Below are positions 1 through 59,499 of a stretch of 59,499 nt of DNA, one piece after another (the stretch's first letter is position 1; each line of letters opens with the position of its first letter). Source of the DNA: Romeriopsis navalis LEGE 11480. GTDB taxonomy: Bacteria; Cyanobacteriota; Cyanobacteriia; Leptolyngbyales; Leptolyngbyaceae. Made by a program: the position numbers and the translations under genes. Location of the stretch: contig NZ_JADEXQ010000027.1 of assembly GCF_015207035.1 (NCBI RefSeq), forward strand, positions 1-59,499, given 5' to 3'. The notes below the pieces were generated by a model, which saw only the letters and a list, made by a program, of their open reading frames with translations, searched no databases and had not been told where the DNA came from.

Positions 1-311
1 CAAGAAAATTCCGGCCCACGACAGGTGCCGAACCACTTAACAGTCGGATATTACGACCTGATAAAAATGAATAACTGTTTACGTTTTGTTACATTTGAGA
101 AGTCCTGGAAAACCAGCCAGCCAAAATTCTTACTCAACCATTAAGCGCATGCTGGCTCTAGGTCTAGCCGCCAGACCATCGGTAGTCTCCTCAGAAACTG
201 CCAATTTGCATCGCTAACGATCGTCAACATTGGCAATCGAGCGCTTAAAGCGATTCGACCAATATGGTCCGGTGGCCCATCGCCTCAAATCCGCTCGCAG
301 GAAGCAAAATA
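1..311. other. Intergenic region before the M50 protease gene
   Basis: No coding frame here is convincing. A small inverted repeat (GGTCT at 161-165, AGACC at 173-177) could form a short hairpin. An AGGA ribosome-binding motif near 299-302 belongs to the next gene. I see nothing else to annotate. Confidence 0.5.
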
Positions 312-1439
312 ATGAACAGTAGTTTACGTATCGGCAACCTATTTGGCATTCCCTTTTTCGTCAATGTGTCGTGGTTTTTCGTTTTAGCCCTAGTCACACT
401 GAATTTCAGCGGTGGTCTAGCCGCTCAGTTTCCGACATTAGGCACTGCCGCCTGGGGCCTCGGCCTCGGCGCCGGACTATTGATGTTCGCTTCAGTGCTG
501 CTACATGAGTTAGGCCATAGTTTCGCCGCCCAGCAGCAGGGCATCAAGGTCAACTCGATCACACTATTTCTATTTGGCGGATTAGCCAGTTTAGAGGATG
601 AAGCGAAAACCCCAGCCGGCGCATTCTGGATTGCGATTGCCGGCCCATTAGTCAGTCTGGCCTTATTTCTACTCCTCACGGGGCTCACGGCCAGTGGTTT
701 GGTTAACGGACCGATCGGCTCAATCAGCCGCTTGCTGGCCTACATTAATTTGAGTTTGGCACTGTTCAATATGATTCCGGGCCTGCCGCTGGATGGTGGC
801 AACGTGCTGAAAGCCGCGATCTGGCAGTTCACGGGCAATCGCTATCGGGGCATCCAATGGGCGAGCCGCATGGGCATGGTGATTGGTGGTGTCGCAATGA
901 GCTTTGGGGCATTATCCGTTCTGGGAATTTCCAATATCGGCAGTTTCTGGACTTTGATTATCGGTTGGTTTATCTGGCGTAATGCGAAGCAGTCGGCTAA
1001 TTCAGCCACCATCCAAGAAACATTATCTGGTCTGACAGCTGCCGATGTCGTCTTGGAAAATAGCCCCATTATTCAGGCTGACAGCACGTTACGCCAGCTC
1101 GCGGATATTGCCGTAGTCACAACTCGCAACCAAAACTGGCAACGCTTTTTAGTCCAAGATTCGCAGGCTCAACTTATTGGGACCATCCCCTTCGATACAA
1201 TCAGAAGCATCCCCGCACACCAATGGCCTGACTATCAAGTTAAAGATTTCGTCCAATCAATACAGCCGGAAGTGCAAGTCCAGGCCAACCAATCCCTGTT
1301 GACGGTGATCGAACAATTTGAGCGGCAGGGCATCCAAGCCTTAGCTGTCATCCGTGAAAATGGCACATTAGTCGGTCTGCTCGAAAAAGCCCAAATTATT
1401 CAGCTATTACAACAACGGACACAAACACAAATGGCCTAG
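312..1439 (+). CDS. Site-2-protease-type M50 metalloprotease with C-terminal CBS domains
   Basis: This is a polytopic membrane zinc metalloprotease of the S2P/M50 family, expected to cut transmembrane substrates within the membrane. The HELGHS motif (HExxH) lies in an early hydrophobic segment and the second metal ligand motif, LPLDGG, follows about 110 residues later in another one, which is the family arrangement. The C-terminal third, after a basic linker, resembles a CBS pair and may sense adenylate nucleotides. The ATG at 312 is preferred over an upstream GTG at 264 because AGGA sits about 10 bases before it and the protein then begins with a normal cytoplasmic leader. Cyanobacteria usually carry several such paralogues. 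The substrate cannot be told from sequence. The gene stands alone, followed by a hairpin-rich spacer. Confidence 0.9.
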   Translation: MNSSLRIGNLFGIPFFVNVSWFFVLALVTLNFSGGLAAQFPTLGTAAWGLGLGAGLLMFASVLLHELGHSFAAQQQGIKVNSITLFLFGGLASLEDEAKTPAGAFWIAIAGPLVSLALFLLLTGLTASGLVNGPIGSISRLLAYINLSLALFNMIPGLPLDGGNVLKAAIWQFTGNRYRGIQWASRMGMVIGGVAMSFGALSVLGISNIGSFWTLIIGWFIWRNAKQSANSATIQETLSGLTAADVVLENSPIIQADSTLRQLADIAVVTTRNQNWQRFLVQDSQAQLIGTIPFDTIRSIPAHQWPDYQVKDFVQSIQPEVQVQANQSLLTVIEQFERQGIQALAVIRENGTLVGLLEKAQIIQLLQQRTQTQMA

Positions 1440-1725
1440 CAATCGATTTCAAGTCGGCGATCGCCCACATAATGATCGCCGACGATGCCGTACCAGCCTT
1501 CTATCCCATCCGGACTGTGGCACAAGATATGCGGTGATTACGCAATCCTCCGCATGACTACGGAGATCAGCCCTACTGAGTCACGATAAAAGTAGGAAAT
1601 TAACGAGAAATTTTCCACCGGATTCGGCTTATATAAGTGCGAATCCTTTTTCCTTGGGAAAAATGGGTTAGCCATCAAATTTTGATGACGCATCTACGAC
1701 TGCTATTTTCTATATTCATTAGGGT
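1440..1725 (+). ncRNA. Candidate structured RNA or leader with three stem-loops
   Basis: This 286-bp spacer holds three clear plus-strand inverted repeats. TCGGCGATC/GATCGCCGA at about 1455-1482 may close the upstream transcript. ATGCGG...CCGCAT with inner GATT/AATC lies at about 1530-1556. GGATTCG/CGAATCC at 1620-1646 is followed by TTTTT. The last is a convincing intrinsic terminator placed about 75 bases before the NB-ARC start. This could be an attenuated leader, a small RNA, or just the M50 3' end. I could not match it to a known riboswitch or to 6S RNA. Confidence 0.3.
1620..1652 (+). terminator. Intrinsic terminator
   Basis: Arms GGATTCG (1620-1626) and CGAATCC (1640-1646) enclose the self-complementary CTTATATAAG, and TTTTTCC follows. 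It separates the M50 gene or the candidate RNA from the NB-ARC gene. Confidence 0.7.
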
Positions 1726-2964
1726 ATGTCTAATAAAGCTCAAGGCGAAGGGCACACACTAGGGTGTTTAGCCTCCACTTCTGGATCGAGCCAATCGATT
1801 CTGGCGTTTCCTGATCCCATTTCACACTTCATCGGACGCGATCGTGAACTACAAGCGATCGAACGCCTATTCAAACAAGGGATTAATGTCGTTGAGCTCA
1901 CGGACTCTCCTGGCAAGATCGGCATGGGCAAATCCGCCTTGGCGATTCAGGCCGTACATGCCCTGAAATCCCACTATAGTGATTGTCAACTCTATGCCAA
2001 TCTCCATGGGCAAGACACCTTCCCGGCCCATGCCCGTGATGTCCTGCAAGAATGGCTCGTGCTGCAGTTTGGCATCGACCCACGGGTGTTACCACAAGAC
2101 ACTAGTGAACTACAAGCACTGTACCAACAGCAGATCGAGGGTCAGCGTGTCATCATCGTGCTGGATAATGTCGCCAGTCTGAAACAAATTCAACCTTTAG
2201 TGGCGCATAGTTCGTCCCAATCGCCCACAGCCTATGCCATTTTGATTACGAGCCGCAGTCCGATCCTGACAGCGGAGCATGGCAAAACCCTATTTGTCGA
2301 TCGACTTGCCACCAATTTAGGCATGTCACTATTGACGGGCAAACCGGCTAGTCAGACACCGAGCCAGGCCGAGGGCTCAGAGGATGGCAGTAAATCCTTA
2401 CATCAAATCATCAAGCTAGCAGATGGTTCACCCTTTGCCTTGCAACTCCTGGGTCATTTATTGCGTCAAGTCCCGCCGACATCGCCAGACACACTGATGC
2501 TAGAGATCGAGAAAGGTAAGCGGAAATACCAAGCGAGTTATCCCGAACAGCTCTCGCAGTTCATGGCTTGTCTCAACGTGGCCTACCAATCTCTAGAAGT
2601 CGAAGACCGCGATTTGCTGAGTCGGCTGAGTGTGCTGCACGGAAGCCAGTTTAATGCTGGCCTGGCCGCACATCTTTGCGGACAAAATAATACGTCGATC
2701 GTCACCTTACGGCTCGAAACCCTACACAAAAAGGGTTGGCTCGTGCCGATGCCGAATCTGGCTAATCCTGGTGAATTAAAGGAATACACCATGCCAGAAG
2801 TAGCTCGCGCTTTTCTCTGGAAAAAAGTCACGGCCAAAGCCCGCCGCACCCTGGTGACGTGGGCCTTAAATTGGACCGACGACCACCACAACGAAATCGA
2901 TCGACTGATGCTCAAATCAGACACCGAACCGATCGCGGATTTGCTGAAGTCGATCGCCAGCTAG
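1726..2964 (+). CDS. Stand-alone NB-ARC-type (STAND) ATPase
   Basis: The protein has 412 residues and resembles the NB-ARC core of AfsR/SARP and Apaf-1-type signal ATPases. An N-terminal FIGRDRELQ motif marks the start of the domain. A Walker A-like GKIGMGKSALA lies near residue 65, a Walker B RVIIVLDN near 142 and a sensor-like LITSR near 175, followed by helical ARC/winged-helix-like sequence containing a SPFALQLLGHLL segment. Family members usually carry an effector or a TPR/WD repeat sensor; neither is visible here, so the protein is unusually short. Partners must be encoded elsewhere if it acts as a switch. It has its own upstream terminator-bounded spacer and no operon mate. The start is the ATG at 1726; a Shine-Dalgarno site is weak. 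Confidence 0.8.
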   Translation: MSNKAQGEGHTLGCLASTSGSSQSILAFPDPISHFIGRDRELQAIERLFKQGINVVELTDSPGKIGMGKSALAIQAVHALKSHYSDCQLYANLHGQDTFPAHARDVLQEWLVLQFGIDPRVLPQDTSELQALYQQQIEGQRVIIVLDNVASLKQIQPLVAHSSSQSPTAYAILITSRSPILTAEHGKTLFVDRLATNLGMSLLTGKPASQTPSQAEGSEDGSKSLHQIIKLADGSPFALQLLGHLLRQVPPTSPDTLMLEIEKGKRKYQASYPEQLSQFMACLNVAYQSLEVEDRDLLSRLSVLHGSQFNAGLAAHLCGQNNTSIVTLRLETLHKKGWLVPMPNLANPGELKEYTMPEVARAFLWKKVTAKARRTLVTWALNWTDDHHNEIDRLMLKSDTEPIADLLKSIAS

Positions 2965-3100
2965 TTGCGATAATCACCGCGGAAAGTCGCCGCCCAAAAA
3001 ACGTGGCCAATGCATTACACAATTGGCCACTTAATCAAAATTCAATTGTTTGGGTTAATGCCGCTGATGCAGACGCCTCCGCATGCACCACATCGCCAAA

Positions 3101-4117
3101 TTAACCAAATAGGGCACCCAAGGCTTTACCCATATTGGATGGAGCCATCGCATCAACCGCCGCCGTCGGCTCATAACCACAGTGCACCATACAATCCTGA
3201 CACTGAGGATTGCCACTCTTACGACCGTACTGACTCCAGTCCGTTGATTCGGTCAGTTCATGGAAGCTATCAACGTAGCCTTCATTCAACAAGTAGCAAG
3301 GCTTTTGCCAACCAAGGACGCTGTAGCTGGGGCTGCCCCAAGGCGTACATTCGTAGTCTTTTTCACCCGTTAGGAAATCGAGGAACAGCGGGTTGTGGTT
3401 GAAGTTCCACTTGGGCTTTTTCCCGGACTTATAGGGAGCCAAAATCTGGCGGAAAAGGTTGCGGGTTTCTTCGCGCTTCAAGAAATGCTCTTGATCCGGT
3501 GCCCATTCATAGCTATAGCCCGGTGAAATCTGCATGCCATCAATGCCAAGTTCACCCAAGAAGTCGAAAAATTCCTGCATTTCAGTAGGGTCGGCACCGT
3601 CAAAAATCGTCGTATTGGTATTCACCGCAAAGCCCTTCGCCTTCGCAGCTTTAATCGCTTTAATCGCAGTATCAAATACGCCCTTGCGATCGACGCACTT
3701 GTCATGCTGATCTTTCAGGCCATCGAGGTGGACCATGAAGGTGAAGTAGGGCGATGGCTCAAACTTATCGAGAAATTTTTCGAGCAGAATGCCATTCGTA
3801 CAAAGGTAGACATATTTCTTGCGTGCCACTAGACCTTGCACAATTTCATCGATCTGCGGGTGCAATAGCGGCTCGCCACCCGGAATCGAAACAACTGGCG
3901 CACCACATTCTTCAGCGGCTTTGAAACATTGCTCCGGCGTGAGATTTTGGACCAAAATTTCCTTCGGATGCTGAATTTTACCGCAGCCAGTGCAGGCGAG
4001 ATTACAACGAAATAGTGGTTCGAGCATTAAGACCAGGGGAAAACGCTTTTTCCCGGTCAGTCGTTGCTTAACCAAATAGCTACCGATCGAAACGGCCTGC
4101 TGTAATTGAATACCCAT
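3101..4117 (-). CDS. hpnH: Adenosyl-hopene transferase HpnH (radical SAM)
   Basis: HpnH joins the 5'-deoxyadenosyl group of S-adenosylmethionine to diploptene, giving adenosylhopane, the first step of extended hopanoid side-chain synthesis. The radical-SAM cluster motif C38-x3-C42-x2-C45 lies in [10 protein letters not shown]. It is followed by the glycine-rich [14 protein letters not shown]-binding segment and by a C-terminal cysteine cluster ([16 protein letters not shown]), both as in the family. The length of 338 residues is normal. The ATG at 4117 is preceded by GAGGAGA at good distance. It lies 62 bp downstream of hpnA on the same strand, so the two probably form an operon. A squalene-hopene cyclase gene is not in the window. 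Confidence 0.95.
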
Positions 4118-4179
4118 TGATGCTTCTCCTCACAAGGACGATCCAGTGCCAGATGGCCAGACCCTTAACTTTAACGATA

Positions 4180-5163
4180 CTAAACGTAACCATTTGATAC
4201 GAACCAATTTACCGCATCTTGCAAAGCAACCGCCACTGGGGTTTGGGGTAACCCGAGGGTAGCAATTGCTTTACTCGGGTCGTAATACATCTTTTGACGG
4301 GACATCCGCACGCCATCGATCGGCACATCCGGCGTTTTACCCAAGCGGGCCAACAGCATCTCATCCACCCCAGCCACCGCGAGGGGAATCCAAACCGGGA
4401 TTGCGGTTTTGGGCGCGGGCGTACCGGTGATTTCTGCTAACATATCCAGCATTTGTTTCAGCGAAACATTTTGGTTACCGAGGATATAACGTTCGCCAGT
4501 TTGGCCTTTTTGGAGCGCGAGGAGATGCCCCATCGCGACGTCTTCAACGTGAATCAGATTCAGACCTGTATCCACATAGGCCGGCATTTTACGCTTGAGG
4601 AAACGCAGGATCGTATCGCCAGTGGGGGTCGGTTTGATGTCATAGGGACCGATCGGCGTCGAGGGGTTCACAATCACAATATCTTGCCCGGCGGCGATCG
4701 CGTTGTGGGCTTCCTGCTCCGCCCAATATTTCGACTGCTTATAAGCACCAATCAATTTGTGCGGGGGCGACTGATAGGTTTCGTCTGCCGATCGCCCTTG
4801 CCCCAAAACCCCGATCGCCGCCACCGAGCTGGTGTAAACCGTGCGCTTGATCCCCGCCTGCTGGGCCGCCGCCAAGATATTCCGGGTACCGAGGACATTG
4901 ATCTGATGGAGTCGGTCTTTTTCGGTCCGCCACAGCGAATAATGCGCCGCCACATGAAATAGATAATCACAGCCTTGAAGATGGGTCGCAATCTGCGGAT
5001 CATTCAGATCGCTGGTGATCCACTCAACATCTAACCCCCGCAAATTATCGCGGGGACTCTGGGGACGGGCTAACGCCTTGACTACAAAGTTCTGCTTAAG
5101 CAGTAAACGCACTAGATTCGCCCCGACAAATCCAGTCCCACCCGTGACAAAGGCTTTTACCAA
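4180..5163 (-). CDS. hpnA: Hopanoid-associated sugar epimerase HpnA
   Basis: This is an NAD(P)-dependent extended short-chain dehydrogenase of the type found in hopanoid loci, thought to act in making or modifying the hopanoid head group. TGGTGFVGANL at residues 8-18 is the Rossmann nucleotide-binding loop. The catalytic region has TSSVAAIG and a YKQSK (YxxxK) motif near residue 142. Length (327) matches the family. The start is a TTG at 5163 with GAGGGG upstream; no better in-frame start is seen. It is first in an hpnA-hpnH operon and is divergent from the membrane ORF and hpnG-like gene at 5295-6430. Confidence 0.9.
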   Translation of the reverse strand: MVKAFVTGGTGFVGANLVRLLLKQNFVVKALARPQSPRDNLRGLDVEWITSDLNDPQIATHLQGCDYLFHVAAHYSLWRTEKDRLHQINVLGTRNILAAAQQAGIKRTVYTSSVAAIGVLGQGRSADETYQSPPHKLIGAYKQSKYWAEQEAHNAIAAGQDIVIVNPSTPIGPYDIKPTPTGDTILRFLKRKMPAYVDTGLNLIHVEDVAMGHLLALQKGQTGERYILGNQNVSLKQMLDMLAEITGTPAPKTAIPVWIPLAVAGVDEMLLARLGKTPDVPIDGVRMSRQKMYYDPSKAIATLGLPQTPVAVALQDAVNWFVSNGYV

Positions 5164-5294
5164 ACTACGCCCCCTCAGATTTCCCTGTTGCTTTTCGTAA
5201 TAGCCAATTTAAACGATCGCGAAGTTTCACTACAGCCTGCATCGGGGATCGCGCGATTTCCACGGTTATTCATAAAATTTAGGAGCGTGTTGCG

Positions 5295-5765
5295 ATGTTA
5301 ACTCGCAGGACTCGTCTCAGCATCGGAATTGCACGTTTCTCATCGTCAACACTGGCATCCTCACTAAATGGAGTTTGGCTTATGGCTCGATCGCAATCGA
5401 CTGTCATAATTGAAGGATTAACAATCACCACGATTATTGCCGCGTTTGTGGGCAGCTACCCGACGATTGTCCATCCCGCGCCAGCGCCAATCCAATCCTA
5501 TTCCACAAAAGCCCAGGATTTAGCCGGGCTGACACCGCAAATTAATGCCATTGGAGGTGAGGCGGAACAGCTGATTGTGCAGCCACGTACAACCATCACA
5601 CAAGCCCAAACCACCAGTATTTTCTTCCGTCCCGCCGCACCACGCACCTTTTATCCCGGAACGTTATCACCTTTGCCAGAAGATATTTTCCGCACGGATC
5701 AGTTACCCAATGCACTGAAGCTGATTGAAACGCCAATTCAGTCGGGTAAATCAGTTTGGGATTAG
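5295..5765 (+). CDS. Hypothetical single-span membrane or secreted protein, coupled to hpnG-like gene
   Basis: I do not recognise this 156-residue protein. An AGGAG at 5281-5285, nine bases before the ATG, strongly supports the start. After a basic, serine-rich N-terminus of about 35 residues there is one hydrophobic segment (about residues 37-53). A proline- and threonine-rich region without cysteines follows, which suggests a signal anchor with a short outside domain. Its last ten bases overlap the start of the phosphorylase-like gene in another frame, so the two are probably translationally coupled. The position opposite hpnA-hpnH hints at a link to hopanoid metabolism, but that is inference from location only. 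Confidence 0.6.
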   Translation: MLTRRTRLSIGIARFSSSTLASSLNGVWLMARSQSTVIIEGLTITTIIAAFVGSYPTIVHPAPAPIQSYSTKAQDLAGLTPQINAIGGEAEQLIVQPRTTITQAQTTSIFFRPAAPRTFYPGTLSPLPEDIFRTDQLPNALKLIETPIQSGKSVWD

Positions 5766-6430
5766 TTGTATTAGTCCCGCAAGGGGCAGAATATCAGGCA
5801 GTACAACGCGGGTTGCGCCAAGTGCCGCAGGCCGATCGAGACATTGCCAATCTGGACATAGTGGCCATACCGGCAGGGCTACAACCGATACGCAATTTTC
5901 TGGACAGACAACCAGACAATAGCGTTGTGAGATCGGCGATCCGCGTGCTGGTCATGGGGTTATGTGGCAGTCTCGATCCGGCTTTAGCCGTTGGTGATGC
6001 GGTGATGTATCAAAGTTGCCAAGATTCATCACAATCGGTTTGGCAATGTGACACGGAAATTTCTAGCAACGCTAAGCGGGTGAAAGGAGTTTGCAGCGAT
6101 CGCCTCATCGCCACCGCTGCAGATAAGCAATTATTGCGGGCGCAGTCGGGTTGTGATGTCGTCGATATGGAAGGTACGGCGATTCTAGAATTTTTCGACT
6201 CCCGCAAGATTCCAGTGACCGTTTTACGGGTCGTGAGCGATAACGCCACAGGTGATATTCCAGATTTATCGGGGGCGATCGATCGTGATGGCAATTTGCA
6301 ATCAGTCCCGTTGGCGATCGGGCTCATCCGATCACCGCTCAAAGGATTACGCTTGATTCGGGGTGCACTGCGCGGGTTAAAAGCCTTAACACAATTGGCT
6401 GCAACAGTTGTCGCAAACCTTGAACGGTGA
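5756..6430 (+). CDS. hpnG: HpnG-like hopanoid-associated phosphorylase (adenosylhopane nucleosidase)
   Basis: This is a purine-nucleoside phosphorylase/MTA-SAH nucleosidase superfamily protein. In hopanoid clusters this type (HpnG) removes adenine from adenosylhopane made by HpnH, and an hpnH gene lies about 1.6 kb away in divergent orientation. Visible family features are the N-terminal LVVLVPQGAEYQAV, the LVMGLCGSLDPALAVGD segment (glycine-rich phosphate/ribose site), and CDVVDMEGTAILEF, where the MEG motif contacts the sugar, then VLRVVSDNA with the Asp that protonates the base. The start is a TTG overlapping the previous ORF by 10 bases, so expression probably depends on re-initiation. 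Length of 224 residues is typical. Confidence 0.8.
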   Translation: MGLVVLVPQGAEYQAVQRGLRQVPQADRDIANLDIVAIPAGLQPIRNFLDRQPDNSVVRSAIRVLVMGLCGSLDPALAVGDAVMYQSCQDSSQSVWQCDTEISSNAKRVKGVCSDRLIATAADKQLLRAQSGCDVVDMEGTAILEFFDSRKIPVTVLRVVSDNATGDIPDLSGAIDRDGNLQSVPLAIGLIRSPLKGLRLIRGALRGLKALTQLAATVVANLER

Positions 6431-6439
6431 ACAAAGGCA

Positions 6440-6494
6440 AAGATCAGCACTAGCTCAAGCCGTATCGCTCATGGCTTAAGCCGGTGCTGATCTT
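6440..6494. terminator. Long inverted repeat, likely bidirectional terminator
   Basis: A perfect 11-base pair of arms, AAGATCAGCAC (6440-6450) and GTGCTGATCTT (6484-6494), has a further inner AAGCC/GGCTT pairing. It lies between the convergent hpnG-like and GIY-YIG genes, so it can terminate from both sides. Confidence 0.65.
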
Positions 6495-6537
6495 GAATGT
6501 ATGCCAGCCTCTACTGAATGGTGATGCTTTATCCTGA

Positions 6538-7083
6538 TTATTTCAAATCAAGCAATCCCTGCTCCTTGAGCTTTGGCTGAAATCGAATCTCTTCCTGGAC
6601 GCCACGCGCTTTAATCTGCTCCATAATCCCCGCTTCAATACGACGAGCCACATTTTTTACCGCTTTGGTACGCATTACATCATCCAACAGGGGATTCGCC
6701 AATTTTTCCTGTTCTTCCGGTGTCATCAACCCCTCAACTTGAATCGGCTCATTCCAGATCGCCGTGTCATCACTATTCCCGATCGGCACCGCCCCATTTT
6801 CCGCAATCCAGGCATTGCGAGTGTTTTCCAGGATTGTCCGATTGGGCCGATCGATAGTTTGGACCTTAACGCCGTAGCAATATTCCGGGCGGCGGACGAG
6901 ATGCTGCTTTAAGCTCAAGAACACATCACGCGAATAGCCTACATACTGCAATGCATCTTGCTGGTCAAAAATTGCATAGATCCCAACTTTTCCTTGAAAG
7001 ATATGCGGTAATTTACCCGCCGCATCAATGTAGGGAAAATGCTCAAGGCTCGCGAGACTGGGAATGTCGGCTTGGACGTTCAT
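6538..7083 (-). CDS. GIY-YIG nuclease family protein
   Basis: The 181-residue protein has a GIY-YIG-type core: VGIYAIFD at about residues 33-40 and LQYVGYSRD at about 45-53 correspond to the two namesake strands. A helix with KQHLVRR and a later ENTRNAWIAENG, with a Glu/Asn pair that could be metal-binding, complete the domain. A helical C-terminus of about 70 residues has no recognised domain. Similar plain GIY-YIG proteins are common in cyanobacteria; whether they cut DNA is not known to me. The ATG at 7083 is a clean start. It is separated by 78 bp from the small ORF upstream on the same strand. Confidence 0.75.
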   Translation of the reverse strand: MNVQADIPSLASLEHFPYIDAAGKLPHIFQGKVGIYAIFDQQDALQYVGYSRDVFLSLKQHLVRRPEYCYGVKVQTIDRPNRTILENTRNAWIAENGAVPIGNSDDTAIWNEPIQVEGLMTPEEQEKLANPLLDDVMRTKAVKNVARRIEAGIMEQIKARGVQEEIRFQPKLKEQGLLDLK

Positions 7084-7161
7084 GATGTGATTTATGCGAT
7101 CGCAGTAATATTCAGCAAAGTTGTAATTCAGCGCAATTGCACCAGAGCAAAGCCAATCGCA

Positions 7162-7482
7162 CTACACATGGCGGTAAACCGCGCAAAGACGACTGGGTTT
7201 GAAAATTTTGGCTTGGAACATGAAATGAGGTGGCACATTGACGATCGTATGGTCCGCCGAATCATGAAATTTCTCAAATTCAGCAGGCATCCCCTTCGGC
7301 GTATCCGTGCTGTAGGGTACGGGTTGAAATAATAAGCCGGTAAATTCGACTTGCTCCGCCTGACTCGCCCATGCGAGGCGCTGCAAAAATGCTTCGCTGA
7401 TGAGCAACTCAAAGAGGGCCTGTTTCGCTTCCGGACTGAGCGAAAATTGGCCGTCATATGTCTCAATGATTTTGAGTCCCAT
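7162..7482 (-). CDS. Small hypothetical protein
   Basis: This 106-residue protein is not recognised. Start support is good: AAGGG lies about six bases before the ATG. The sequence is mixed alpha/beta, with a helical stretch around residues 20-50 (ALFELLISEAFLQRLAWA) and no membrane segment or metal motif. It is transcribed toward the GIY-YIG gene 78 bp away and may share its transcript. The overlapping 139-residue frame at 7128-7547 is lower in coding quality and was not chosen. Confidence 0.55.
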   Translation of the reverse strand: MGLKIIETYDGQFSLSPEAKQALFELLISEAFLQRLAWASQAEQVEFTGLLFQPVPYSTDTPKGMPAEFEKFHDSADHTIVNVPPHFMFQAKIFKPSRLCAVYRHV

Positions 7483-7649
7483 TCTATCCCTTCCAAATTC
7501 ACACTTTTGCAGCTGTGATTGAGATCGTAGTCGGATAAACCGATCAACTGGAATAACTTCCCCTAAATTTTAGGAATGACCAAAATTGGCGACAAAAAGG
7601 TGAAGTATCGTTGAGGTCACAAGGCTAGCTTGAATCCATCAACTGAGCT

Positions 7650-8696
7650 TTAGCCAATAAACTTAGTCAGATTACGCGGCGCATCAATCGCCAACCCCCG
7701 GTTTTTCGCCATATAATAAGCAACGAGTTGCAGCGGAATCACTGTCAGCAGAGGCGATAGCAGCTCATCAATATCCGTGATCGGCAACACCGCATCAAAC
7801 AAATCGGCATCGTATACGGCACTCTCAGTCGTAATGCCAATTAGGTAAGCACCATAGGACTTAACCCGTTTAGCTTCGGTGATTGTTTTGTCATAGGTGG
7901 CACTGCCGGGAATGGCGATCGTAATCACTGGAAAACCCGACTCAATAATGGCAATTGGCCCATGCATAAAGTCACCGGACGAGAGCCCCTCAGCATGGAG
8001 ATACACCGTTTCTTTGAGTTTCAAGGCACCTTCAAGGGCAATCGCCGTATTAATCCCAGAGCCTAAGAGAATCAACCGATCGGCGGCCACCAATTTCTGT
8101 GCCACTTGCTGACAAGCAACCTCAGTCTGGTTAAGGGTTGTTTGGATTTGTTGCGGAATTTGGGCGATTTTTGATTGGAGCACGATCGTCTGTGGCACAT
8201 TCCGGTTTGCCCGATCGTGCCAAGCTAGGGCCACTCGCAGGAGCAGTAATAGTTGGCCCAGAAAAGTCTTGGTCGCCGCTACCGCTTTCTCTTCACCAGC
8301 GTGCGTTTGCAGCGTATAGCTCGCGAGTTCGTGTAGGCGCGTTTTAGAGCCATTGGTAATTCCCCATTTGGGTGCGGTGGGAAAGCGCTGCGCGACATCA
8401 ATCACATCGCGGGTTTGCCCCGACTGACTCAGCAGATAGATCAGGCTTTTCGGCGGCACTTGCACTGGATAACCGTCCGCGGCATCTTCCAGATGGGCCG
8501 GAATTTGCAGTAATGTCTGCCACCACGATCGACCCACCATTCCCGCATGGCGGCTTGTCCCGCAGGCGCTAAAAATTACCCGATCGACATCCGGCAACGG
8601 CGGCATCGGCAAATCCATCGCCAAGCAACGCTCTGCTACGCTCGGCTGCTCAAAAATATTGGCCAACATTTGCGATGAATCGCCCACGGTCTGCAC
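7650..8696 (-). CDS. SIS-domain protein, GlmS isomerase-half homologue
   Basis: The protein has two sugar-isomerase (SIS) domains and resembles the isomerase half of glucosamine-6-phosphate synthase without the N-terminal glutaminase domain. Motifs seen are FSACGTSRHAGMVG and LSQSGQTRDVIDVA in SIS 1 (phosphosugar-binding serines), EEKAVAATKTF after it, then LGSGINTAIALEGALKLKET in SIS 2 and SGDFMHGPIA. These are all close to GlmS. It may act on a sugar phosphate or deaminate an amino sugar phosphate, as in AgaS/FrlB-type enzymes. The start is a GTG at 8696; an ATG at 8669 is possible. The length of 348 residues is right for a stand-alone unit. Confidence 0.85.
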   Translation of the reverse strand: MQTVGDSSQMLANIFEQPSVAERCLAMDLPMPPLPDVDRVIFSACGTSRHAGMVGRSWWQTLLQIPAHLEDAADGYPVQVPPKSLIYLLSQSGQTRDVIDVAQRFPTAPKWGITNGSKTRLHELASYTLQTHAGEEKAVAATKTFLGQLLLLLRVALAWHDRANRNVPQTIVLQSKIAQIPQQIQTTLNQTEVACQQVAQKLVAADRLILLGSGINTAIALEGALKLKETVYLHAEGLSSGDFMHGPIAIIESGFPVITIAIPGSATYDKTITEAKRVKSYGAYLIGITTESAVYDADLFDAVLPITDIDELLSPLLTVIPLQLVAYYMAKNRGLAIDAPRNLTKFIG

Positions 8697-8793
8697 TTCC
8701 TAAATTTTCCAAAAACTCGATCGTGGGCGCGGGTCGCAAGGCCGCGGACAGAATTAACGGCTAACCACAATCACCAGTTAGTTGACCAAGCAA

Positions 8794-9186
8794 CTAGTCA
8801 ACCAACGCAATGCAATCAATTTCGACCAAAACATCCTTTGGCAATCGCGCGACTTCCACGCAGGCACGCGCCGGTGCTGACGCTTCATCAAAATATTTGG
8901 CATAAACGGCATTGACCGTGGCAAAGTCATTCATATCCTTGAGAAAGACTTGCGTTTTGATCACCTGTGAGAAATTACTCCCACCGGCTTGCAAAACCGC
9001 TTGCAGATTAGTCATCACCTGCTCAGTTTGCTGCACGACATCCCCTTCTCCAACCAGCGCACCAGTTTGCGGATCAAGCGCAATTTGTCCCGACAGAAAC
9101 AGCATTTGGCCGCTGGCAGCAATCGCCTGGTTATAGGGCCCAACGGGAGCTGGAGCATCCTTCGTTTGAATAACGGTTCGAGACAT
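8794..9186 (-). CDS. ridA: RidA/YjgF/Rid family enamine deaminase
   Basis: RidA hydrolyses reactive 2-aminoacrylate and related enamine/imine intermediates released by PLP enzymes. The 130-residue protein shows the family layout: PAPVGPYNQAI near the N-terminus, LFLSGQIALDPQTG, the trimer-interface segment with KTQVFLKDMNDF, and near the end PARACVEVARLPKDVLVEID with the catalytic-site arginine (SAPARA). The ATG at 9186 gives the canonical MSRTVIQT start, so the upstream TTG at 9201 is unlikely. It sits 97 bp downstream of a Nudix hydrolase on the same strand; the two may be damage-control housekeeping neighbours. Confidence 0.95.
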   Translation of the reverse strand: MSRTVIQTKDAPAPVGPYNQAIAASGQMLFLSGQIALDPQTGALVGEGDVVQQTEQVMTNLQAVLQAGGSNFSQVIKTQVFLKDMNDFATVNAVYAKYFDEASAPARACVEVARLPKDVLVEIDCIALVD

Positions 9187-9280
9187 GATGAATTTTGCCA
9201 ACTATAGAAATGGATCAGAATTTAGCAAGCCACGCGCTTGCCTTAAAGCCAGGAAGTCTACGCAAAGCCCTAAAACGAAT

Positions 9281-9715
9281 TTATTTGCCCAGAATTGGCC
9301 GCTGTTGGTAATAGCGATATTTTAGGTAGTCAGCCACAATCTTGCCGTGGTCGAAACACAAATTTTTAGGAATCTCCCAAAGATTTAATACATGGGCTTG
9401 TTTCGCATCATCCCCGGCCTTGGGGGTGCCCGTGGCGGTGGCAATATACACCGTACTCAGCGTATGTTGGCGGGGATCACGATCCGGTGCGGAGTAAACC
9501 CCCAACAGTTCCACAAGTTCAATTTCGAGACCGATTTCTTCCATCGCTTCGCGTTTGCCAGCGGTTTCTGCGGATTCGCCATAGTCGATAAATCCACCGG
9601 GAATCGCCCAGCCCAAGGGTTCAAACATACGTTCAATCAAAATAATCGGGCGATCGGGACGATCAAGCATCTCGACGATAATATCGACCGTGGGCGCGGG
9701 ATTGCGGTAAGCCAT
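9281..9715 (-). CDS. Nudix hydrolase
   Basis: Nudix enzymes cleave nucleoside diphosphates linked to other moieties. The Nudix box is complete (GFIDYGESAETAGKREAMEE followed by IG), with REAMEE supplying the metal-binding glutamates. The protein begins AYRNPAPTVDIIVEM, typical of ADP-ribose pyrophosphatase-like members, and has SAPDRDPRQHTLSTVYIA after the box, which is also typical of that group. The ATG at 9715 is preferred to the TTG at 9721. Substrate specificity is not proven by sequence. Confidence 0.92.
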   Translation of the reverse strand: MAYRNPAPTVDIIVEMLDRPDRPIILIERMFEPLGWAIPGGFIDYGESAETAGKREAMEEIGLEIELVELLGVYSAPDRDPRQHTLSTVYIATATGTPKAGDDAKQAHVLNLWEIPKNLCFDHGKIVADYLKYRYYQQRPILGK

Positions 9716-9884
9716 AACCAAATATTCAAAGTAAATCTGTGTTGATTCTAGGTGATCCGGGAGGCTAGTCGGTGCAGATCACTGATTGGTTTAAGTTACG
9801 GGTGAGTTTGTGTGAGTCAGCATTTGGGCAATCTAGAAATAATGTTCAGGTTTGTGTCACACCATTTCGTTGCCCTTTGCCCCG

Positions 9885-11345
9885 ATGAAACTGATGCTGA
9901 CACGATCGCTCCAACGGCAAAATCCTGAAACCATCCTCCAACGATATTGGGGCTATCCCAAATTTCGCGCCAATCAAGCCGACATTATTACCGCACTTGT
10001 GACGCGTCGGGATGCGTTAGTGGTAATGCCGACAGGGGGTGGAAAATCGATTTGTTTTCAAGTCCCAGCGCTTTTACATCCAGGCTTAACGATCGTCATT
10101 TCCCCCCTCGTTGCCTTGATGGAAGATCAGGTCCAGGCGTTGCAATCACGCGGAATTCCGGCGGCAACCTTACATTATCAAATGGCCAAGTCCGATCGCC
10201 GCGATACGTTGTGGAAACTCGAACAGCAGCGCCTGAAGTTACTGTACATTTCACCCGAGACACTATTAAGTCAGCCAGTCTGGCAGCGACTCTGTCAAAA
10301 CGATTTACGGATTTCCAGTTTGGTTGTAGATGAAGCCCATTGTTTATCGCAGTGGGGCGATAGTTTCCGGCCAACTTATTTGCGATTAGGGGCCGTGCGA
10401 TCGGCGCTACTACAGCACAAACCACCAGGCACCAAAATCAATCTTGCCGCTTTTACCGCAACTGGGGATCTTGATGTCCAGCGATCGATTTGCCAAGGTT
10501 TACAACTGCAAAATCCCCAAGTATTTACCAGCTCACCCTACCGCCCAAATCTCCGACTTTCCGTGCAATACGTGTTCACGCCGCACCAACGTCAAACAAA
10601 ACTCAAACGATTTATTCAAGAGCAAAATGGCACTTCTGGGATAGTTTATGTCCGGACTCGGAATGAGAGTGAACGGTTAGCCGCGTGGCTCCAAACAGAG
10701 GGATTTGCGGTTGCGGCCTACCATGCAGGCTTAATGACTCAGGCGCGGCGGACGATCGAGCAGCAATGGCTGAATGACAAACTGCAATTTGTGATTTGCA
10801 CGAATGCCTTTGGCCTCGGGGTGGATAAAAGCGATGTCCGTTGGATTTGTCACTTCCATGCGCCACTCGAATTGAGCGAGTATCTCCAAGAAATTGGCCG
10901 GGCCGGACGGGATGGCAAAGTGGCCAATACATTGCTGCTGGCCAGTGAACCAACGGGACTTTTGGATAGCAGCGATCGCAAACGTTGGCGATACTTTGAG
11001 CAACAGGCTCAGAAGCAGCAAAAGCAAGCAATTAAACTTCTAGTACAACTGCCAAAATGCGGCGATGTGACTGAAATCTCACGCCAATTTCCCAAGACAG
11101 ACTTGGCCCTAGCCATTTTGCAGCAGCAGGGAAACTTAGTCTGGTATAACCCATTTGAATTTGAGATTCACAGCACCCAAATCAAGCAAGATAAAGCAGG
11201 GCGATCGATGCCCAATATGCCGAATTATCTGCGGGCCAAAGGCTGTCGATGGCGGTTTCTGCTGGCGGCTTTTGGGGTGGAAGATTTGGCCGCCAGTTGG
11301 TTCTGTGGGAAATGCGATCGCTGCCAGAAGCATGGCGATTCGTAG
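9885..11345 (+). CDS. recQ: Short RecQ-type DNA helicase
   Basis: This is a superfamily 2 ATP-dependent 3'-5' DNA helicase. Motif 0 (YWGYPKFRANQ), Walker A (MPTGGGKS, residues 48-55), DEAH box (149-152, VVDEAHCLSQWG) and motif VI (LQEIGRAGRDG) are all intact. The C-terminus has CRWRFLLAAFG followed by CGKCDRC, the four cysteines of the RecQ zinc subdomain. The protein ends there at about 486 residues and lacks both the winged helix and the HRDC domain of full-length RecQ, so it is a minimal form. ATG 9885 is chosen; an in-frame TTG at 9852 is less likely. It stands alone between minus-strand genes. Confidence 0.92.
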   Translation: MKLMLTRSLQRQNPETILQRYWGYPKFRANQADIITALVTRRDALVVMPTGGGKSICFQVPALLHPGLTIVISPLVALMEDQVQALQSRGIPAATLHYQMAKSDRRDTLWKLEQQRLKLLYISPETLLSQPVWQRLCQNDLRISSLVVDEAHCLSQWGDSFRPTYLRLGAVRSALLQHKPPGTKINLAAFTATGDLDVQRSICQGLQLQNPQVFTSSPYRPNLRLSVQYVFTPHQRQTKLKRFIQEQNGTSGIVYVRTRNESERLAAWLQTEGFAVAAYHAGLMTQARRTIEQQWLNDKLQFVICTNAFGLGVDKSDVRWICHFHAPLELSEYLQEIGRAGRDGKVANTLLLASEPTGLLDSSDRKRWRYFEQQAQKQQKQAIKLLVQLPKCGDVTEISRQFPKTDLALAILQQQGNLVWYNPFEFEIHSTQIKQDKAGRSMPNMPNYLRAKGCRWRFLLAAFGVEDLAASWFCGKCDRCQKHGDS

Positions 11346-11567
11346 CGCTTAGGATACTTGGTGAGGAGAATTCTGGTCATCGCGGTACTTTGATTTGAAT
11401 CAACTTACCCTTCCCAGCGCTGGCGATCGTAGGCTTGCAGAAGCTGCGATAAAATTCGGCCCAAGTTGCTTCTATCTAGGCATTTAACACAAGATTCTGC
11501 AGTGTTGATAGCATCACTATTAACGATGGCGCCTTACCTGCCTTTATCCCAGTATCGTCAAACATCC

Positions 11568-14198
11568 CTAACCCATTGCTTCTCGGACAATAATCACCGT
11601 ACAGTCACAGCGACGTGCAATCTCCTGGGGGATATTCCCCTTAATCGCTTGCTGCAACATGCCGGTACGGGTCGCACCTAACATCACCACATCACACTGA
11701 TGATGCATCGCTAAGTCAACGATCGCCTGCGCAATTGTGGGACTACAGACATGCAGGGATTGTACGGGGGCATCCACCCGCTCTTGCACCATCGTGATCG
11801 CCGACTTGAGTGCGTCAGATGACAACTCTGCCTGATTCGGCCGTGCGATATTACAGAGATAAATCGTGGGTGCCTGGCCTAACTGCATCAGCCCAGGCAA
11901 CAATCGCATGGCTTGCCGTGAATTAGGGCCACCGGCTGTCGGCATCAACCAACGTTCAAACGATGCTGGCGCTAACGCGGCAACCGGCAGCTTCACGAGC
12001 ATAATGCGACAGTTTGCCTGTTGGACCAGCGTATCCACGACATTACCAAAGACAAATCCAGGGGTACTACTGGTGCCACTCCAACCCATCACCAATAGGT
12101 CAATCAAACGTTCTTGAATGATTTCTAAAACCGTATTGGCAATGCTATGGCCAACCCGGACTTGAGTATGCACCGCAATTTCGTAGCGTTGACTGAGCTG
12201 CGCGGCTTGATCAACCAGCGCACGGCTAGCGGACGGATTAATCCAAGTTTCAGCCGGTGATAAGTGGGTTGGAATCAACAGAATATGAACACATTCAATC
12301 TCGTAGTGCTGCTTCTGGGCGATCGTCGCGGCTATTTTGAGTAATGTCCCTGCAGTTGCCGGATTAGCGATCGGCACCAATAAACGCCCCACCCCGATCT
12401 CCGGTTCTCGGGTTTGATAGACTAAATAGGACGGCTCAAACTGTTCACGATCGGCGTTTTCGCTACCTGTCAATTGCTCCGATTCCGCCCGGATAATGTC
12501 CGCCCGCGTAATGATGCCGACGAGCTTATGGTGATCAACCACGGGTAAACGACTAATTTGATAGCGATTCAGTAAATAGAGCACCTGACTTAAGGCGTCA
12601 TAGGGACGCACCGTCACCGGCTTCGCCGTCATAATCTCGGCAATGGTGGTCGTGGTCGCATCAAGCAAAGGATTACGGGTTAAGTCTGACTGCGTCAGGA
12701 TACCAATCAATTCACCTTCGGTCACCACCGGAAACCCACGATGATGGGAACTAAGGAACAACGCCTTAGCCTTCTCAACGGTGGTATCCGACGCAAGGGA
12801 TTCAACCTGACGTTGCATCAGATCGGCCGCGGTTAGATTCGCCAGCTTGGAGTCCGAGGGCGCGATCGTTTGGAGCTGAATGCCACGTTCCTGCAGCAAA
12901 TATTGATAAATCGAACCACTATGTAATGACTCACCGACCCAATAAGCTGTCACAGAACCGATCATCAACGGCAATACTAAATCAAAATCCCCAGTCATCT
13001 CAAACACAATAATAATCGCGGTGACTGGTCCACGCGTCACGGCACTAAAAAATGCCGCCATCCCCGTCAGCGCAAAAGTACTGGTAAAGCTGGCAGTACC
13101 CGTCATGCCGATGTCGAGGTGCGTCAGGCCAGCCAAGGTCGCTACTCCATAAGCAAACAGATAACCAAAGGTTGAACCGAGGACTAATGAGGGGGCAAAG
13201 ATCCCACCGGGGGCACCTGAGCCCGCCGCAAATAGGGTCAGAATCAGCTTGACGCCAAAGACTAAGGCCAATAGGGTGCCCGTAAATCCGCTCGTATGAC
13301 TGACTTCATGCAAACTCGCACTATCCCGCAGTGCGGCTGGGAGCAAAGCTGCCATAATTCCAGCAAAGGCACCGACGATCGCAATTTTTTTAGTAAAACT
13401 ATTCGGCATCCAGCGCTGCTGTAAGCGGCGACTTAGCAAAATACCCTTAACAAAAAACACGCCTAAAACACCTAACAAAGCACCAAGCAGCAGAAACAGG
13501 GGAATATGCACCAAATGAAACTCGGGCTGAATCTGCATCAGGCCCTGAGTGACGATCGATTCTCCTCCCAGAAAGCGCGAAACTACAGCACCGACAAAGG
13601 AAGCCAGAATCGCCGTGCCCAAAGTCATGCCCGAAACATCTTGGAGCAATTCTTCGATGACAAACAGTACGCCCGCGATCGGGGCATTAAAGCCTGCGGC
13701 CAAACCCGCCGCTGCACCCGCCGCAATCAGTTGCCGCCGATGCTCCGGTGAGGTGGGAAACCAGCGACTGAACTGCGCGGCGATCGCCGCCCCGATTTGC
13801 ACCGTCGGCCCTTGACGTCCCAGGGGAAATCCCGAACTGAGGTTAAGTAAGGTACTCAGAATTTTGGCGATTGCGAGTCGCAGATTTAGGCGGGTTGGCA
13901 ACCCCGCGAGGGCAATTTTAATTTCGGGAATGCCGCTGCCTGCCGCCTCTTTCGAGATTTGATCAATTAGCAGTCCCGATAATCCACCGCCGATCGCCCC
14001 AATTAGCGGCAGCACAATCCAAGCCGGATATTGGGTCGCGACATTCAAGCGCAAGCCACCCCAAAAGCCAACGCTCTGCTTCAGAAAAACCGCGGCCAAA
14101 CCCGAAAGTAAACCGATGACGCAGGCTTCAAAAACGGCAATTTGCGTTGGCCGAAAGGTTGCTTGAATACGCTTGAACCAATCGTCTTGCCAGGACAT
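11568..14198 (-). CDS. ClC-family anion channel/transporter with CBS pair and two universal-stress domains
   Basis: The 876-residue protein has a full ClC membrane core (about residues 20-430): GSGIPE (88-92), GRQGPTVQIG (127-136) and GSGAPGGIFAPSL (about 325-340) line the anion path. A CBS pair follows (about 455-575, ending LVGIITRADII). Two UspA-like domains come next, the second ending MLGATRTGMLQQAIKGN. The position of the gating glutamate (E148 in E. coli ClC) is glutamine, Q129. The internal proton glutamate equivalent is present (E183 in FVIEE). This could favour anion conduction without proton coupling, which is inference. ClC-CBS-USP fusions occur in other cyanobacteria. The start is the ATG at 14198. 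Confidence 0.93.
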   Translation of the reverse strand: MSWQDDWFKRIQATFRPTQIAVFEACVIGLLSGLAAVFLKQSVGFWGGLRLNVATQYPAWIVLPLIGAIGGGLSGLLIDQISKEAAGSGIPEIKIALAGLPTRLNLRLAIAKILSTLLNLSSGFPLGRQGPTVQIGAAIAAQFSRWFPTSPEHRRQLIAAGAAAGLAAGFNAPIAGVLFVIEELLQDVSGMTLGTAILASFVGAVVSRFLGGESIVTQGLMQIQPEFHLVHIPLFLLLGALLGVLGVFFVKGILLSRRLQQRWMPNSFTKKIAIVGAFAGIMAALLPAALRDSASLHEVSHTSGFTGTLLALVFGVKLILTLFAAGSGAPGGIFAPSLVLGSTFGYLFAYGVATLAGLTHLDIGMTGTASFTSTFALTGMAAFFSAVTRGPVTAIIIVFEMTGDFDLVLPLMIGSVTAYWVGESLHSGSIYQYLLQERGIQLQTIAPSDSKLANLTAADLMQRQVESLASDTTVEKAKALFLSSHHRGFPVVTEGELIGILTQSDLTRNPLLDATTTTIAEIMTAKPVTVRPYDALSQVLYLLNRYQISRLPVVDHHKLVGIITRADIIRAESEQLTGSENADREQFEPSYLVYQTREPEIGVGRLLVPIANPATAGTLLKIAATIAQKQHYEIECVHILLIPTHLSPAETWINPSASRALVDQAAQLSQRYEIAVHTQVRVGHSIANTVLEIIQERLIDLLVMGWSGTSSTPGFVFGNVVDTLVQQANCRIMLVKLPVAALAPASFERWLMPTAGGPNSRQAMRLLPGLMQLGQAPTIYLCNIARPNQAELSSDALKSAITMVQERVDAPVQSLHVCSPTIAQAIVDLAMHHQCDVVMLGATRTGMLQQAIKGNIPQEIARRCDCTVIIVREAMG

Positions 14199-14324
14199 GG
14201 GGAAAGAAAAGTCAGAGTAATTCCTATGTTCCCATAACGACCATCACATAAATGAATTAGTTGCCAGGAAAGCATTACCAATGACTGACGAACAAAGCAG
14301 TTAAGCCGACAAAAGGGTTCAGCC

Positions 14325-15728
14325 TCAAGGATTCAGCATCGCCGCTGGACGGACGAATTGCTCGAATTCTTCAGCCGTTAAGAGACCCAACTCAACACAG
14401 GCAGCTTTGAGCGTTGTACTTTCCTTAAAGGCTTTGTAAGCCACTTTAGCCGCATGGTCATAGCCAATATGGGGATTCAATGCCGTCACCAACATCAAGG
14501 AGTTTTCCAAATATTCCTGAATCTGCTCGCGGTTTGGCTGAATTCCTACCACCATATGGTCCGTAAAGGATGAGCAACCATCAGCTAATAGCCGAATTGA
14601 ATGCAATAAATTGTGGATCATCACGGGTTTGAACACGTTCAGCTCAAAGTTTCCCTGACTGCCTGCAAATCCGATCGCGCTGTCATTGCCCATCACCTGC
14701 ACACAAAGCATTGTCATTGCTTCGCATTGGGTCGGATTGACTTTACCCGGCATAATCGAAGATCCCGGTTCATTTGCCGGTAATCCCAGCTCGCCTAAAC
14801 CACAGCGTGGCCCTGAGCCCATCCAGCGCATGTCATTGGCAATTTTCATTAGGGCTGCCGCCAAGGCTTTGAGCGCCCCACTAGCGGCAACAATCGCGTC
14901 ATGTCCCGCAAGGGCCGCAAATTTGTTCGGAGCCGTGACAAATGGCTGACCAGTGAGTTCGGCAATTTTGGTCGCGGCTCGATCAGCAAATTCAGGATGC
15001 GTATTTAACCCCGTCCCAACCGCTGTCCCCCCCAGGGCAAGTTCATACAGTTCTGGCAAGCAGGCTTCAATCCGCTTGATGCTGTAATCCAGTTGTGCCA
15101 CATATCCGGAAAACTCCTGGCCCAAACTCAGCGGAACGGCATCCATCAAGTGCGTGCGGCCGATTTTAATAATATTTTGAAATTCTTGGCCTTTCGCCGC
15201 CAGCGCATCCCGTAGTTTACGCACCATGGGCAATAGCTGTTTGGTCAACATCTCCACTGCGGCAATATGCATGGCCGTGGGGAATGTGTCGTTTGACGAC
15301 TGCGACATATTCACGTGGTCGTTTGGGTGTACCGGCGTTTTACTGCCCATTTCTCCCCCCGCGAGTTCGATCGCGCGGTTGGAAATCACCTCGTTGGAAT
15401 TCATATTGGTCTGAGTGCCGCTGCCGGTTTGCCACACACTCAGGGGGAAATGCGCATCAAGTTTCCCGGCAATCACTTCATCTGCGGCTTGAACCAACCA
15501 CTTTGCTTGTTCGTTGGGTAATTTGCCAAGATCCTGATTAACGATCGCCGCCGCTTTTTTCAAAATACCGAAGGCGCGAATCAATTCTTCGGGCATCCGA
15601 TCGTGGCCAATGGCAAAAAAGCGCAACGACCGGGCAGTTTGTGCCCCCCAATAGCAATCAACGGGCACCGCGATCGTTCCCATACTGTCGGATTCGTCGC
15701 GGGTCGGTAACTTATCGTGATCAGACAT
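14325..15728 (-). CDS. fumC: Class II fumarate hydratase
   Basis: The enzyme interconverts fumarate and L-malate in the cytosolic TCA pathway. Recognised parts are the [18 protein letters not shown] active-site loop, [20 protein letters not shown] with the catalytic histidine, and the fumarase/aspartase signature [13 protein letters not shown]. The length of 467 residues is standard for FumC. An ATG at 15728 starts it; the Shine-Dalgarno site is weak. It lies 126 bp upstream of the ClC gene on the same strand, with no functional link obvious. Confidence 0.96.
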
Positions 15729-15778
15729 AGCAGCAGCAGAAATGAATTCATGGGCAGTCCCGGCCCTATTGAATCACA

Positions 15779-16405
15779 TTACTGCTGCGCTAATTTACGT
15801 CGATCGATGGCTTTTTTGAGTAAGGGGTGGGGATTCACGGCCAACCATTTTCCGCGCTTGCGACGGCGCACCTCAAAATGCAGATGCGGACCGGTTGAAC
15901 GACCGGTACTACCGACTTGGCCAATCACTTGGCCGGACTGAATTCGCTGTCCAGGTTTGACTAAAATTTTTGATAAATGGCCGTAAAGCGTTTGCGTTCG
16001 GCCATCCCAATGTTGCAGGACGATTGTCAAGCCATAGCCACCTTTACGCCCCGCAGACTTAACTTTTGCACCAGTCGTGGCCACGACTGGTGTACCCGTC
16101 GGCGCGGCAATATCGAGTCCGGCATGAAAGCGACGACCACCGGAAATCGGATGGATCCGCCAACCAAAATTCGAGGTGATTGTACCGGCATGGGCGATCG
16201 GGTATCGCCATGGGGCTTGGGGCCGACGCGGTTGCGGTAGAAGGCGATGATAGGGGGAAAATTTGGGTGTTGTGGCTGGCGACCTAGACGTGGCGGGTGA
16301 CCAACGTTGGATCGGTGCAGGCACGGGAATATTTTCGACCATTTTCACGGCACTGGACGGAGCAGCAGAACCTGCCACGATCGGCACAGCAAAAAGCAAT
16401 GACAT
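15779..16405 (-). CDS. Secreted M23-family murein endopeptidase
   Basis: This is a lysostaphin/LytM-type zinc peptidase acting on peptidoglycan cross-links, or a regulator of amidases if inactive. The N-terminus of about 20 residues (SLLFAVPIVAGSAA) is a signal peptide, followed by a Pro-rich linker. The catalytic domain has RFHAGLDIAAPTGTPV (H-x3-D zinc ligands) and GPHLHFEVRR (HxH), so the zinc site is complete. With 208 residues it is compact and has no LysM or coiled-coil region. The gene is 50 bp upstream of fumC on the same strand. Confidence 0.9.
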   Translation of the reverse strand: MSLLFAVPIVAGSAAPSSAVKMVENIPVPAPIQRWSPATSRSPATTPKFSPYHRLLPQPRRPQAPWRYPIAHAGTITSNFGWRIHPISGGRRFHAGLDIAAPTGTPVVATTGAKVKSAGRKGGYGLTIVLQHWDGRTQTLYGHLSKILVKPGQRIQSGQVIGQVGSTGRSTGPHLHFEVRRRKRGKWLAVNPHPLLKKAIDRRKLAQQ

Positions 16406-16686
16406 GATTTTTGAAAGAAAAGATTGAGAAGCTAATCAGCCATTTAGTAAGCAGATGCTTGTCGTAACCGGGAAACGTCAATCAACCTGACAGGTGATTG
16501 AGCGTGGGTCTTAGTTCTAAGTTGCCCGGTTTTTGCTAAAAGGCAACATCCGTCTCAATAATTTTTTCTCAGCGGCCAAACTTATCGCACCTAGAGTGGA
16601 TTTGTCCGGTGTCCGAAACCCTGTAACCTGTTATTTGGTTTGAACCTGATCCATTACCGCTATTTTTCCAGAATTTGCGAACCAAT

Positions 16687-17811
16687 ATGACTGTTACTCC
16701 GATTCCCCCGTTTGATCTGTCTGAGCAATTTAAGCTAATTGGTGACGAGATCAATCAGGCCGCTTTAGCAGTTTTGGGATCAGGGCGATATATTGGCGGC
16801 GCAACCGTGGAAAAGTTTGAGCAAGAATTTGCGGCGTATCACGGGATGGCCGAAGGGATTGGTTGCAACTCCGGAACGGACGCACTGTTTCTTGCCTTAC
16901 GGGCTTTGGAGATTGGGCCGGGCGATGAGGTGATTACGACGCCATTTACCTTTTTTGCCACGGCGGAAATGATTAGTGCGACGGGTGCAACGCCGGTATT
17001 TGTTGATATTGATGCGTCATTCAATCTTGATCCCAGTAAAATTGCCGCCGCGATTACGCCCCGGACGAAAGCGATTATGCCGGTGCATTTATTTGGCCGA
17101 TCGGCGGATATGACTCAGATTATGGCGATCGCCGAAGCACATAACTTGGCCGTCGTAGAAGACTGTGCCCAAGCGGCTGGAACGGAGTGGCAAAGTAAAA
17201 AAGTCGGCAGTATGGGGCAGATCGGTTGCTTTAGCTTTTATCCGACCAAAAACTTGGGTACTTGTGGTGATGGTGGGGCAATGACAACCAATGACCCGGA
17301 AATTGCCCAGCGGTTGCGCATCCTACGTGATCATGGGCGGACAGAAACCTATCGCCATGAATATTTGGGTTTGAACAGTCGCCTCGATGGGATACAAGCC
17401 GCAATTCTGTCGGTGAAGCTACCTTACCTAGACCAATGGATTGCCCAGCGTTGTCGGATTGCCGATCGCTACCACACACTTTTAGCAGCGGTGCCGGGTA
17501 TCGTATTACCCCAGACTGTTGATGGCATTAGCTGGAATCAGTTTACGATTCGGATTGGCAATGGTCTGCGGGATCAGGTGCGCGATCGGCTACGGGAGTT
17601 AGGTGTGATTACAATGGTGTATTATCCAATTCCGATGCACCTACAGCCGGTTTATGCGGGGCTGGGTTATCAGGTAGGACAGCTCCCACAAGCGGAAGCC
17701 GCAGCGCAGGAGGTGTTGTCATTGCCGATGTTTCCTGAAATGTCTGAGGCGCAGCAGGATCAAGTGGTCAAGACATTGAAAACGGTGCTGGGTGAATTGG
17801 CGGCTGGATAA
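16687..17811 (+). CDS. DegT/DnrJ/EryC1/StrS family PLP-dependent sugar aminotransferase
   Basis: Enzymes of this family transfer an amino group from glutamate to a nucleotide-linked keto sugar for glycan, lipopolysaccharide or secondary-metabolite sugars. Evidence includes [15 protein letters not shown] near residue 57 (phosphate-binding), [10 protein letters not shown] (Asp contacting PLP) and [18 protein letters not shown], with the Schiff-base lysine in PTKNLG. A C-terminal [10 protein letters not shown] segment is typical. The ATG at 16687 follows a TTG (16675) in frame; the ATG gives a normal length of 374. The coding strand is noticeably G-rich compared with later genes, like the amylase that follows 108 bp downstream. 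Confidence 0.93.
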
Positions 17812-17919
17812 ATTCAAGCCACAGTCAATTATCAAAAATAAAATCGCGCCCCTTGAGCCAGATTCATTAGAATCGTACTCAGTACTTAGGTCACCTTTCC
17901 CCATCCGGATGGAGCAACT

Positions 17920-19377
17920 ATGAACGGCACGATGATGCAATATTTTCATTGGTATACCAGTGGAGAGGGGACACATTGGACGCAGTTGGTTCAGGATGCT
18001 GATGCCTTAGCCCAGGCCGGATTTACGGCGCTGTGGTTGCCACCGGCCTATAAGGGTGCGGGGGGTGGCTACGATGTGGGCTACGGGATTTATGACCTGT
18101 TTGATCTAGGCGAATTTGATCAAAAAGGCTCGGTACGGACGAAGTATGGAACGAAAGATCAATACGTTGCGGCGGTGAAAGCGGCCCAGAAAGCGGGCAT
18201 GGAAATCTATGCCGATGTGGTGTTTAACCATAAAGATGGCGGAGATAGTACGGAGCGGATTCGGGCGACGCCGTTTAGTCGGGATAATCGCAATTATCCG
18301 ATCGGACCAACTCAGGATATTGAGGTCTACACCAAATTTGACTTTCCCGGGCGGGGCAACAAATATTCCAGCATGAAGTGGAATCATCACCATTTCGACT
18401 CGGTGAATCACAATATGCTGCGGCAAAACGATAGCTCGGTTTATCTGTTTGAAGGGCAGGGATTCGAGCAATTTGTCGATTTGGAAAAAGGCAACTACGA
18501 TTTCCTGCTGGGCTGTGACCTGGATATGGGTAATGAGCAAGTGCGCGGGGAGCTGATGTATTGGGGCCGCTGGCTGCTCGATACGGTGGGGGTTGATGGG
18601 TTTCGGTTGGATGCGGTGAAGCATATTCCGGCTTGGTTCTTCCGGCAGTGGCTGGACCATGTGCGGGAACATGCGAAGAAACCACTCTTTTGTGTGGGGG
18701 AATATTGGTCGGCAAATATTGAAACACTGCACTGGTATTTAGCCGAGACGGGGGGGCGAATGTCACTGTTTGATGTGCCGTTGCATCACCATTTCCATCA
18801 GGCGAGTCGGCAGGGTGCGAGCTATGATTTGCGGAAAATTTTTGATGGGACGTTGGTGCAGCAGCAACCGGCTTTGGCGGTGACGATCGTCGAGAATCAC
18901 GATACGCAGCCAGGGCAGTCGCTAGAGGCACCAGTAGAACCGTGGTTTAAGCCTTTGGCCTATGCAATGATTCTGCTGCGGCAGGGGGGCTATCCTTGTG
19001 TGTTCCATCCGGATTACTACGGGGCAGAGTATCCAAATGAGCGGGGTGGGTATCCGGTGATCTTGTATTCCCATAAGTTCTTGCTCGATCGTTTCCTTAA
19101 GGCCCGCCAGGAAAATGCCTATGGGGAGCAAATTGATTACTTTGATCATCCGAATACGATTGGCTGGACGCGCTTAGGCGATGCGGCACATCCGAAGGCG
19201 ATGGCGGTGGTGTTGACCAATAGTTTCCAGGCGTATAAATGGATGGATGTGCGGCGACCAAATACCAAGTTTGTTGATATTACAGAGCATCATTCGGAGC
19301 CGCTGATGACGAATCAAGATGGCTGGGGACAGTTCCCTTGCCCGGATGGCTCGATCTCGGTGTGGGTGGAGGCATAG
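17920..19377 (+). CDS. Cytoplasmic alpha-amylase (GH13)
   Basis: The enzyme hydrolyses alpha-1,4 glucans, probably glycogen-derived maltodextrins inside the cell since no signal peptide is present. The GH13 conserved regions are complete: DVVFNHK near residue 99, GFRLDAVKH with the nucleophile D231, CVGEYW with the acid/base E261, and VENHDTQP with D328. The start MNGTMMQYFHWY and the length of 485 match bacterial liquefying/cytoplasmic amylases. GGAG lies seven bases before the ATG. It follows the aminotransferase gene by 108 bp. A CCCCCTT/AAGGGGG hairpin element follows the stop. Confidence 0.95.
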   Translation: MNGTMMQYFHWYTSGEGTHWTQLVQDADALAQAGFTALWLPPAYKGAGGGYDVGYGIYDLFDLGEFDQKGSVRTKYGTKDQYVAAVKAAQKAGMEIYADVVFNHKDGGDSTERIRATPFSRDNRNYPIGPTQDIEVYTKFDFPGRGNKYSSMKWNHHHFDSVNHNMLRQNDSSVYLFEGQGFEQFVDLEKGNYDFLLGCDLDMGNEQVRGELMYWGRWLLDTVGVDGFRLDAVKHIPAWFFRQWLDHVREHAKKPLFCVGEYWSANIETLHWYLAETGGRMSLFDVPLHHHFHQASRQGASYDLRKIFDGTLVQQQPALAVTIVENHDTQPGQSLEAPVEPWFKPLAYAMILLRQGGYPCVFHPDYYGAEYPNERGGYPVILYSHKFLLDRFLKARQENAYGEQIDYFDHPNTIGWTRLGDAAHPKAMAVVLTNSFQAYKWMDVRRPNTKFVDITEHHSEPLMTNQDGWGQFPCPDGSISVWVEA

Positions 19378-19409
19378 ACAGCAAATTGATTGTTGATTGC
19401 GACAGTTGG

Positions 19410-19465
19410 CGATCCCCCTAAATCCCCCTTCAAAAGGGGGACTTTGAATGATTTCCCCCTTTTTA
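19410..19465 (+). repeat. C-rich hairpin element downstream of amylase, possible terminator
   Basis: CCCCCTT (19424-19430) pairs with AAGGGGG (19434-19440), and a second CCCCCTTTTT (19455-19464) can compete for it. A GATCCCCCTAAATCCCCCTT string of this kind is a familiar dispersed short repeat in cyanobacteria (established knowledge, recalled rather than searched). The terminal T run suggests it also ends the amylase transcript. Confidence 0.55.
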
Positions 19466-19672
19466 TTGGCGCAGTCTCTCCGTAGGAGATAGAGGGTAGC
19501 TGATCCGTTGCCTTAATTTTTGGATTCGGTATGACTCAATTGCATAAAATACCTACCCAATTCGATTGCTTAGCTAGGATGTGAATTCTAATTGCGAATT
19601 GGAGAATGTTCTTAGTGCTAAAAGCTACGATTAGATCGACTGTCTACACGGGCGATCGTCGGTTGATTTGCT

Positions 19673-21274
19673 ATGAAGTCTGAAACAGAGCAACGTTATC
19701 GGGCCATGCCTGCGGAAACAGCGGCAGCGGTATTGAAATTTCGATCGCTCCAAAACCAACTGCGCGATCGCTGGCGCAATATCCAAGAATTCGATACCAG
19801 CGCCGCCGACATCATTGTCCTACCTTCACTCAGCCTTGATCAGCGAGAACTGAATAAAGTTGAAGGCTGCTATCACTACGAAGAACGACTGTTATTTTCG
19901 CTAATTCGTCTGCGAAATCCCCGCACCCGCGTGGTTTATATCACCTCACAGCCGATTCACCCCAGCGTCATCGACTACTACCTCCAGCTATTGCCAGGCA
20001 TTCCATTTTCCCATGCCCGCGATCGTCTACTCCTGCTCTCCACCTACGATGCTTCGACCCAAGCCTTGACCCAGAAAATCCTCGATCGCCCCCGCTTGCT
20101 CGATCGCCTGCGCTACAGCATCAACCCCGATCGGGCCTACATGATTTGCTATAACGCCACCGAGTTAGAACAAACGCTATCACTGCAACTCAATGTGCCA
20201 CTGTTTGCCGTTGACCCCGCCTTACTGCATTGGGGCACCAAGTCCGGCAGCCGCCAAATCTTCGCCGAAAGTGGGATTCAATTTCCCGATGGTAGTGATT
20301 TGGTGTGGAACGCCGCTGACTTAGCCGCAGAGATTGACGCACTGTGGCAGCGGCAACCAGATTTACAGCGTGTGGTGGTCAAACTAAATGAAGGATTTTC
20401 CGGGGAGGGCAATGCACTATTAGATTTGCGACCGTTGCAGGATGGTTCTACGGTGAGCCACGATCGAGTCCAACGCATTCAAGCCCATTTAGCCAATCTC
20501 AAATTTGAAGCCAAGGGCGAGTCTTGGACAAATTTTCAGACCAGAATTAGCGAATTAGGCGCGATCGTTGAGCAGTTTGTCGAGGGTGAAGCTAAACGAT
20601 CGCCCAGCGTTCAACTGCGCATTACCCCCGCGGGTGAAGTGGAGTTGCTCTCGACCCATGATCAAATCTTGGGCGGACCCAACGGGCAAATCTATCTGGG
20701 CTGTCGGTTTCCTGCGGATGAAACGTATCGATCGCAGCTCCAGGAAATGGGCCAGCGTGTCGGCGAAGTCTTGGCGAAAAAAGGTGTACTAGAGCGTTTC
20801 GGGGTAGATTTTGTGGCGGTGCCCAAAGACGATGGCTGGGACCTCTGGGCGATCGAGATCAACCTCCGCAAAGGCGGCACCACCCACCCGTTTATGACGC
20901 TGAAATTCCTGACCAATGGTGATTACGAAGCCGAGAGCGGACTGTTTCATGGCCGCAATCGTCAAGCCAAATACTACCTCGCCACCGATAACCTGCAAAA
21001 ACCACATTACCGGGGACTCTTACCCGATGACTTGATGGATATCATTGCCGAAAATCAACTGCATTTCGACACCAGTACCGAAACCGGCATGGTATTTCAT
21101 CTGATGGGTTGTCTCTCAGAATTTGGTAAATTAGGCGTCACCAGCATTGGCAATTCGCCCGAGCAAGCCGAGGAAATCTATCAGCGATTAGTCCAAGCCT
21201 TGGATGCCGCAACTAAAGTGCCACAGCAGCTTCAGACCTACCACTTATCCATGCAGTGGAATGGCATGCACTAA
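19673..21274 (+). CDS. PGM1-like ATP-grasp peptide ligase-related protein
   Basis: The 533-residue protein resembles the cyanobacterial relatives of the pheganomycin peptide ligase PGM1, an ATP-grasp enzyme that makes peptide bonds. An N-terminal region (about 40-190) carries DIIVLPSLSLDQRELNKV and GCYHYEERLLF. The ATP-grasp part is seen in RVVVKLNEGFSGEGNAL (lysine and glycine-rich loop), VEQFVEGEAKRSPSVQLRI, and LWAIEINLRKGGTTHP with the E-x-N metal-binding pair. The substrate is unknown; it need not be a peptide. The ATG at 19673 has no strong Shine-Dalgarno site. A pseudokinase gene begins 229 bp downstream; no link is proven. Confidence 0.75.
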   Translation: MKSETEQRYRAMPAETAAAVLKFRSLQNQLRDRWRNIQEFDTSAADIIVLPSLSLDQRELNKVEGCYHYEERLLFSLIRLRNPRTRVVYITSQPIHPSVIDYYLQLLPGIPFSHARDRLLLLSTYDASTQALTQKILDRPRLLDRLRYSINPDRAYMICYNATELEQTLSLQLNVPLFAVDPALLHWGTKSGSRQIFAESGIQFPDGSDLVWNAADLAAEIDALWQRQPDLQRVVVKLNEGFSGEGNALLDLRPLQDGSTVSHDRVQRIQAHLANLKFEAKGESWTNFQTRISELGAIVEQFVEGEAKRSPSVQLRITPAGEVELLSTHDQILGGPNGQIYLGCRFPADETYRSQLQEMGQRVGEVLAKKGVLERFGVDFVAVPKDDGWDLWAIEINLRKGGTTHPFMTLKFLTNGDYEAESGLFHGRNRQAKYYLATDNLQKPHYRGLLPDDLMDIIAENQLHFDTSTETGMVFHLMGCLSEFGKLGVTSIGNSPEQAEEIYQRLVQALDAATKVPQQLQTYHLSMQWNGMH

Positions 21275-21503
21275 ACAAGCCAACATTTTTGACAAATCAT
21301 GCAAAAACTTTGCGGAAACTGTTTGGTTTCAGTGGTTATTAGTGTATAAGTACATTAGATCTACAAAGATCGTCAATTCGATTTATTCGTTCAAACGTCC
21401 CCAGCCGATTCAGCCACCCATCCTCCAGCTAATTAATTTCGCGTGAGAATTCTGAACCAGTTTTTCACATCTTCCTAGAGATTTTCTTGATTCGTTTTGT
21501 GTA

Positions 21504-23423
21504 ATGTTAATTTCATCGATCGTCCCAAAGCTGCCGACCCATCCTAATTTCTCCGTGGTTGACATATTCGCCGCCGCCGATTTCGGTTGGGAATATTTAA
21601 TTCAAGATGTCGATGGGCTTTGGATACTCGAAGAGTTCTTACCCAGTGCCGAAACCCCACAAGATTTAGCCACGTTACAAACAGAACTGCAACAGTGGAT
21701 ACAACCGATCGCCTCAATCCGGTTTCCGCAGTTGGCTCGCAGCATCGCCATCCTCAGCTTCGATGAACGGCTGTTTTGGTTACGCGAACATATTCCGGGA
21801 CAAAGCTATCAACAATTGCTCACGCAAGCGATCGCACAAAACGATCGCTTCTCCGAAGCCGAAGTGTGGGATTTTTTAATCGATGTGTTGCAACCGTTAG
21901 CCGCCTTACATGATCAAAATATCGCCCATGGCGCAATCGACTTCAATGCGGTAATTTGTCGAGAGTCCGATGGAAATCTTGTCCTGCAAAGGTTTGGCGG
22001 AATTCGCGAATTTGGTTTAGCGCATCAGTTTTATTTGTTGCAACCGCTAATGACACCAAGTTGGCAAAGTAATCTACGCGGTCTACCCCAAGATTTACAT
22101 GACCTCGCATGGATGGCATTAGTCCTCCTCACCGGCAATCCAGAACTTGAATTAATCTCGCCAGTGCTGCATACATTGCAACGCGATGCGGTAATCAGTG
22201 ATGAACTCGCCCGCATTCTCACCCAAATGCTGCTCCCCAAACCTTGGCAACAATTTCCCCATGCCCGAGCCGTATTGCAAGCATTAGAAGCGGAATTACC
22301 CCAAGACGAGTCATTTCCAGCCCCGATCGTACCGCCAACACCTGCCACTCCCAATCAACCCACTGCACAGCAACAACCCACTCCGCCCTCAATCCCATCA
22401 CCACTATCAGTCAGCAATTCACCAGCGTCAACGAATTCAACAAACTTACCTAATCCACCAGAGCCACCCACCAATCCCGCACCACCCCGATCACCCCACC
22501 GTGATCCGATCATCATGACCTTATCGATCGTCTTCATTGGTTTAGTCACCCTGTCACTTTGGCGCATTGTCCAATCGGCCAAAATTCCCTTTCTCACCCC
22601 CAAAGCCTCACCAACAAAACCGATCGACAAACCCGTTGGCAAGTTCTCGGGGCAACCCATCACAAATACACCGAAGCCAAAACCAAGCCTCGCGGCAATC
22701 GCAACGACCAATCAACCCGCCCCAACTGCCTCTACACCAGCAGCCAAGTCAGCCACAAAACCAACAAAATCTCCAGCCAAGCATCAGCCCCAGACAAAAC
22801 ATGGCATAGCAGCAGCACTGTACGATCAACTCATTCGTGATATTCCCCAGGGCAAACAAGCACCCCAGCAAAAACTTAATCCGCTGCTGAAGCAGCTTAG
22901 TGAGGCAGCTCGCCGGGAAATGGGCGGCTATTATCGTCAAAACTACGATCGCTGGTTTGCGACATTAGCCACAAAGAAAATTAGTCAGCCAACTGTCGAT
23001 ATTCTCACCGATACATCGTTCTACATGCGATTTCCTTCTCTCCAAAAAAAGAGCTTAAATCCACGCACCTTTGGCCAAATTTGGTATGCCATAGCCCGCG
23101 ATCACATCACTGCATTAAACCAAAAACAAAATCTCAAGCGCCTTAAGGCTGGCAGCTTCAACGAATCTGGCAAGCTGCACCACGGACAAGGTCGAGTCTT
23201 TCACATCACCGTGCCGCCAGGAAGTGGGCTCAAGCTTTATCTCAAAACGAGCAAAAAGGATATTCGTCTATCCGTGATTCAGAACGAAATTATCTTGACG
23301 CGCTATTCCACCAATACTCAGTGGACAGCACCCAAATCAAAACATGGCGCGATCTACGAAATTATTCTGACGCCCATGCGAACGGAGGCTGTGCCCTATA
23401 AGCTAAGCCTGAAACAGATTTAA
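21504..23423 (+). CDS. Membrane-anchored pseudokinase with C-terminal extracytoplasmic domain
   Basis: Residues 1-265 have the fold pattern of a Ser/Thr kinase but the catalytic motifs are lost. The VAIK lysine position reads ILEEF (E43), the HRDxKxxN loop reads HGAIDFNAV (142-150), and DFG reads RFG (163-165). A Pro/Gln/Ser-rich linker (270-333) leads to one membrane span (336-357). A Lys/Pro/Thr-rich stretch follows, then a domain of about 210 residues ending in beta-rich sequence with FHITVPPGSGLKLYL. The last part may bind a ligand or cell wall. It is a likely non-catalytic signalling or scaffold protein. The start is ATG 21504. The C-terminal domain is not recognised. Confidence 0.75.
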   Translation: MLISSIVPKLPTHPNFSVVDIFAAADFGWEYLIQDVDGLWILEEFLPSAETPQDLATLQTELQQWIQPIASIRFPQLARSIAILSFDERLFWLREHIPGQSYQQLLTQAIAQNDRFSEAEVWDFLIDVLQPLAALHDQNIAHGAIDFNAVICRESDGNLVLQRFGGIREFGLAHQFYLLQPLMTPSWQSNLRGLPQDLHDLAWMALVLLTGNPELELISPVLHTLQRDAVISDELARILTQMLLPKPWQQFPHARAVLQALEAELPQDESFPAPIVPPTPATPNQPTAQQQPTPPSIPSPLSVSNSPASTNSTNLPNPPEPPTNPAPPRSPHRDPIIMTLSIVFIGLVTLSLWRIVQSAKIPFLTPKASPTKPIDKPVGKFSGQPITNTPKPKPSLAAIATTNQPAPTASTPAAKSATKPTKSPAKHQPQTKHGIAAALYDQLIRDIPQGKQAPQQKLNPLLKQLSEAARREMGGYYRQNYDRWFATLATKKISQPTVDILTDTSFYMRFPSLQKKSLNPRTFGQIWYAIARDHITALNQKQNLKRLKAGSFNESGKLHHGQGRVFHITVPPGSGLKLYLKTSKKDIRLSVIQNEIILTRYSTNTQWTAPKSKHGAIYEIILTPMRTEAVPYKLSLKQI

Positions 23424-23439
23424 TTCTCCATTCAGCGAC

Positions 23440-23613
23440 TCAAACCGTGACGACCAAACAAACCGCCTCACTCAACGCTTGTGTCGCCAAACGCTGCTGA
23501 AAAATAAATTCGCTATAGTCCGCCAAATCATCCAGCCCTAAGCAAGTCAATGCGACTTCTGTACAGATCCAAGCGCCCGTCCGCACCAAGAGTTTTGACC
23601 ATTGAATTTGCAT
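23440..23613 (-). CDS. Small (57-residue) conserved-looking protein
   Basis: A 57-codon ORF runs on the minus strand just after the convergent pseudokinase gene. It starts with ATG at 23613, preceded by AAAGGC at good distance, and begins MQIQWSKLLVRTGAWICTE. A middle segment LGLDDLADYSEFIF looks like a constrained, conserved motif, and the C-terminus is hydrophobic. I recall similar short uncharacterised cyanobacterial proteins but cannot name one. No function is proposed. Confidence 0.55.
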   Translation of the reverse strand: MQIQWSKLLVRTGAWICTEVALTCLGLDDLADYSEFIFQQRLATQALSEAVCLVVTV

Positions 23614-24295
23614 AATGTTGCCTTTAAGTAGATTGCTAAAATCGACCGAGCAGTGAACAGATCCGAATAATTACGTAGCTTAAATGCACAAATTGGGATA
23701 ATTTCGGGATCGAAAAAGGTCAAGTTTTGTAAACTTTCTACTCATATACTAAGCAGCGCGCCCGCCCTTTACTAGGGGCGGATAACCGTCTGAGTATGAA
23801 TACGATCGAGGCATTTAAGCCTTACACAACAGTACTTCTGCTTCATTTAGCACTAGGAAAATTAACCTGGTCATAGCGCCCACCAGCATCGTCGCTACAT
23901 CGGGCAAATATGAGTAACGTAAATTCTCACCACCGCGCCGCCGCTTATCCGGCGAATCGATCGATATCACCCACAATTGCCAGATTAGCAACATTGATCT
24001 GAGATTGATCTGAGTATGCGTTGCATATCTTGGGGCAATCTCACCCAATCAGCCATATTCGACCAGTTACGATGCATCAATCTGTAACTTTTATCGCCCA
24101 CTCAACCGATAATGTAACAGCTTCTCAATACATTAATGCTTTCTTAATGATTTTCCGTAGGTATCTGTGCAGTGAGTCTGAAATAGCATTCTCCCACCCC
24201 AAAAATTCCCCATTGCTCCACAGGATTAATTCAAATCGATCACACGATTCCGTTCGCTTCGAAACACAATTCTCTAGCAAAATGGGCAAGTTCGT
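23614..24295. other. Intergenic region with a GC-rich hairpin
   Basis: No reading frame here has convincing coding character. A CCGCCC/GGGCGG hairpin lies at 23762-23781. The region is AT-rich from 23640 to 23760. Two overlapping weak frames (23815-24048 minus, 24021-24341 plus) lack start signals and were not called. Confidence 0.5.
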
Positions 24296-24592
24296 ATGGA
24301 TTACTATGACAGTACGTTGCTCCGAATTTTATGGGGTTTAGTTGAATCCCACGCATACTTCCTCCGAGAGCTGAGCGATGATGCGATTATCCTATGGCTA
24401 CTCCGCACCGTTCAAGATCGTGTCTGCATTACCAGCGAAGATAGTCAGAATCTCCGAAAATACATCGCAAAACGCATATGCCTCATTCGGGACATCATCG
24501 GAACCAGCCGTGCCGGTCTATCCATTCCCGTAATTCGCGAACATTTAACGGCCCCTTCAGCAGCAGACCCCATGGTTAACTCGATCGTATAA
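24296..24592 (+). CDS. Small helical hypothetical protein
   Basis: This 98-residue ORF begins MDYYDSTLLRILWGLVESH and is predicted mostly helical, with charged and leucine residues spaced as in a soluble helical bundle (LSDDAIILWLLRTVQDRV, LRKYIAKRICLIRDIIG). The composition looks protein-coding and I recall short cyanobacterial proteins of similar style, but I cannot assign a family. The Shine-Dalgarno site is weak. A 10-bp inverted repeat at 24609-24637 follows the stop and could end its transcript. An overlapping frame at 24021-24341 is less protein-like. Confidence 0.55.
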   Translation: MDYYDSTLLRILWGLVESHAYFLRELSDDAIILWLLRTVQDRVCITSEDSQNLRKYIAKRICLIRDIIGTSRAGLSIPVIREHLTAPSAADPMVNSIV

Positions 24593-24978
24593 AAGCTAGA
24601 CAAATCCCAAGGCAGCCGTCATAAAACCGGCTGCCTTAATTATTGCTGCTACATCGAGCCGGGGCTATTTAAATAAATCATGAATTTTCAGGACTGTACG
24701 AGCAATTGCTTGTAGTGATTGACTATGATTTATTCAAAGGTTCAGTAATCACTAGATGCTCACCCTAACTAGCTGGCGACTCGGCCAACTAGTCTAATTC
24801 AATACAGTTTGCACTCAACCGTTATGGTTTGATCAAGCTATCAGCTCCAAGCTGGGCACCTTACGGCATTATCCAAGACATCCGGCGGTAATTGATTTAC
24901 CCCATGTCCGACTTAATCGTAATGAAGGCGCGAAGGATTTCGATTGGAGCCTCTTAGAGGTTCATCGGAGTCAGTTCA
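24593..24978. other. Intergenic region with inverted repeat
   Basis: The main structure is a perfect 10-bp inverted repeat, AAGGCAGCCG (24609-24618) and CGGCTGCCTT (24628-24637), with a nine-base loop. It is followed by AATTATT rather than a T run, so it is an imperfect intrinsic terminator. The remaining 340 bp lead to the SBP-OmpA gene, whose GGAG lies just before its ATG. I see no other gene or clear promoter. Confidence 0.55.
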
Positions 24979-26559
24979 ATGCGCACGAAAAATAATGAAG
25001 GTCTCGTACTTGTTTCGAGCCTGGTTGTCACGATTCTCCTATTAGGCATCGGTGGCACGTTGGTTTTACGATCGGGCATGGGCAAGCATCTATCGACGCC
25101 ACCCCCAAGCTCTCGCTATTCCAGCACCGCCCATCACCCCAATGCCAAGGTCACCCTGTCAGTTTTAGGGGATACCTTTAGTGGCTATTCAACCCTGCGG
25201 GCCAACACCTTTCAGAGTGCCTTAATCGAACGGGGAGTCGGGGTCAAATACGATGATGAATTCAATCAACTCACCCGCGCCCGCGCCATCAACAATGGCA
25301 AAGCGGACATTATCGTTACATCACTCGATCAGTTTCTACGACACAAACCCCAGGGGAAAATTGTCGGTCTTATCGATCGGACCGTTGGTGCGGATGCCGT
25401 CGTTCTGAACACCCGCCGGTTCCCTCAGCTCAAGTCCTTAGGCGATCTCGAAAAACTCGTCTCTCAACGGCGCCACCAAGGCCAAACAACCAAAATTGTG
25501 TTTGCGGGTGACACCCCCAGTGAGTTTCTCGCGATGGTGCTGGATACTTCCTTCGACAACTTCAATCTGGCTGATCTAGAAATTGCCACCGTTGCCGATG
25601 CCAGCTTAGCCACACAGAAACTCAAGGATGATGCGAATGTCGCCGTTGCCATCCTGTGGGAACCGTTTGTCCATCAGGCCAAACAACAAGGCAATACCGT
25701 CGTGCTTAGCAGCGCGGATGTGCCCAAAACGATCGTCGATGTGATCGTCGCGAGCCAGCCGATCATGAATTCGCAACCCAAAGCGGTACAGGCATTTATC
25801 GAAACCTACTATCAGCGGATTGATGCCACCTTGCAAGACCCAAACCAGCTTGTGCGCCAAATTGCCCTTGATGGCAAACTCACTCAATCCGAAGCCAAAG
25901 CCGTCAATCGCGGTATTCAATTCTTCACTTCCGTCGAAGCCCAGGAATGGATGAAATCCGGTCAGCTCGACCAGCGCATTAAGTCAATTTCCAGCATCTT
26001 GGCCCTCGCGGGGAAAGGGACACCGGTAACAGACAATCCGCAATCACTCTATTCGGCAATCTACCTCTCGCCAGTGGCAAAACGCACAAAAACCTTGATG
26101 CAAGCAATCGCGATCGATAATCCGGAATTAGCAAAACGACTGCGCCGTCGATCGACAGCTCCCGTACCACAGCCCAAAACGGTAGCCATCAATCAAGCAC
26201 CAGCGGTCGGACATCTGAAAGTGCGCGGAGAAGTGAAATTTCAAACAGGCTCCGCCGAATTAACTGGCGATAGCGCGGCCACCTTACAACAGCTCGCACA
26301 GCAGATTCGGGAATTTAGCCCGAATACGATCGGCATCCAAATCCAGGGTCACACCAGCCGGACTGGAACTGCGGCCTTAAATCAAAAATTATCGGCCCAA
26401 AGAGCAGCAGCAGTGGAACGATACCTGCAAACACAGCAAGTCAACCACTACTTAACCTCTGAGGGTTTAGGCTACTCGAAGCCGCTACCGGGAAGCGATC
26501 CAGCTTCCCCACTCAATCAGCGCACAGTGATTCGCTTAGTGCGAATTGGGGGCGCGTGA
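24979..26559 (+). CDS. Substrate-binding-protein-like domain fused to OmpA peptidoglycan-binding domain
   Basis: The 526-residue protein has an N-terminal membrane anchor (about 9-30: VLVSSLVVTILLLGIGGTLVL). A periplasmic type II binding-protein-like region follows (about 55-330: VTLSVLGDTFSGYSTLRANTFQ, ADIIVTSLDQFL, ADAVVLNTRRFP, VAILWEPFV), similar to NMT1/TauA-type ABC solute receptors. An OmpA-like C-terminus (about 410-525: VKFQTGSAELTGDSAATLQQLA, IQIQGHTSRTG, LNQKLSAQRAAAVERYL) is expected to hold peptidoglycan. No permease or ATPase lies nearby, so it is more likely a sensor or scaffold than a transporter part. GGAG precedes the ATG. It overlaps the next gene by four bases (GTGA). Confidence 0.85.
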   Translation: MRTKNNEGLVLVSSLVVTILLLGIGGTLVLRSGMGKHLSTPPPSSRYSSTAHHPNAKVTLSVLGDTFSGYSTLRANTFQSALIERGVGVKYDDEFNQLTRARAINNGKADIIVTSLDQFLRHKPQGKIVGLIDRTVGADAVVLNTRRFPQLKSLGDLEKLVSQRRHQGQTTKIVFAGDTPSEFLAMVLDTSFDNFNLADLEIATVADASLATQKLKDDANVAVAILWEPFVHQAKQQGNTVVLSSADVPKTIVDVIVASQPIMNSQPKAVQAFIETYYQRIDATLQDPNQLVRQIALDGKLTQSEAKAVNRGIQFFTSVEAQEWMKSGQLDQRIKSISSILALAGKGTPVTDNPQSLYSAIYLSPVAKRTKTLMQAIAIDNPELAKRLRRRSTAPVPQPKTVAINQAPAVGHLKVRGEVKFQTGSAELTGDSAATLQQLAQQIREFSPNTIGIQIQGHTSRTGTAALNQKLSAQRAAAVERYLQTQQVNHYLTSEGLGYSKPLPGSDPASPLNQRTVIRLVRIGGA

Positions 26560-28319
26560 TCCAGCAATCGTTGAGCGCGACTTTGCCCCGATCCACCAAT
26601 TTTTCTCCCATCACCATGTGCATACCGGCATTTGACTCCGAACGGCAGCGATTGCTCACCGAAGCGGTCAGCCTCACAGTCCAAATCAGTCGCCTCGACC
26701 GCTGTCCCCGCCAACAGCGACTGCGCGATCGCCTGACCCAACTCCAGCATCACCTAACGGGCTTTAGTCATCCCATCGGCACCCAGCCACTGCTACCCAG
26801 CGAAATCCCCCCGGAAGTCCGTCAATGTTTCGTTCAAGCGGTGCAATTATTGCCCATCTATCGCACGCTGGGCAGCAACGCTCAAACCTACGGCACTTGG
26901 CAATCGACCACATTATCCCAATATCGTGCGGATACGATTCCAGTGAGTTGGTCGAGCGATGCGTTTTCCGCCCAGCTAATGGCCATGTTTGAGCTACAGA
27001 CCACTGAGCAAACAACGATCACCACAACCCGAACGAGCACACAAGCCAACATCAACCAGCATCAAAGGGTGATTCAGGCCTTACTCGATCGATACAATCA
27101 GCTAACAACACCATCCGACAATCTCGCGTTATTCCAGGCCTTAGTCGGTGAATTGCCGATTCCCATCGCCGCACTACACACCGTTGCGACTCCGAGCCAA
27201 GTGATTTTTTTGTTGGACTATGAAGGCGATCGTCTGCGGCGGAATGAACAGTGGGACAGTCTCAATGTCGGTGAGCAACAAGCGGTACAAACATTTCTCC
27301 AGACAATGACAACATTCGAGTTTAGTCAGTTTGCCAACTTTCCCACCTTTGGTAAATTCAATGCGACAGTCCTACGGCCGGATTTATGTCAAGCACTGGC
27401 TCAAGTAACCGGGGTTTCGATGTTCCAAGTGGTTCGCATTCTGCAACAGGCGATCGGGCTGGTCAAACTGACCAAAGCCGAAACATTTCTGGTCCACGAT
27501 ATTTGTGGTCATGGATGGCAGCATTTACTCACCCAGTTTGGCGGCGATTATGCAATTTTGGCCCTAGCGGATCAGCCGCTCAAACCCGGATTGGCCGCTT
27601 ATACAGCAGTGGGACCGATCGCACTGCGAGAAGTGATTCAGCGGGAAGTCGCTCAATTGTCAGGCGATCGCATTCGCATCGATATTGAACTGGCGCGACG
27701 CTTTTTCCATGGCGAGGTAACGCAGCGGTTGACTTGCTTGTTGACCCACCTGATCGGGGAAATGCTGGCGGACTTTCATGAGTTTAAATGGGTCTGGCAA
27801 AATCCAGCGGACGCGGCACAGTTGCCCTCATCATCGACATTTCACACCCTACCAGCCAAGTTAGACCTTAGCATCTTGGATGTAGAATTTCTGTTTGCGC
27901 GATTGCTGCACCCTTTACTCAATCTCACAATTCACCCCCAAACCGATTCACTCTTAGAGCAATCGCTCCTAACTGAGTGGGGCCAGTTTGATACCGCCAC
28001 TCGCCGACAACTCAAACGATCGTTGCTTCAGTTGCATCATATTTTCTGGGAAGAATATCTGACCCACTATCAATCGATCGCCACACAACCCAATGGCCAA
28101 TTGGGGCAGATCATCAGCAATCTACTCTATATTCAAAACACCAGCAACGCACTATATCGCAGTGATTGGGCCAAGACAGATTTACCCTTCCAAGATCTTT
28201 TATCACTGTTCATTGGCTGCTATTGTTCCGAGAATGCCTACGATCGCTTTTGGCAACTCGACGAAATCCTGGCCCAATATTTCATTCCCTGCTGGTTACA
28301 GCTTCCGGGCTGTAACTAA
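26556..28319 (+). CDS. Unknown protein with HDxCGH motif, coupled to SBP-OmpA gene
   Basis: I do not recognise this 587-residue protein. It starts with GTG inside the GTGA that ends the previous gene, so it is translationally coupled to the SBP-OmpA fusion. It is rich in Gln, Thr and Leu, has no signal peptide or membrane span, and looks mostly helical. The striking element is FLVHDICGHGWQ near residue 311, where H314, D315, C317 and H319 could bind metal. The HDxxGH arrangement recalls the iron-binding motif of aromatic amino acid hydroxylases, but the rest of that fold is not evident. A later LIGEMLADFHEFKW segment offers Glu and His. The function is open; a role with its envelope partner is the simplest inference. 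Confidence 0.65.
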   Translation: MIQQSLSATLPRSTNFSPITMCIPAFDSERQRLLTEAVSLTVQISRLDRCPRQQRLRDRLTQLQHHLTGFSHPIGTQPLLPSEIPPEVRQCFVQAVQLLPIYRTLGSNAQTYGTWQSTTLSQYRADTIPVSWSSDAFSAQLMAMFELQTTEQTTITTTRTSTQANINQHQRVIQALLDRYNQLTTPSDNLALFQALVGELPIPIAALHTVATPSQVIFLLDYEGDRLRRNEQWDSLNVGEQQAVQTFLQTMTTFEFSQFANFPTFGKFNATVLRPDLCQALAQVTGVSMFQVVRILQQAIGLVKLTKAETFLVHDICGHGWQHLLTQFGGDYAILALADQPLKPGLAAYTAVGPIALREVIQREVAQLSGDRIRIDIELARRFFHGEVTQRLTCLLTHLIGEMLADFHEFKWVWQNPADAAQLPSSSTFHTLPAKLDLSILDVEFLFARLLHPLLNLTIHPQTDSLLEQSLLTEWGQFDTATRRQLKRSLLQLHHIFWEEYLTHYQSIATQPNGQLGQIISNLLYIQNTSNALYRSDWAKTDLPFQDLLSLFIGCYCSENAYDRFWQLDEILAQYFIPCWLQLPGCN

Positions 28320-28483
28320 AACACGGCATCACTTTTCTCCCCTTCTGAGCAATTCCCCCGAATAACTTGGTGCCATTCACGAATGACTAGTCCACAATAG
28401 AGTCTGGATTGGAATACCGTAATGCACTAACATGCCTTTTCCGTGCATTTGTACTGTTTTATTGTTTTATCGAGGTTTGCGTT

Positions 28484-30070
28484 GTGTTGGCAACAACTAT
28501 GGCAGCGGCAGCCGAACTAGCAGTCGAAAATAACGTCGCGATCGAAAGCAATATTAAGGCTTTCGTGCTCGTACTTTCCGTCTCGCTAGGGGTCGCAACA
28601 TTGCCCCAAATGATCAGTTGGCTGCGCCAAATTCCCTATACCTTACTGCTGGTCATCGTCGGCCTGGGTTTAGCGTTTTTGGATATCCGCTTGGTCGATC
28701 TATCACCAGAACTAATTCTGTCAATCTTCCTACCACCGCTATTATTCGAAGCGGGCTGGAACTTACGATGGCAGGGGTTAAAAAAAGATTGGCTCCCGGT
28801 GACGCTGTATGCCCTTTTGGGTGTCGTTATCGCCATTCTGGGCATTGCCTTTGGTGTGGGCCAATTGACCAACCTCTCCTTTGCGAGTGCACTGCTAGTG
28901 GGGGCCAGCCTCTCCGCCACCGACCCCGTATCGGTCACCGCGCTCTTCCGGGAATTAGGAGCCGACAAACGCCTCACGACCTTGATGGAAGGCGAAAGCC
29001 TATTCAATGACGGCATGGCCGTTGTCGCCTTTGGGTTTCTCTTGGGAATTCCTCTGGGCACGGCGCATCTATCAGTCCAGTCCAGTATTCTGGAACTCGT
29101 CTCAGTTGTGGGGATTGGGGCCGCGGTCGGCTGTCTGATTGGGTTTGGTATTTCCTACCTGACGCAGCGATTTGACTTGCCCCTAGTTGAGCAGTCCTTA
29201 ACCCTAGTTTCCTCCTATGCGGCCTACCTACTGACTGAGGACTTGGGCGGCTCTGGCGTCATTGCGGTGGTGAGCACTGCGATGATTTTGGGAAACTTTG
29301 GTTCACGCATTGGCATGAACCCCCGCACCCGAATTATCGTCAGTGAATTTTGGGAGTTTTTGGCATTCTTCGTCAACTCCATCGTGTTTCTGCTAATTGG
29401 GGACCAAGTTCGCTTCGAGGTGCTCGCTGCCAATCTGCCGACAATCGCGATTACCATCATCGCCATGACCATTGCACGAGCAGTTTCGGTATTTGCTTTG
29501 GGGGGGCTTAGTAACTGGCTTGCTGATTCAGATATTCCGATCGGCACCCAAATTATTTTGTGGTGGGGCGGTTTACGGGGTTCGGTTTCGATTGCGCTGG
29601 CCCTGAGTATTCCCGCCGTATTAGCCGATCGTGAAGTGATTATCGCCACTGTCTTTGGCGTCGTCCTATTCACCCTGCTCGTCCAAGGCTTAACCACCAA
29701 ACCCTTGCTCGAAAAGCTGGGTCTCGTTGGGAATCAGGCAATCCAGGAAGAATATTCTGAAACCTTGGCCCGCCAGATCGCCCTGAAGCGATCAATGAAA
29801 CATCTAGAAAACGCCGAATCCCGCCCTGGTATTGATGAGGAGTTTGTGCGTTACCAGGAAGCGTTAATCAAAGGTGAAATTGCCCGGTTACAGGAAAAAA
29901 TTGAGAAACTCAAAAACGAATACCCCGATTTGGAGGTATTTATCGAAAAGCAACTCCGCGATGAGCTATTAGCCGTTGAGGCCGATGCCTACGCCGAATT
30001 TATCTCGGCCGGTTGGCTCAACCGGGAACTCGCACCGTTCTTAAACGATGAACCAAGTTCTGTTCACTAA
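28484..30070 (+). CDS. CPA1-family Na+/H+ antiporter (NhaP/NhaS-like)
   Basis: This inner-membrane sodium/proton exchanger has about 12 spans. Diagnostic parts are LPPLLFEAGWNLRW, GASLSATDPVSVTALFRELG (the ATDP segment at the ion site), EGESLFNDGMAVVAFG with the essential FND aspartate, and WWGGLRGSVSIALAL with the conserved arginine. A cytoplasmic C-terminus of about 100 residues is charged and helical. I prefer the GTG at 28484, which has GAGG eight bases before it; a TTG at 28409 or ATG at 28499 are alternatives. Its position next to gghA/ggpS groups it with salt tolerance. A strong terminator follows at 30188-30228. Confidence 0.92.
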   Translation: MLATTMAAAAELAVENNVAIESNIKAFVLVLSVSLGVATLPQMISWLRQIPYTLLLVIVGLGLAFLDIRLVDLSPELILSIFLPPLLFEAGWNLRWQGLKKDWLPVTLYALLGVVIAILGIAFGVGQLTNLSFASALLVGASLSATDPVSVTALFRELGADKRLTTLMEGESLFNDGMAVVAFGFLLGIPLGTAHLSVQSSILELVSVVGIGAAVGCLIGFGISYLTQRFDLPLVEQSLTLVSSYAAYLLTEDLGGSGVIAVVSTAMILGNFGSRIGMNPRTRIIVSEFWEFLAFFVNSIVFLLIGDQVRFEVLAANLPTIAITIIAMTIARAVSVFALGGLSNWLADSDIPIGTQIILWWGGLRGSVSIALALSIPAVLADREVIIATVFGVVLFTLLVQGLTTKPLLEKLGLVGNQAIQEEYSETLARQIALKRSMKHLENAESRPGIDEEFVRYQEALIKGEIARLQEKIEKLKNEYPDLEVFIEKQLRDELLAVEADAYAEFISAGWLNRELAPFLNDEPSSVH

Positions 30071-30096
30071 GCGATCTGCTGTCCACTAAGCGATCT
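30061..30096 (+). repeat. 17-bp direct repeat at the antiporter 3' end
   Basis: TGTTCACTAAGCGATCT (30061-30077) is repeated with one change at 30080-30096. The first copy includes the stop codon of the antiporter gene, so the duplication extended past the end of the frame. Confidence 0.8.
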
Positions 30097-30141
30097 TTTG
30101 CTTGAGCCCGATCGATTCCAAGCACGGATGCCAAGCACGCG

Positions 30142-30174
30142 CGATTGACTCAGTCATTTACACTCAGTCAATCG
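30142..30174. repeat. 9-bp inverted repeat
   Basis: CGATTGACT (30142-30150) and AGTCAATCG (30166-30174) form a perfect inverted repeat with a 15-base spacer, just before the terminator. It could be a hairpin in the 3' untranslated region or an operator; nothing decides between these. Confidence 0.5.
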
Positions 30175-30187
30175 TGAATTAACTCAA

Positions 30188-30228
30188 ACCGCCCTCAACG
30201 CTGCATGTAGCATTGAGGGCGGTTTTTT
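30188..30228 (+). terminator. Strong intrinsic terminator of the antiporter gene
   Basis: ACCGCCCTCAACGCT pairs with AGCATTGAGGGCGGT, leaving a short loop, and is followed by TTTTTT. One mismatch interrupts a long GC-rich stem. It lies between the convergent antiporter and gghA genes. Confidence 0.92.
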
Positions 30229-30248
30229 AGCGTTATCCTGCTCAGCCA

Positions 30249-32714
30249 CTAACAAGCCGCTTCCAACAAAATCCCCTGGCCATCATGGAGTTCGATCGAC
30301 TTCACATCTTCAATACTCTCGATCGCTAATCCCGGTGAAGCAATCACGACTTTCCAGTTTTCTAGATCAAGTTGCAACCAATCCCCCGGTGTCGCAATCA
30401 CTGACTCCCCGCCCATATGGGCAATCAATGCCACTTGCTTAGTCGCGGGGAAGCCATTTTGACTATTGTTGCGAATCCCCACAAAGATTGTCCGATCGCC
30501 TTCGGTTAAACGGTTGAACCGATCGAGTCCCGAGAGATTATTGCGCAGCCAGGAATTTTTCCGCCGGTACTGGCGCAGTTGGTAGTTGTATTTGGTCAGC
30601 TGTGGGTCAAGTTCGTCGGCATAGTGACAAACCCGGCAATATTCGTGCTTATCCTCCATAAACGCCATCGCAAATTGGCGAATTAAGGGCACGTCCAAAT
30701 ACTGGATAAATCGCTTAAATAGTTCACTCCCATCGGCTTCAGCCAATTCCGTTTGGCACAGCACAATCACCTTCTCAATGTCATATTCCGTCTCCGTCAT
30801 ACCCCGATTGAGAATGACCAAAAACTCGACTAGCTGATCGTAGGAATCAAAGCCCAGAGCTTTGAGCTGGGTAAAGAGATGCGTCTCGCCATAGTGGGCC
30901 GGATTCACCTGCCAATCGAGGAAGCCTTTCTCCTCCGAAACCACCTTGACCCCATAACGCTCATCCGTATTGCGGAAGAAGCCCCAAGCCGCATGCATCA
31001 GGACATTAATAAAGTCCATTGGCAAACCGGGCGAGAAACCGTAGACCCAAAGGTTGGTCGCGGGATTATCGTAGGCATTTTTCAGAACTTCCGGTAGCGT
31101 TTCGCCCAGATTCCAGTTAATGTCTGCATCCACGTCAATTTGATTACCCCGGCGCACCGTATCGTGGTTACCACAGCCAGTAATCCAGCGATCGCCCTGA
31201 TACATCACCTCCGTCACACGTTTCCACTTTATATTCCAGAACCCCTTCAAGGTCGGCGTATTGTGGGCAAAGATCAGTGGCCCCCACTGGTAACTATCCG
31301 GTCGCTGTTCGATCAGATCGCGGTAGGTAGATTTTTCTTCCCAGCCTTTCTGGGGCCACGGTCGGCCATCTTCAAAGATCGTAAATAACAGCCGTTCACA
31401 ACCATGGATCTTCTGAACGATGTCACTCATGGCGAATAAATAGCCATCGTCATATTCAATGTCGCCGGATAGAGGATTAAAGAAGCGGAAATCTTGACCG
31501 CCATCAACCCGAATCCCATCAACGCCAGTGTTGATCTTGCGGCGGTGCATTTCAAGCAGGATGGATCGAACGATCGGATGCTGATGGCTCACATCCTGGC
31601 CGTACATATTCGGTCCTTGGAAACACTGCGCCGTCATTAGTTGCAAGGCTTGGTTATCCGCATGACCATACACCAAATCGAAAATTACATCGATCGGCCC
31701 CTGGGAAAAGTTGTGCAGCGTCGCGATGAAATCAATCATCTCATGGGGCCGCAGGCTGCCGAGAATCGCCGGATTCGTCGTCGAACCACCTAGCAACGGA
31801 ATGTCATAGCCCCAGTTCTGAGTATTGGGTTTCCGCAAAATCGCCTGGACCGGCACCGTCGGCACATGGGTGCCCTTATCGCCAAACAGCGATCGATCAA
31901 TTTCGAAGAAGTCCCGTTCCCAGTCGACATCCTCGACTCGGTATTCGATCGTCGGCTCCGTTGGCAGCAATTGAACCGCATCATAGCCAATATAGTTTTG
32001 CTCGGCGGCGGTCAACGGTTCATGATTCTCCAGCTTGTCGGAAATTCGCTGGTAGGTCTTGGTCAAGGCTTCGAGGGTCCCCTCAGCCGAGGCCGTGCCG
32101 ACGTGAATTTGCAGAATATTCACCGGCGCTTTGACCCGCGGGGCGCTCTCCCCTTCCGTCACTTGCGCTGACTGCGCCCAGCGACGGAAATAATCCAAGT
32201 CCTTGCGCGTCCGTTGCATCTGGCGAACATCATAGAGTTCCGCTGGGGCAAACACACCATAGGGCAACGAATAGGGCACAATGTCCCGGACTTTATTCAG
32301 TTGGTCATACAAATTATCGCGGTAGCGCAACCAATAAAATGAGCCCGCTTTATCCGGTGTCCCGGCGTGCATGCCTTCAACGACGCCCCAGACAAATTCG
32401 CCCTGCTGCACCATCGGCACCGCATCATACTGAAACTCAACAATCTGTTCCGGTCGGCGGAAATCAATATCATCGATCGGAGTAAAAACTTCGAGATAAA
32501 TATCCCGTTGGCTTTGGATGATTTGTCCCGCTAATTCCGGCACCCAGAAACCAACCTCAGTCAGTCCATCTTCACGGTAATGGGCACCTAAGCGTCGGAC
32601 GAGCTGCCGCGATCGATCTAAATAATTTTGCTTGGAAACAGCGATCGCCTTCACGTCGCTGACCAAAACGGCAGTTTCATCTTCAACTAAACGAATCATA
32701 AATTTCTCAGGCAT
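30249..32714 (-). CDS. gghA: Glucosylglycerol hydrolase
   Basis: The 821-residue protein matches cyanobacterial glucosylglycerol hydrolase (Synechocystis Slr1670), which degrades the compatible solute glucosylglycerol when salt stress is relieved. The GH13-like catalytic motifs can be seen: GVDGIRVDGGQDFRFF (nucleophile Asp), LLFTIFEDGRPWPQ (acid/base Glu) and TGCGNHDTVRRG (third Asp). The N-terminus (MPEKFMIRLVEDE) begins at ATG 32714. It is divergent from ggpS across 549 bp, so the synthesising and degrading genes share a control region. Confidence 0.92.
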   Translation of the reverse strand: MPEKFMIRLVEDETAVLVSDVKAIAVSKQNYLDRSRQLVRRLGAHYREDGLTEVGFWVPELAGQIIQSQRDIYLEVFTPIDDIDFRRPEQIVEFQYDAVPMVQQGEFVWGVVEGMHAGTPDKAGSFYWLRYRDNLYDQLNKVRDIVPYSLPYGVFAPAELYDVRQMQRTRKDLDYFRRWAQSAQVTEGESAPRVKAPVNILQIHVGTASAEGTLEALTKTYQRISDKLENHEPLTAAEQNYIGYDAVQLLPTEPTIEYRVEDVDWERDFFEIDRSLFGDKGTHVPTVPVQAILRKPNTQNWGYDIPLLGGSTTNPAILGSLRPHEMIDFIATLHNFSQGPIDVIFDLVYGHADNQALQLMTAQCFQGPNMYGQDVSHQHPIVRSILLEMHRRKINTGVDGIRVDGGQDFRFFNPLSGDIEYDDGYLFAMSDIVQKIHGCERLLFTIFEDGRPWPQKGWEEKSTYRDLIEQRPDSYQWGPLIFAHNTPTLKGFWNIKWKRVTEVMYQGDRWITGCGNHDTVRRGNQIDVDADINWNLGETLPEVLKNAYDNPATNLWVYGFSPGLPMDFINVLMHAAWGFFRNTDERYGVKVVSEEKGFLDWQVNPAHYGETHLFTQLKALGFDSYDQLVEFLVILNRGMTETEYDIEKVIVLCQTELAEADGSELFKRFIQYLDVPLIRQFAMAFMEDKHEYCRVCHYADELDPQLTKYNYQLRQYRRKNSWLRNNLSGLDRFNRLTEGDRTIFVGIRNNSQNGFPATKQVALIAHMGGESVIATPGDWLQLDLENWKVVIASPGLAIESIEDVKSIELHDGQGILLEAAC

Positions 32715-33263
32715 AGCAGACGTACCAGGGCTATTCAGGACGATCGGGACAGGACAAAATCAGTCAACGGATCAAACGGGCCAACGATGCCGAATTCCGG
32801 CAGGCAGTTGACCCGCCGGAATCCGGCATTCGCAATGAACAAAGCGAAAATCAATCAAAGACTAAACCCCATAAATTATGGATATTTAGTCAAGCTAGCG
32901 CGCGCAACACTGAAGTGACGTACATGTTGCTACAAAATATTTAACGCCTCTTACACAATAATCTTGCCCATTTATATAACTAATTGATCACACTTTTGTT
33001 GCGTTCTGCAAACTTTCTGGAATACTCCATCTAGCTTGAGAAAACGTTTCAAATCTTCACTTGATTTTCAGCGCAGCATCATTGTCTTTTGGGGCGTCTA
33101 CGCGCGCTGACTGGTCCGAACTTTGCGCCGTTCTCAAACCGCGATATTCTGGGTAAATGACTGACTTAGGCAACCTGGCCTGGCAAGCAGTTTGACTGCT
33201 GTGGGAAATCGCGCTTTCGAGCCGCCGCAGCCGCCACATGTACAACAGGTAAGGAGCACATCC
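32715..33263. promoter_or_regulatory. Divergent gghA-ggpS control region
   Basis: The 549-bp spacer must hold both promoters. A striking inverted repeat, TGCCGAATTCCGGC (32788-32801) with GCCGGAATCCGGCA (32815-32828), one mismatch, lies 75 bp before the gghA start. An AT-rich tract with TATATAA lies at about 32930-33030. A 12-codon ORF starts at 33157, 107 bp before ggpS. In Synechocystis ggpS is controlled by the small protein GgpR encoded at its promoter; I do not see a clear ggpR homologue here. AAGGAG just before 33264 supports the ggpS start. Confidence 0.55.
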
Positions 33264-34760
33264 ATGAGCGAAAACACCAAGTCTTCACTCGTTATTCTCT
33301 ATCACCGCGAACCCTACGATGAGGTGGTGGAGAATGGTAAAACCGTTTATCGGGAAAAGAAAAGTCCCAATGGGATCCTGCCAACACTGAAGAGTTTCTT
33401 TGCGAACGCCCAACAGAGCACCTGGGTCGCCTGGAAGCAAGTAGATGACAGCAACCGCGATTCCTTCCAATCGCGCATGACGATCGATGGCTTAGGCGAT
33501 CGTTGTGTCGTGATGCGCGTACCCCTGGAGGAACAGCAAGTCCAGGACTTTTACTACATCACCTCGAAAGAGGCCTGCTGGCCATTGCTGCACTCGTTCC
33601 CGTGGCAATTTGAGGAATCTTCTTCGAACTGGGATAACTTCCGTGAAGTGAATAAGGTGTTTGCCCAGGCAGCGATCGATGCGGCGGCAGATGATGCACT
33701 GATTTGGATTCATGACTACAACTTGTGGTTAGCGCCGTACTTCATTCGGCAACAGCGGCCGAATGCCAAAATCGTCTTCTTCCACCACACGCCGTTCCCC
33801 AGCTCAGATGTGTTCAATATCCTGCCTTGGCGCGAGGAAATTGTCGAAAGTCTGTTGAGCTGCGATGTTTGTGGTTTCCATATTCCGCGCTACTCGGAAG
33901 ACTTCGTTGGCGTGGCTCGCAGTATGCGCGAGGTAGAAGTGGTCAAACGCGAACCCGTGACCGAGAATTTTGTCCCCCGAGGCTTGGCGCTCTCGGAGCC
34001 GGATATGGTTACACAACTGCGCTACAAAGGGCGAATTGTGCATCTTTCGGCTTCCCCGGTGGGAACTAATCCCGGATTTGTGCGCAGTGTGGTGGCAGAC
34101 GAAGAGACCAAAGCCAAAGTCAAAAAAATTCGCGCTGATCTGGGCGATCGTAAACTCATCGTTGCGGCCAGTCGGGTGGACTACGTCAAAGGCATTATCG
34201 AACTGTTGGATTGCTATGAGCGGCTGCTGATTCGACGACCGGAAATGCTCGGCAAAGTTAGCTTGGTCGTCGCAGTCGCACCTGCTGCCAGTGGGATGCG
34301 GATTTACAGTGAAACCCAAGAGGCGATCGAGAAAACCGTAGGCCGGATCAATGGTCGATTTAACCAATTGGATTGGCGACCGATCGACTTTTACACCAGC
34401 AACCTCGGGATTAAGGGTATCAACGCCTTCTATAAAGCAGCAGATATTGCTTGGATTACACCGTTGCGCGATGGTCTTAACCTAGTGGGCAAAGAATACG
34501 TTGCGGCGCGTGGTGATGACGGTGGCGTGTTAATTCTGTCCGAGTTTGTCGGTTCATCGGTTGAGCTGCCAGATGCAGTGCCGGTGAATCCCTATTCCAC
34601 GGAATCAATGGATAAGGCGTTGGATATTGCTTTGGCAATGCCGATCGAGGAACAAAAGGAACGCATGGCGCGTATGACGAAGTCAGTTGACACCTACGAC
34701 GTGGATTGGTGGGCCGAACACTTGATGGAACCGGCAAAGACTACAGGTGACAACGCATAG
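33264..34760 (+). CDS. ggpS: Glucosylglycerol-phosphate synthase
   Basis: GgpS transfers glucose from ADP-glucose to glycerol 3-phosphate, the first step of synthesis of the salt-protectant glucosylglycerol. It belongs to the trehalose-6-phosphate synthase-like GT20 family: LIWIHDYNLWLAPYFIR, FFHHTPFPSSDVFNILPWR and VAASRVDYVKGIIELL (nucleotide/phosphate-binding) correspond to OtsA motifs. ITPLRDGLNLVGKEYVAA near the C-terminus is the conserved donor-binding loop. Family members are about 500 residues; this one has 498 from the ATG at 33264, which has AAGGAG upstream. The matching phosphatase (ggpP/stpA) is not in the window. Confidence 0.95.
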   Translation: MSENTKSSLVILYHREPYDEVVENGKTVYREKKSPNGILPTLKSFFANAQQSTWVAWKQVDDSNRDSFQSRMTIDGLGDRCVVMRVPLEEQQVQDFYYITSKEACWPLLHSFPWQFEESSSNWDNFREVNKVFAQAAIDAAADDALIWIHDYNLWLAPYFIRQQRPNAKIVFFHHTPFPSSDVFNILPWREEIVESLLSCDVCGFHIPRYSEDFVGVARSMREVEVVKREPVTENFVPRGLALSEPDMVTQLRYKGRIVHLSASPVGTNPGFVRSVVADEETKAKVKKIRADLGDRKLIVAASRVDYVKGIIELLDCYERLLIRRPEMLGKVSLVVAVAPAASGMRIYSETQEAIEKTVGRINGRFNQLDWRPIDFYTSNLGIKGINAFYKAADIAWITPLRDGLNLVGKEYVAARGDDGGVLILSEFVGSSVELPDAVPVNPYSTESMDKALDIALAMPIEEQKERMARMTKSVDTYDVDWWAEHLMEPAKTTGDNA

Positions 34761-34795
34761 GATAAAACGGAGGAATTAGTTCGGTTAGTTACAAG

Positions 34796-34836
34796 TCCCC
34801 CCCAACCTCCAGGATTGAAGATTAGGGGGGATTTTT
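34796..34836 (+). terminator. Intrinsic terminator of ggpS
   Basis: TCCCCCC (from 34796) pairs with GGGGGGA (34825-34831), and TTTTT follows (34832-34836). It lies 35 bp after the ggpS stop, between convergent genes. Confidence 0.75.
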
Positions 34837-34853
34837 ACATAGACACAATGGAT

Positions 34854-36353
34854 TTAATCCCAGTCCCCCAGAGGCTCCGCCGCCTTCGGAATTCGCGGGC
34901 GAGAATTGGGATACTTGCCCTTTGCAGCTTTCTTCTTTTTAGGTTTATCCCCATCCACTACTTTCAAGCGTTTTACTTTCTGCTCGTCATCACCATAGCG
35001 CCGCTTCGATACCCCTTCTTCGTTCGTATCTTCGGCCACGACTTCGTACAGTACAGCTTGCTTCGTCGGATCGCTGCCGCGTCGCAAGATTCGCCCGAGG
35101 CGCTGAATATGCTCCCGTGTGGAACCCGTCCCTGACAGCACAATTGCCACACTCGCCTCCGGCACATCCACCCCTTCATTCAGCACCCGTGAAGCCACAA
35201 GATTTTTGTACTCCCCCGACTTAAACTTTTGAAGGATAGCATGTCGTTCCTTCACATGAGTCTGATGCGTAATCGCCGGAATCATCAACTCCTGGGAAAT
35301 CCGATACACCGTGGCATTATCATCCGTAAAAATCAACGTTCGATCGGGATAATGTTCTTCAAGCAACTCACCTAAAATGCGCAACTTACCCTCTGTGCCA
35401 AAGGAAATTGATCGGGCCTCTCGGTGCGCCAGCATTGCCTTCCGCCCAGCCTTCGACCTGGCACTCGCCTGCACAAACCGTTGCCACCCCTGAATACTCC
35501 CGAGAAAAATTTTCGATGATTGGAGAAACGCATTGCGAATCGCCATCAATTCATCATAGCGTTGGCGTTCCTGCGGAGATAACGTCACCTTAATCTGCAC
35601 AATATCGTGCCGCGCCAAAGCCGAACCCGACAAATCTTCCGCCGATCGCCGATACACCTCCGCCCCAATCAATTGCGCTAAGTCCTCATGTTTCCCATCA
35701 CTGCGCTCCGGCGTCGCTGATAAACCGAGACGAAACGGAGCCAAAGAATATTCCGCAATCACTCGATTAAAATCCGACGGTAAATGATGGCACTCATCAA
35801 ACACCAACAAACCATACTGATTCCCCAACGTCTCCGCATGAATCGCCGCGCTGTCGTAGGTAGAGACGAGAATCCGGGTACGATCGCGTGAGCCACCCCC
35901 CAGCAATCCCACCTCCGCCGCTGGAAACGACTCCAACAAACCCGCATACCACTGATGCATCAAATCCAGCGTCGGCACCAAAATCAACGTACTGCGCTGC
36001 GTGGTTTGAATCGCCAGATGTGCCAGATAGGTTTTACCAGCGGCAGTGGGCAAAACCACAACACCACTCCGACCAGCGGCTTTCCAAGCATCTAAGGCTT
36101 CTTGCTGGTGGGGATAGGGCTGTTTCTCACTGGTCAGCGCCAAGTCTAAATCTTGATACGCCTTCGCTTGATCCCAAATCTCCCGATCTTCCGCCTTCAA
36201 AGCAACGATTAAATGCCGATACTGCTGTGCCGGAATCCGAAATTTCTCAATTCGATCGTCCCAAGTCGCAAAGTCAACCCAGGACTTCCCACGGGGAGGA
36301 GGATGCAGGATTAATGTCCCACGATCGTAGGTCAAAATCGGTGTTCTAGCCAT
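34854..36353 (-). CDS. XPB/Rad25-like DEAD/DEAH-box helicase
   Basis: This 499-residue superfamily 2 helicase resembles archaeal/bacterial XPB, used in DNA repair or transcription-coupled processes. Motif I is VVLPTAAGKT, motif II is VFDECHHLP (DECH), motif III is GLSATPER and motif VI is QRLGRILRRGSD. An N-terminal damage-recognition-like region (ILTYDRGTLILHPP, about 1-85) precedes the Q-motif PYPHQQEAL. The C-terminal tail is lysine-rich (KPKKKKAAKGKYP), likely for DNA binding. It starts with ATG at 36353 and is convergent to ggpS. Confidence 0.88.
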   Translation of the reverse strand: MARTPILTYDRGTLILHPPPRGKSWVDFATWDDRIEKFRIPAQQYRHLIVALKAEDREIWDQAKAYQDLDLALTSEKQPYPHQQEALDAWKAAGRSGVVVLPTAAGKTYLAHLAIQTTQRSTLILVPTLDLMHQWYAGLLESFPAAEVGLLGGGSRDRTRILVSTYDSAAIHAETLGNQYGLLVFDECHHLPSDFNRVIAEYSLAPFRLGLSATPERSDGKHEDLAQLIGAEVYRRSAEDLSGSALARHDIVQIKVTLSPQERQRYDELMAIRNAFLQSSKIFLGSIQGWQRFVQASARSKAGRKAMLAHREARSISFGTEGKLRILGELLEEHYPDRTLIFTDDNATVYRISQELMIPAITHQTHVKERHAILQKFKSGEYKNLVASRVLNEGVDVPEASVAIVLSGTGSTREHIQRLGRILRRGSDPTKQAVLYEVVAEDTNEEGVSKRRYGDDEQKVKRLKVVDGDKPKKKKAAKGKYPNSRPRIPKAAEPLGDWD

Positions 36354-36504
36354 CGCCTGCGTTACTCATCGCTCGCTTCACTCAAGGTCAACTCCCAGCC
36401 GCACTATCTCAGCATAAACCGATTTCCCCAATCCTCACCACCGCAACCACTGCAACTGCTCTGTAGTAGCATGGTATCGGTCTTGCAGTGAAGGTGATTT
36501 GGGT

Positions 36505-37611
36505 ATGGCAGAGCAAATTGGTGTAGCACTTGTTGGCACAGGCTTTGGACAAAAAGTCCATTTACCCGCTTTAGATGCCCACCATCGAACCCAGGTCACA
36601 GCTGTATATCACCGGGATTTAGCCAAGGCAGAGGCGATCGCTGCGAAACATAATATTCCGTTTGCCAGCGATAATTTGGACACGGTGTTGCAGCATCCCA
36701 CGGTCCAAGCCGTGAGCATTTCCACGCCGCCATTTTTGCACTACGACATGGCGAAGACGGCGATTCATGCTGGGAAGCACGTATTGCTCGAAAAACCGAC
36801 AACGCTCAACGCCCAAGAATCCAAGGATTTATATGGGCTGGCCGCAAGTAAGAAGGTGGCTGTAACCCTAGATTTTGAGTTTCGGTTTATTCCGGCGTGG
36901 CAGCGCTTGCAGGAGCTTTTGCAGTCAGGCTACGTGGGCAAAATGCGCTATGTGAAAATTGACTGGTTGGGGGCGAGTCGGGCCAATCCTCAGCGGGCTT
37001 GGAACTGGTATGCAAGGCGTGATCAGGGGGGTGGCACCTTGGGGTCGATCGGCTCCCATTCCTTTGACTACATCCTGTGGCTATTTGGCGAGGTGACAAA
37101 GCTATCGGCCACATTAAGCACCACGATTCATCAGCGGCCTGATCCGAATGATGGGGATAAGCTGAAGCCGGTGACGTCCGATGATGTGTGTAATGTCACT
37201 TTAGCGCTACCGGATGGCACGCCGGTGCAGGTTTGTCTGAGTGCCGTGACGATCCAAGGTCGGGGGCATTTCGTGGAAATTTACGGTGATCAAGGCACTT
37301 TAGTCTTGGGCAACAGCAGCCAGACGGATTACATCAATGGCTTTAAGCTGATGGGTTCGCAGGGGGGCGCTGATCTAGCGGAAATCGAAATACCCGATCG
37401 CCTAGCGTTCCCCCGCGTATTCGACGATGGTCGGATTGCGCCGATCGTCCGCGTTGTGAATCAGTGGGTGGAATCGATCGATCAAGGTCAGGCGATCGCC
37501 CCGTCATTGCGGGAGGGGACTTACTCACAGCTAGTGATGGATTGTTGTTGGGAGTCTCATGACAAGCAGCAATGGGTAAATGTGCCGTCGCTGGATAAAT
37601 TCTTGAGCTAA
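36505..37611 (+). CDS. Gfo/Idh/MocA family oxidoreductase
   Basis: This is a NAD(P)-dependent sugar-type dehydrogenase. The N-terminal Rossmann motif is VALVGTGFGQKVHLPAL; the family EKP motif is seen in HVLLEKPTTLN near residue 96, and the C-terminal substrate domain contains RDQGGGTLGSIGSHSFDYILW, with the histidine/aspartate region of the active site. The length of 368 residues is usual. The ATG at 36505 is preferred over a TTG two codons upstream; AAGGTGAT precedes it. Substrate is not predictable. tRNA-Arg follows 41 bp downstream. Confidence 0.92.
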   Translation: MAEQIGVALVGTGFGQKVHLPALDAHHRTQVTAVYHRDLAKAEAIAAKHNIPFASDNLDTVLQHPTVQAVSISTPPFLHYDMAKTAIHAGKHVLLEKPTTLNAQESKDLYGLAASKKVAVTLDFEFRFIPAWQRLQELLQSGYVGKMRYVKIDWLGASRANPQRAWNWYARRDQGGGTLGSIGSHSFDYILWLFGEVTKLSATLSTTIHQRPDPNDGDKLKPVTSDDVCNVTLALPDGTPVQVCLSAVTIQGRGHFVEIYGDQGTLVLGNSSQTDYINGFKLMGSQGGADLAEIEIPDRLAFPRVFDDGRIAPIVRVVNQWVESIDQGQAIAPSLREGTYSQLVMDCCWESHDKQQWVNVPSLDKFLS

Positions 37612-37652
37612 GATGTGGGAAAGGTGGGCAATGAATGATTTGATTGCCCTCT

Positions 37653-37726
37653 GGGATTGTAGCTCAGTAGGATAGAGCGACCGCCTCCTAAGCGGTAGGC
37701 CGTGGGTTCGATTCCCGCCGATCCCG
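37653..37726 (+). tRNA. tRNA-Arg (anticodon CCT)
   Basis: The 74-nt cloverleaf is complete. The acceptor arm GGGATTG pairs with CGATCCC. The D arm has AGCTCAGTAGGATAGAGC, the anticodon stem CCGC/GCGG encloses loop CTCCTAA with anticodon CCT, and the T arm has GTGGGTTCGATTCCCGC. The discriminator base is G and CCA is not encoded, as is usual in cyanobacteria. It stands at the left edge of the restriction-modification operon; tRNA genes are common integration sites. Confidence 0.97.
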
Positions 37727-37821
37727 TTAGTTCTAAACATTCCTTCGGACAAATCGTCTGGGGCGATTCAACCGGTGTTTGAATCAGGGATTTAAGTGGA
37801 AAATTTATGGCGAGGCTCAGG

Positions 37822-37849
37822 GGCTTGGATATACTGGCTTGGATATACT
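37822..37849 (+). repeat. 14-bp perfect tandem repeat before hsdM
   Basis: GGCTTGGATATACT occurs twice head to tail (37822-37835 and 37836-37849), between the tRNA and the hsdM start. It lies in the likely promoter or leader of the operon and could be a slippage product or an operator. Confidence 0.85.
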
Positions 37850-37879
37850 AAGCTGCCCCCTGAGTTACGCACGATCGAT

Positions 37880-39517
37880 ATGCCCAAAACAGCGAAAGCG
37901 AAAGCCCCGAATAATGAGTCATTAGAGCAGAAGCTCTGGAAGGCGGCGGATAAGCTGCGGAAGAATATTGATGCGGCGGAGTATAAGCACATCGCCCTGG
38001 GGCTGATTTTCCTAAAGTACATTTCCGATGCTTTTGAGGAGCTACATCTCAAGCTAATTGCTGGGGAAGGAGAGTACGAAGGGGCGGACCCGGAAGACCC
38101 GGATGAATACAAGGCAGAGAATGTGTTTTTTGTCCCGGCGGAGGCACGGTGGTCGGCGTTGCAGGCTCAGGCGAAGCAGCCGACGATCGGGCAGAAAGTA
38201 GATGAGGCAATGGAGGCGATCGAGCAGGCGAATCCGAAGGTATTGAAGGGGATTTTGCCGAAGGTGTTTGGTCAGCAGAAGTTGGACCCGGCTTCGTTGG
38301 GTGGGCTGATTGACATGATTGGTAGTGTCAATTTGGTGCAGGCCAAGCCAGAAGCAGATGAGCAGTTGAGTTTAGAGGCTGAGCCTACGGGAGAGCCACC
38401 TAGGCAGGCGGATTTGTTGGGGCAGGTGTATGAGTATTTTTTGGGGCAGTTTGCGTTGGCGGAGGGGAAGAAGGGGGGACAGTTTTATACGCCGGAGGCG
38501 GTGGTGCGGGTGTTGGTGGAGATGCTGGAGCCGTATCACGGGCGAGTGTTTGACCCTTGTTGTGGTTCGGGGGGGATGTTTGTTCAGAGTGAGAAGTTTG
38601 TCAGTCATCATCAGGGACGGCTGGATGATATTTCGATCTATGGGCAGGAGAGCAATGAGACGACTTATAAGCTGTGTCGGATGAATTTGGCGATTCGGGG
38701 CATTGATGGCTCGAATATTCGCTGGAATCCGGAGGGGTCGTTTTTGAATGATGCCCATAATGATTTGAAGGCGGACTTTGTGATTGCTAATCCGCCGTTT
38801 AATGACAGTGACTGGGTTGGTCGTATAGATCCCAAGAGTGACGGAGGGCATCCACTTCGCAGGGATGGGCGCTGGAAGTATGGGGTACCGCCTGTGGGGA
38901 ATGCGAACTTTGCTTGGGTGCAGCATTTCTTGTATCACTTAGCTCCGACGGGGGCGGCGGGGTTTGTGTTGTCGAATGGGTCGCTGTCGTCGAATACGAG
39001 TGGGGAGGGGGAGATTCGCAAGGCGTTGGTGGAGAAGGATTTGGTGGATTGCATTGTGATGCTGCCGACGCAATTGTTTTACAACACGGGAATTCCGGCT
39101 TGTTTGTGGTTTTTGAGTCGGTCTAAGAATGGGAATAAGCACCGGAACCGCAAGGGGGAGGTGTTGTTTATTGATGCGTCGGAGTTGGGCTATATGGTCA
39201 ATCGGCGTAATCGGGCGTTTGCGGAAGACGATATTCAGCGGATTGCGGGGACGTATCGGGAGTGGAAGCGGGATGGGGGTGAGTATGAGGATGTGAAGGG
39301 ATTTTGTAAGTCGGTGGTGCTGGCGGAGATTGAGAAGCACAATTTTGTGTTGACGCCGGGGCGGTATGTGGGGATTCCAGATGAGGTGGATGATGGGGTG
39401 CCGTTTGAGGAGAAGATGGGGGCCTTGACGGCGACATTGGCGGAGCAGATGCAGGAAGCATCGGAGTTGGATGCGGAGATTAAGACTCAGTTGGCGAAAG
39501 TGGGGTTTGAGTTATGA
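37880..39517 (+). CDS. hsdM: Type I restriction-modification DNA methyltransferase subunit HsdM
   Basis: HsdM methylates adenine within the sequence chosen by HsdS. The N-terminal helical domain ([21 protein letters not shown], then [20 protein letters not shown]) is typical. The catalytic domain has [15 protein letters not shown], the SAM-binding [14 protein letters not shown], and the adenine-methylase motif ANPPF near residue 305. The ATG at 37880 gives the canonical MPKTAKAK start; the earlier start at 37796 would add an atypical leader over the tandem repeat. The coding strand is strikingly G/T-rich, unlike the C/A-rich DUF1016 and hsdR genes of the same operon. It overlaps hsdS by four bases (ATGA). 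Confidence 0.95.
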
Positions 39518-40797
39518 GTAAATGGGAGGATTTAACGCTTACAGAAGCTGGAATAACTCTGATTGACTGCGACCACAAAACTCCCCCTCCAGCTGATAAA
39601 GGGCTGCCTTATGTTGCTATTCCTCAAATGAAGAATGGTTACATCGATTTCTCAGATGCACGTTTGATCTCTGAAGAAGATTTTGAGATATGGACGAGAA
39701 AAGCAAATCCTCAAGTGAATGATGTTGTACTGAGCAGACGCTGCAACCCTGGAGAAAGCTCATATGTCGCTGAGGGCATGAAATTTGCTCTTGGGCAAAA
39801 CCTAGTTCTTCTTCGTTCAGACGGAAAATTAGTCAAGAAGCCGTTTTTAAGATGGCTCATAAAAAGCCCTGCTTGGTGGGCCGAAGTTAGAAAGAATATA
39901 AACGTTGGAGCGGTTTTCAATAGCCTTAAGTGCAGAGAAATCATAAACTTCACGCTTCCTATCCCACCAATTGAAGAGCAGGAGGAAATTACAAAAACTC
40001 TATACTGCCTCGATCGCAAAATCGAAAACCTCCGCAAACAGAACGAGACGCTAGAGGCGATCGCACAAACCCTCTTCAAACATTGGTTCATCGACTTCGA
40101 GTTTCCCAACGCCGACGGCAAGCCCTACAAGTCATCCGGCGGCGCAATGGAACCATCAGAGCTAGGCGAAATCCCCGCAGGCTGGCGCGTTGTTCGAATG
40201 GAAGAAATTGCTGACAGAATCGCGATGGGGCCGTTTGGCTCTCGAATAACAACCGATAATTTTGTAGATAGCGGTGTCCCTATAATTCGAGGCGGGAATC
40301 TAGTAAATGGTTTTAATGAAAGAGATTTTGTATATCTAACCGAAGAGAAAGCTGATGACTTAAAAAGCTCCAATGCTTTCCCTGAAGACATTGTTTTTAC
40401 GCATAGAGGAACGCTAGGGCAAGTTGGGTTTATTCCTACGAATTCGACATATCCACGTTATGTAGTCTCCCAAAGCCAAATGCTCCTTGGAGTCAATAAG
40501 GCTTTAGCAAGTTCCAGATTAGTCTATAGATTTTTTTGCTCAAAAGTAGGATTAAATGCGATTCTTGCCAATAAAAATACTACTGGCGTTCCTTCTATCG
40601 GTAGACCTACAACAACCTTGAAATCTATTCAAATCGCACTTCCTGAAGACGGCATCATGAACCAGTTTGATTCGCTAATCAAAGCGACTGACTCGAAGAT
40701 AGAAGCAAATGACAGGCAAATCCAAACCCTAACCAAAACCCGCGACACACTCCTCCCCAAACTCATGAGTGGCAAACTCCGCGTAGGAGGTGACTAA
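39514..40797 (+). CDS. hsdS: Type I restriction-modification specificity subunit HsdS
   Basis: HsdS recognises the bipartite target through two target-recognition domains. TRD 1 is about residues 1-145 and TRD 2 about 220-390. Each is followed by a helical dimer spacer: [24 protein letters not shown] with [22 protein letters not shown], and then [22 protein letters not shown] with [15 protein letters not shown]. Both TRD-coding stretches (39540-39990 and 40190-40660) are visibly AT-richer than the spacers, as expected from TRD exchange. The recognition sequence cannot be predicted. It overlaps hsdM (ATGA) and almost touches the DUF1016 gene. Confidence 0.93.
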
Positions 40798-40798
40798 C

Positions 40799-41812
40799 AT
40801 GAGCAACCTCACCCCCAACCCCAAAACCTACCAAGACCTTATCGCGCTCATTGCCAAATGCCTCACCCAAGGCCGACTCCAAGCCGCCCAACAAGTCAAC
40901 ACCACCCTCCTCGAAACCTACTGGCAAATTGGACGCTACATCATCGAATTTGAACAAGACGGACAAGCCAGAGCCGAATACGGCTCCAAACTCCTCGCCC
41001 AACTATCCAAAGACCTCAAAGCCTCCCACGGAAAAGGCTTCAGCCGCCGCAACATCCTCGACATGCGGCGCTTTTACCTCACCTACCCAAAATGGCAGAC
41101 AGTGTCCGCCAAATTAAGCTGGTCCCACTACACCGAACTCCTCGCCATCTCCGACGACCTCGCCCGCTCCTTCTACGAGCAACAATGCCTCAAAGAAAAC
41201 TGGTCCGTCCGCGAACTCAAACGCCAGAAAAACGCCGCCCTCTTCGAACGCATCGCCCTCAGCAAAGACCGCACCGAAATCCTCACCCTCGCTCAACAAG
41301 GACAACAGCTTGACGCCATCCAAGACGTCGTCAAAGACCCCTATATCTTCGAATTCCTCGACCTCCCCGAACGCAACTACAAAGAAAGCGAACTCGAACA
41401 ACGCCTGATCGAAAAACTCGAACAATTCCTCCTCGAACTCGGCAAAGGCTTCGCCTTTATCGGCCAGCAATACCGCATCACCCTCAACAACACCCACTTC
41501 TACGTCGATCTCGTCTTCTACCACCGCATCCTCAAATGCTTCGTCCTGATTGACCTCAAAACCCGTGCCGTCAGCCACCAAGACATCGGCCAAATGAACC
41601 TCTACCTCAACTACTTCCGCGCCGAAGAAAACGTCGAAGACGACAACGCACCCATCGGCATTGTCCTCGCCAAAGACAAAGATGAAATCCTCGTAGAATA
41701 CGCCACCGGCTCCATCTCCAACCAGCTCTTCGTCTCCCGCTACCAGCTTTACCTCCCCGACAAAGCCGCCCTCCAGCAAGAACTCCAACGCATCCTCCAA
41801 GCCGAATCCTAA
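40799..41812 (+). CDS. DUF1016/YhcG-type PDDEXK nuclease-domain protein
   Basis: The 337-residue protein has the two-part layout of the YhcG family. An N-terminal DUF1016 helical domain (QQVNTTLLETYWQIGRYI, GFSRRNILDMRRFYLTYP, LSWSHYTELLAI) precedes a C-terminal PDDEXK-like nuclease fold with NNTHFYVDLVFYH (the Asp) and CFVLIDLKTRAVSHQDIGQMNLY (the D-x-K pair). A near-perfect GGAGGTGA lies before the ATG at 40799. It sits between hsdS and hsdR. Such proteins are often found near type I systems in bacteria, but their job there is not established; a nuclease or accessory defence role is likely. Confidence 0.88.
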   Translation: MSNLTPNPKTYQDLIALIAKCLTQGRLQAAQQVNTTLLETYWQIGRYIIEFEQDGQARAEYGSKLLAQLSKDLKASHGKGFSRRNILDMRRFYLTYPKWQTVSAKLSWSHYTELLAISDDLARSFYEQQCLKENWSVRELKRQKNAALFERIALSKDRTEILTLAQQGQQLDAIQDVVKDPYIFEFLDLPERNYKESELEQRLIEKLEQFLLELGKGFAFIGQQYRITLNNTHFYVDLVFYHRILKCFVLIDLKTRAVSHQDIGQMNLYLNYFRAEENVEDDNAPIGIVLAKDKDEILVEYATGSISNQLFVSRYQLYLPDKAALQQELQRILQAES

Positions 41813-41935
41813 ACCGCTACCGCATCCCTCCACGCCCCCAGCCATTCTATTTCCCAAAAATCTCCCGAAACACCCCATATTCTCTTGAAATATTAAATAC
41901 AATGAGAGCTATGGGAATACACGGGCAGGGAAGTA

Positions 41936-44900
41936 ATGAAATTTACGACCGAAGACGACATCGAATACTACAACCTCGAACTGCTCGATGCCCTCGGCTA
42001 TCGCTACACCTACGCCGCCGACATCGCCCCAGCCACCACCAACGATAACGCCAGCTTCCAAGCCAAAGACAGCAGCGGCAGCTACCTCAGCCCCACAAGA
42101 CGCCAAAGCTACAGCGAAGTCCTGCTCAAAGATCGCCTCACCACCGCCATTGCCCGTATCAATCCCCACATTCCGCCCGATGCCCGCACCACCGCCCAAC
42201 GCGAACTACAAAACATCGCCAGTCCTGACCTAATCAGCAACAACGAAACCTTCCACCGCTACCTCACCGAAGGCATCACCGTCGAATACCAAAAAGACGG
42301 CGAAAGGGGGTCCGAAACCCGGGGCGAACAACTCTGGCTGATCGACTGGGACAACCCCGAAAACAACGACTTCCTCGCCGTCAACCAATTCACCATCATC
42401 GAAGACAACCATAACCGCCGTCCCGACATCATTCTCTTCGTCAACGGGATGCCCTTAGTGGTAATCGAACTCAAAAACGCATCCGATGCCAAAGCCGACC
42501 TGCACGCCGCCTACAACCAACTCCAAACCTACAAACTCGAAATCCCCAGCCTCTTCACCTACAACACCCTCCTCGTCATCTCCGATGGCCTCGCCGCCCG
42601 TGCAGGCTCCCTCTCCGCCCCCGAAAGTCGCTTCAGCCAATGGAAGCGCCAACTCCCCGATGAACTAGGCGGCGGCATCGACAACGCCCCCAACACCAAC
42701 GAACTCGAAATCCTCACCACCGGGATGCTCAACAAGCACACCCTACTCGACCTCATCCGTCACTTCACCGTCTTCGAAAAAATCAAAACCGAAGACCCCA
42801 CTACCGAAATCGTCACCCTCCAAACCATCAAGAAAATTGGCGCTTACCACCAATACTACGCCGTTAACAAAGCCGTCGAAAGCGTCCTCACCGCCACAGC
42901 AGACAACCACCGTGGCGGCGTCGTTTGGCACACCCAGGGCAGCGGCAAATCCCTCTCCATGGTCTTCCTCAGCGGCAAGCTAGTGCTAGCCCTCGATAAT
43001 CCCACCCTCGTCATCCTCACCGATCGCAACGACCTCGACGACCAACTCTTCGACACCTTCGCCGGATGCCGCCAACTACTGCGCCAAGCCCCCCAACAGG
43101 CCAACAACCGCGAAGCCGTCCGCGAACTACTCAACGTCAGCTCCGGCGGCATCGTCTTCACCACCGTACAAAAATTCGGCCCACAGGAAGGCGAGACCTT
43201 GTACCCAAAAATTAGTGATCGCACCAACATTGTCGTCCTGGCCGACGAAGCCCACCGCAGCCAATACGGCTTCAAAGCCAAAGAGGTCAACCTCAAAGAC
43301 GCAGCAGGCAAAGTAATCGGCAAACAGACCCGCTATGGCTTTGCTAAATACATCCGCGATGCCCTACCCAACGCCACCTTCGTCGGCTTCACCGGCACCC
43401 CCGTCGAACAAACCGATAAAAACACCCCCGAAATCTTTGGCGGCTACATCTACCCAATTTACGACGTCGCCCAAGCGATCAAAGACGGAGCCACCGTCCC
43501 CATCTACTACGAAAGCCGCCTGGTCCAAGTCGATCTCGATGCCAAAGGCCGCGAACTGCTCAACGAACTCGACGAAGACCTCAGCTTTGAAGACCTCAGC
43601 AGCACCCAACAAGCCAAAGCCAAACAGACCAAAATTGAAGCGATCGTCGGCTCCACCCAGCGCCTCGAAACCATCGCCAACGACATCGTCACCCACTTCG
43701 AGCAGCGCCAAACCGTCAATTACGGCAAAGGCATGATCGTCACCCTCAGCCGCCGCATCGCCGCCAACCTCTACGACCAGATCATCCAGCTCCGCCCGGA
43801 CTGGCACAGCGACGACCTCAACAGCGGCAAAATCAAAGTCATCATGACCGCCAGTGCCTCCGACGAAGGCAACCTGGTCAGACATCACACCACCAAGAAA
43901 AATCGGCAGATCCTCGCCCAACGGATCAAAGACCCCGCCAACGAACTCGAACTCGTTATCGTCTGCGACATGTGGCTCACCGGGTTTGATGCCCCCTGCC
44001 TCCACACCATGTACATCGACAAGCCGATGAAAGGCCACAACCTGATGCAAGCGATCGCCCGCATCAACCGCGTCTACTTCGAGAAACAAGGCGGCTTGAT
44101 TGTCGATTACCTCGGCGTCGCCCACGAACTCAAAGAAGCCCTCAAGTTCTACTCCCAAAGCGGCGGCAAAGGTGATTTGACCGTAGATCAAGCGGTGGCG
44201 ATCGGCCTCATGCTAACCAAGCTAGAAATCGTCGAAGGCATCATGGCCGGATTCGACTACCAGCCCTACTTCACCGCCAGCACCGGCGACAAACTCAACA
44301 TCCTCAAATCCGCCACCAACTACGTCGCCAACCCACAAATCAAAGACCGCTTCCTCGATGCCGTCACCGCCCTCGGCAGAATCTACGCGCTCACGGCCCA
44401 CAATCCTAAAGCGATCGCCCAGGCCGAGAAAGTTTCGTTCTTCCAAGCCATCCAAGCCAGCCTCCGTAAGCTCGAACCCAGCGACGGCAACCTCAGCAAT
44501 ACCGAAATCGAAACCGCCATCCGGCAAGTCGTCGATCAAGCCCTTGTTTCCGATACCGTCGTCAACATCTTCGACGAAGCCGGAATCAAAAGCCCCGACA
44601 TCTCCATCATCTCCGACGAATTCCTTGAAGAAGTCGAAGGCATGGAGCACAAAAACTTGGCAGTAGAGCTACTCAAAAAGCTGCTGCGTGATGAAATCAA
44701 AGCCCAACAGCGCACAAATGTTGTGCAAAGTCGTAAGCTCACCGAAATGCTGGAAGACGCGCTCAAACGATACCAGAGCCAAGTCATTAGCGTTACGGAC
44801 GTATTAAAAGAGTTGATCGAGATCGGCAAAGATGTCGAAGCCGCTAAAAAACGGGGTGAGGATCTGGGTTTAGAACCGTATGAGTATGCCTTCTATCAAG

Positions 44901-45160
44901 CTCTCGCCCAAAATGAAAGTGCGCGTGATGTCATGGGACAAGATCAACTGCGAGAACTCGCGATCGTCCTGGTTCAACGTGTTCGCAAGAATGCGTCGAT
45001 CGACTGGAACCTCAAAGAAAGTGTCCGCGCCCGCATGAAGGTGATGGTCAAACGTCTGCTGCGGCAATATGGCTATCCACCCGATATGCAGGCTTTGGCG
45101 ATCGAACTTGTTTTGGAGCAAGCAAAGGTTTTTACCGAATTTGAGGTGGAGACGAACTAA
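41936..45160 (+). CDS. hsdR: Type I restriction endonuclease subunit HsdR
   Basis: HsdR supplies ATP-driven DNA translocation and cleavage. The N-terminal nuclease site is visible in RRPDIILFVNG followed by LVVIELKNA (PD...ELK). The motor has Walker A HTQGSGKSL near residue 331, DEAH (LADEAHRSQYGF) near 435, GFTGTPVE, and IARINRVYFEKQGGLIVDYLG. The C-terminal helical region (about 850-1074) joins the complex. The length of 1074 residues is normal. The ATG at 41936 starts it, 124 bp after the DUF1016 gene. The coding strand is C/A-rich up to about 44650 and more average after that, which suggests a patchwork gene. Frame is intact, so the system is probably active. Confidence 0.96.
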   Translation: MKFTTEDDIEYYNLELLDALGYRYTYAADIAPATTNDNASFQAKDSSGSYLSPTRRQSYSEVLLKDRLTTAIARINPHIPPDARTTAQRELQNIASPDLISNNETFHRYLTEGITVEYQKDGERGSETRGEQLWLIDWDNPENNDFLAVNQFTIIEDNHNRRPDIILFVNGMPLVVIELKNASDAKADLHAAYNQLQTYKLEIPSLFTYNTLLVISDGLAARAGSLSAPESRFSQWKRQLPDELGGGIDNAPNTNELEILTTGMLNKHTLLDLIRHFTVFEKIKTEDPTTEIVTLQTIKKIGAYHQYYAVNKAVESVLTATADNHRGGVVWHTQGSGKSLSMVFLSGKLVLALDNPTLVILTDRNDLDDQLFDTFAGCRQLLRQAPQQANNREAVRELLNVSSGGIVFTTVQKFGPQEGETLYPKISDRTNIVVLADEAHRSQYGFKAKEVNLKDAAGKVIGKQTRYGFAKYIRDALPNATFVGFTGTPVEQTDKNTPEIFGGYIYPIYDVAQAIKDGATVPIYYESRLVQVDLDAKGRELLNELDEDLSFEDLSSTQQAKAKQTKIEAIVGSTQRLETIANDIVTHFEQRQTVNYGKGMIVTLSRRIAANLYDQIIQLRPDWHSDDLNSGKIKVIMTASASDEGNLVRHHTTKKNRQILAQRIKDPANELELVIVCDMWLTGFDAPCLHTMYIDKPMKGHNLMQAIARINRVYFEKQGGLIVDYLGVAHELKEALKFYSQSGGKGDLTVDQAVAIGLMLTKLEIVEGIMAGFDYQPYFTASTGDKLNILKSATNYVANPQIKDRFLDAVTALGRIYALTAHNPKAIAQAEKVSFFQAIQASLRKLEPSDGNLSNTEIETAIRQVVDQALVSDTVVNIFDEAGIKSPDISIISDEFLEEVEGMEHKNLAVELLKKLLRDEIKAQQRTNVVQSRKLTEMLEDALKRYQSQVISVTDVLKELIEIGKDVEAAKKRGEDLGLEPYEYAFYQALAQNESARDVMGQDQLRELAIVLVQRVRKNASIDWNLKESVRARMKVMVKRLLRQYGYPPDMQALAIELVLEQAKVFTEFEVETN

Positions 45161-45219
45161 TTCCCCTCTCTATGGAAGTCAACATTGAGAATACTTGCTT
45201 GGAAATTCGTAAGCGTATT

Positions 45220-45257
45220 TTCTAAACTTGGTATGCACTTCTAAACTTGGTGTGCAC
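45220..45257 (+). repeat. 19-bp tandem repeat downstream of hsdR
   Basis: TTCTAAACTTGGTATGCAC (45220-45238) is followed directly by a second copy (45239-45257) with one change (GTGTGCAC). The copies are AT-rich with a palindromic GTGCAC end. It lies 60 bp after hsdR. Confidence 0.85.
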
Positions 45258-45397
45258 GATCGAGGCTCCCGACAACCGAATTTCCAGAAAAGTTCGCGGC
45301 TCACCCCGATCGTGCTCAGCCACTCGATTGCAAACCGCAGAAGATGTGACTCATTATGTAATTTAGACTACAGAATGAAGCGCGGTTCATCGAGTCC

Positions 45398-45760
45398 TTG
45401 CTTCGGCTGAAACGACTGATACACAATAGCTGTGACCAATGTGACAAAAAACTACGGGAGATGCAACAAATTTGGCATAAACCACATAGTATGATGCAAA
45501 AAGTCACCGGCTGGGCACTCGGTCAAAAGCAGCCCAACCGGCTTGTCCCCCAGTTATCACTAATGGAGAACATTGCAATGTTAAAGCAGTGTTGCATAAG
45601 TTTGCGATTAGATTTTCTAATTGAACCAATCGAGCAAAATCGAGCAAAACCTAAAAAGCATTGGCAACAGGCCGTCCAGCCGATTTATCAGAAGCTGAAG
45701 CAACAATTTTCGAGTCCCACTGCGATATGGCAGCGGATATATCGTGCTGGCAATTTTTGA
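45398..45760 (+). CDS. Doubtful 120-residue ORF
   Basis: This frame begins with TTG; an internal ATG at about 45461 could also be used. The protein is basic and Gln/Lys-rich with no recognised domain, and could be a decayed or spurious gene. The second half (HWQQAVQPIYQKLKQQFSS) looks helical. A 10-bp tandem repeat (AATCGAGCAA at 45628-45647) lies inside. It is listed only because no better frame fills the spacer. Confidence 0.2.
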   Translation: MLRLKRLIHNSCDQCDKKLREMQQIWHKPHSMMQKVTGWALGQKQPNRLVPQLSLMENIAMLKQCCISLRLDFLIEPIEQNRAKPKKHWQQAVQPIYQKLKQQFSSPTAIWQRIYRAGNF

Positions 45761-45961
45761 TGTTTGAGTTGCAGCCAATTAATCGCCGCTATTCCCTTGC
45801 CAATAGACTTTTCCCGGATTAGTTGAACCAATTAGAGCGAATCAGTCAACTGGCAATCGAAACATCAAAAATTATCATCTTCACTTTTCAAATGCCTTCT
45901 AAACAAGCATTTCCATTTTTTTAACAATCATTTTTCCTAGCTCCATACTTTAGTCGTTACG

Positions 45962-46183
45962 ATGTCTTTACCGGAAAAAGCACAGTTGGCGCATAATGCC
46001 GCCCACATTTTGATCGAAGAAGCACTTTCAAGTCAGGAAAACCCTTTAGAGGCGATCTCAAACTCCATGACCAAGGAAGAGTTTCGAGTGTTCTGCAAAC
46101 TTCTATCCTTTGAATGTCAAAAGTTAGTGGACCGTCAAATCAGCATCTGGGAAACCTCCAGTACCCAAAAAAATCCTCGATAA
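45962..46183 (+). CDS. Small hypothetical protein
   Basis: A 73-residue ORF with ATG start at 45962 encodes a soluble, mostly helical protein (LPEKAQLAHNAAHILIEEAL, then SMTKEEFRVFCKLLSFECQKL). Its composition is protein-like, with no membrane segment. I cannot assign a family. The Shine-Dalgarno site is weak. Confidence 0.5.
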   Translation: MSLPEKAQLAHNAAHILIEEALSSQENPLEAISNSMTKEEFRVFCKLLSFECQKLVDRQISIWETSSTQKNPR

Positions 46184-46361
46184 ATCGCTCACAAGATGAA
46201 ATTTGCCATTTTCATCTAGGCGATCGCCCACATCCGATGAACGTTCAATCCCCTAGTTAAGGATTTGGACTGGGATTGGTGACACACATTATCTTCGCTC
46301 CATTGGCTAAACTACTCATACAGCCAACATGCTGAGTTGCCGCAATTTCAGTGAGCGTAAA

Positions 46362-47840
46362 ATGCAGCCTAAATGGAGACGTCACATTGGATTAATCTAC
46401 GTTGTGGTGGTTTGTCTGGTGATCAGTTGGAGTACGATCGCCACAGCCACTTCCACAATTACAATCAAACTTGCTCACCACCCGATCGGCATCAGCACAC
46501 AGTACATTGGCGCTTGCGAGGGCAATGTCAACTTTGATCAGGCCGACATTGAAGACCTCGGCATCAATACGTATCGCCTCTACGGTGGCATGTCACGGTG
46601 GGAACCAACCGATGACGACGGTAAATATGGCTGGCCAACGATCGCGCAGATTAAACAAAACCCCGATTTAATTCCGTGGGAAAAATGGGATACGGTGATG
46701 CGTCAGCCCACCACGGGCAGCGACTACGCTAATTCCGGGAATCCGCGAGAGCTTTGGCAAGGGAGTGCCGCGCAGATTTTTAAGACCTTACAACAGGCCA
46801 AGGTGCGAACGGTTTTGAATCTGCGGAATATCGATCCCGGCAACCAACCAACATGGGCACTGCAACTCAATCCACTGCGGACAGAGGCTGATCGGAATGA
46901 ATGGTGGGAGCATGTGTTTGCCACCGTCTATTGGCTCAATGTCCGCAATGATTACCAGATTGATGACTTTGAAATCCACAATGAACCCGATCATCGAGCA
47001 CAAGGCTGGGACGGAAATCAAGCCGATTATTTCGAGCTAGTCCGCGTGACAGCCGATGCGATTAATCACGTCTATGCAACCTATTTACCCGATCGCCAAG
47101 TTCACATTCACGCGCCCAAAACGATCGGTGGTAGTCGCTGGCCAAAAGCCACCATCGCACAAGTCGGAAAATATTTTGATACGGTGAATATCCACAGTTA
47201 TGACCGCAATATTTCTGGCTATGTGCGACGCGTGAGACGCTGGATGCGCCGCACCGCCCATGCCCAATCACCGCTCTGGATCGGGGAATGGGGAACTTAT
47301 ACCAAGGGTTATAACGATCGTGACTTCTCGCTAAATCTGATCAAAAACATGATGCGGATGTCAACGCCCGGTGAGACCTATATTGATGGTAGTCATCTTT
47401 TTTCGCTTTATGATTGGGGACGCAATGGTAGCTTTGAAGGTTTAATCAATGCCCAGGGCGAGCGACGCTTGGCCTACTATGCCTTTCGTTTGGGAATTCG
47501 GGCATTGCAGGGTGGACAAGCAGTTTTACCGGCGACCAGTTCCAACGACGATGTGATGACAATCGTGACACAGGATAAACAGCATCAGCTCCATGTGCTG
47601 TTAGTCAATGACCGGAATACATCACGCCATTTAACGATCGATGTATCAGCCATATTGCAACAAGGACAGGGCACGGTACGAGAATTTAGCGATACGGCTC
47701 AAGACGAAATCGTCACATCACTAAAAATCCAACATGGCAAGGCAAAGATCAAACTACCACCCCATACCAGTCAACTATTGATTCTTGCGGGTAACGAACG
47801 CACAACCAGCAGTACAGCGTCCTCAACCCTCATGTCGTAA
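46362..47840 (+). CDS. Secreted GH-A-clan glycoside hydrolase-like protein
   Basis: The protein has a signal peptide (about 1-32: basic RR, then IGLIYVVVVCLVISWS). A TIM-barrel-like region of about 370 residues and a beta-rich C-terminal domain (HVLLVNDRNTSRHLTIDVS) resemble clan GH-A enzymes such as GH39. EIHNEPDH supplies the likely acid/base glutamate (NEP motif) and LWIGEWGTY the likely nucleophile. The substrate, perhaps a plant-type or exopolysaccharide glycan, is unknown. The start at ATG 46362 fits the signal peptide; ATG 46329 would add 11 residues. It converges with the VanW-like gene and overlaps it by 11 bp. Confidence 0.75.
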   Translation: MQPKWRRHIGLIYVVVVCLVISWSTIATATSTITIKLAHHPIGISTQYIGACEGNVNFDQADIEDLGINTYRLYGGMSRWEPTDDDGKYGWPTIAQIKQNPDLIPWEKWDTVMRQPTTGSDYANSGNPRELWQGSAAQIFKTLQQAKVRTVLNLRNIDPGNQPTWALQLNPLRTEADRNEWWEHVFATVYWLNVRNDYQIDDFEIHNEPDHRAQGWDGNQADYFELVRVTADAINHVYATYLPDRQVHIHAPKTIGGSRWPKATIAQVGKYFDTVNIHSYDRNISGYVRRVRRWMRRTAHAQSPLWIGEWGTYTKGYNDRDFSLNLIKNMMRMSTPGETYIDGSHLFSLYDWGRNGSFEGLINAQGERRLAYYAFRLGIRALQGGQAVLPATSSNDDVMTIVTQDKQHQLHVLLVNDRNTSRHLTIDVSAILQQGQGTVREFSDTAQDEIVTSLKIQHGKAKIKLPPHTSQLLILAGNERTTSSTASSTLMS

Positions 47841-48693
47841 CTGATGTCGCAACTAGATCGGCTTGCGATACAGCCACTTCATTCTCCCGATAGTAGGGCG
47901 CACAGGGTTCATAGGAAGATATCGTTGAGTAATCCTGCAGCCAGGCAGCAGTTTCGGGATTATTGGACGTCATCGGCAATACCCATCGTTGCGCCAGAGC
48001 CTGATAGCCTGACATCTGGCCAGTTATCTGAGCCGGAATCGTCGCGGTAATTCTCGCATCGAGTTTAACGAGAACCGGACAAGGCGCGTTGCCCCAGAGA
48101 CTCGATCGCACAATGCCTAATTCTGGCAAAACTTCGAGCCGCAATTGCACGGGAATTGCTGTGGCATTACGCGCAATCAGATCACGATAACCGTGGTAGA
48201 CCATCGCATCGCGCCCCAGTGGGAAAAACCGTCGCTCACCATAGGGGTCCATGCTGTGATGATGCCGTTCTAAAATTTCACAACCGGCTAACAGTAAAGC
48301 GTTAAAAACATTCGTCGAAATCAAACAAAGTCCGCCTCCCACATCCGTTGTCACTTTGCCTCGCTTGAAGGCTGGACCGGCCCGAAACCCATTGCGGAGT
48401 GTTGGTTTTGGCACACGATTCCAAAACCCAAACAACTGACCTGGCAACAAAATTAATCCATGAATATGTTGGGCCGCCTGCTGGAGATTCCACAACCGAT
48501 CGGCATTGATCTGTTCCGCCCCTGGTCGATGGGGAATCGGCGTGACAAATTCACTCCATGGGTAGGTATAGCAGCCCGCCTGCGTCATATCCTGCTGACG
48601 TCCATAACAGAATGGATACCCCTTAAGCAGAGTCTCACCATAGGTCAAGCAGGTGCGCAGCTCGCGCTTTATAGCGGGATGAATAGCTAGCAT
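47830..48693 (-). CDS. VanW-like protein
   Basis: The 287-residue protein shows the VanW-like pattern: LLLPGQLFGFWNRVPKPTLRNGFRAG, then GKVTTDVGGGLCLISTNVFNALLLAGCEILERHHHS, with a conserved GGGxC and RHxHS. VanW occurs in some glycopeptide-resistance loci and widely elsewhere, with unknown biochemical role, possibly linked to cell-wall metabolism. No signal peptide is seen. The ATG at 48693 is a clean start. There are no van genes nearby, so resistance should not be inferred. Confidence 0.82.
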   Translation of the reverse strand: MLAIHPAIKRELRTCLTYGETLLKGYPFCYGRQQDMTQAGCYTYPWSEFVTPIPHRPGAEQINADRLWNLQQAAQHIHGLILLPGQLFGFWNRVPKPTLRNGFRAGPAFKRGKVTTDVGGGLCLISTNVFNALLLAGCEILERHHHSMDPYGERRFFPLGRDAMVYHGYRDLIARNATAIPVQLRLEVLPELGIVRSSLWGNAPCPVLVKLDARITATIPAQITGQMSGYQALAQRWVLPMTSNNPETAAWLQDYSTISSYEPCAPYYRENEVAVSQADLVATSVTT

Positions 48694-48877
48694 TAGAGAA
48701 TACAGGTACTAAATACAACATATACAGAAGCAGAAGATGTGCACCCAAGCCTCTGTCCATAAAGCGCAAAGACTCTTCTCAAGCTCAGTTTTTGCTTGAA
48801 TGTTACATTTTATACCTAAACTGCCTATCACATCACTAGATTACAATGGCACTGAGGGATCCTGGCCGATCGCCCAC

Positions 48878-49552
48878 TTATTTCGGCGGTGCCGCTTGCG
48901 CCAAGGTTTGGGCGATCGCTAGCTCAATCGCCGGACGTTTGCGCAAACGGTACTGTTTGGTCTGAGGCGGCACCGAAAAAGGCAAATCTTTGACCAATAC
49001 AACGTCATGCTGATGGTAGCGATAAATCCGGACATGGCTTCCCGCAAGTTCGATCGTTCGTTTCTTTTGGTTATTTTTATCCGATGTATGATCGTCAATC
49101 TGGTTGATTGCCGTTAGTAATTCAGCCGCCTTACGTTCATCAGGTTGTTTATGACTTAATTCTGATTCGAGATTTGATTTGCTAGATGATATAGTTTCAG
49201 CTTCTAGTTTTGGATCTGGGACATCATTCTTTAGGTTTACGCCAGTGTTACTTTCTGGTTTTGATTTTACTTCATTTTCTTGCCAGGGATTCGGGCCTAA
49301 TGGGTTATCAGCATCGCTCACTGGATAACTGGATTGCGGAATTTCAGCCGAGCGTTCTGCCGATGGAGACAAGCGATCAGGAATATTTTTTGGAACCGTA
49401 TCGGTGGGCAACTCGGGAGCAGAATCGTGGGGTTGCGGGTCGCGGATAGATTTGACAAAAATTAAGATAAACGCCGCAGGGAAGTATATGAAACTAAACA
49501 GTAGAACGAATTTAGCAGCGTAGGTTATCGCAATTTCGGTGATCGATAACAT
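48878..49552 (-). CDS. Hypothetical single-span membrane protein with conserved-looking C-terminus
   Basis: The protein has one N-terminal membrane span (about 10-33: AKFVLLFSFIYFPAAFILIFV). A long, low-complexity Pro/Ser/Glu-rich linker (about 40-150) follows, then a compact end (SHVRIYRYHQHDVVLVKDLPF, then a basic segment with RLRKRPAIELAIAQTLAQAA). GGGGAGG lies 11 bases before the ATG at 49552; a GTG at 49564 overlaps that motif and is less likely. I cannot assign a family or function. Confidence 0.6.
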   Translation of the reverse strand: MLSITEIAITYAAKFVLLFSFIYFPAAFILIFVKSIRDPQPHDSAPELPTDTVPKNIPDRLSPSAERSAEIPQSSYPVSDADNPLGPNPWQENEVKSKPESNTGVNLKNDVPDPKLEAETISSSKSNLESELSHKQPDERKAAELLTAINQIDDHTSDKNNQKKRTIELAGSHVRIYRYHQHDVVLVKDLPFSVPPQTKQYRLRKRPAIELAIAQTLAQAAPPK

Positions 49553-49999
49553 TGAATTATGCACCTCCCCAACAGTCGTACAGCCGTTTTCGCTGTTTGA
49601 GACTGCATAAAAGTCCGATGTTGCTTGAAATGCAGTGCGATACCAACGAAATCAGTTGTCTTCATGATACAACCATGATCCCCGAGCGCAAGGGGCCGGG
49701 ATCAGCAGTGGGTCGGGGGAAGTGGGTCGTTCTTAACCAGGGCAAGGCTATCACAACCAAGCCTTGAATGGTGATAAAAGCGCTATTATGAACAGAATAA
49801 CGTTTTTAAGTCCACTATCCCCCAATTCATGCAGATATAGCTGATTTAATCGCCCATACGTGGTCTATCGAGCTTCTTTCAGATTATGTGATCAAACGAG
49901 GCTTAAGTTGTTGGGGCTAGACGATAGGCGCCATCGGGGTCGGGGTACTCTAAGCCAATGAACTTAACGGTTTGAGTACATCGTCAGGCGAACCAAGTT
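49553..49999. other. Divergent spacer before the kinase cluster
   Basis: The spacer separates a minus-strand membrane protein from the sensor kinase. Two hairpins are visible: GATCCC (49677-49682)/GGGATC (49698-49703) and CAAGGCT (49743-49749)/AGCCTTG (49760-49766). Neither is followed by a T run. No RNA family was recognised. The region must hold the promoter of the kinase gene, but no box can be named with confidence. Confidence 0.45.
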
Positions 50000-52219
50000 A
50001 TGGTGCAATACCCAAAAAAATCAAATGTGTGGCCACTACAGGCTGTTTTGATTGCCCCTTTTGTGATTCAGCTCCTTGCGGCAGTTGGTTTAGTCGGCTA
50101 TCTATCATTCAAAAATGGCGAAAAGGCCGTTTCCGAACTCGCCGATCAAGTGATTGAAAGCACAAGTAACGAAGTGCGCCAACACTTAACAGCCTATTTA
50201 TCGACGCCGCATAAAGTCAGCCAGCTTAATGCTGATGCAATTCGCCTGAATGTGCTCAACCTGAACGACTTACCACAGGTTCAACGTTATTTCTGGCATC
50301 AAATGCAGACCTATGATTTAACGTACATCAGTCTCATTTTGCCGACGGGTGAGGTGAGGGCGGCATATCGCCCTGACGGTAAAATTGCCACACTGGATAC
50401 GGTGAAGCCATTTATCAATGATCAGGTAAAAAATGCGACAACCTACCTGACGGATAAGCAAGGTAATCCCAGGAAAATCTTGGCTGAGACCGCCTGGGAT
50501 GTCTTAAAAGATTCGATTTATACGGAGCCAGTCAAAGCGAAGAAAGCCATCTGGTCGCGCATCAATACCTACTATGATCCAGCGTTACCGCCCTCGATCT
50601 CAGCCGCCGCCGGTCGCCCTTTGTATGATGCAAATCAAAAATTAATCGGCGTCTTAAATACCGAGATTCATCTCCAAACGCTGAGTAATTTTCTCAGCCA
50701 ATTGAAGACCGATCAACAGGGAGAAATCTTTGTGATGGAGCGGAGTGGGTTACTCGTGGCAAATTCAGTCAAAGATGCGCCGTTTAAGCTGGTCGATGAG
50801 GAAATTCAGCGATTCCCCGCATCCCAAAGTCCCAACCCCTTAATTCGCGCTATTGCAGCCCAAACAAAACAGCAGTTTCCTGTCCTATCAGCAATTAAGC
50901 AACCCCAAAAGATTATTGTCAAGCTACAAGGCGATCGACATCATGTGAGCATTACGCCTTGGCAAGATGAATATGGCTTAGACTGGTTGGTTGTCAGCAG
51001 CATTTCCGAAAACAACTTTATGGCCCAAATTCACGCGAATACTCGGACAACGATCGTCCTATGTATTGGGGCCGGAATAATCGCCACTATCGTTGGTATT
51101 TTCACATCTCGACGGATCGCCCAGCCGATTTTCCGGTTGAATCAGGCCAGTCAAGCATTGGCGGCGGGAGATTTAGACCAAATGGTACAACCGACACATG
51201 TCCAAGAGCTAAATATCTTGGGTGAGTCGTTTAATGAGATGGCGGGTCAATTAAAAGCGGCATTTATCGAATTAGAAGATAGCAATGTTGAGTTAGAACA
51301 TCACGTCGCGGAACGGACAACCAAACTGAAAGATGCTTTAGCGGAATTGCAGCATACGCAGTTACAGATGATTCAGGCCGAGAAGATGTCGAGCCTTGGT
51401 CAATTGGTGGCGGGCATTGCCCATGAGGTGAATAATCCGATTAATTTTGTCAAAGGCAATCTCATCTTTATTCAAGAACATGCGGGCCAGCTCATGGAGC
51501 TAGTTGAGCTGTATCAAACCCATTATGAACAGCCGGTTGAGGCGATTCAATCCCAAGTCAGCGCGATCGATCTGGAGTTTATCCAGACGGATATGCCGAA
51601 GCTGATTCATTCGATGACAGTGGGGACCGATCGAATTCAGGGCATTGTGCAATCACTTCGCAATTTCTCACGGATGGATGAATCGGCGTTGCAACGGGCC
51701 AATGTACATGATGGTTTAGACAGTACATTGCTCATCTTGCAGCATCGCCTCAAGGCACAACCGGATCGGGTCGAAATCGAAGTTGTAAAACACTTTAGTG
51801 ATTTACCGTTGATTGATTGCTATGCCGGACAGCTCAATCAGGTATTTATGAATCTGTTAGCGAATGCGATCGATGCATTAGAAGACCGCCTGCGCCAGCA
51901 GACACCAGCGGAACAAGCGGCTAATCCACCACAAATTACAATTCAGACCGAGCATCTTTCTCCCGATTCGCTAGTGATCAAAATTGCGGATAACGGCTGT
52001 GGCATTCCCCGCGATATTCAGCAGCGCATTTTCGAGCCGTTTTTCACCACCAAACCCATTGGGAAAGGCACGGGGATTGGCATGTCGATTAGCTACCAGA
52101 TTGTGGTGGAGCGGCATCAGGGGAAGTTGGGTTGTCATTCCGAGCGCGGTCAGGGAACAGAGTTCTCAATTCAGATTCCAGTAACGATTCAGCCAGTTGT
52201 CGTCGACCAAACGGCCTAA
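50000..52219 (+). CDS. Membrane sensor histidine kinase (Cache-like sensor, HAMP, HisKA, HATPase)
   Basis: The protein of 739 residues has a first membrane span at about 14-34 and a large extracytoplasmic domain (about 40-345), Cache-like in pattern, with segments such as YISLILPTGEVRAAYRPDG and RSGLLVANS. A second span lies at about 350-370, then HAMP (RIAQPIFRLNQASQALAAGD), a coiled coil (about 415-450), and the H-box LVAGIAHEVNNPINF with the phospho-accepting histidine. The ATP domain has NQVFMNLLANAIDAL, IADNGCGIP and GKGTGIGMSISYQIV. No receiver domain is attached. The ligand is unknown. Two more kinases follow on the same strand, 273 bp away and beyond. Confidence 0.92.
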   Translation: MVQYPKKSNVWPLQAVLIAPFVIQLLAAVGLVGYLSFKNGEKAVSELADQVIESTSNEVRQHLTAYLSTPHKVSQLNADAIRLNVLNLNDLPQVQRYFWHQMQTYDLTYISLILPTGEVRAAYRPDGKIATLDTVKPFINDQVKNATTYLTDKQGNPRKILAETAWDVLKDSIYTEPVKAKKAIWSRINTYYDPALPPSISAAAGRPLYDANQKLIGVLNTEIHLQTLSNFLSQLKTDQQGEIFVMERSGLLVANSVKDAPFKLVDEEIQRFPASQSPNPLIRAIAAQTKQQFPVLSAIKQPQKIIVKLQGDRHHVSITPWQDEYGLDWLVVSSISENNFMAQIHANTRTTIVLCIGAGIIATIVGIFTSRRIAQPIFRLNQASQALAAGDLDQMVQPTHVQELNILGESFNEMAGQLKAAFIELEDSNVELEHHVAERTTKLKDALAELQHTQLQMIQAEKMSSLGQLVAGIAHEVNNPINFVKGNLIFIQEHAGQLMELVELYQTHYEQPVEAIQSQVSAIDLEFIQTDMPKLIHSMTVGTDRIQGIVQSLRNFSRMDESALQRANVHDGLDSTLLILQHRLKAQPDRVEIEVVKHFSDLPLIDCYAGQLNQVFMNLLANAIDALEDRLRQQTPAEQAANPPQITIQTEHLSPDSLVIKIADNGCGIPRDIQQRIFEPFFTTKPIGKGTGIGMSISYQIVVERHQGKLGCHSERGQGTEFSIQIPVTIQPVVVDQTA

Positions 52220-52492
52220 ATCGCATCAAGGGTTTCAGTTAGCGGCTAATCGGCAGTCGGACGATCGCCAATGCGGTGCAACGGGCATCCAACGGGTCAC
52301 CAACCAAGCGCAGCCGTAAGTCATCTCAATCGGCAGTTACGCAGCTAACCGACTTGAGCCATCACGCCACAGACGCTCCAGGAGAGGCATCCCAATCCCC
52401 CGACACTATCGCTTTGGGATGGGGTGGAGTATGGTTAAACTACGGAACGCCCCACGCCGATGCGCAACTCGTGAGACGCCTCACGCCGCCAT

Positions 52493-54487
52493 ATGATGAC
52501 TTTTCTACAGAACTTATTTTTTTCCCGAGAATACATTCCCCACGGACATTGTTATCTGTGGCAGTCGGGTCTGGTGTGGCTGCATGTTTTGTCAGACCTA
52601 ATCATTGCGGTTTCTTATTACTCGATTCCTCTGCTGCTCGTCTATTTCATCCGGCTGCGGACAGACGTACCATTTAAACGGATATTTATTTTATTCAGTA
52701 TCTTTATTCTGACTTGTGGAACCACGCACATTTTGGAAGTGTGGACTTTATGGTATCCGGCCTACTGGCTATCGGGGGGAATGAAGGCGATTACGGCCTT
52801 GGCCTCGTTATATACGGCATTCGAATTGATCCCCGTATTACCCATGGCCCTCGCCTTGCCGAGCCCGAATGCCTTGGCCGAAGTCAACCAGAAACTGGCG
52901 ATCGAAGTCGAAGAACGCAAGCAAGCGGAAGTCGCAGTCCAGCAGCTCAATACCGAATTGGAACAGCGGATTCAAACCCGGACGGCAGATTTAGAGCGAT
53001 CGAATCAAACGCTCGAACAGGAAATCGCTGTTCGGATTGAAGCAGAACGGGAAATGCAACAGGCAAAAGATGTGGCGGAGGTCGCGAGTCGCGCCAAAAG
53101 TGAATTTCTGGCGAATATGAGTCATGAACTGCGGACACCGCTGAATGCCATCCTCGGGTTTACGCAGATTATGGCCCGCGATCCACAAATGGTGCCAACA
53201 CAGCAAGAAAACCTCAGCATCATTAATCGTAGCGGCGGCAATCTACTGGAATTGATCAATGACATTCTCGAAATGGCCAAGATCGAGTCGGGCCGCGCAA
53301 TTCTGAATGAAACAAGTTTTGATCTACATGACTTAATCAACAGTCTGATCCAAACCTTAAACCCGCATGTTGAAGCTAAAAACCTCGAGCTAATCTATGA
53401 GCGTCAGCCCGATGTGCCGCAATATGTCAAGGCGGACGAACGGAAACTCCGCCAAGTGTTGAGTAATCTGTTGGACAATGCGATCAAATTTACCGCTGTC
53501 GGGCATGTGACGTTACGCGTTCAGGCGGCATCCAACGCGGCCGAACCAGAACAGAAGTTTCCCGGCTACTGGCTGTTCGTCGAAGTCGAAGATACCGGTT
53601 CGGGGGTGGCCCCGAGTGAGTTAGGCAGTCTATTTTCCACCTTTGTCCAAGCAGAAACCGGGCGACGATCGCAACAAGGTAGTGGATTAGGGTTATCGAT
53701 TAGTCGCCGGTTTGTGCAATTGATGGGAGGAGACCTGACGGTCAACAGTACATTGGGCCAGGGCAGCACGTTTAAGTTTAGTATCCCAATTCAAGCGGCC
53801 AATGCAGTGGATGTGCCACTCCAGCAACCAGACCGGCGGGTGGTTGGTCTCGTCGCCAACCAGCAGACCTATCGCATTCTGGTGGTTGAAGATAAACTCG
53901 AAAACCGCAAGTTAATGGTGAAGCTGCTGGAACCACTCGGATTTGAGGTCAAGGAAGCCGAAAATGGTCAAGTTGCGGTGGAACTATGGGAAAATTGGAC
54001 CCCCAATTTGATTTGGATGGATATGCGGATGCCCGTGATGGATGGTTATGCGGCCACCAAGCAGATCAAATCCCAGATTAAGGGGCAAGCGACGGTGATC
54101 ATTGCGCTGACGGCGAGCGCCTTCGAGGAAGATAAGTCAATTATCCTTTCCGCCGGTTGTGATGACTTTGTACGCAAACCATTTCAGGAAAAGGTGATTC
54201 TCGATAAAATTGCGAAATATTTAGGGGTTCAGTATATTTATGAAGCAAATCATCAAGACGCGGAGCCGGTGGTGCAAGCGGCGTTAACCGCCGAGAATTT
54301 GGCAGTCATGCCCACCGCATGGATTGAGCAACTCTATCAAGCAGCAAGCCAAGCAAGAGCCAAAACGTTGCGATCGTTAATTACAGAAATTCCCGAGGAA
54401 CATCGGTTCTTGGCCGATGGATTAAGCCAGCTCGTCGAGGGCTATCGGTTTGATATACTCCAAACGTTAGCTGAACGCAAATCCTAA
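52493..54487 (+). CDS. Ethylene-receptor-type hybrid histidine kinase
   Basis: Three N-terminal membrane helices match the ethylene-binding domain of plant ETR1 and cyanobacterial Etr1 (Synechocystis Slr1212). LSDLIIAVSYYSIPLLLVYF carries the conserved D35, Y42 and P46, and FILTCGTTHILEVWTL carries C75 and H79, the Cu(I)/ethylene ligands (C65/H69 in ETR1). Helix 3 is followed directly by a coiled coil, with no GAF or PAS domain seen. The kinase has LANMSHELRTPLNAILGF and GSGLGLSISRRFVQLMGG, and a C-terminal receiver (RILVVEDKLENRKLM, IWMDMRMPVMDGY, VRKPF). The copper-loading and ethylene-binding role is by homology. ATG 52493 or 52496 starts the protein. Confidence 0.9.
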   Translation: MMTFLQNLFFSREYIPHGHCYLWQSGLVWLHVLSDLIIAVSYYSIPLLLVYFIRLRTDVPFKRIFILFSIFILTCGTTHILEVWTLWYPAYWLSGGMKAITALASLYTAFELIPVLPMALALPSPNALAEVNQKLAIEVEERKQAEVAVQQLNTELEQRIQTRTADLERSNQTLEQEIAVRIEAEREMQQAKDVAEVASRAKSEFLANMSHELRTPLNAILGFTQIMARDPQMVPTQQENLSIINRSGGNLLELINDILEMAKIESGRAILNETSFDLHDLINSLIQTLNPHVEAKNLELIYERQPDVPQYVKADERKLRQVLSNLLDNAIKFTAVGHVTLRVQAASNAAEPEQKFPGYWLFVEVEDTGSGVAPSELGSLFSTFVQAETGRRSQQGSGLGLSISRRFVQLMGGDLTVNSTLGQGSTFKFSIPIQAANAVDVPLQQPDRRVVGLVANQQTYRILVVEDKLENRKLMVKLLEPLGFEVKEAENGQVAVELWENWTPNLIWMDMRMPVMDGYAATKQIKSQIKGQATVIIALTASAFEEDKSIILSAGCDDFVRKPFQEKVILDKIAKYLGVQYIYEANHQDAEPVVQAALTAENLAVMPTAWIEQLYQAASQARAKTLRSLITEIPEEHRFLADGLSQLVEGYRFDILQTLAERKS

Positions 54488-54568
54488 TAGCCATCGCAAA
54501 TTAGTTTCAACAGTTATTAGTTTTAACAGTTACATGATTCATATGCTGATTACCAGTGGGTCGAGACT

Positions 54569-55684
54569 ATGAATGCGCCAGTATCAGATCAATTTTTGGG
54601 AGATATTCTGATCGTTGATGATACGCCCGAAAATCTCCAGTTGTTATCGCGCGCATTGCTTGAGCAAACCTATGAAGTGCGCGCCGTTCTGAATGGGCCA
54701 ATGGCACTATCAGCGATTAGAAATGACCCACCGGATCTGATTTTACTCGATATTAAAATGCCGGGGATGGATGGCTATGAAGTCTGTCGACAGCTCAAGG
54801 CGGACGTAAAAACGCGGGATATTCCGATCATTTTTCTCAGTGCGTTGGATGATTCTTTAGATAAGGTCAAAGCCTTTAGGGTAGGTGGGGCGGACTATGT
54901 GACAAAACCGTTTCAGACGGAAGAAGTATTAGCCCGCGTAAAGCATCAATTAATCATCTACCGTCTCAACCAACAAATTATCGAGCAAAACGCCGCATTA
55001 TTGCGCTCCAACCAAGATCTAGAACAATTTGCTTACATGGTTTCCCATGATTTAAAACAACCGTTGCAAGGAATTCTGGGCTTTAGTAATTTACTCAAAC
55101 AAAACTATCAAGCCGCTTTGGGCAATGATGGCGGGCGATTTTTGGGACATATTGATGGGGCAGTGCGTCGGATGGGGGATTTGATTGATGACTTATTGGC
55201 TTACAGCCAAATTAGCCCACAGAATGATGGATTTCAGGCTATTGACTGCAATGTGATCTTAGAGCAAGTTTTGATCAACTGCGCTGATTCGATCGAGCGA
55301 TCCGGTGCAAAAATCACATACGATACGCCACCGATAATCCTTGGTGATGAAATTCAAATCACTGAACTGTTCCAAAATTTGATTAACAATGCGATTAAGT
55401 TTCAAACATCGGCAACGATACCGCAAATCAACCTGACAGTGGAACCAGATAGGGAAGCGTGGCATTTTGCCATGCAGGACAATGGTATTGGCATCGCACC
55501 CGACCAGCTTGAGTCAGTGTTTAAGGCGTTTAAGCGACTCCACTCGCAGCAGACATACCCAGGTACAGGGATTGGGCTGGCCATCTGCCAAAAAGTCGTT
55601 GAGCGACACGGTGGCAGGATTTGGGTGACTTCGCAACTCGGGGTTGGCTCAGTTTTTCACTTCACGCTACCTGTCATGCCTTAG
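54569..55684 (+). CDS. Receiver-histidine kinase fusion protein
   Basis: The order is receiver then kinase. The receiver (about 12-130) has ILIVDDTPENLQLL, LILLDIKMPGMDGYEVC with the phospho-Asp, IFLSALDD and YVTKPF. A coiled coil (130-160) joins it to a kinase whose H-box, FAYMVSHDLKQPLQGILGF, is of the type seen in phytochrome-like kinases. The ATPase has LFQNLINNAIKFQ, MQDNGIGIAPDQ and YPGTGIGLAICQKVV. There is no membrane part or sensor, so it probably takes phosphate from a partner such as the ethylene-receptor kinase 80 bp upstream and passes it on. Confidence 0.92.
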   Translation: MNAPVSDQFLGDILIVDDTPENLQLLSRALLEQTYEVRAVLNGPMALSAIRNDPPDLILLDIKMPGMDGYEVCRQLKADVKTRDIPIIFLSALDDSLDKVKAFRVGGADYVTKPFQTEEVLARVKHQLIIYRLNQQIIEQNAALLRSNQDLEQFAYMVSHDLKQPLQGILGFSNLLKQNYQAALGNDGGRFLGHIDGAVRRMGDLIDDLLAYSQISPQNDGFQAIDCNVILEQVLINCADSIERSGAKITYDTPPIILGDEIQITELFQNLINNAIKFQTSATIPQINLTVEPDREAWHFAMQDNGIGIAPDQLESVFKAFKRLHSQQTYPGTGIGLAICQKVVERHGGRIWVTSQLGVGSVFHFTLPVMP

Positions 55685-56110
55685 CGGCATGCCCCAAACA
55701 TCACGATCAGGGCGGCAGTCGTTGGATCTCTGGTGGGGAGTGAGCCGTTTAGAGGCACTGACGATTTAGCGTTTTCAACTAAGTTAATTGATTCACCCAG
55801 GCGAATATTCACCCATTACGATCGGGCCACTTCACCGGGCTACTTTCACCGGGCTATTGGGTGAATTTGGGTTGGCCTAGACCTGGCTACAGCTTCAGTT
55901 CACAAAAGCGGGAAATTCGCCAAAAATCAAGCCGATCGACGCATTTTTAAAGATGTCCAACATATCCATCGTTCTGGCAGTAGTCTTCTTGGGAACATTA
56001 GATCAAGCCGCAAGCAGCAGTCACAGATCACGCCTCTACCCAACGCTAGTAACCACATTGGCTGTTTTTGGATTCATTCAACCTGATTAAGTTTTCCAAG
56101 GTAAATATCA
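55685..56110. other. Intergenic region with inverted repeat enclosing tandem repeats
   Basis: ATTCACCCA (55807-55815) and TGGGTGAAT (55858-55866) form a perfect 9-bp inverted repeat, and between them TTCACCGGGCTA occurs twice (55831-55842 and 55845-55856, period 14). The two kinds of repeat share the word TTCACC. It could be a multi-site operator or a hairpin. No gene is seen in this spacer. Confidence 0.5.
55807..55866. repeat. Inverted repeat with internal 14-bp-period repeats
   Basis: The 60-bp block has 9-bp perfect inverted arms and two direct copies of TTCACCGGGCTA inside. It lies 123 bp after the receiver-kinase gene and 244 bp before the next gene. Confidence 0.75.
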
Positions 56111-56848
56111 ATGGATGTTCTTGTACTGATCATTGCACTCATTTCATGTGCGCTCTGGATATATAACTACTTTTTCCATAAGCAGGTTTATCAAGAGATT
56201 GAATATACCGATCAATCCACGGACAATATTGATCCCTGGCGGTGGCGGAAGCCAAATGAAGACATGGGCGTGGTGATTGGTGAAAACTTGCTGTATGAGG
56301 GCGATCAGCCTTTGACGTTGAAAGATGATGCTGAAGTCAGCACCTTAATTCCCCGTAGCCGATTCAATCTAACTGACCCAATCAACCATTTCTTAGGATT
56401 TGGCTGTTTAGGCCTGACTGCCTTTGGCCTATTGAGTGCGTTGATTCAACGGCCCGAGGGCTGGACGTGGCTCGCAGGTGTATGTTTTTTGGGCATGGGG
56501 ATTGGTTGGCTCTTAATCAATACTGGGAGCCAAGCCAAGCGAATTAATCTTTACCCCGATCGAATTGAGGTGATGACCAAGTACGCCTTTTTTCTTTATC
56601 GCAATCATTGCTATCGCCCCCATGCGAAGTTGCAGTTTAAGGGCAATTATCAGTCGATGATGAACATGGAGAGCGGCCAAGGTGAACCAGACTATAAATT
56701 GACCGTCATTCAGCCCTTGTTCGGATTCTTCCCAGCCCAGCGGCAATTTTTAATTGCTTGTAATCAAACCCAGGGTTCCTGGATTGTCAGCGGCCTCAAG
56801 CATTGGAATCAACGCGCTGTAATGACCGAATCCCCTAGTAACGGTTAA
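56111..56848 (+). CDS. Hypothetical membrane protein with three predicted spans
   Basis: The 245-residue protein has predicted spans at about 3-22 (VLVLIIALISCALWIYNYFF), 92-112 and 118-137. The first is followed by an acidic, Trp-rich loop (IDPWRWRKPNEDMG), and after span three comes a soluble tail (about 140-245). The tail looks beta-rich (RINLYPDRIEVMTKYAFFLY) and may be a PH-like domain in the style of bacterial bPH membrane proteins, though I cannot confirm this. No motif suggests enzymatic activity. The start is ATG 56111. It is convergent with the Roco gene. Confidence 0.6.
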   Translation: MDVLVLIIALISCALWIYNYFFHKQVYQEIEYTDQSTDNIDPWRWRKPNEDMGVVIGENLLYEGDQPLTLKDDAEVSTLIPRSRFNLTDPINHFLGFGCLGLTAFGLLSALIQRPEGWTWLAGVCFLGMGIGWLLINTGSQAKRINLYPDRIEVMTKYAFFLYRNHCYRPHAKLQFKGNYQSMMNMESGQGEPDYKLTVIQPLFGFFPAQRQFLIACNQTQGSWIVSGLKHWNQRAVMTESPSNG

Positions 56849-56910
56849 GGTGAACAATCAAGTTCCGGAGATCGACAATGCGACGGTGCCGGGAGAGCTG
56901 TTGCGAGGCG

Positions 56911-59499
56911 TTAGGACGTTTGGTTGTCGGGGTTTGGGGGCGGAGCAGGCGTGGGATAGACTTCTGCGTAGTGGTCTTTGCAGAGCCAGAGGACGTCGCC
57001 TTCGGGGGTGACGGTACGGGTGAGGCCACCCCAGGTTTTGGCGGGGTCTTTGGCGGTGAGGAATTCGTTGAGGGCGCGTAGTGCGGCACCGCTGATTTTG
57101 CGGTTTTGGTTGGGCCGATCGCCCTCTCTTTCGTCCATATCCAGGAAATCCCGATCGTCGTCATCGAAGTCAATTTCGGGGAGTTTTTTGACCAGGGTTT
57201 CGGCAAATTTGATGTCGTCTTTGACAAATTTGGCGTAGTCTTCTGCCGCAATGTTTACCCAAGGGCCAATGACGGGGGTGACGTATTTGAGAATGCCAAA
57301 GAGTCGATTGGCGTGGGGAGCCATGACGCGCAGCCATTTTTTGGGGTTGTCGATCGCATAGATACCACCTTCCGCCACGGGATGCAGACAGCCGGGGTGT
57401 TCGCAGTAGAGCTGGAGGTTGAGCCGCTGGGTGCCGATGTCTTTTTGCCAGAATTTTCGATCGTCGGGCCTGAGCGCAAAGACACTGGGGCAGGGCGATT
57501 CGATTTGCTTTTGGACGGCTCGAATTTCGCGCAGGACATCGCGTTGGACGAGTTCACGCAGTTCGGTAAAGCCTTGTTCGGTGACATCTTTGAGGGAATC
57601 GATTTTTTGGATGACGGCATCTTGGGTGGTGTAGTGCAGACCGAAGAGTAATCGATTTACCGAAATGTCTTCGAGACAGTTAGGACATTCGATCGACTCT
57701 TTCGGTGGCGTGCGTTCCAGACGTTTGGTCAGGTTGGCATAGTCGAATTCGTGGAGGCAATCGTTCTGCTCTGGATCGGGGCAGGGGAGAAGGCGAGTGA
57801 CTTTGAGGCCGGGATAGCGATCGAGCGTCAGTTCTAGACCTTCGCGCAGGACATCGAAGAAGTTGTGGGGGACGGGGCCACGGACGGTGAGGCTGAGATA
57901 GTCGGCGTTGGTGTTTTCGTCGCGCAGGGTGCGGACGAGGGCGAGGTGTTTGCCGCTGCGGTCTTGGAAGAGGACGCCGGTGCGCCAATGGATGCCACGG
58001 CGATCGCCTTGCTCATCGATAGTGAAGCGATGCTGACGGGCGATAAACCAGGTGGGAATGCCGGGGAGGATTTCGCTCACCTGGAATTTCATGGTGACTG
58101 ATTTGCAGTTGGGTTCCTGGTGTTTGGCTTGCCAGCGGATTTGGAAGTCGGGTGGCTCGAAGGGGAGGCGTTCAACAACGAGGCTGATGTCGCGGTTTTC
58201 CAGGGTACGGTAAGAGAGATCGAAGCGTTCCATTAGCCGCAGAAAGAAGTCGCGGAGGCTAGGGATGAGATGACCCCAGACGCGATCCAGACACTGGCGG
58301 GTGAAGATGCCGTTGTTGCGGATGACATCTTCGTCGGTCAGAACTTTGCTGATGTATTCCGTCACCCATTGGGGCTTGAGAATGACGAGATCATTTACTT
58401 CGTCGTCATCTTGGAAAAAGAGAATATCACCCAGCTCGTGTAGCCAGTTGGCTAAGACTGGTTGACCGTCGGCTGAGACGCCCGCTTTGGTCATATTGTC
58501 CCGGAAGTTTTTGGGGGTGGTTTGCTTGGATTTCAGTTCGCGCACACCGTTGGCAAACTTCAGCCAGGATGCGGGCCAGATTTCTCCCATGAGGGGTAAG
58601 TCAGCCGCAGCATTGGTGATGGCTTGTTGCAGTGCATCGATGCCGCTACGGGTTTTGTTACTGACTTCGTAGAGATCAATGATTTGCGGGAACTGCTGCT
58701 TCAAGTCAGACAACGGTAAATCTGCATCACGCTCATCGGCATAAGTGGCCACTAGAAGTACCGGCGACTCGGGCGCATTGGCCCGGATGGTCTTGAGCCA
58801 GTAGATTAGCTTGCCCTGCTCGAAACCCAAGCGAGCATTGAAGGCTAACAGGAAAAGCGAGCGATTGGTCAGAAAAAACTGGTGGGTGGCATGGTAGATT
58901 TCCTGGCCACCGAAGTCCCAGGTATTCAGGGTCATGGTGACATCCGGTTTGGTCGGATGCGCGAGGGGCAGGGACTTAATCTCAATACCGTGGGTCGTGG
59001 ACTGCTGCGCTTGGAAGGATTCACCGCGCAGCGCTCGGAGCAGTGAGGTTTTGCCCACGCCACCTTCTCCTACCACCAAAAGTTTAGACAGCCATTGCGG
59101 GCTGCCTGACTGCTGCTGTGACCGAAGAAATGCCAGTATCGCCTCTGTACCTTGTGAAACCACCTCTGGCGAGGGCGAAGCAAGGTTTGGATTGTTATCA
59201 AGGTAAAGCGTCGTCAGATTCGTCAGATTCCCCAGCGTCTCGGGCAACGCGCTCAGTTGATTAATAAAGAGGGAAAGCGTCGTCAGATTCGTCAGTTTCC
59301 CCAGCGTCTCGGGCAACGCGCTCAGTTGATTATCAAAGAGGTTAAGCGACTGCAGTTTCGTCAGTTTCCCCAGCGTCTCGGGCAACGCGCTCAGTTGATT
59401 CCTATCGAGGTTAAGCGACTGCAGTTGCGTCAGTTTCCCCAGCGTCTCGGGCAACGCGCTCAGTTGATTCCTAAAGCGGACAAGCTCGTGCAGATTCGC
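56911..59499 (-). CDS. Roco protein: leucine-rich repeats, Roc GTPase and COR domain (partial at window end)
   Basis: The frame stays open to the window end, so the N-terminus lies outside; at least 862 residues are present. It begins with 23-residue leucine-rich repeats (NQLSALPETLGKLTxLQSLNL type). A Roc GTPase follows, with P-loop VVGEGGVGKTSL, DFGGQE in the G3 position and a degenerate G4 region (VATYADERDAD). The COR dimerisation domain comes next, with WPASWLKFANGVREL and FFQDDDEVNDLVILKPQWVTEYI. The C-terminal part has a likely zinc site (C-x11-12-C/H then ECPNCLED) and an unrecognised region ending PTPAPPPNPD. Roco proteins are GTPase signalling switches; bacterial functions are mostly unknown. 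Convergent with 56111-56848, 62 bp away. Confidence 0.9.
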   Translation of the reverse strand, partial: ANLHELVRFRNQLSALPETLGKLTQLQSLNLDRNQLSALPETLGKLTKLQSLNLFDNQLSALPETLGKLTNLTTLSLFINQLSALPETLGNLTNLTTLYLDNNPNLASPSPEVVSQGTEAILAFLRSQQQSGSPQWLSKLLVVGEGGVGKTSLLRALRGESFQAQQSTTHGIEIKSLPLAHPTKPDVTMTLNTWDFGGQEIYHATHQFFLTNRSLFLLAFNARLGFEQGKLIYWLKTIRANAPESPVLLVATYADERDADLPLSDLKQQFPQIIDLYEVSNKTRSGIDALQQAITNAAADLPLMGEIWPASWLKFANGVRELKSKQTTPKNFRDNMTKAGVSADGQPVLANWLHELGDILFFQDDDEVNDLVILKPQWVTEYISKVLTDEDVIRNNGIFTRQCLDRVWGHLIPSLRDFFLRLMERFDLSYRTLENRDISLVVERLPFEPPDFQIRWQAKHQEPNCKSVTMKFQVSEILPGIPTWFIARQHRFTIDEQGDRRGIHWRTGVLFQDRSGKHLALVRTLRDENTNADYLSLTVRGPVPHNFFDVLREGLELTLDRYPGLKVTRLLPCPDPEQNDCLHEFDYANLTKRLERTPPKESIECPNCLEDISVNRLLFGLHYTTQDAVIQKIDSLKDVTEQGFTELRELVQRDVLREIRAVQKQIESPCPSVFALRPDDRKFWQKDIGTQRLNLQLYCEHPGCLHPVAEGGIYAIDNPKKWLRVMAPHANRLFGILKYVTPVIGPWVNIAAEDYAKFVKDDIKFAETLVKKLPEIDFDDDDRDFLDMDEREGDRPNQNRKISGAALRALNEFLTAKDPAKTWGGLTRTVTPEGDVLWLCKDHYAEVYPTPAPPPNPDNQTS
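59219..59499 (-). repeat. 69-bp tandem repeats encoding leucine-rich repeats
   Basis: A conserved core of about 30 bases starts at 59233, 59302, 59371 and 59440, exactly 69 bases apart (23 codons). The core encodes NQLSALPETL on the minus strand. The copies are almost identical at the DNA level, so repeat number may vary by recombination or slippage. The array continues past the window end. Confidence 0.92.

What the first reader, a model, noticed from the sequence alone, without database searches (positions are those of the whole stretch)
24979..28319. SBP-OmpA fusion coupled to an uncharacterised HDxCGH protein: candidate new two-gene system
A periplasmic solute-receptor-like domain fused to an OmpA wall-anchor overlaps by four bases (GTGA) with a 587-residue protein I cannot assign, carrying FLVHDICGHGWQ. 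The overlap argues for stoichiometric co-expression. No transporter parts are nearby. HDxxGH resembles the iron site of aromatic amino acid hydroxylases, but the rest of that fold is not seen. Together this could be an envelope sensor with a metal-dependent enzyme.
Basis: partly seen in the sequence, partly recalled or inferred. Interest (0 to 1): 0.66.

Follow-up and report, generated by a model that had tools for sequence, protein, structure and literature searches.

The report
Envelope receptor plus unknown putative metalloenzyme
Two neighbouring genes of a cyanobacterium make a membrane-anchored solute receptor and a member of an unnamed protein family with a metal-site-like motif; the two genes keep turning up together in two bacterial phyla, so they probably work together on a still unknown small molecule.

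Summary
S (24979-26559) has an N-terminal hydrophobic segment, an NMT1/THI5-like solute-binding domain and an OmpA-like domain. H (26556-28319) has no significant match in Pfam, NCBIfam, PHROGs or PDB sequences. Its AlphaFold2 model (pLDDT 87.9) has no PDB match at E<=0.001.

S is present in 23 of 25 cyanobacterial and 3 of 4 planctomycete genomes with H. S directly precedes H in four cyanobacteria. In planctomycete G560 H follows S inside a run of solute-binding, permease, ATPase and VWA genes. But 19 of the 23 cyanobacteria keep the two apart.

Corrections: the GTGA overlap is doubtful, because an ATG 60 bases later fits homologues better; C317 is W in all 26 other sequences; the OmpA domain has Ser where the (recalled) peptidoglycan-binding Asp should be. 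H314, D315, E402, D406 and E409 are invariant. Membership of the aromatic amino acid hydroxylases fails by sequence.

Best reading: receptor plus cytosolic metalloenzyme in one pathway (confidence 0.4). No activity, metal or ligand is shown.

The parts
24979..26559 (+). S: membrane-anchored SBP-OmpA fusion, 526 aa
   Evidence: 49-54% identical long matches in 18 of the other 114 genomes searched (one of them, G048, split over two frames)
25000..25068 (+). N-terminal hydrophobic segment of S (residues about 8-30), predicted membrane anchor (orientation inferred)
   Evidence: hydropathy 2.35 over 19 residues
25228..25848 (+). NMT1/THI5-like solute-binding domain of S (residues 84-290)
   Evidence: PF09084 2.9e-7
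26239..26490 (+). OmpA-like domain of S (residues 421-504)
   Evidence: PF00691 5.2e-16
26356..26358 (+). S460, at the place of the Asp that binds peptidoglycan in canonical OmpA domains (role recalled); Arg475 is kept
   Evidence: Ser or Arg in 15 of 15 S-type proteins aligned, Asp in the 2 companion SBP-OmpA2 proteins aligned
26556..28319 (+). H: 587-aa protein of an unassigned family, no membrane segment predicted
26616..28319 (+). H from the alternative ATG start (M21), which fits cyanobacterial homologue starts and the model better
27495..27512 (+). HDICGH motif, residues 314-319 (HDxxGH; C317 is W elsewhere)
27759..27788 (+). E402-x3-D406-x2-E409-x-K411 on the helix 377-415
   Evidence: invariant in 26 of 26 sequences that reach it; helix
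27828..27836 (+). SSS, residues 425-427 (S426 and S427 invariant in 26 of 26)
27858..27881 (+). KLDLSILD, residues 435-442 (D437 and D442 invariant in 26 of 26)

Best explanation
S is a periplasmic solute receptor held in the inner membrane by its N-terminal segment. H is a cytosolic metal-dependent enzyme whose site is built from H314, D315 and H319 on one helix and E402, D406 and E409 on a long second helix. The two serve one pathway: S detects or collects a small molecule (an NMT1/THI5-type ligand, identity unknown) and H acts on it, or on its product, inside the cell. In Planctomycetota S is part of a receptor/VWA/ABC-importer cluster and in one genome H sits inside it; cyanobacteria keep S and H, as a rule without importer genes alongside. 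Shown: domains, conservation, co-occurrence, recurrent adjacency, cluster membership. Inferred: cellular locations, metal, catalysis, shared ligand.
For: S and H are neighbours on one strand, S before H, in the window, L088, L132, L133 and L120. S in 23 of 25 cyanobacterial H+ genomes (in G477 only residues 1-314 of S) and 3 of 4 planctomycete ones. Hypergeometric, not corrected for kinship: 13 H+ all within 19 S+ of 115 relatives p=5.6e-13; 9 H+ genera within 15 S+ of 66, p=1.4e-7; 2 of 3 H+ within 6 S+ of 294 Planctomycetota p=0.001. In G560 H lies in a run SBP, permease, ATPase, SBP-OmpA2, VWA, S, H. In 7 of 7 planctomycete S loci compared S has SBP-OmpA2 and VWA beside it. Of 20 columns invariant in 26 domain sequences 13 are H, D, E, K, R, Q or S, in the blocks HDxxGHxxQ, ExxxDxxExK, SS and LDxxxxD, as in an active site.
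Against: 19 of the 23 cyanobacteria with both genes keep them apart, with 3 to 10 kb of S-free sequence upstream of H, Mb apart in G005, G025 and G474. G225 (99% complete) has H without full-length S; G475, a MAG, too. Six of 19 S+ relatives lack H. H is in only 1 of the 7 planctomycete S clusters compared. S faces the periplasm and H the cytosol by prediction, so they need not touch. In G477 the MAG copy has P for H319 and a truncated S; in G005 H is split over two frames.
Confidence: 0.4

Rival explanations
1. Sensor and stress-signalling module: S is a receptor that reports envelope or solute stress, not a collector, and H is its regulatory or signal-making enzyme, in the style of VWA/TelA (Ter-type) stress systems.
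For: S-type proteins lie beside VWA genes in 7 of 7 planctomycete loci compared and beside VWA and TelA on the two Vibrio plasmids viewed. A second S in G467 is fused behind a DUF4388 domain (PF14332 7.2e-7), a domain of cyanobacterial signalling proteins (recalled). Of 31 cyanobacterial S regions only the one of G389 has permease and solute-binding genes of this kind nearby.
Against: TelA: no match in the window genome and none over the cut-off in 115 relatives; three sub-threshold hits are in genomes without H. Six of 7 planctomycete clusters include permease and ATPase, which points to transport. No signalling partner of H is known.
Confidence: 0.22
2. H is a remote non-haem iron oxygenase of aromatic amino acid hydroxylase type, with H314, H319 and E402 as the facial triad.
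For: Same local motif H[DE]xxGH, then an invariant Glu after an Arg, then a conserved Ser pair, in the same order as in the 10 hydroxylases of A4. A PhyH-type oxygenase gene precedes H in L094.
Against: No PF00351 match among 24 members, none in the window genome, hhalign probability 0.4% against 0.3% for an unrelated control, no PDB match at E<=0.001, His-to-Glu spacing 83 residues against 40 in A4.
Confidence: 0.12
3. H is not an enzyme: the conserved residues hold a structural fold or a binding surface, and H is a scaffold or ligand-binding adaptor for S-dependent signalling.
For: No activity known; mostly helical model; several invariant positions (F262, P263, F265) look structural.
Against: 13 of the 20 invariant domain columns are H, D, E, K, R, Q or S in short motifs, across two phyla at 22-31% identity to the window.
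Confidence: 0.14
4. No functional link: both genes belong to the accessory genomes of the same lineages and adjacency arose by chance.
For: Adjacency is a minority state; many H+ genomes are Leptolyngbya-like or Halomicronema-like (titles); statistics are not corrected for kinship.
Against: Five adjacent cases with the same order and strand, spread over the H tree (5 changes of the label, at least 3 forced by well-supported branches), one in another phylum inside the S cluster; co-occurrence seen separately in a second phylum.
Confidence: 0.12

Closest known systems
'phosphate ABC transporter substrate-binding/OmpA family protein' (record annotation on Vibrio plasmids)
   Same: Same order of solute-binding and OmpA-like domains over 80-84% of S at 24-26% identity; same Ser at the OmpA Asp site in the two aligned.
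   Different: In the two viewed, it sits between VWA and an unknown gene in an ABC/TelA cluster; the window's S stands without these and is paired with H.
Aromatic amino acid hydroxylases (PF00351)
   Same: H[DE]xxGH motif and the order His, His, Glu, Ser pair.
   Different: No significant sequence match or PDB fold match, different His-Glu spacing, other conserved blocks.
Ter/TelA stress systems (jumbo phage paper PMC7824862, passages only)
   Same: TelA and VWA parts also occur in the Vibrio S clusters.
   Different: OmpA and substrate-binding do not occur in that paper's main text; no TelA in the window genome.

Membership tests
SBP/OmpA fusion proteins | NMT1/THI5-type solute-binding domain | tested here: met
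   PF09084 31 bits, cut-off 20.5
SBP/OmpA fusion proteins | C-terminal OmpA-like domain | tested here: met
   PF00691 59.2 bits, cut-off 27.2
VWA/SBP-OmpA/ABC gene cluster | VWA, second SBP-OmpA, permease and ATPase genes beside S | tested here: not met
   none in the window nor in 27 other cyanobacterial S regions; L065 and L127 have one ATPase hit each and L134 has ATPase, permease and solute-binding hits (31 regions, several short); VWA and SBP-OmpA2 met in 7 of 7 planctomycete loci
Peptidoglycan-anchoring OmpA domain | Asp and Arg that bind the peptide of peptidoglycan (roles recalled) | tested here: not met
   Asp is Ser460, Arg475 kept; Ser or Arg in 15 of 15 S-type proteins aligned
Aromatic amino acid hydroxylase | PF00351 domain | tested here: not met
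Aromatic amino acid hydroxylase | H-x4-H with the facial Glu about 40 residues on (Glu role recalled) | tested here: not met
   H-x4-H met; the next Glu invariant in the whole family is 83 residues on
Aromatic amino acid hydroxylase | catalytic-domain fold | tested here: inconclusive
   no such match among the rows shown, which proves nothing
Aromatic amino acid hydroxylase | iron and pterin dependence | not testable with these tools
   needs purified protein
Ter/TelA stress system | TelA present | tested here: not met
   no PF05816 match in the window genome, 0 of 115 over the cut-off
ABC importer | permease and ATPase linked to the receptor | tested here: not met
   no match in the window to the two ATPase and two permease queries; met in planctomycete L120, L122, L167-L170 (in L167 the ATPase is on the other strand)

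The most novel reading that the evidence does not exclude
H founds a new metalloenzyme family with a fold not represented in the PDB, and is the cytosolic catalytic partner of a periplasmic SBP-OmpA receptor; planctomycetes keep the larger receptor/VWA/importer system from which cyanobacteria retained a two-gene core.
Probability: 0.3. Interest if true: 0.72.

Novelty: new variant of a known kind. Interest (0 to 1): 0.55.

Why it matters
I found no description of SBP-OmpA/VWA clusters or of an HDxxGH family in the papers searched (open-licence PMC papers only). H ties an unnamed protein family with an active-site-like signature to such clusters in two phyla, names the residues to mutate, and points to the genomes where the link can be tested. 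If H is an enzyme, its substrate would probably reveal the ligand of the receptor.

Tried and rejected
Sequence families for H: Pfam, NCBIfam, PHROGs, PADLOC and PDB sequences gave nothing consistent (PHROGs was tried with the window protein only). Weak Cas8g/Csx17 hits in 2 of 24 members (best E 0.0036 in PADLOC, 0.021 in NCBIfam) did not appear among 10 H proteins scanned singly in NCBIfam (8 of the 24 members and 2 others, so the two members were not found again) and are taken as noise. Plasmid and phage collections hold no H at the limits used.

Fold: the full model and domain 190-460 against PDB by Foldseek, a second look by VIA-align 2, and the full model against viral models: nothing at E<=0.001; best Z 6.9 on the helical stretch 15-71. 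The domain model is weaker (pLDDT 80.1, pTM 0.69). No library of predicted cellular proteins was on hand, so fold novelty is open.

Other neighbours: one search compared 30 fetched regions and the window. Apart from S and H, 12 gene clusters are shared by 3 to 6 regions. The largest (6 regions) has a histidine-kinase-like member in the window (54569-55684); one in 5 regions was not identified; the others were not followed up. One search listed neighbours in 12 loci, read by eye.

The H tree has 25 rows, leaving out G043, G098, G474 and G475; G477 is its C-terminal contig piece only. 10 of its 22 inner branches are poorly supported, the window and two planctomycete rows are long branches, and the adjacency label is no more clustered than shuffled labels (500 of 500 as low).

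Rows dropped or kept before counts: G099 (partial S, 1.2e-27) not counted as S+; G048 (S split in two frames) counted; G279 (2.3e-5, 49 residues with stops) not counted as H+; G389 (partial S) counted only in the alternative figure; G670 (weak S-like hits, best 3.0e-13) counted as S-negative; G477 (S residues 1-314) counted as S+.

Literature: the lipocone paper PMC12419801, jumbo phage paper PMC7824862 and conflict-system paper PMC7159879 were seen as listing and passages only; the passages do not describe S or H.
Full report
What is there. The window holds S, 24979-26559, and H, 26556-28319, on the + strand. S has a hydrophobic N-terminal segment (19-residue hydropathy 2.35), an NMT1/THI5-like solute-binding domain at residues 84-290 and an OmpA-like domain at 421-504. 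H has no 19-residue window at or above 1.6 and no family: Pfam, NCBIfam, PHROGs and PDB sequences give nothing significant, nor does a profile against the PDB (best E 2) or any consistent Pfam, NCBIfam or PADLOC hit among 24 members.

The overlap. It would start H 30 residues before the first conserved block; the ATG at 26616 (M21) lies 10 before it. In 9 homologues the longest possible ORF starts 5 to 10 residues before that column, and several more have an in-frame M at -9 or -10; planctomycete ORFs and a few others can start 16 or more before. Residues 1-20 are the only segment of 3 or more with pLDDT under 50. With ATG the gap is 56 nt; in L088 it is 2 nt and in L120 327 nt. I regard the overlap as unproven.

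Distribution. Among 115 genomes (the window's own included) H is in 13 and S (E at or below 1.3e-116) in 19; all 13 H+ genomes are S+. In a spread of 386 cyanobacteria H is in 4 (a fifth, G279, is a 49-residue hit with stops) and S in 3, plus the partial S of G389; three genomes have both. A scan of named genome contigs gave 20 loci, 18 cyanobacterial and 2 planctomycete. Seven of the 18 repeat genomes, judged by equal contig lengths and profile scores; 11 are further genomes, of which 10 have S (in G477 residues 1-314 only) and G475 does not; nor does G225. In total S is in 23 of 25 cyanobacterial H+ genomes. In 294 Planctomycetota H is in 3 and S in 6 (E at or below 1e-30), shared by 2. G478, reached from the contig scan, has H and an S-like gene (1.2e-57), and G670 only weak S-like hits, so S is in 3 of 4. 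Hypergeometric figures, uncorrected for kinship, are 5.6e-13 (genomes), 1.4e-7 (genera) and 0.001 (Planctomycetota).

Adjacency. S directly precedes H in the window, L088, L132, L133 and planctomycete L120. In L132 and L133 H is cut by the contig end; its rest is probably on L085 and L093 of the same genomes (for L133 and L093 the ends overlap in sequence). In the other 19 cyanobacteria with both genes they are apart: 3.2 to 10 kb upstream of H hold no S, and in G005, G025 and G474 they lie megabases apart on one contig. On the H tree the adjacent label needs 5 changes, at least 3 forced by well-supported branches, so it is either old and often broken or repeatedly formed; planctomycete and cyanobacterial rows fall on two sides of a 100/100 branch.

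The larger cluster. In L120 the run is NMT1 solute-binding protein 1632-2936, permease 2970-3824, ATPase 3916-4812, a second SBP-OmpA protein 4849-6603 (OmpA just over its cut-off, NMT1 below it), VWA 6787-7659, S 7684-9267, H 9595-11358, unknown 11680-12552. In all 7 planctomycete S loci compared, S has the second SBP-OmpA gene and VWA next to it. Solute-binding, permease and ATPase genes are also there in 6 of 7 (in L167 the ATPase is further off on the other strand); L164 ends at the contig edge. Two Vibrio plasmids show the same kind of cluster with TelA. H is in only one of these clusters; in G479 and G478 H is elsewhere in the genome. Of 31 cyanobacterial S regions, the window included, 28 have no match to the cluster's other proteins, L065 and L127 have one ATPase hit each, and L134 (partial S, G389) has ATPase, permease and solute-binding hits (several regions are short contigs).

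Residues. In 26 H sequences of two phyla H314, D315, H319, Q322, R391, E402, D406, E409, K411, S426, S427, D437 and D442 are invariant. A 27th, partial copy in a MAG (L133) keeps H314 and D315 but has P at 319. C317 is W in all 26 others. H398 and E387 vary in the planctomycete sequences. The full model has mean pLDDT 87.9 and pTM 0.88, block means 91-92 around both motifs, with HDxxGH on helix 305-325 and the acidic motif on helix 377-415.

Is it an aromatic amino acid hydroxylase? The motif H[DE]xxGH and the order Glu then Ser pair recur in the 10 such proteins aligned as A4, three of them only partial and one with SG for SS. But no member hits PF00351, hhalign gives probability 0.4% against 0.3% for the unrelated S control, His-Glu spacing differs, and no significant fold match appears. 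Membership fails by sequence; similar chemistry is not excluded.

The OmpA domain. The Asp that in canonical OmpA domains binds peptidoglycan (recalled) is Ser460 here and Ser or Arg in all 15 S-type proteins aligned, while the two companion SBP-OmpA2 proteins aligned keep Asp; Arg475 is kept in all 17. A wall-anchor role for S is therefore uncertain.

Mechanism. Shown: domains, conservation, co-occurrence, recurrent order. Inferred: S faces the periplasm, H is cytosolic, H binds metal, both serve one small molecule. The planctomycete importer genes favour a transport-and-conversion reading; VWA and TelA neighbours and the DUF4388 fusion in G467 favour a sensing reading. I put 0.4 on receptor plus metalloenzyme in one pathway.

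Verdict. The H family and its tie to SBP-OmpA systems are worth an experiment, though nothing here shows activity.

Noticed in passing
window 33192-34760 + and 28409-30070 +: Glucosylglycerol-phosphate synthase (TIGR02398, 734.5 bits, cut-off 569) lies about 5 kb downstream, and a CPA1-type Na+/H+ antiporter (TIGR00831 272 bits, just under its cut-off of 279.6) directly downstream of H; the 821-aa gene at 30249-32714 had no NCBIfam hit. Looks like a salt-adaptation neighbourhood.
   Followed up: partly
L124:9074-11425: Second S in G467 fused behind a DUF4388 domain (783 aa): a one-protein cytoplasmic-domain/receptor fusion.
   Followed up: partly
L094:8630-9340: PhyH-type dioxygenase gene directly upstream of the planctomycete H homologue in G478 (PF05721 2.3e-13).
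   Followed up: no
L133:1070-2056: S of G477 ends after 328 residues without the OmpA domain, directly before H; degenerate gene or assembly fault.
   Followed up: no
L146, L147, L120, L122, L164, L167-L170: Recurring cluster of two different SBP-OmpA proteins, VWA, solute-binding protein, permease and ATPase, with TelA on the Vibrio plasmids; no description found in the papers searched.
   Followed up: partly
window 19673-21274: 533-aa protein weakly like the ligase BesA (1.3e-46, 159 bits against a cut-off of 750).
   Followed up: no
L138:595-2379: 594-aa aromatic amino acid hydroxylase-like protein with an insertion and a long C-terminal extension in planctomycete G496.
   Followed up: no
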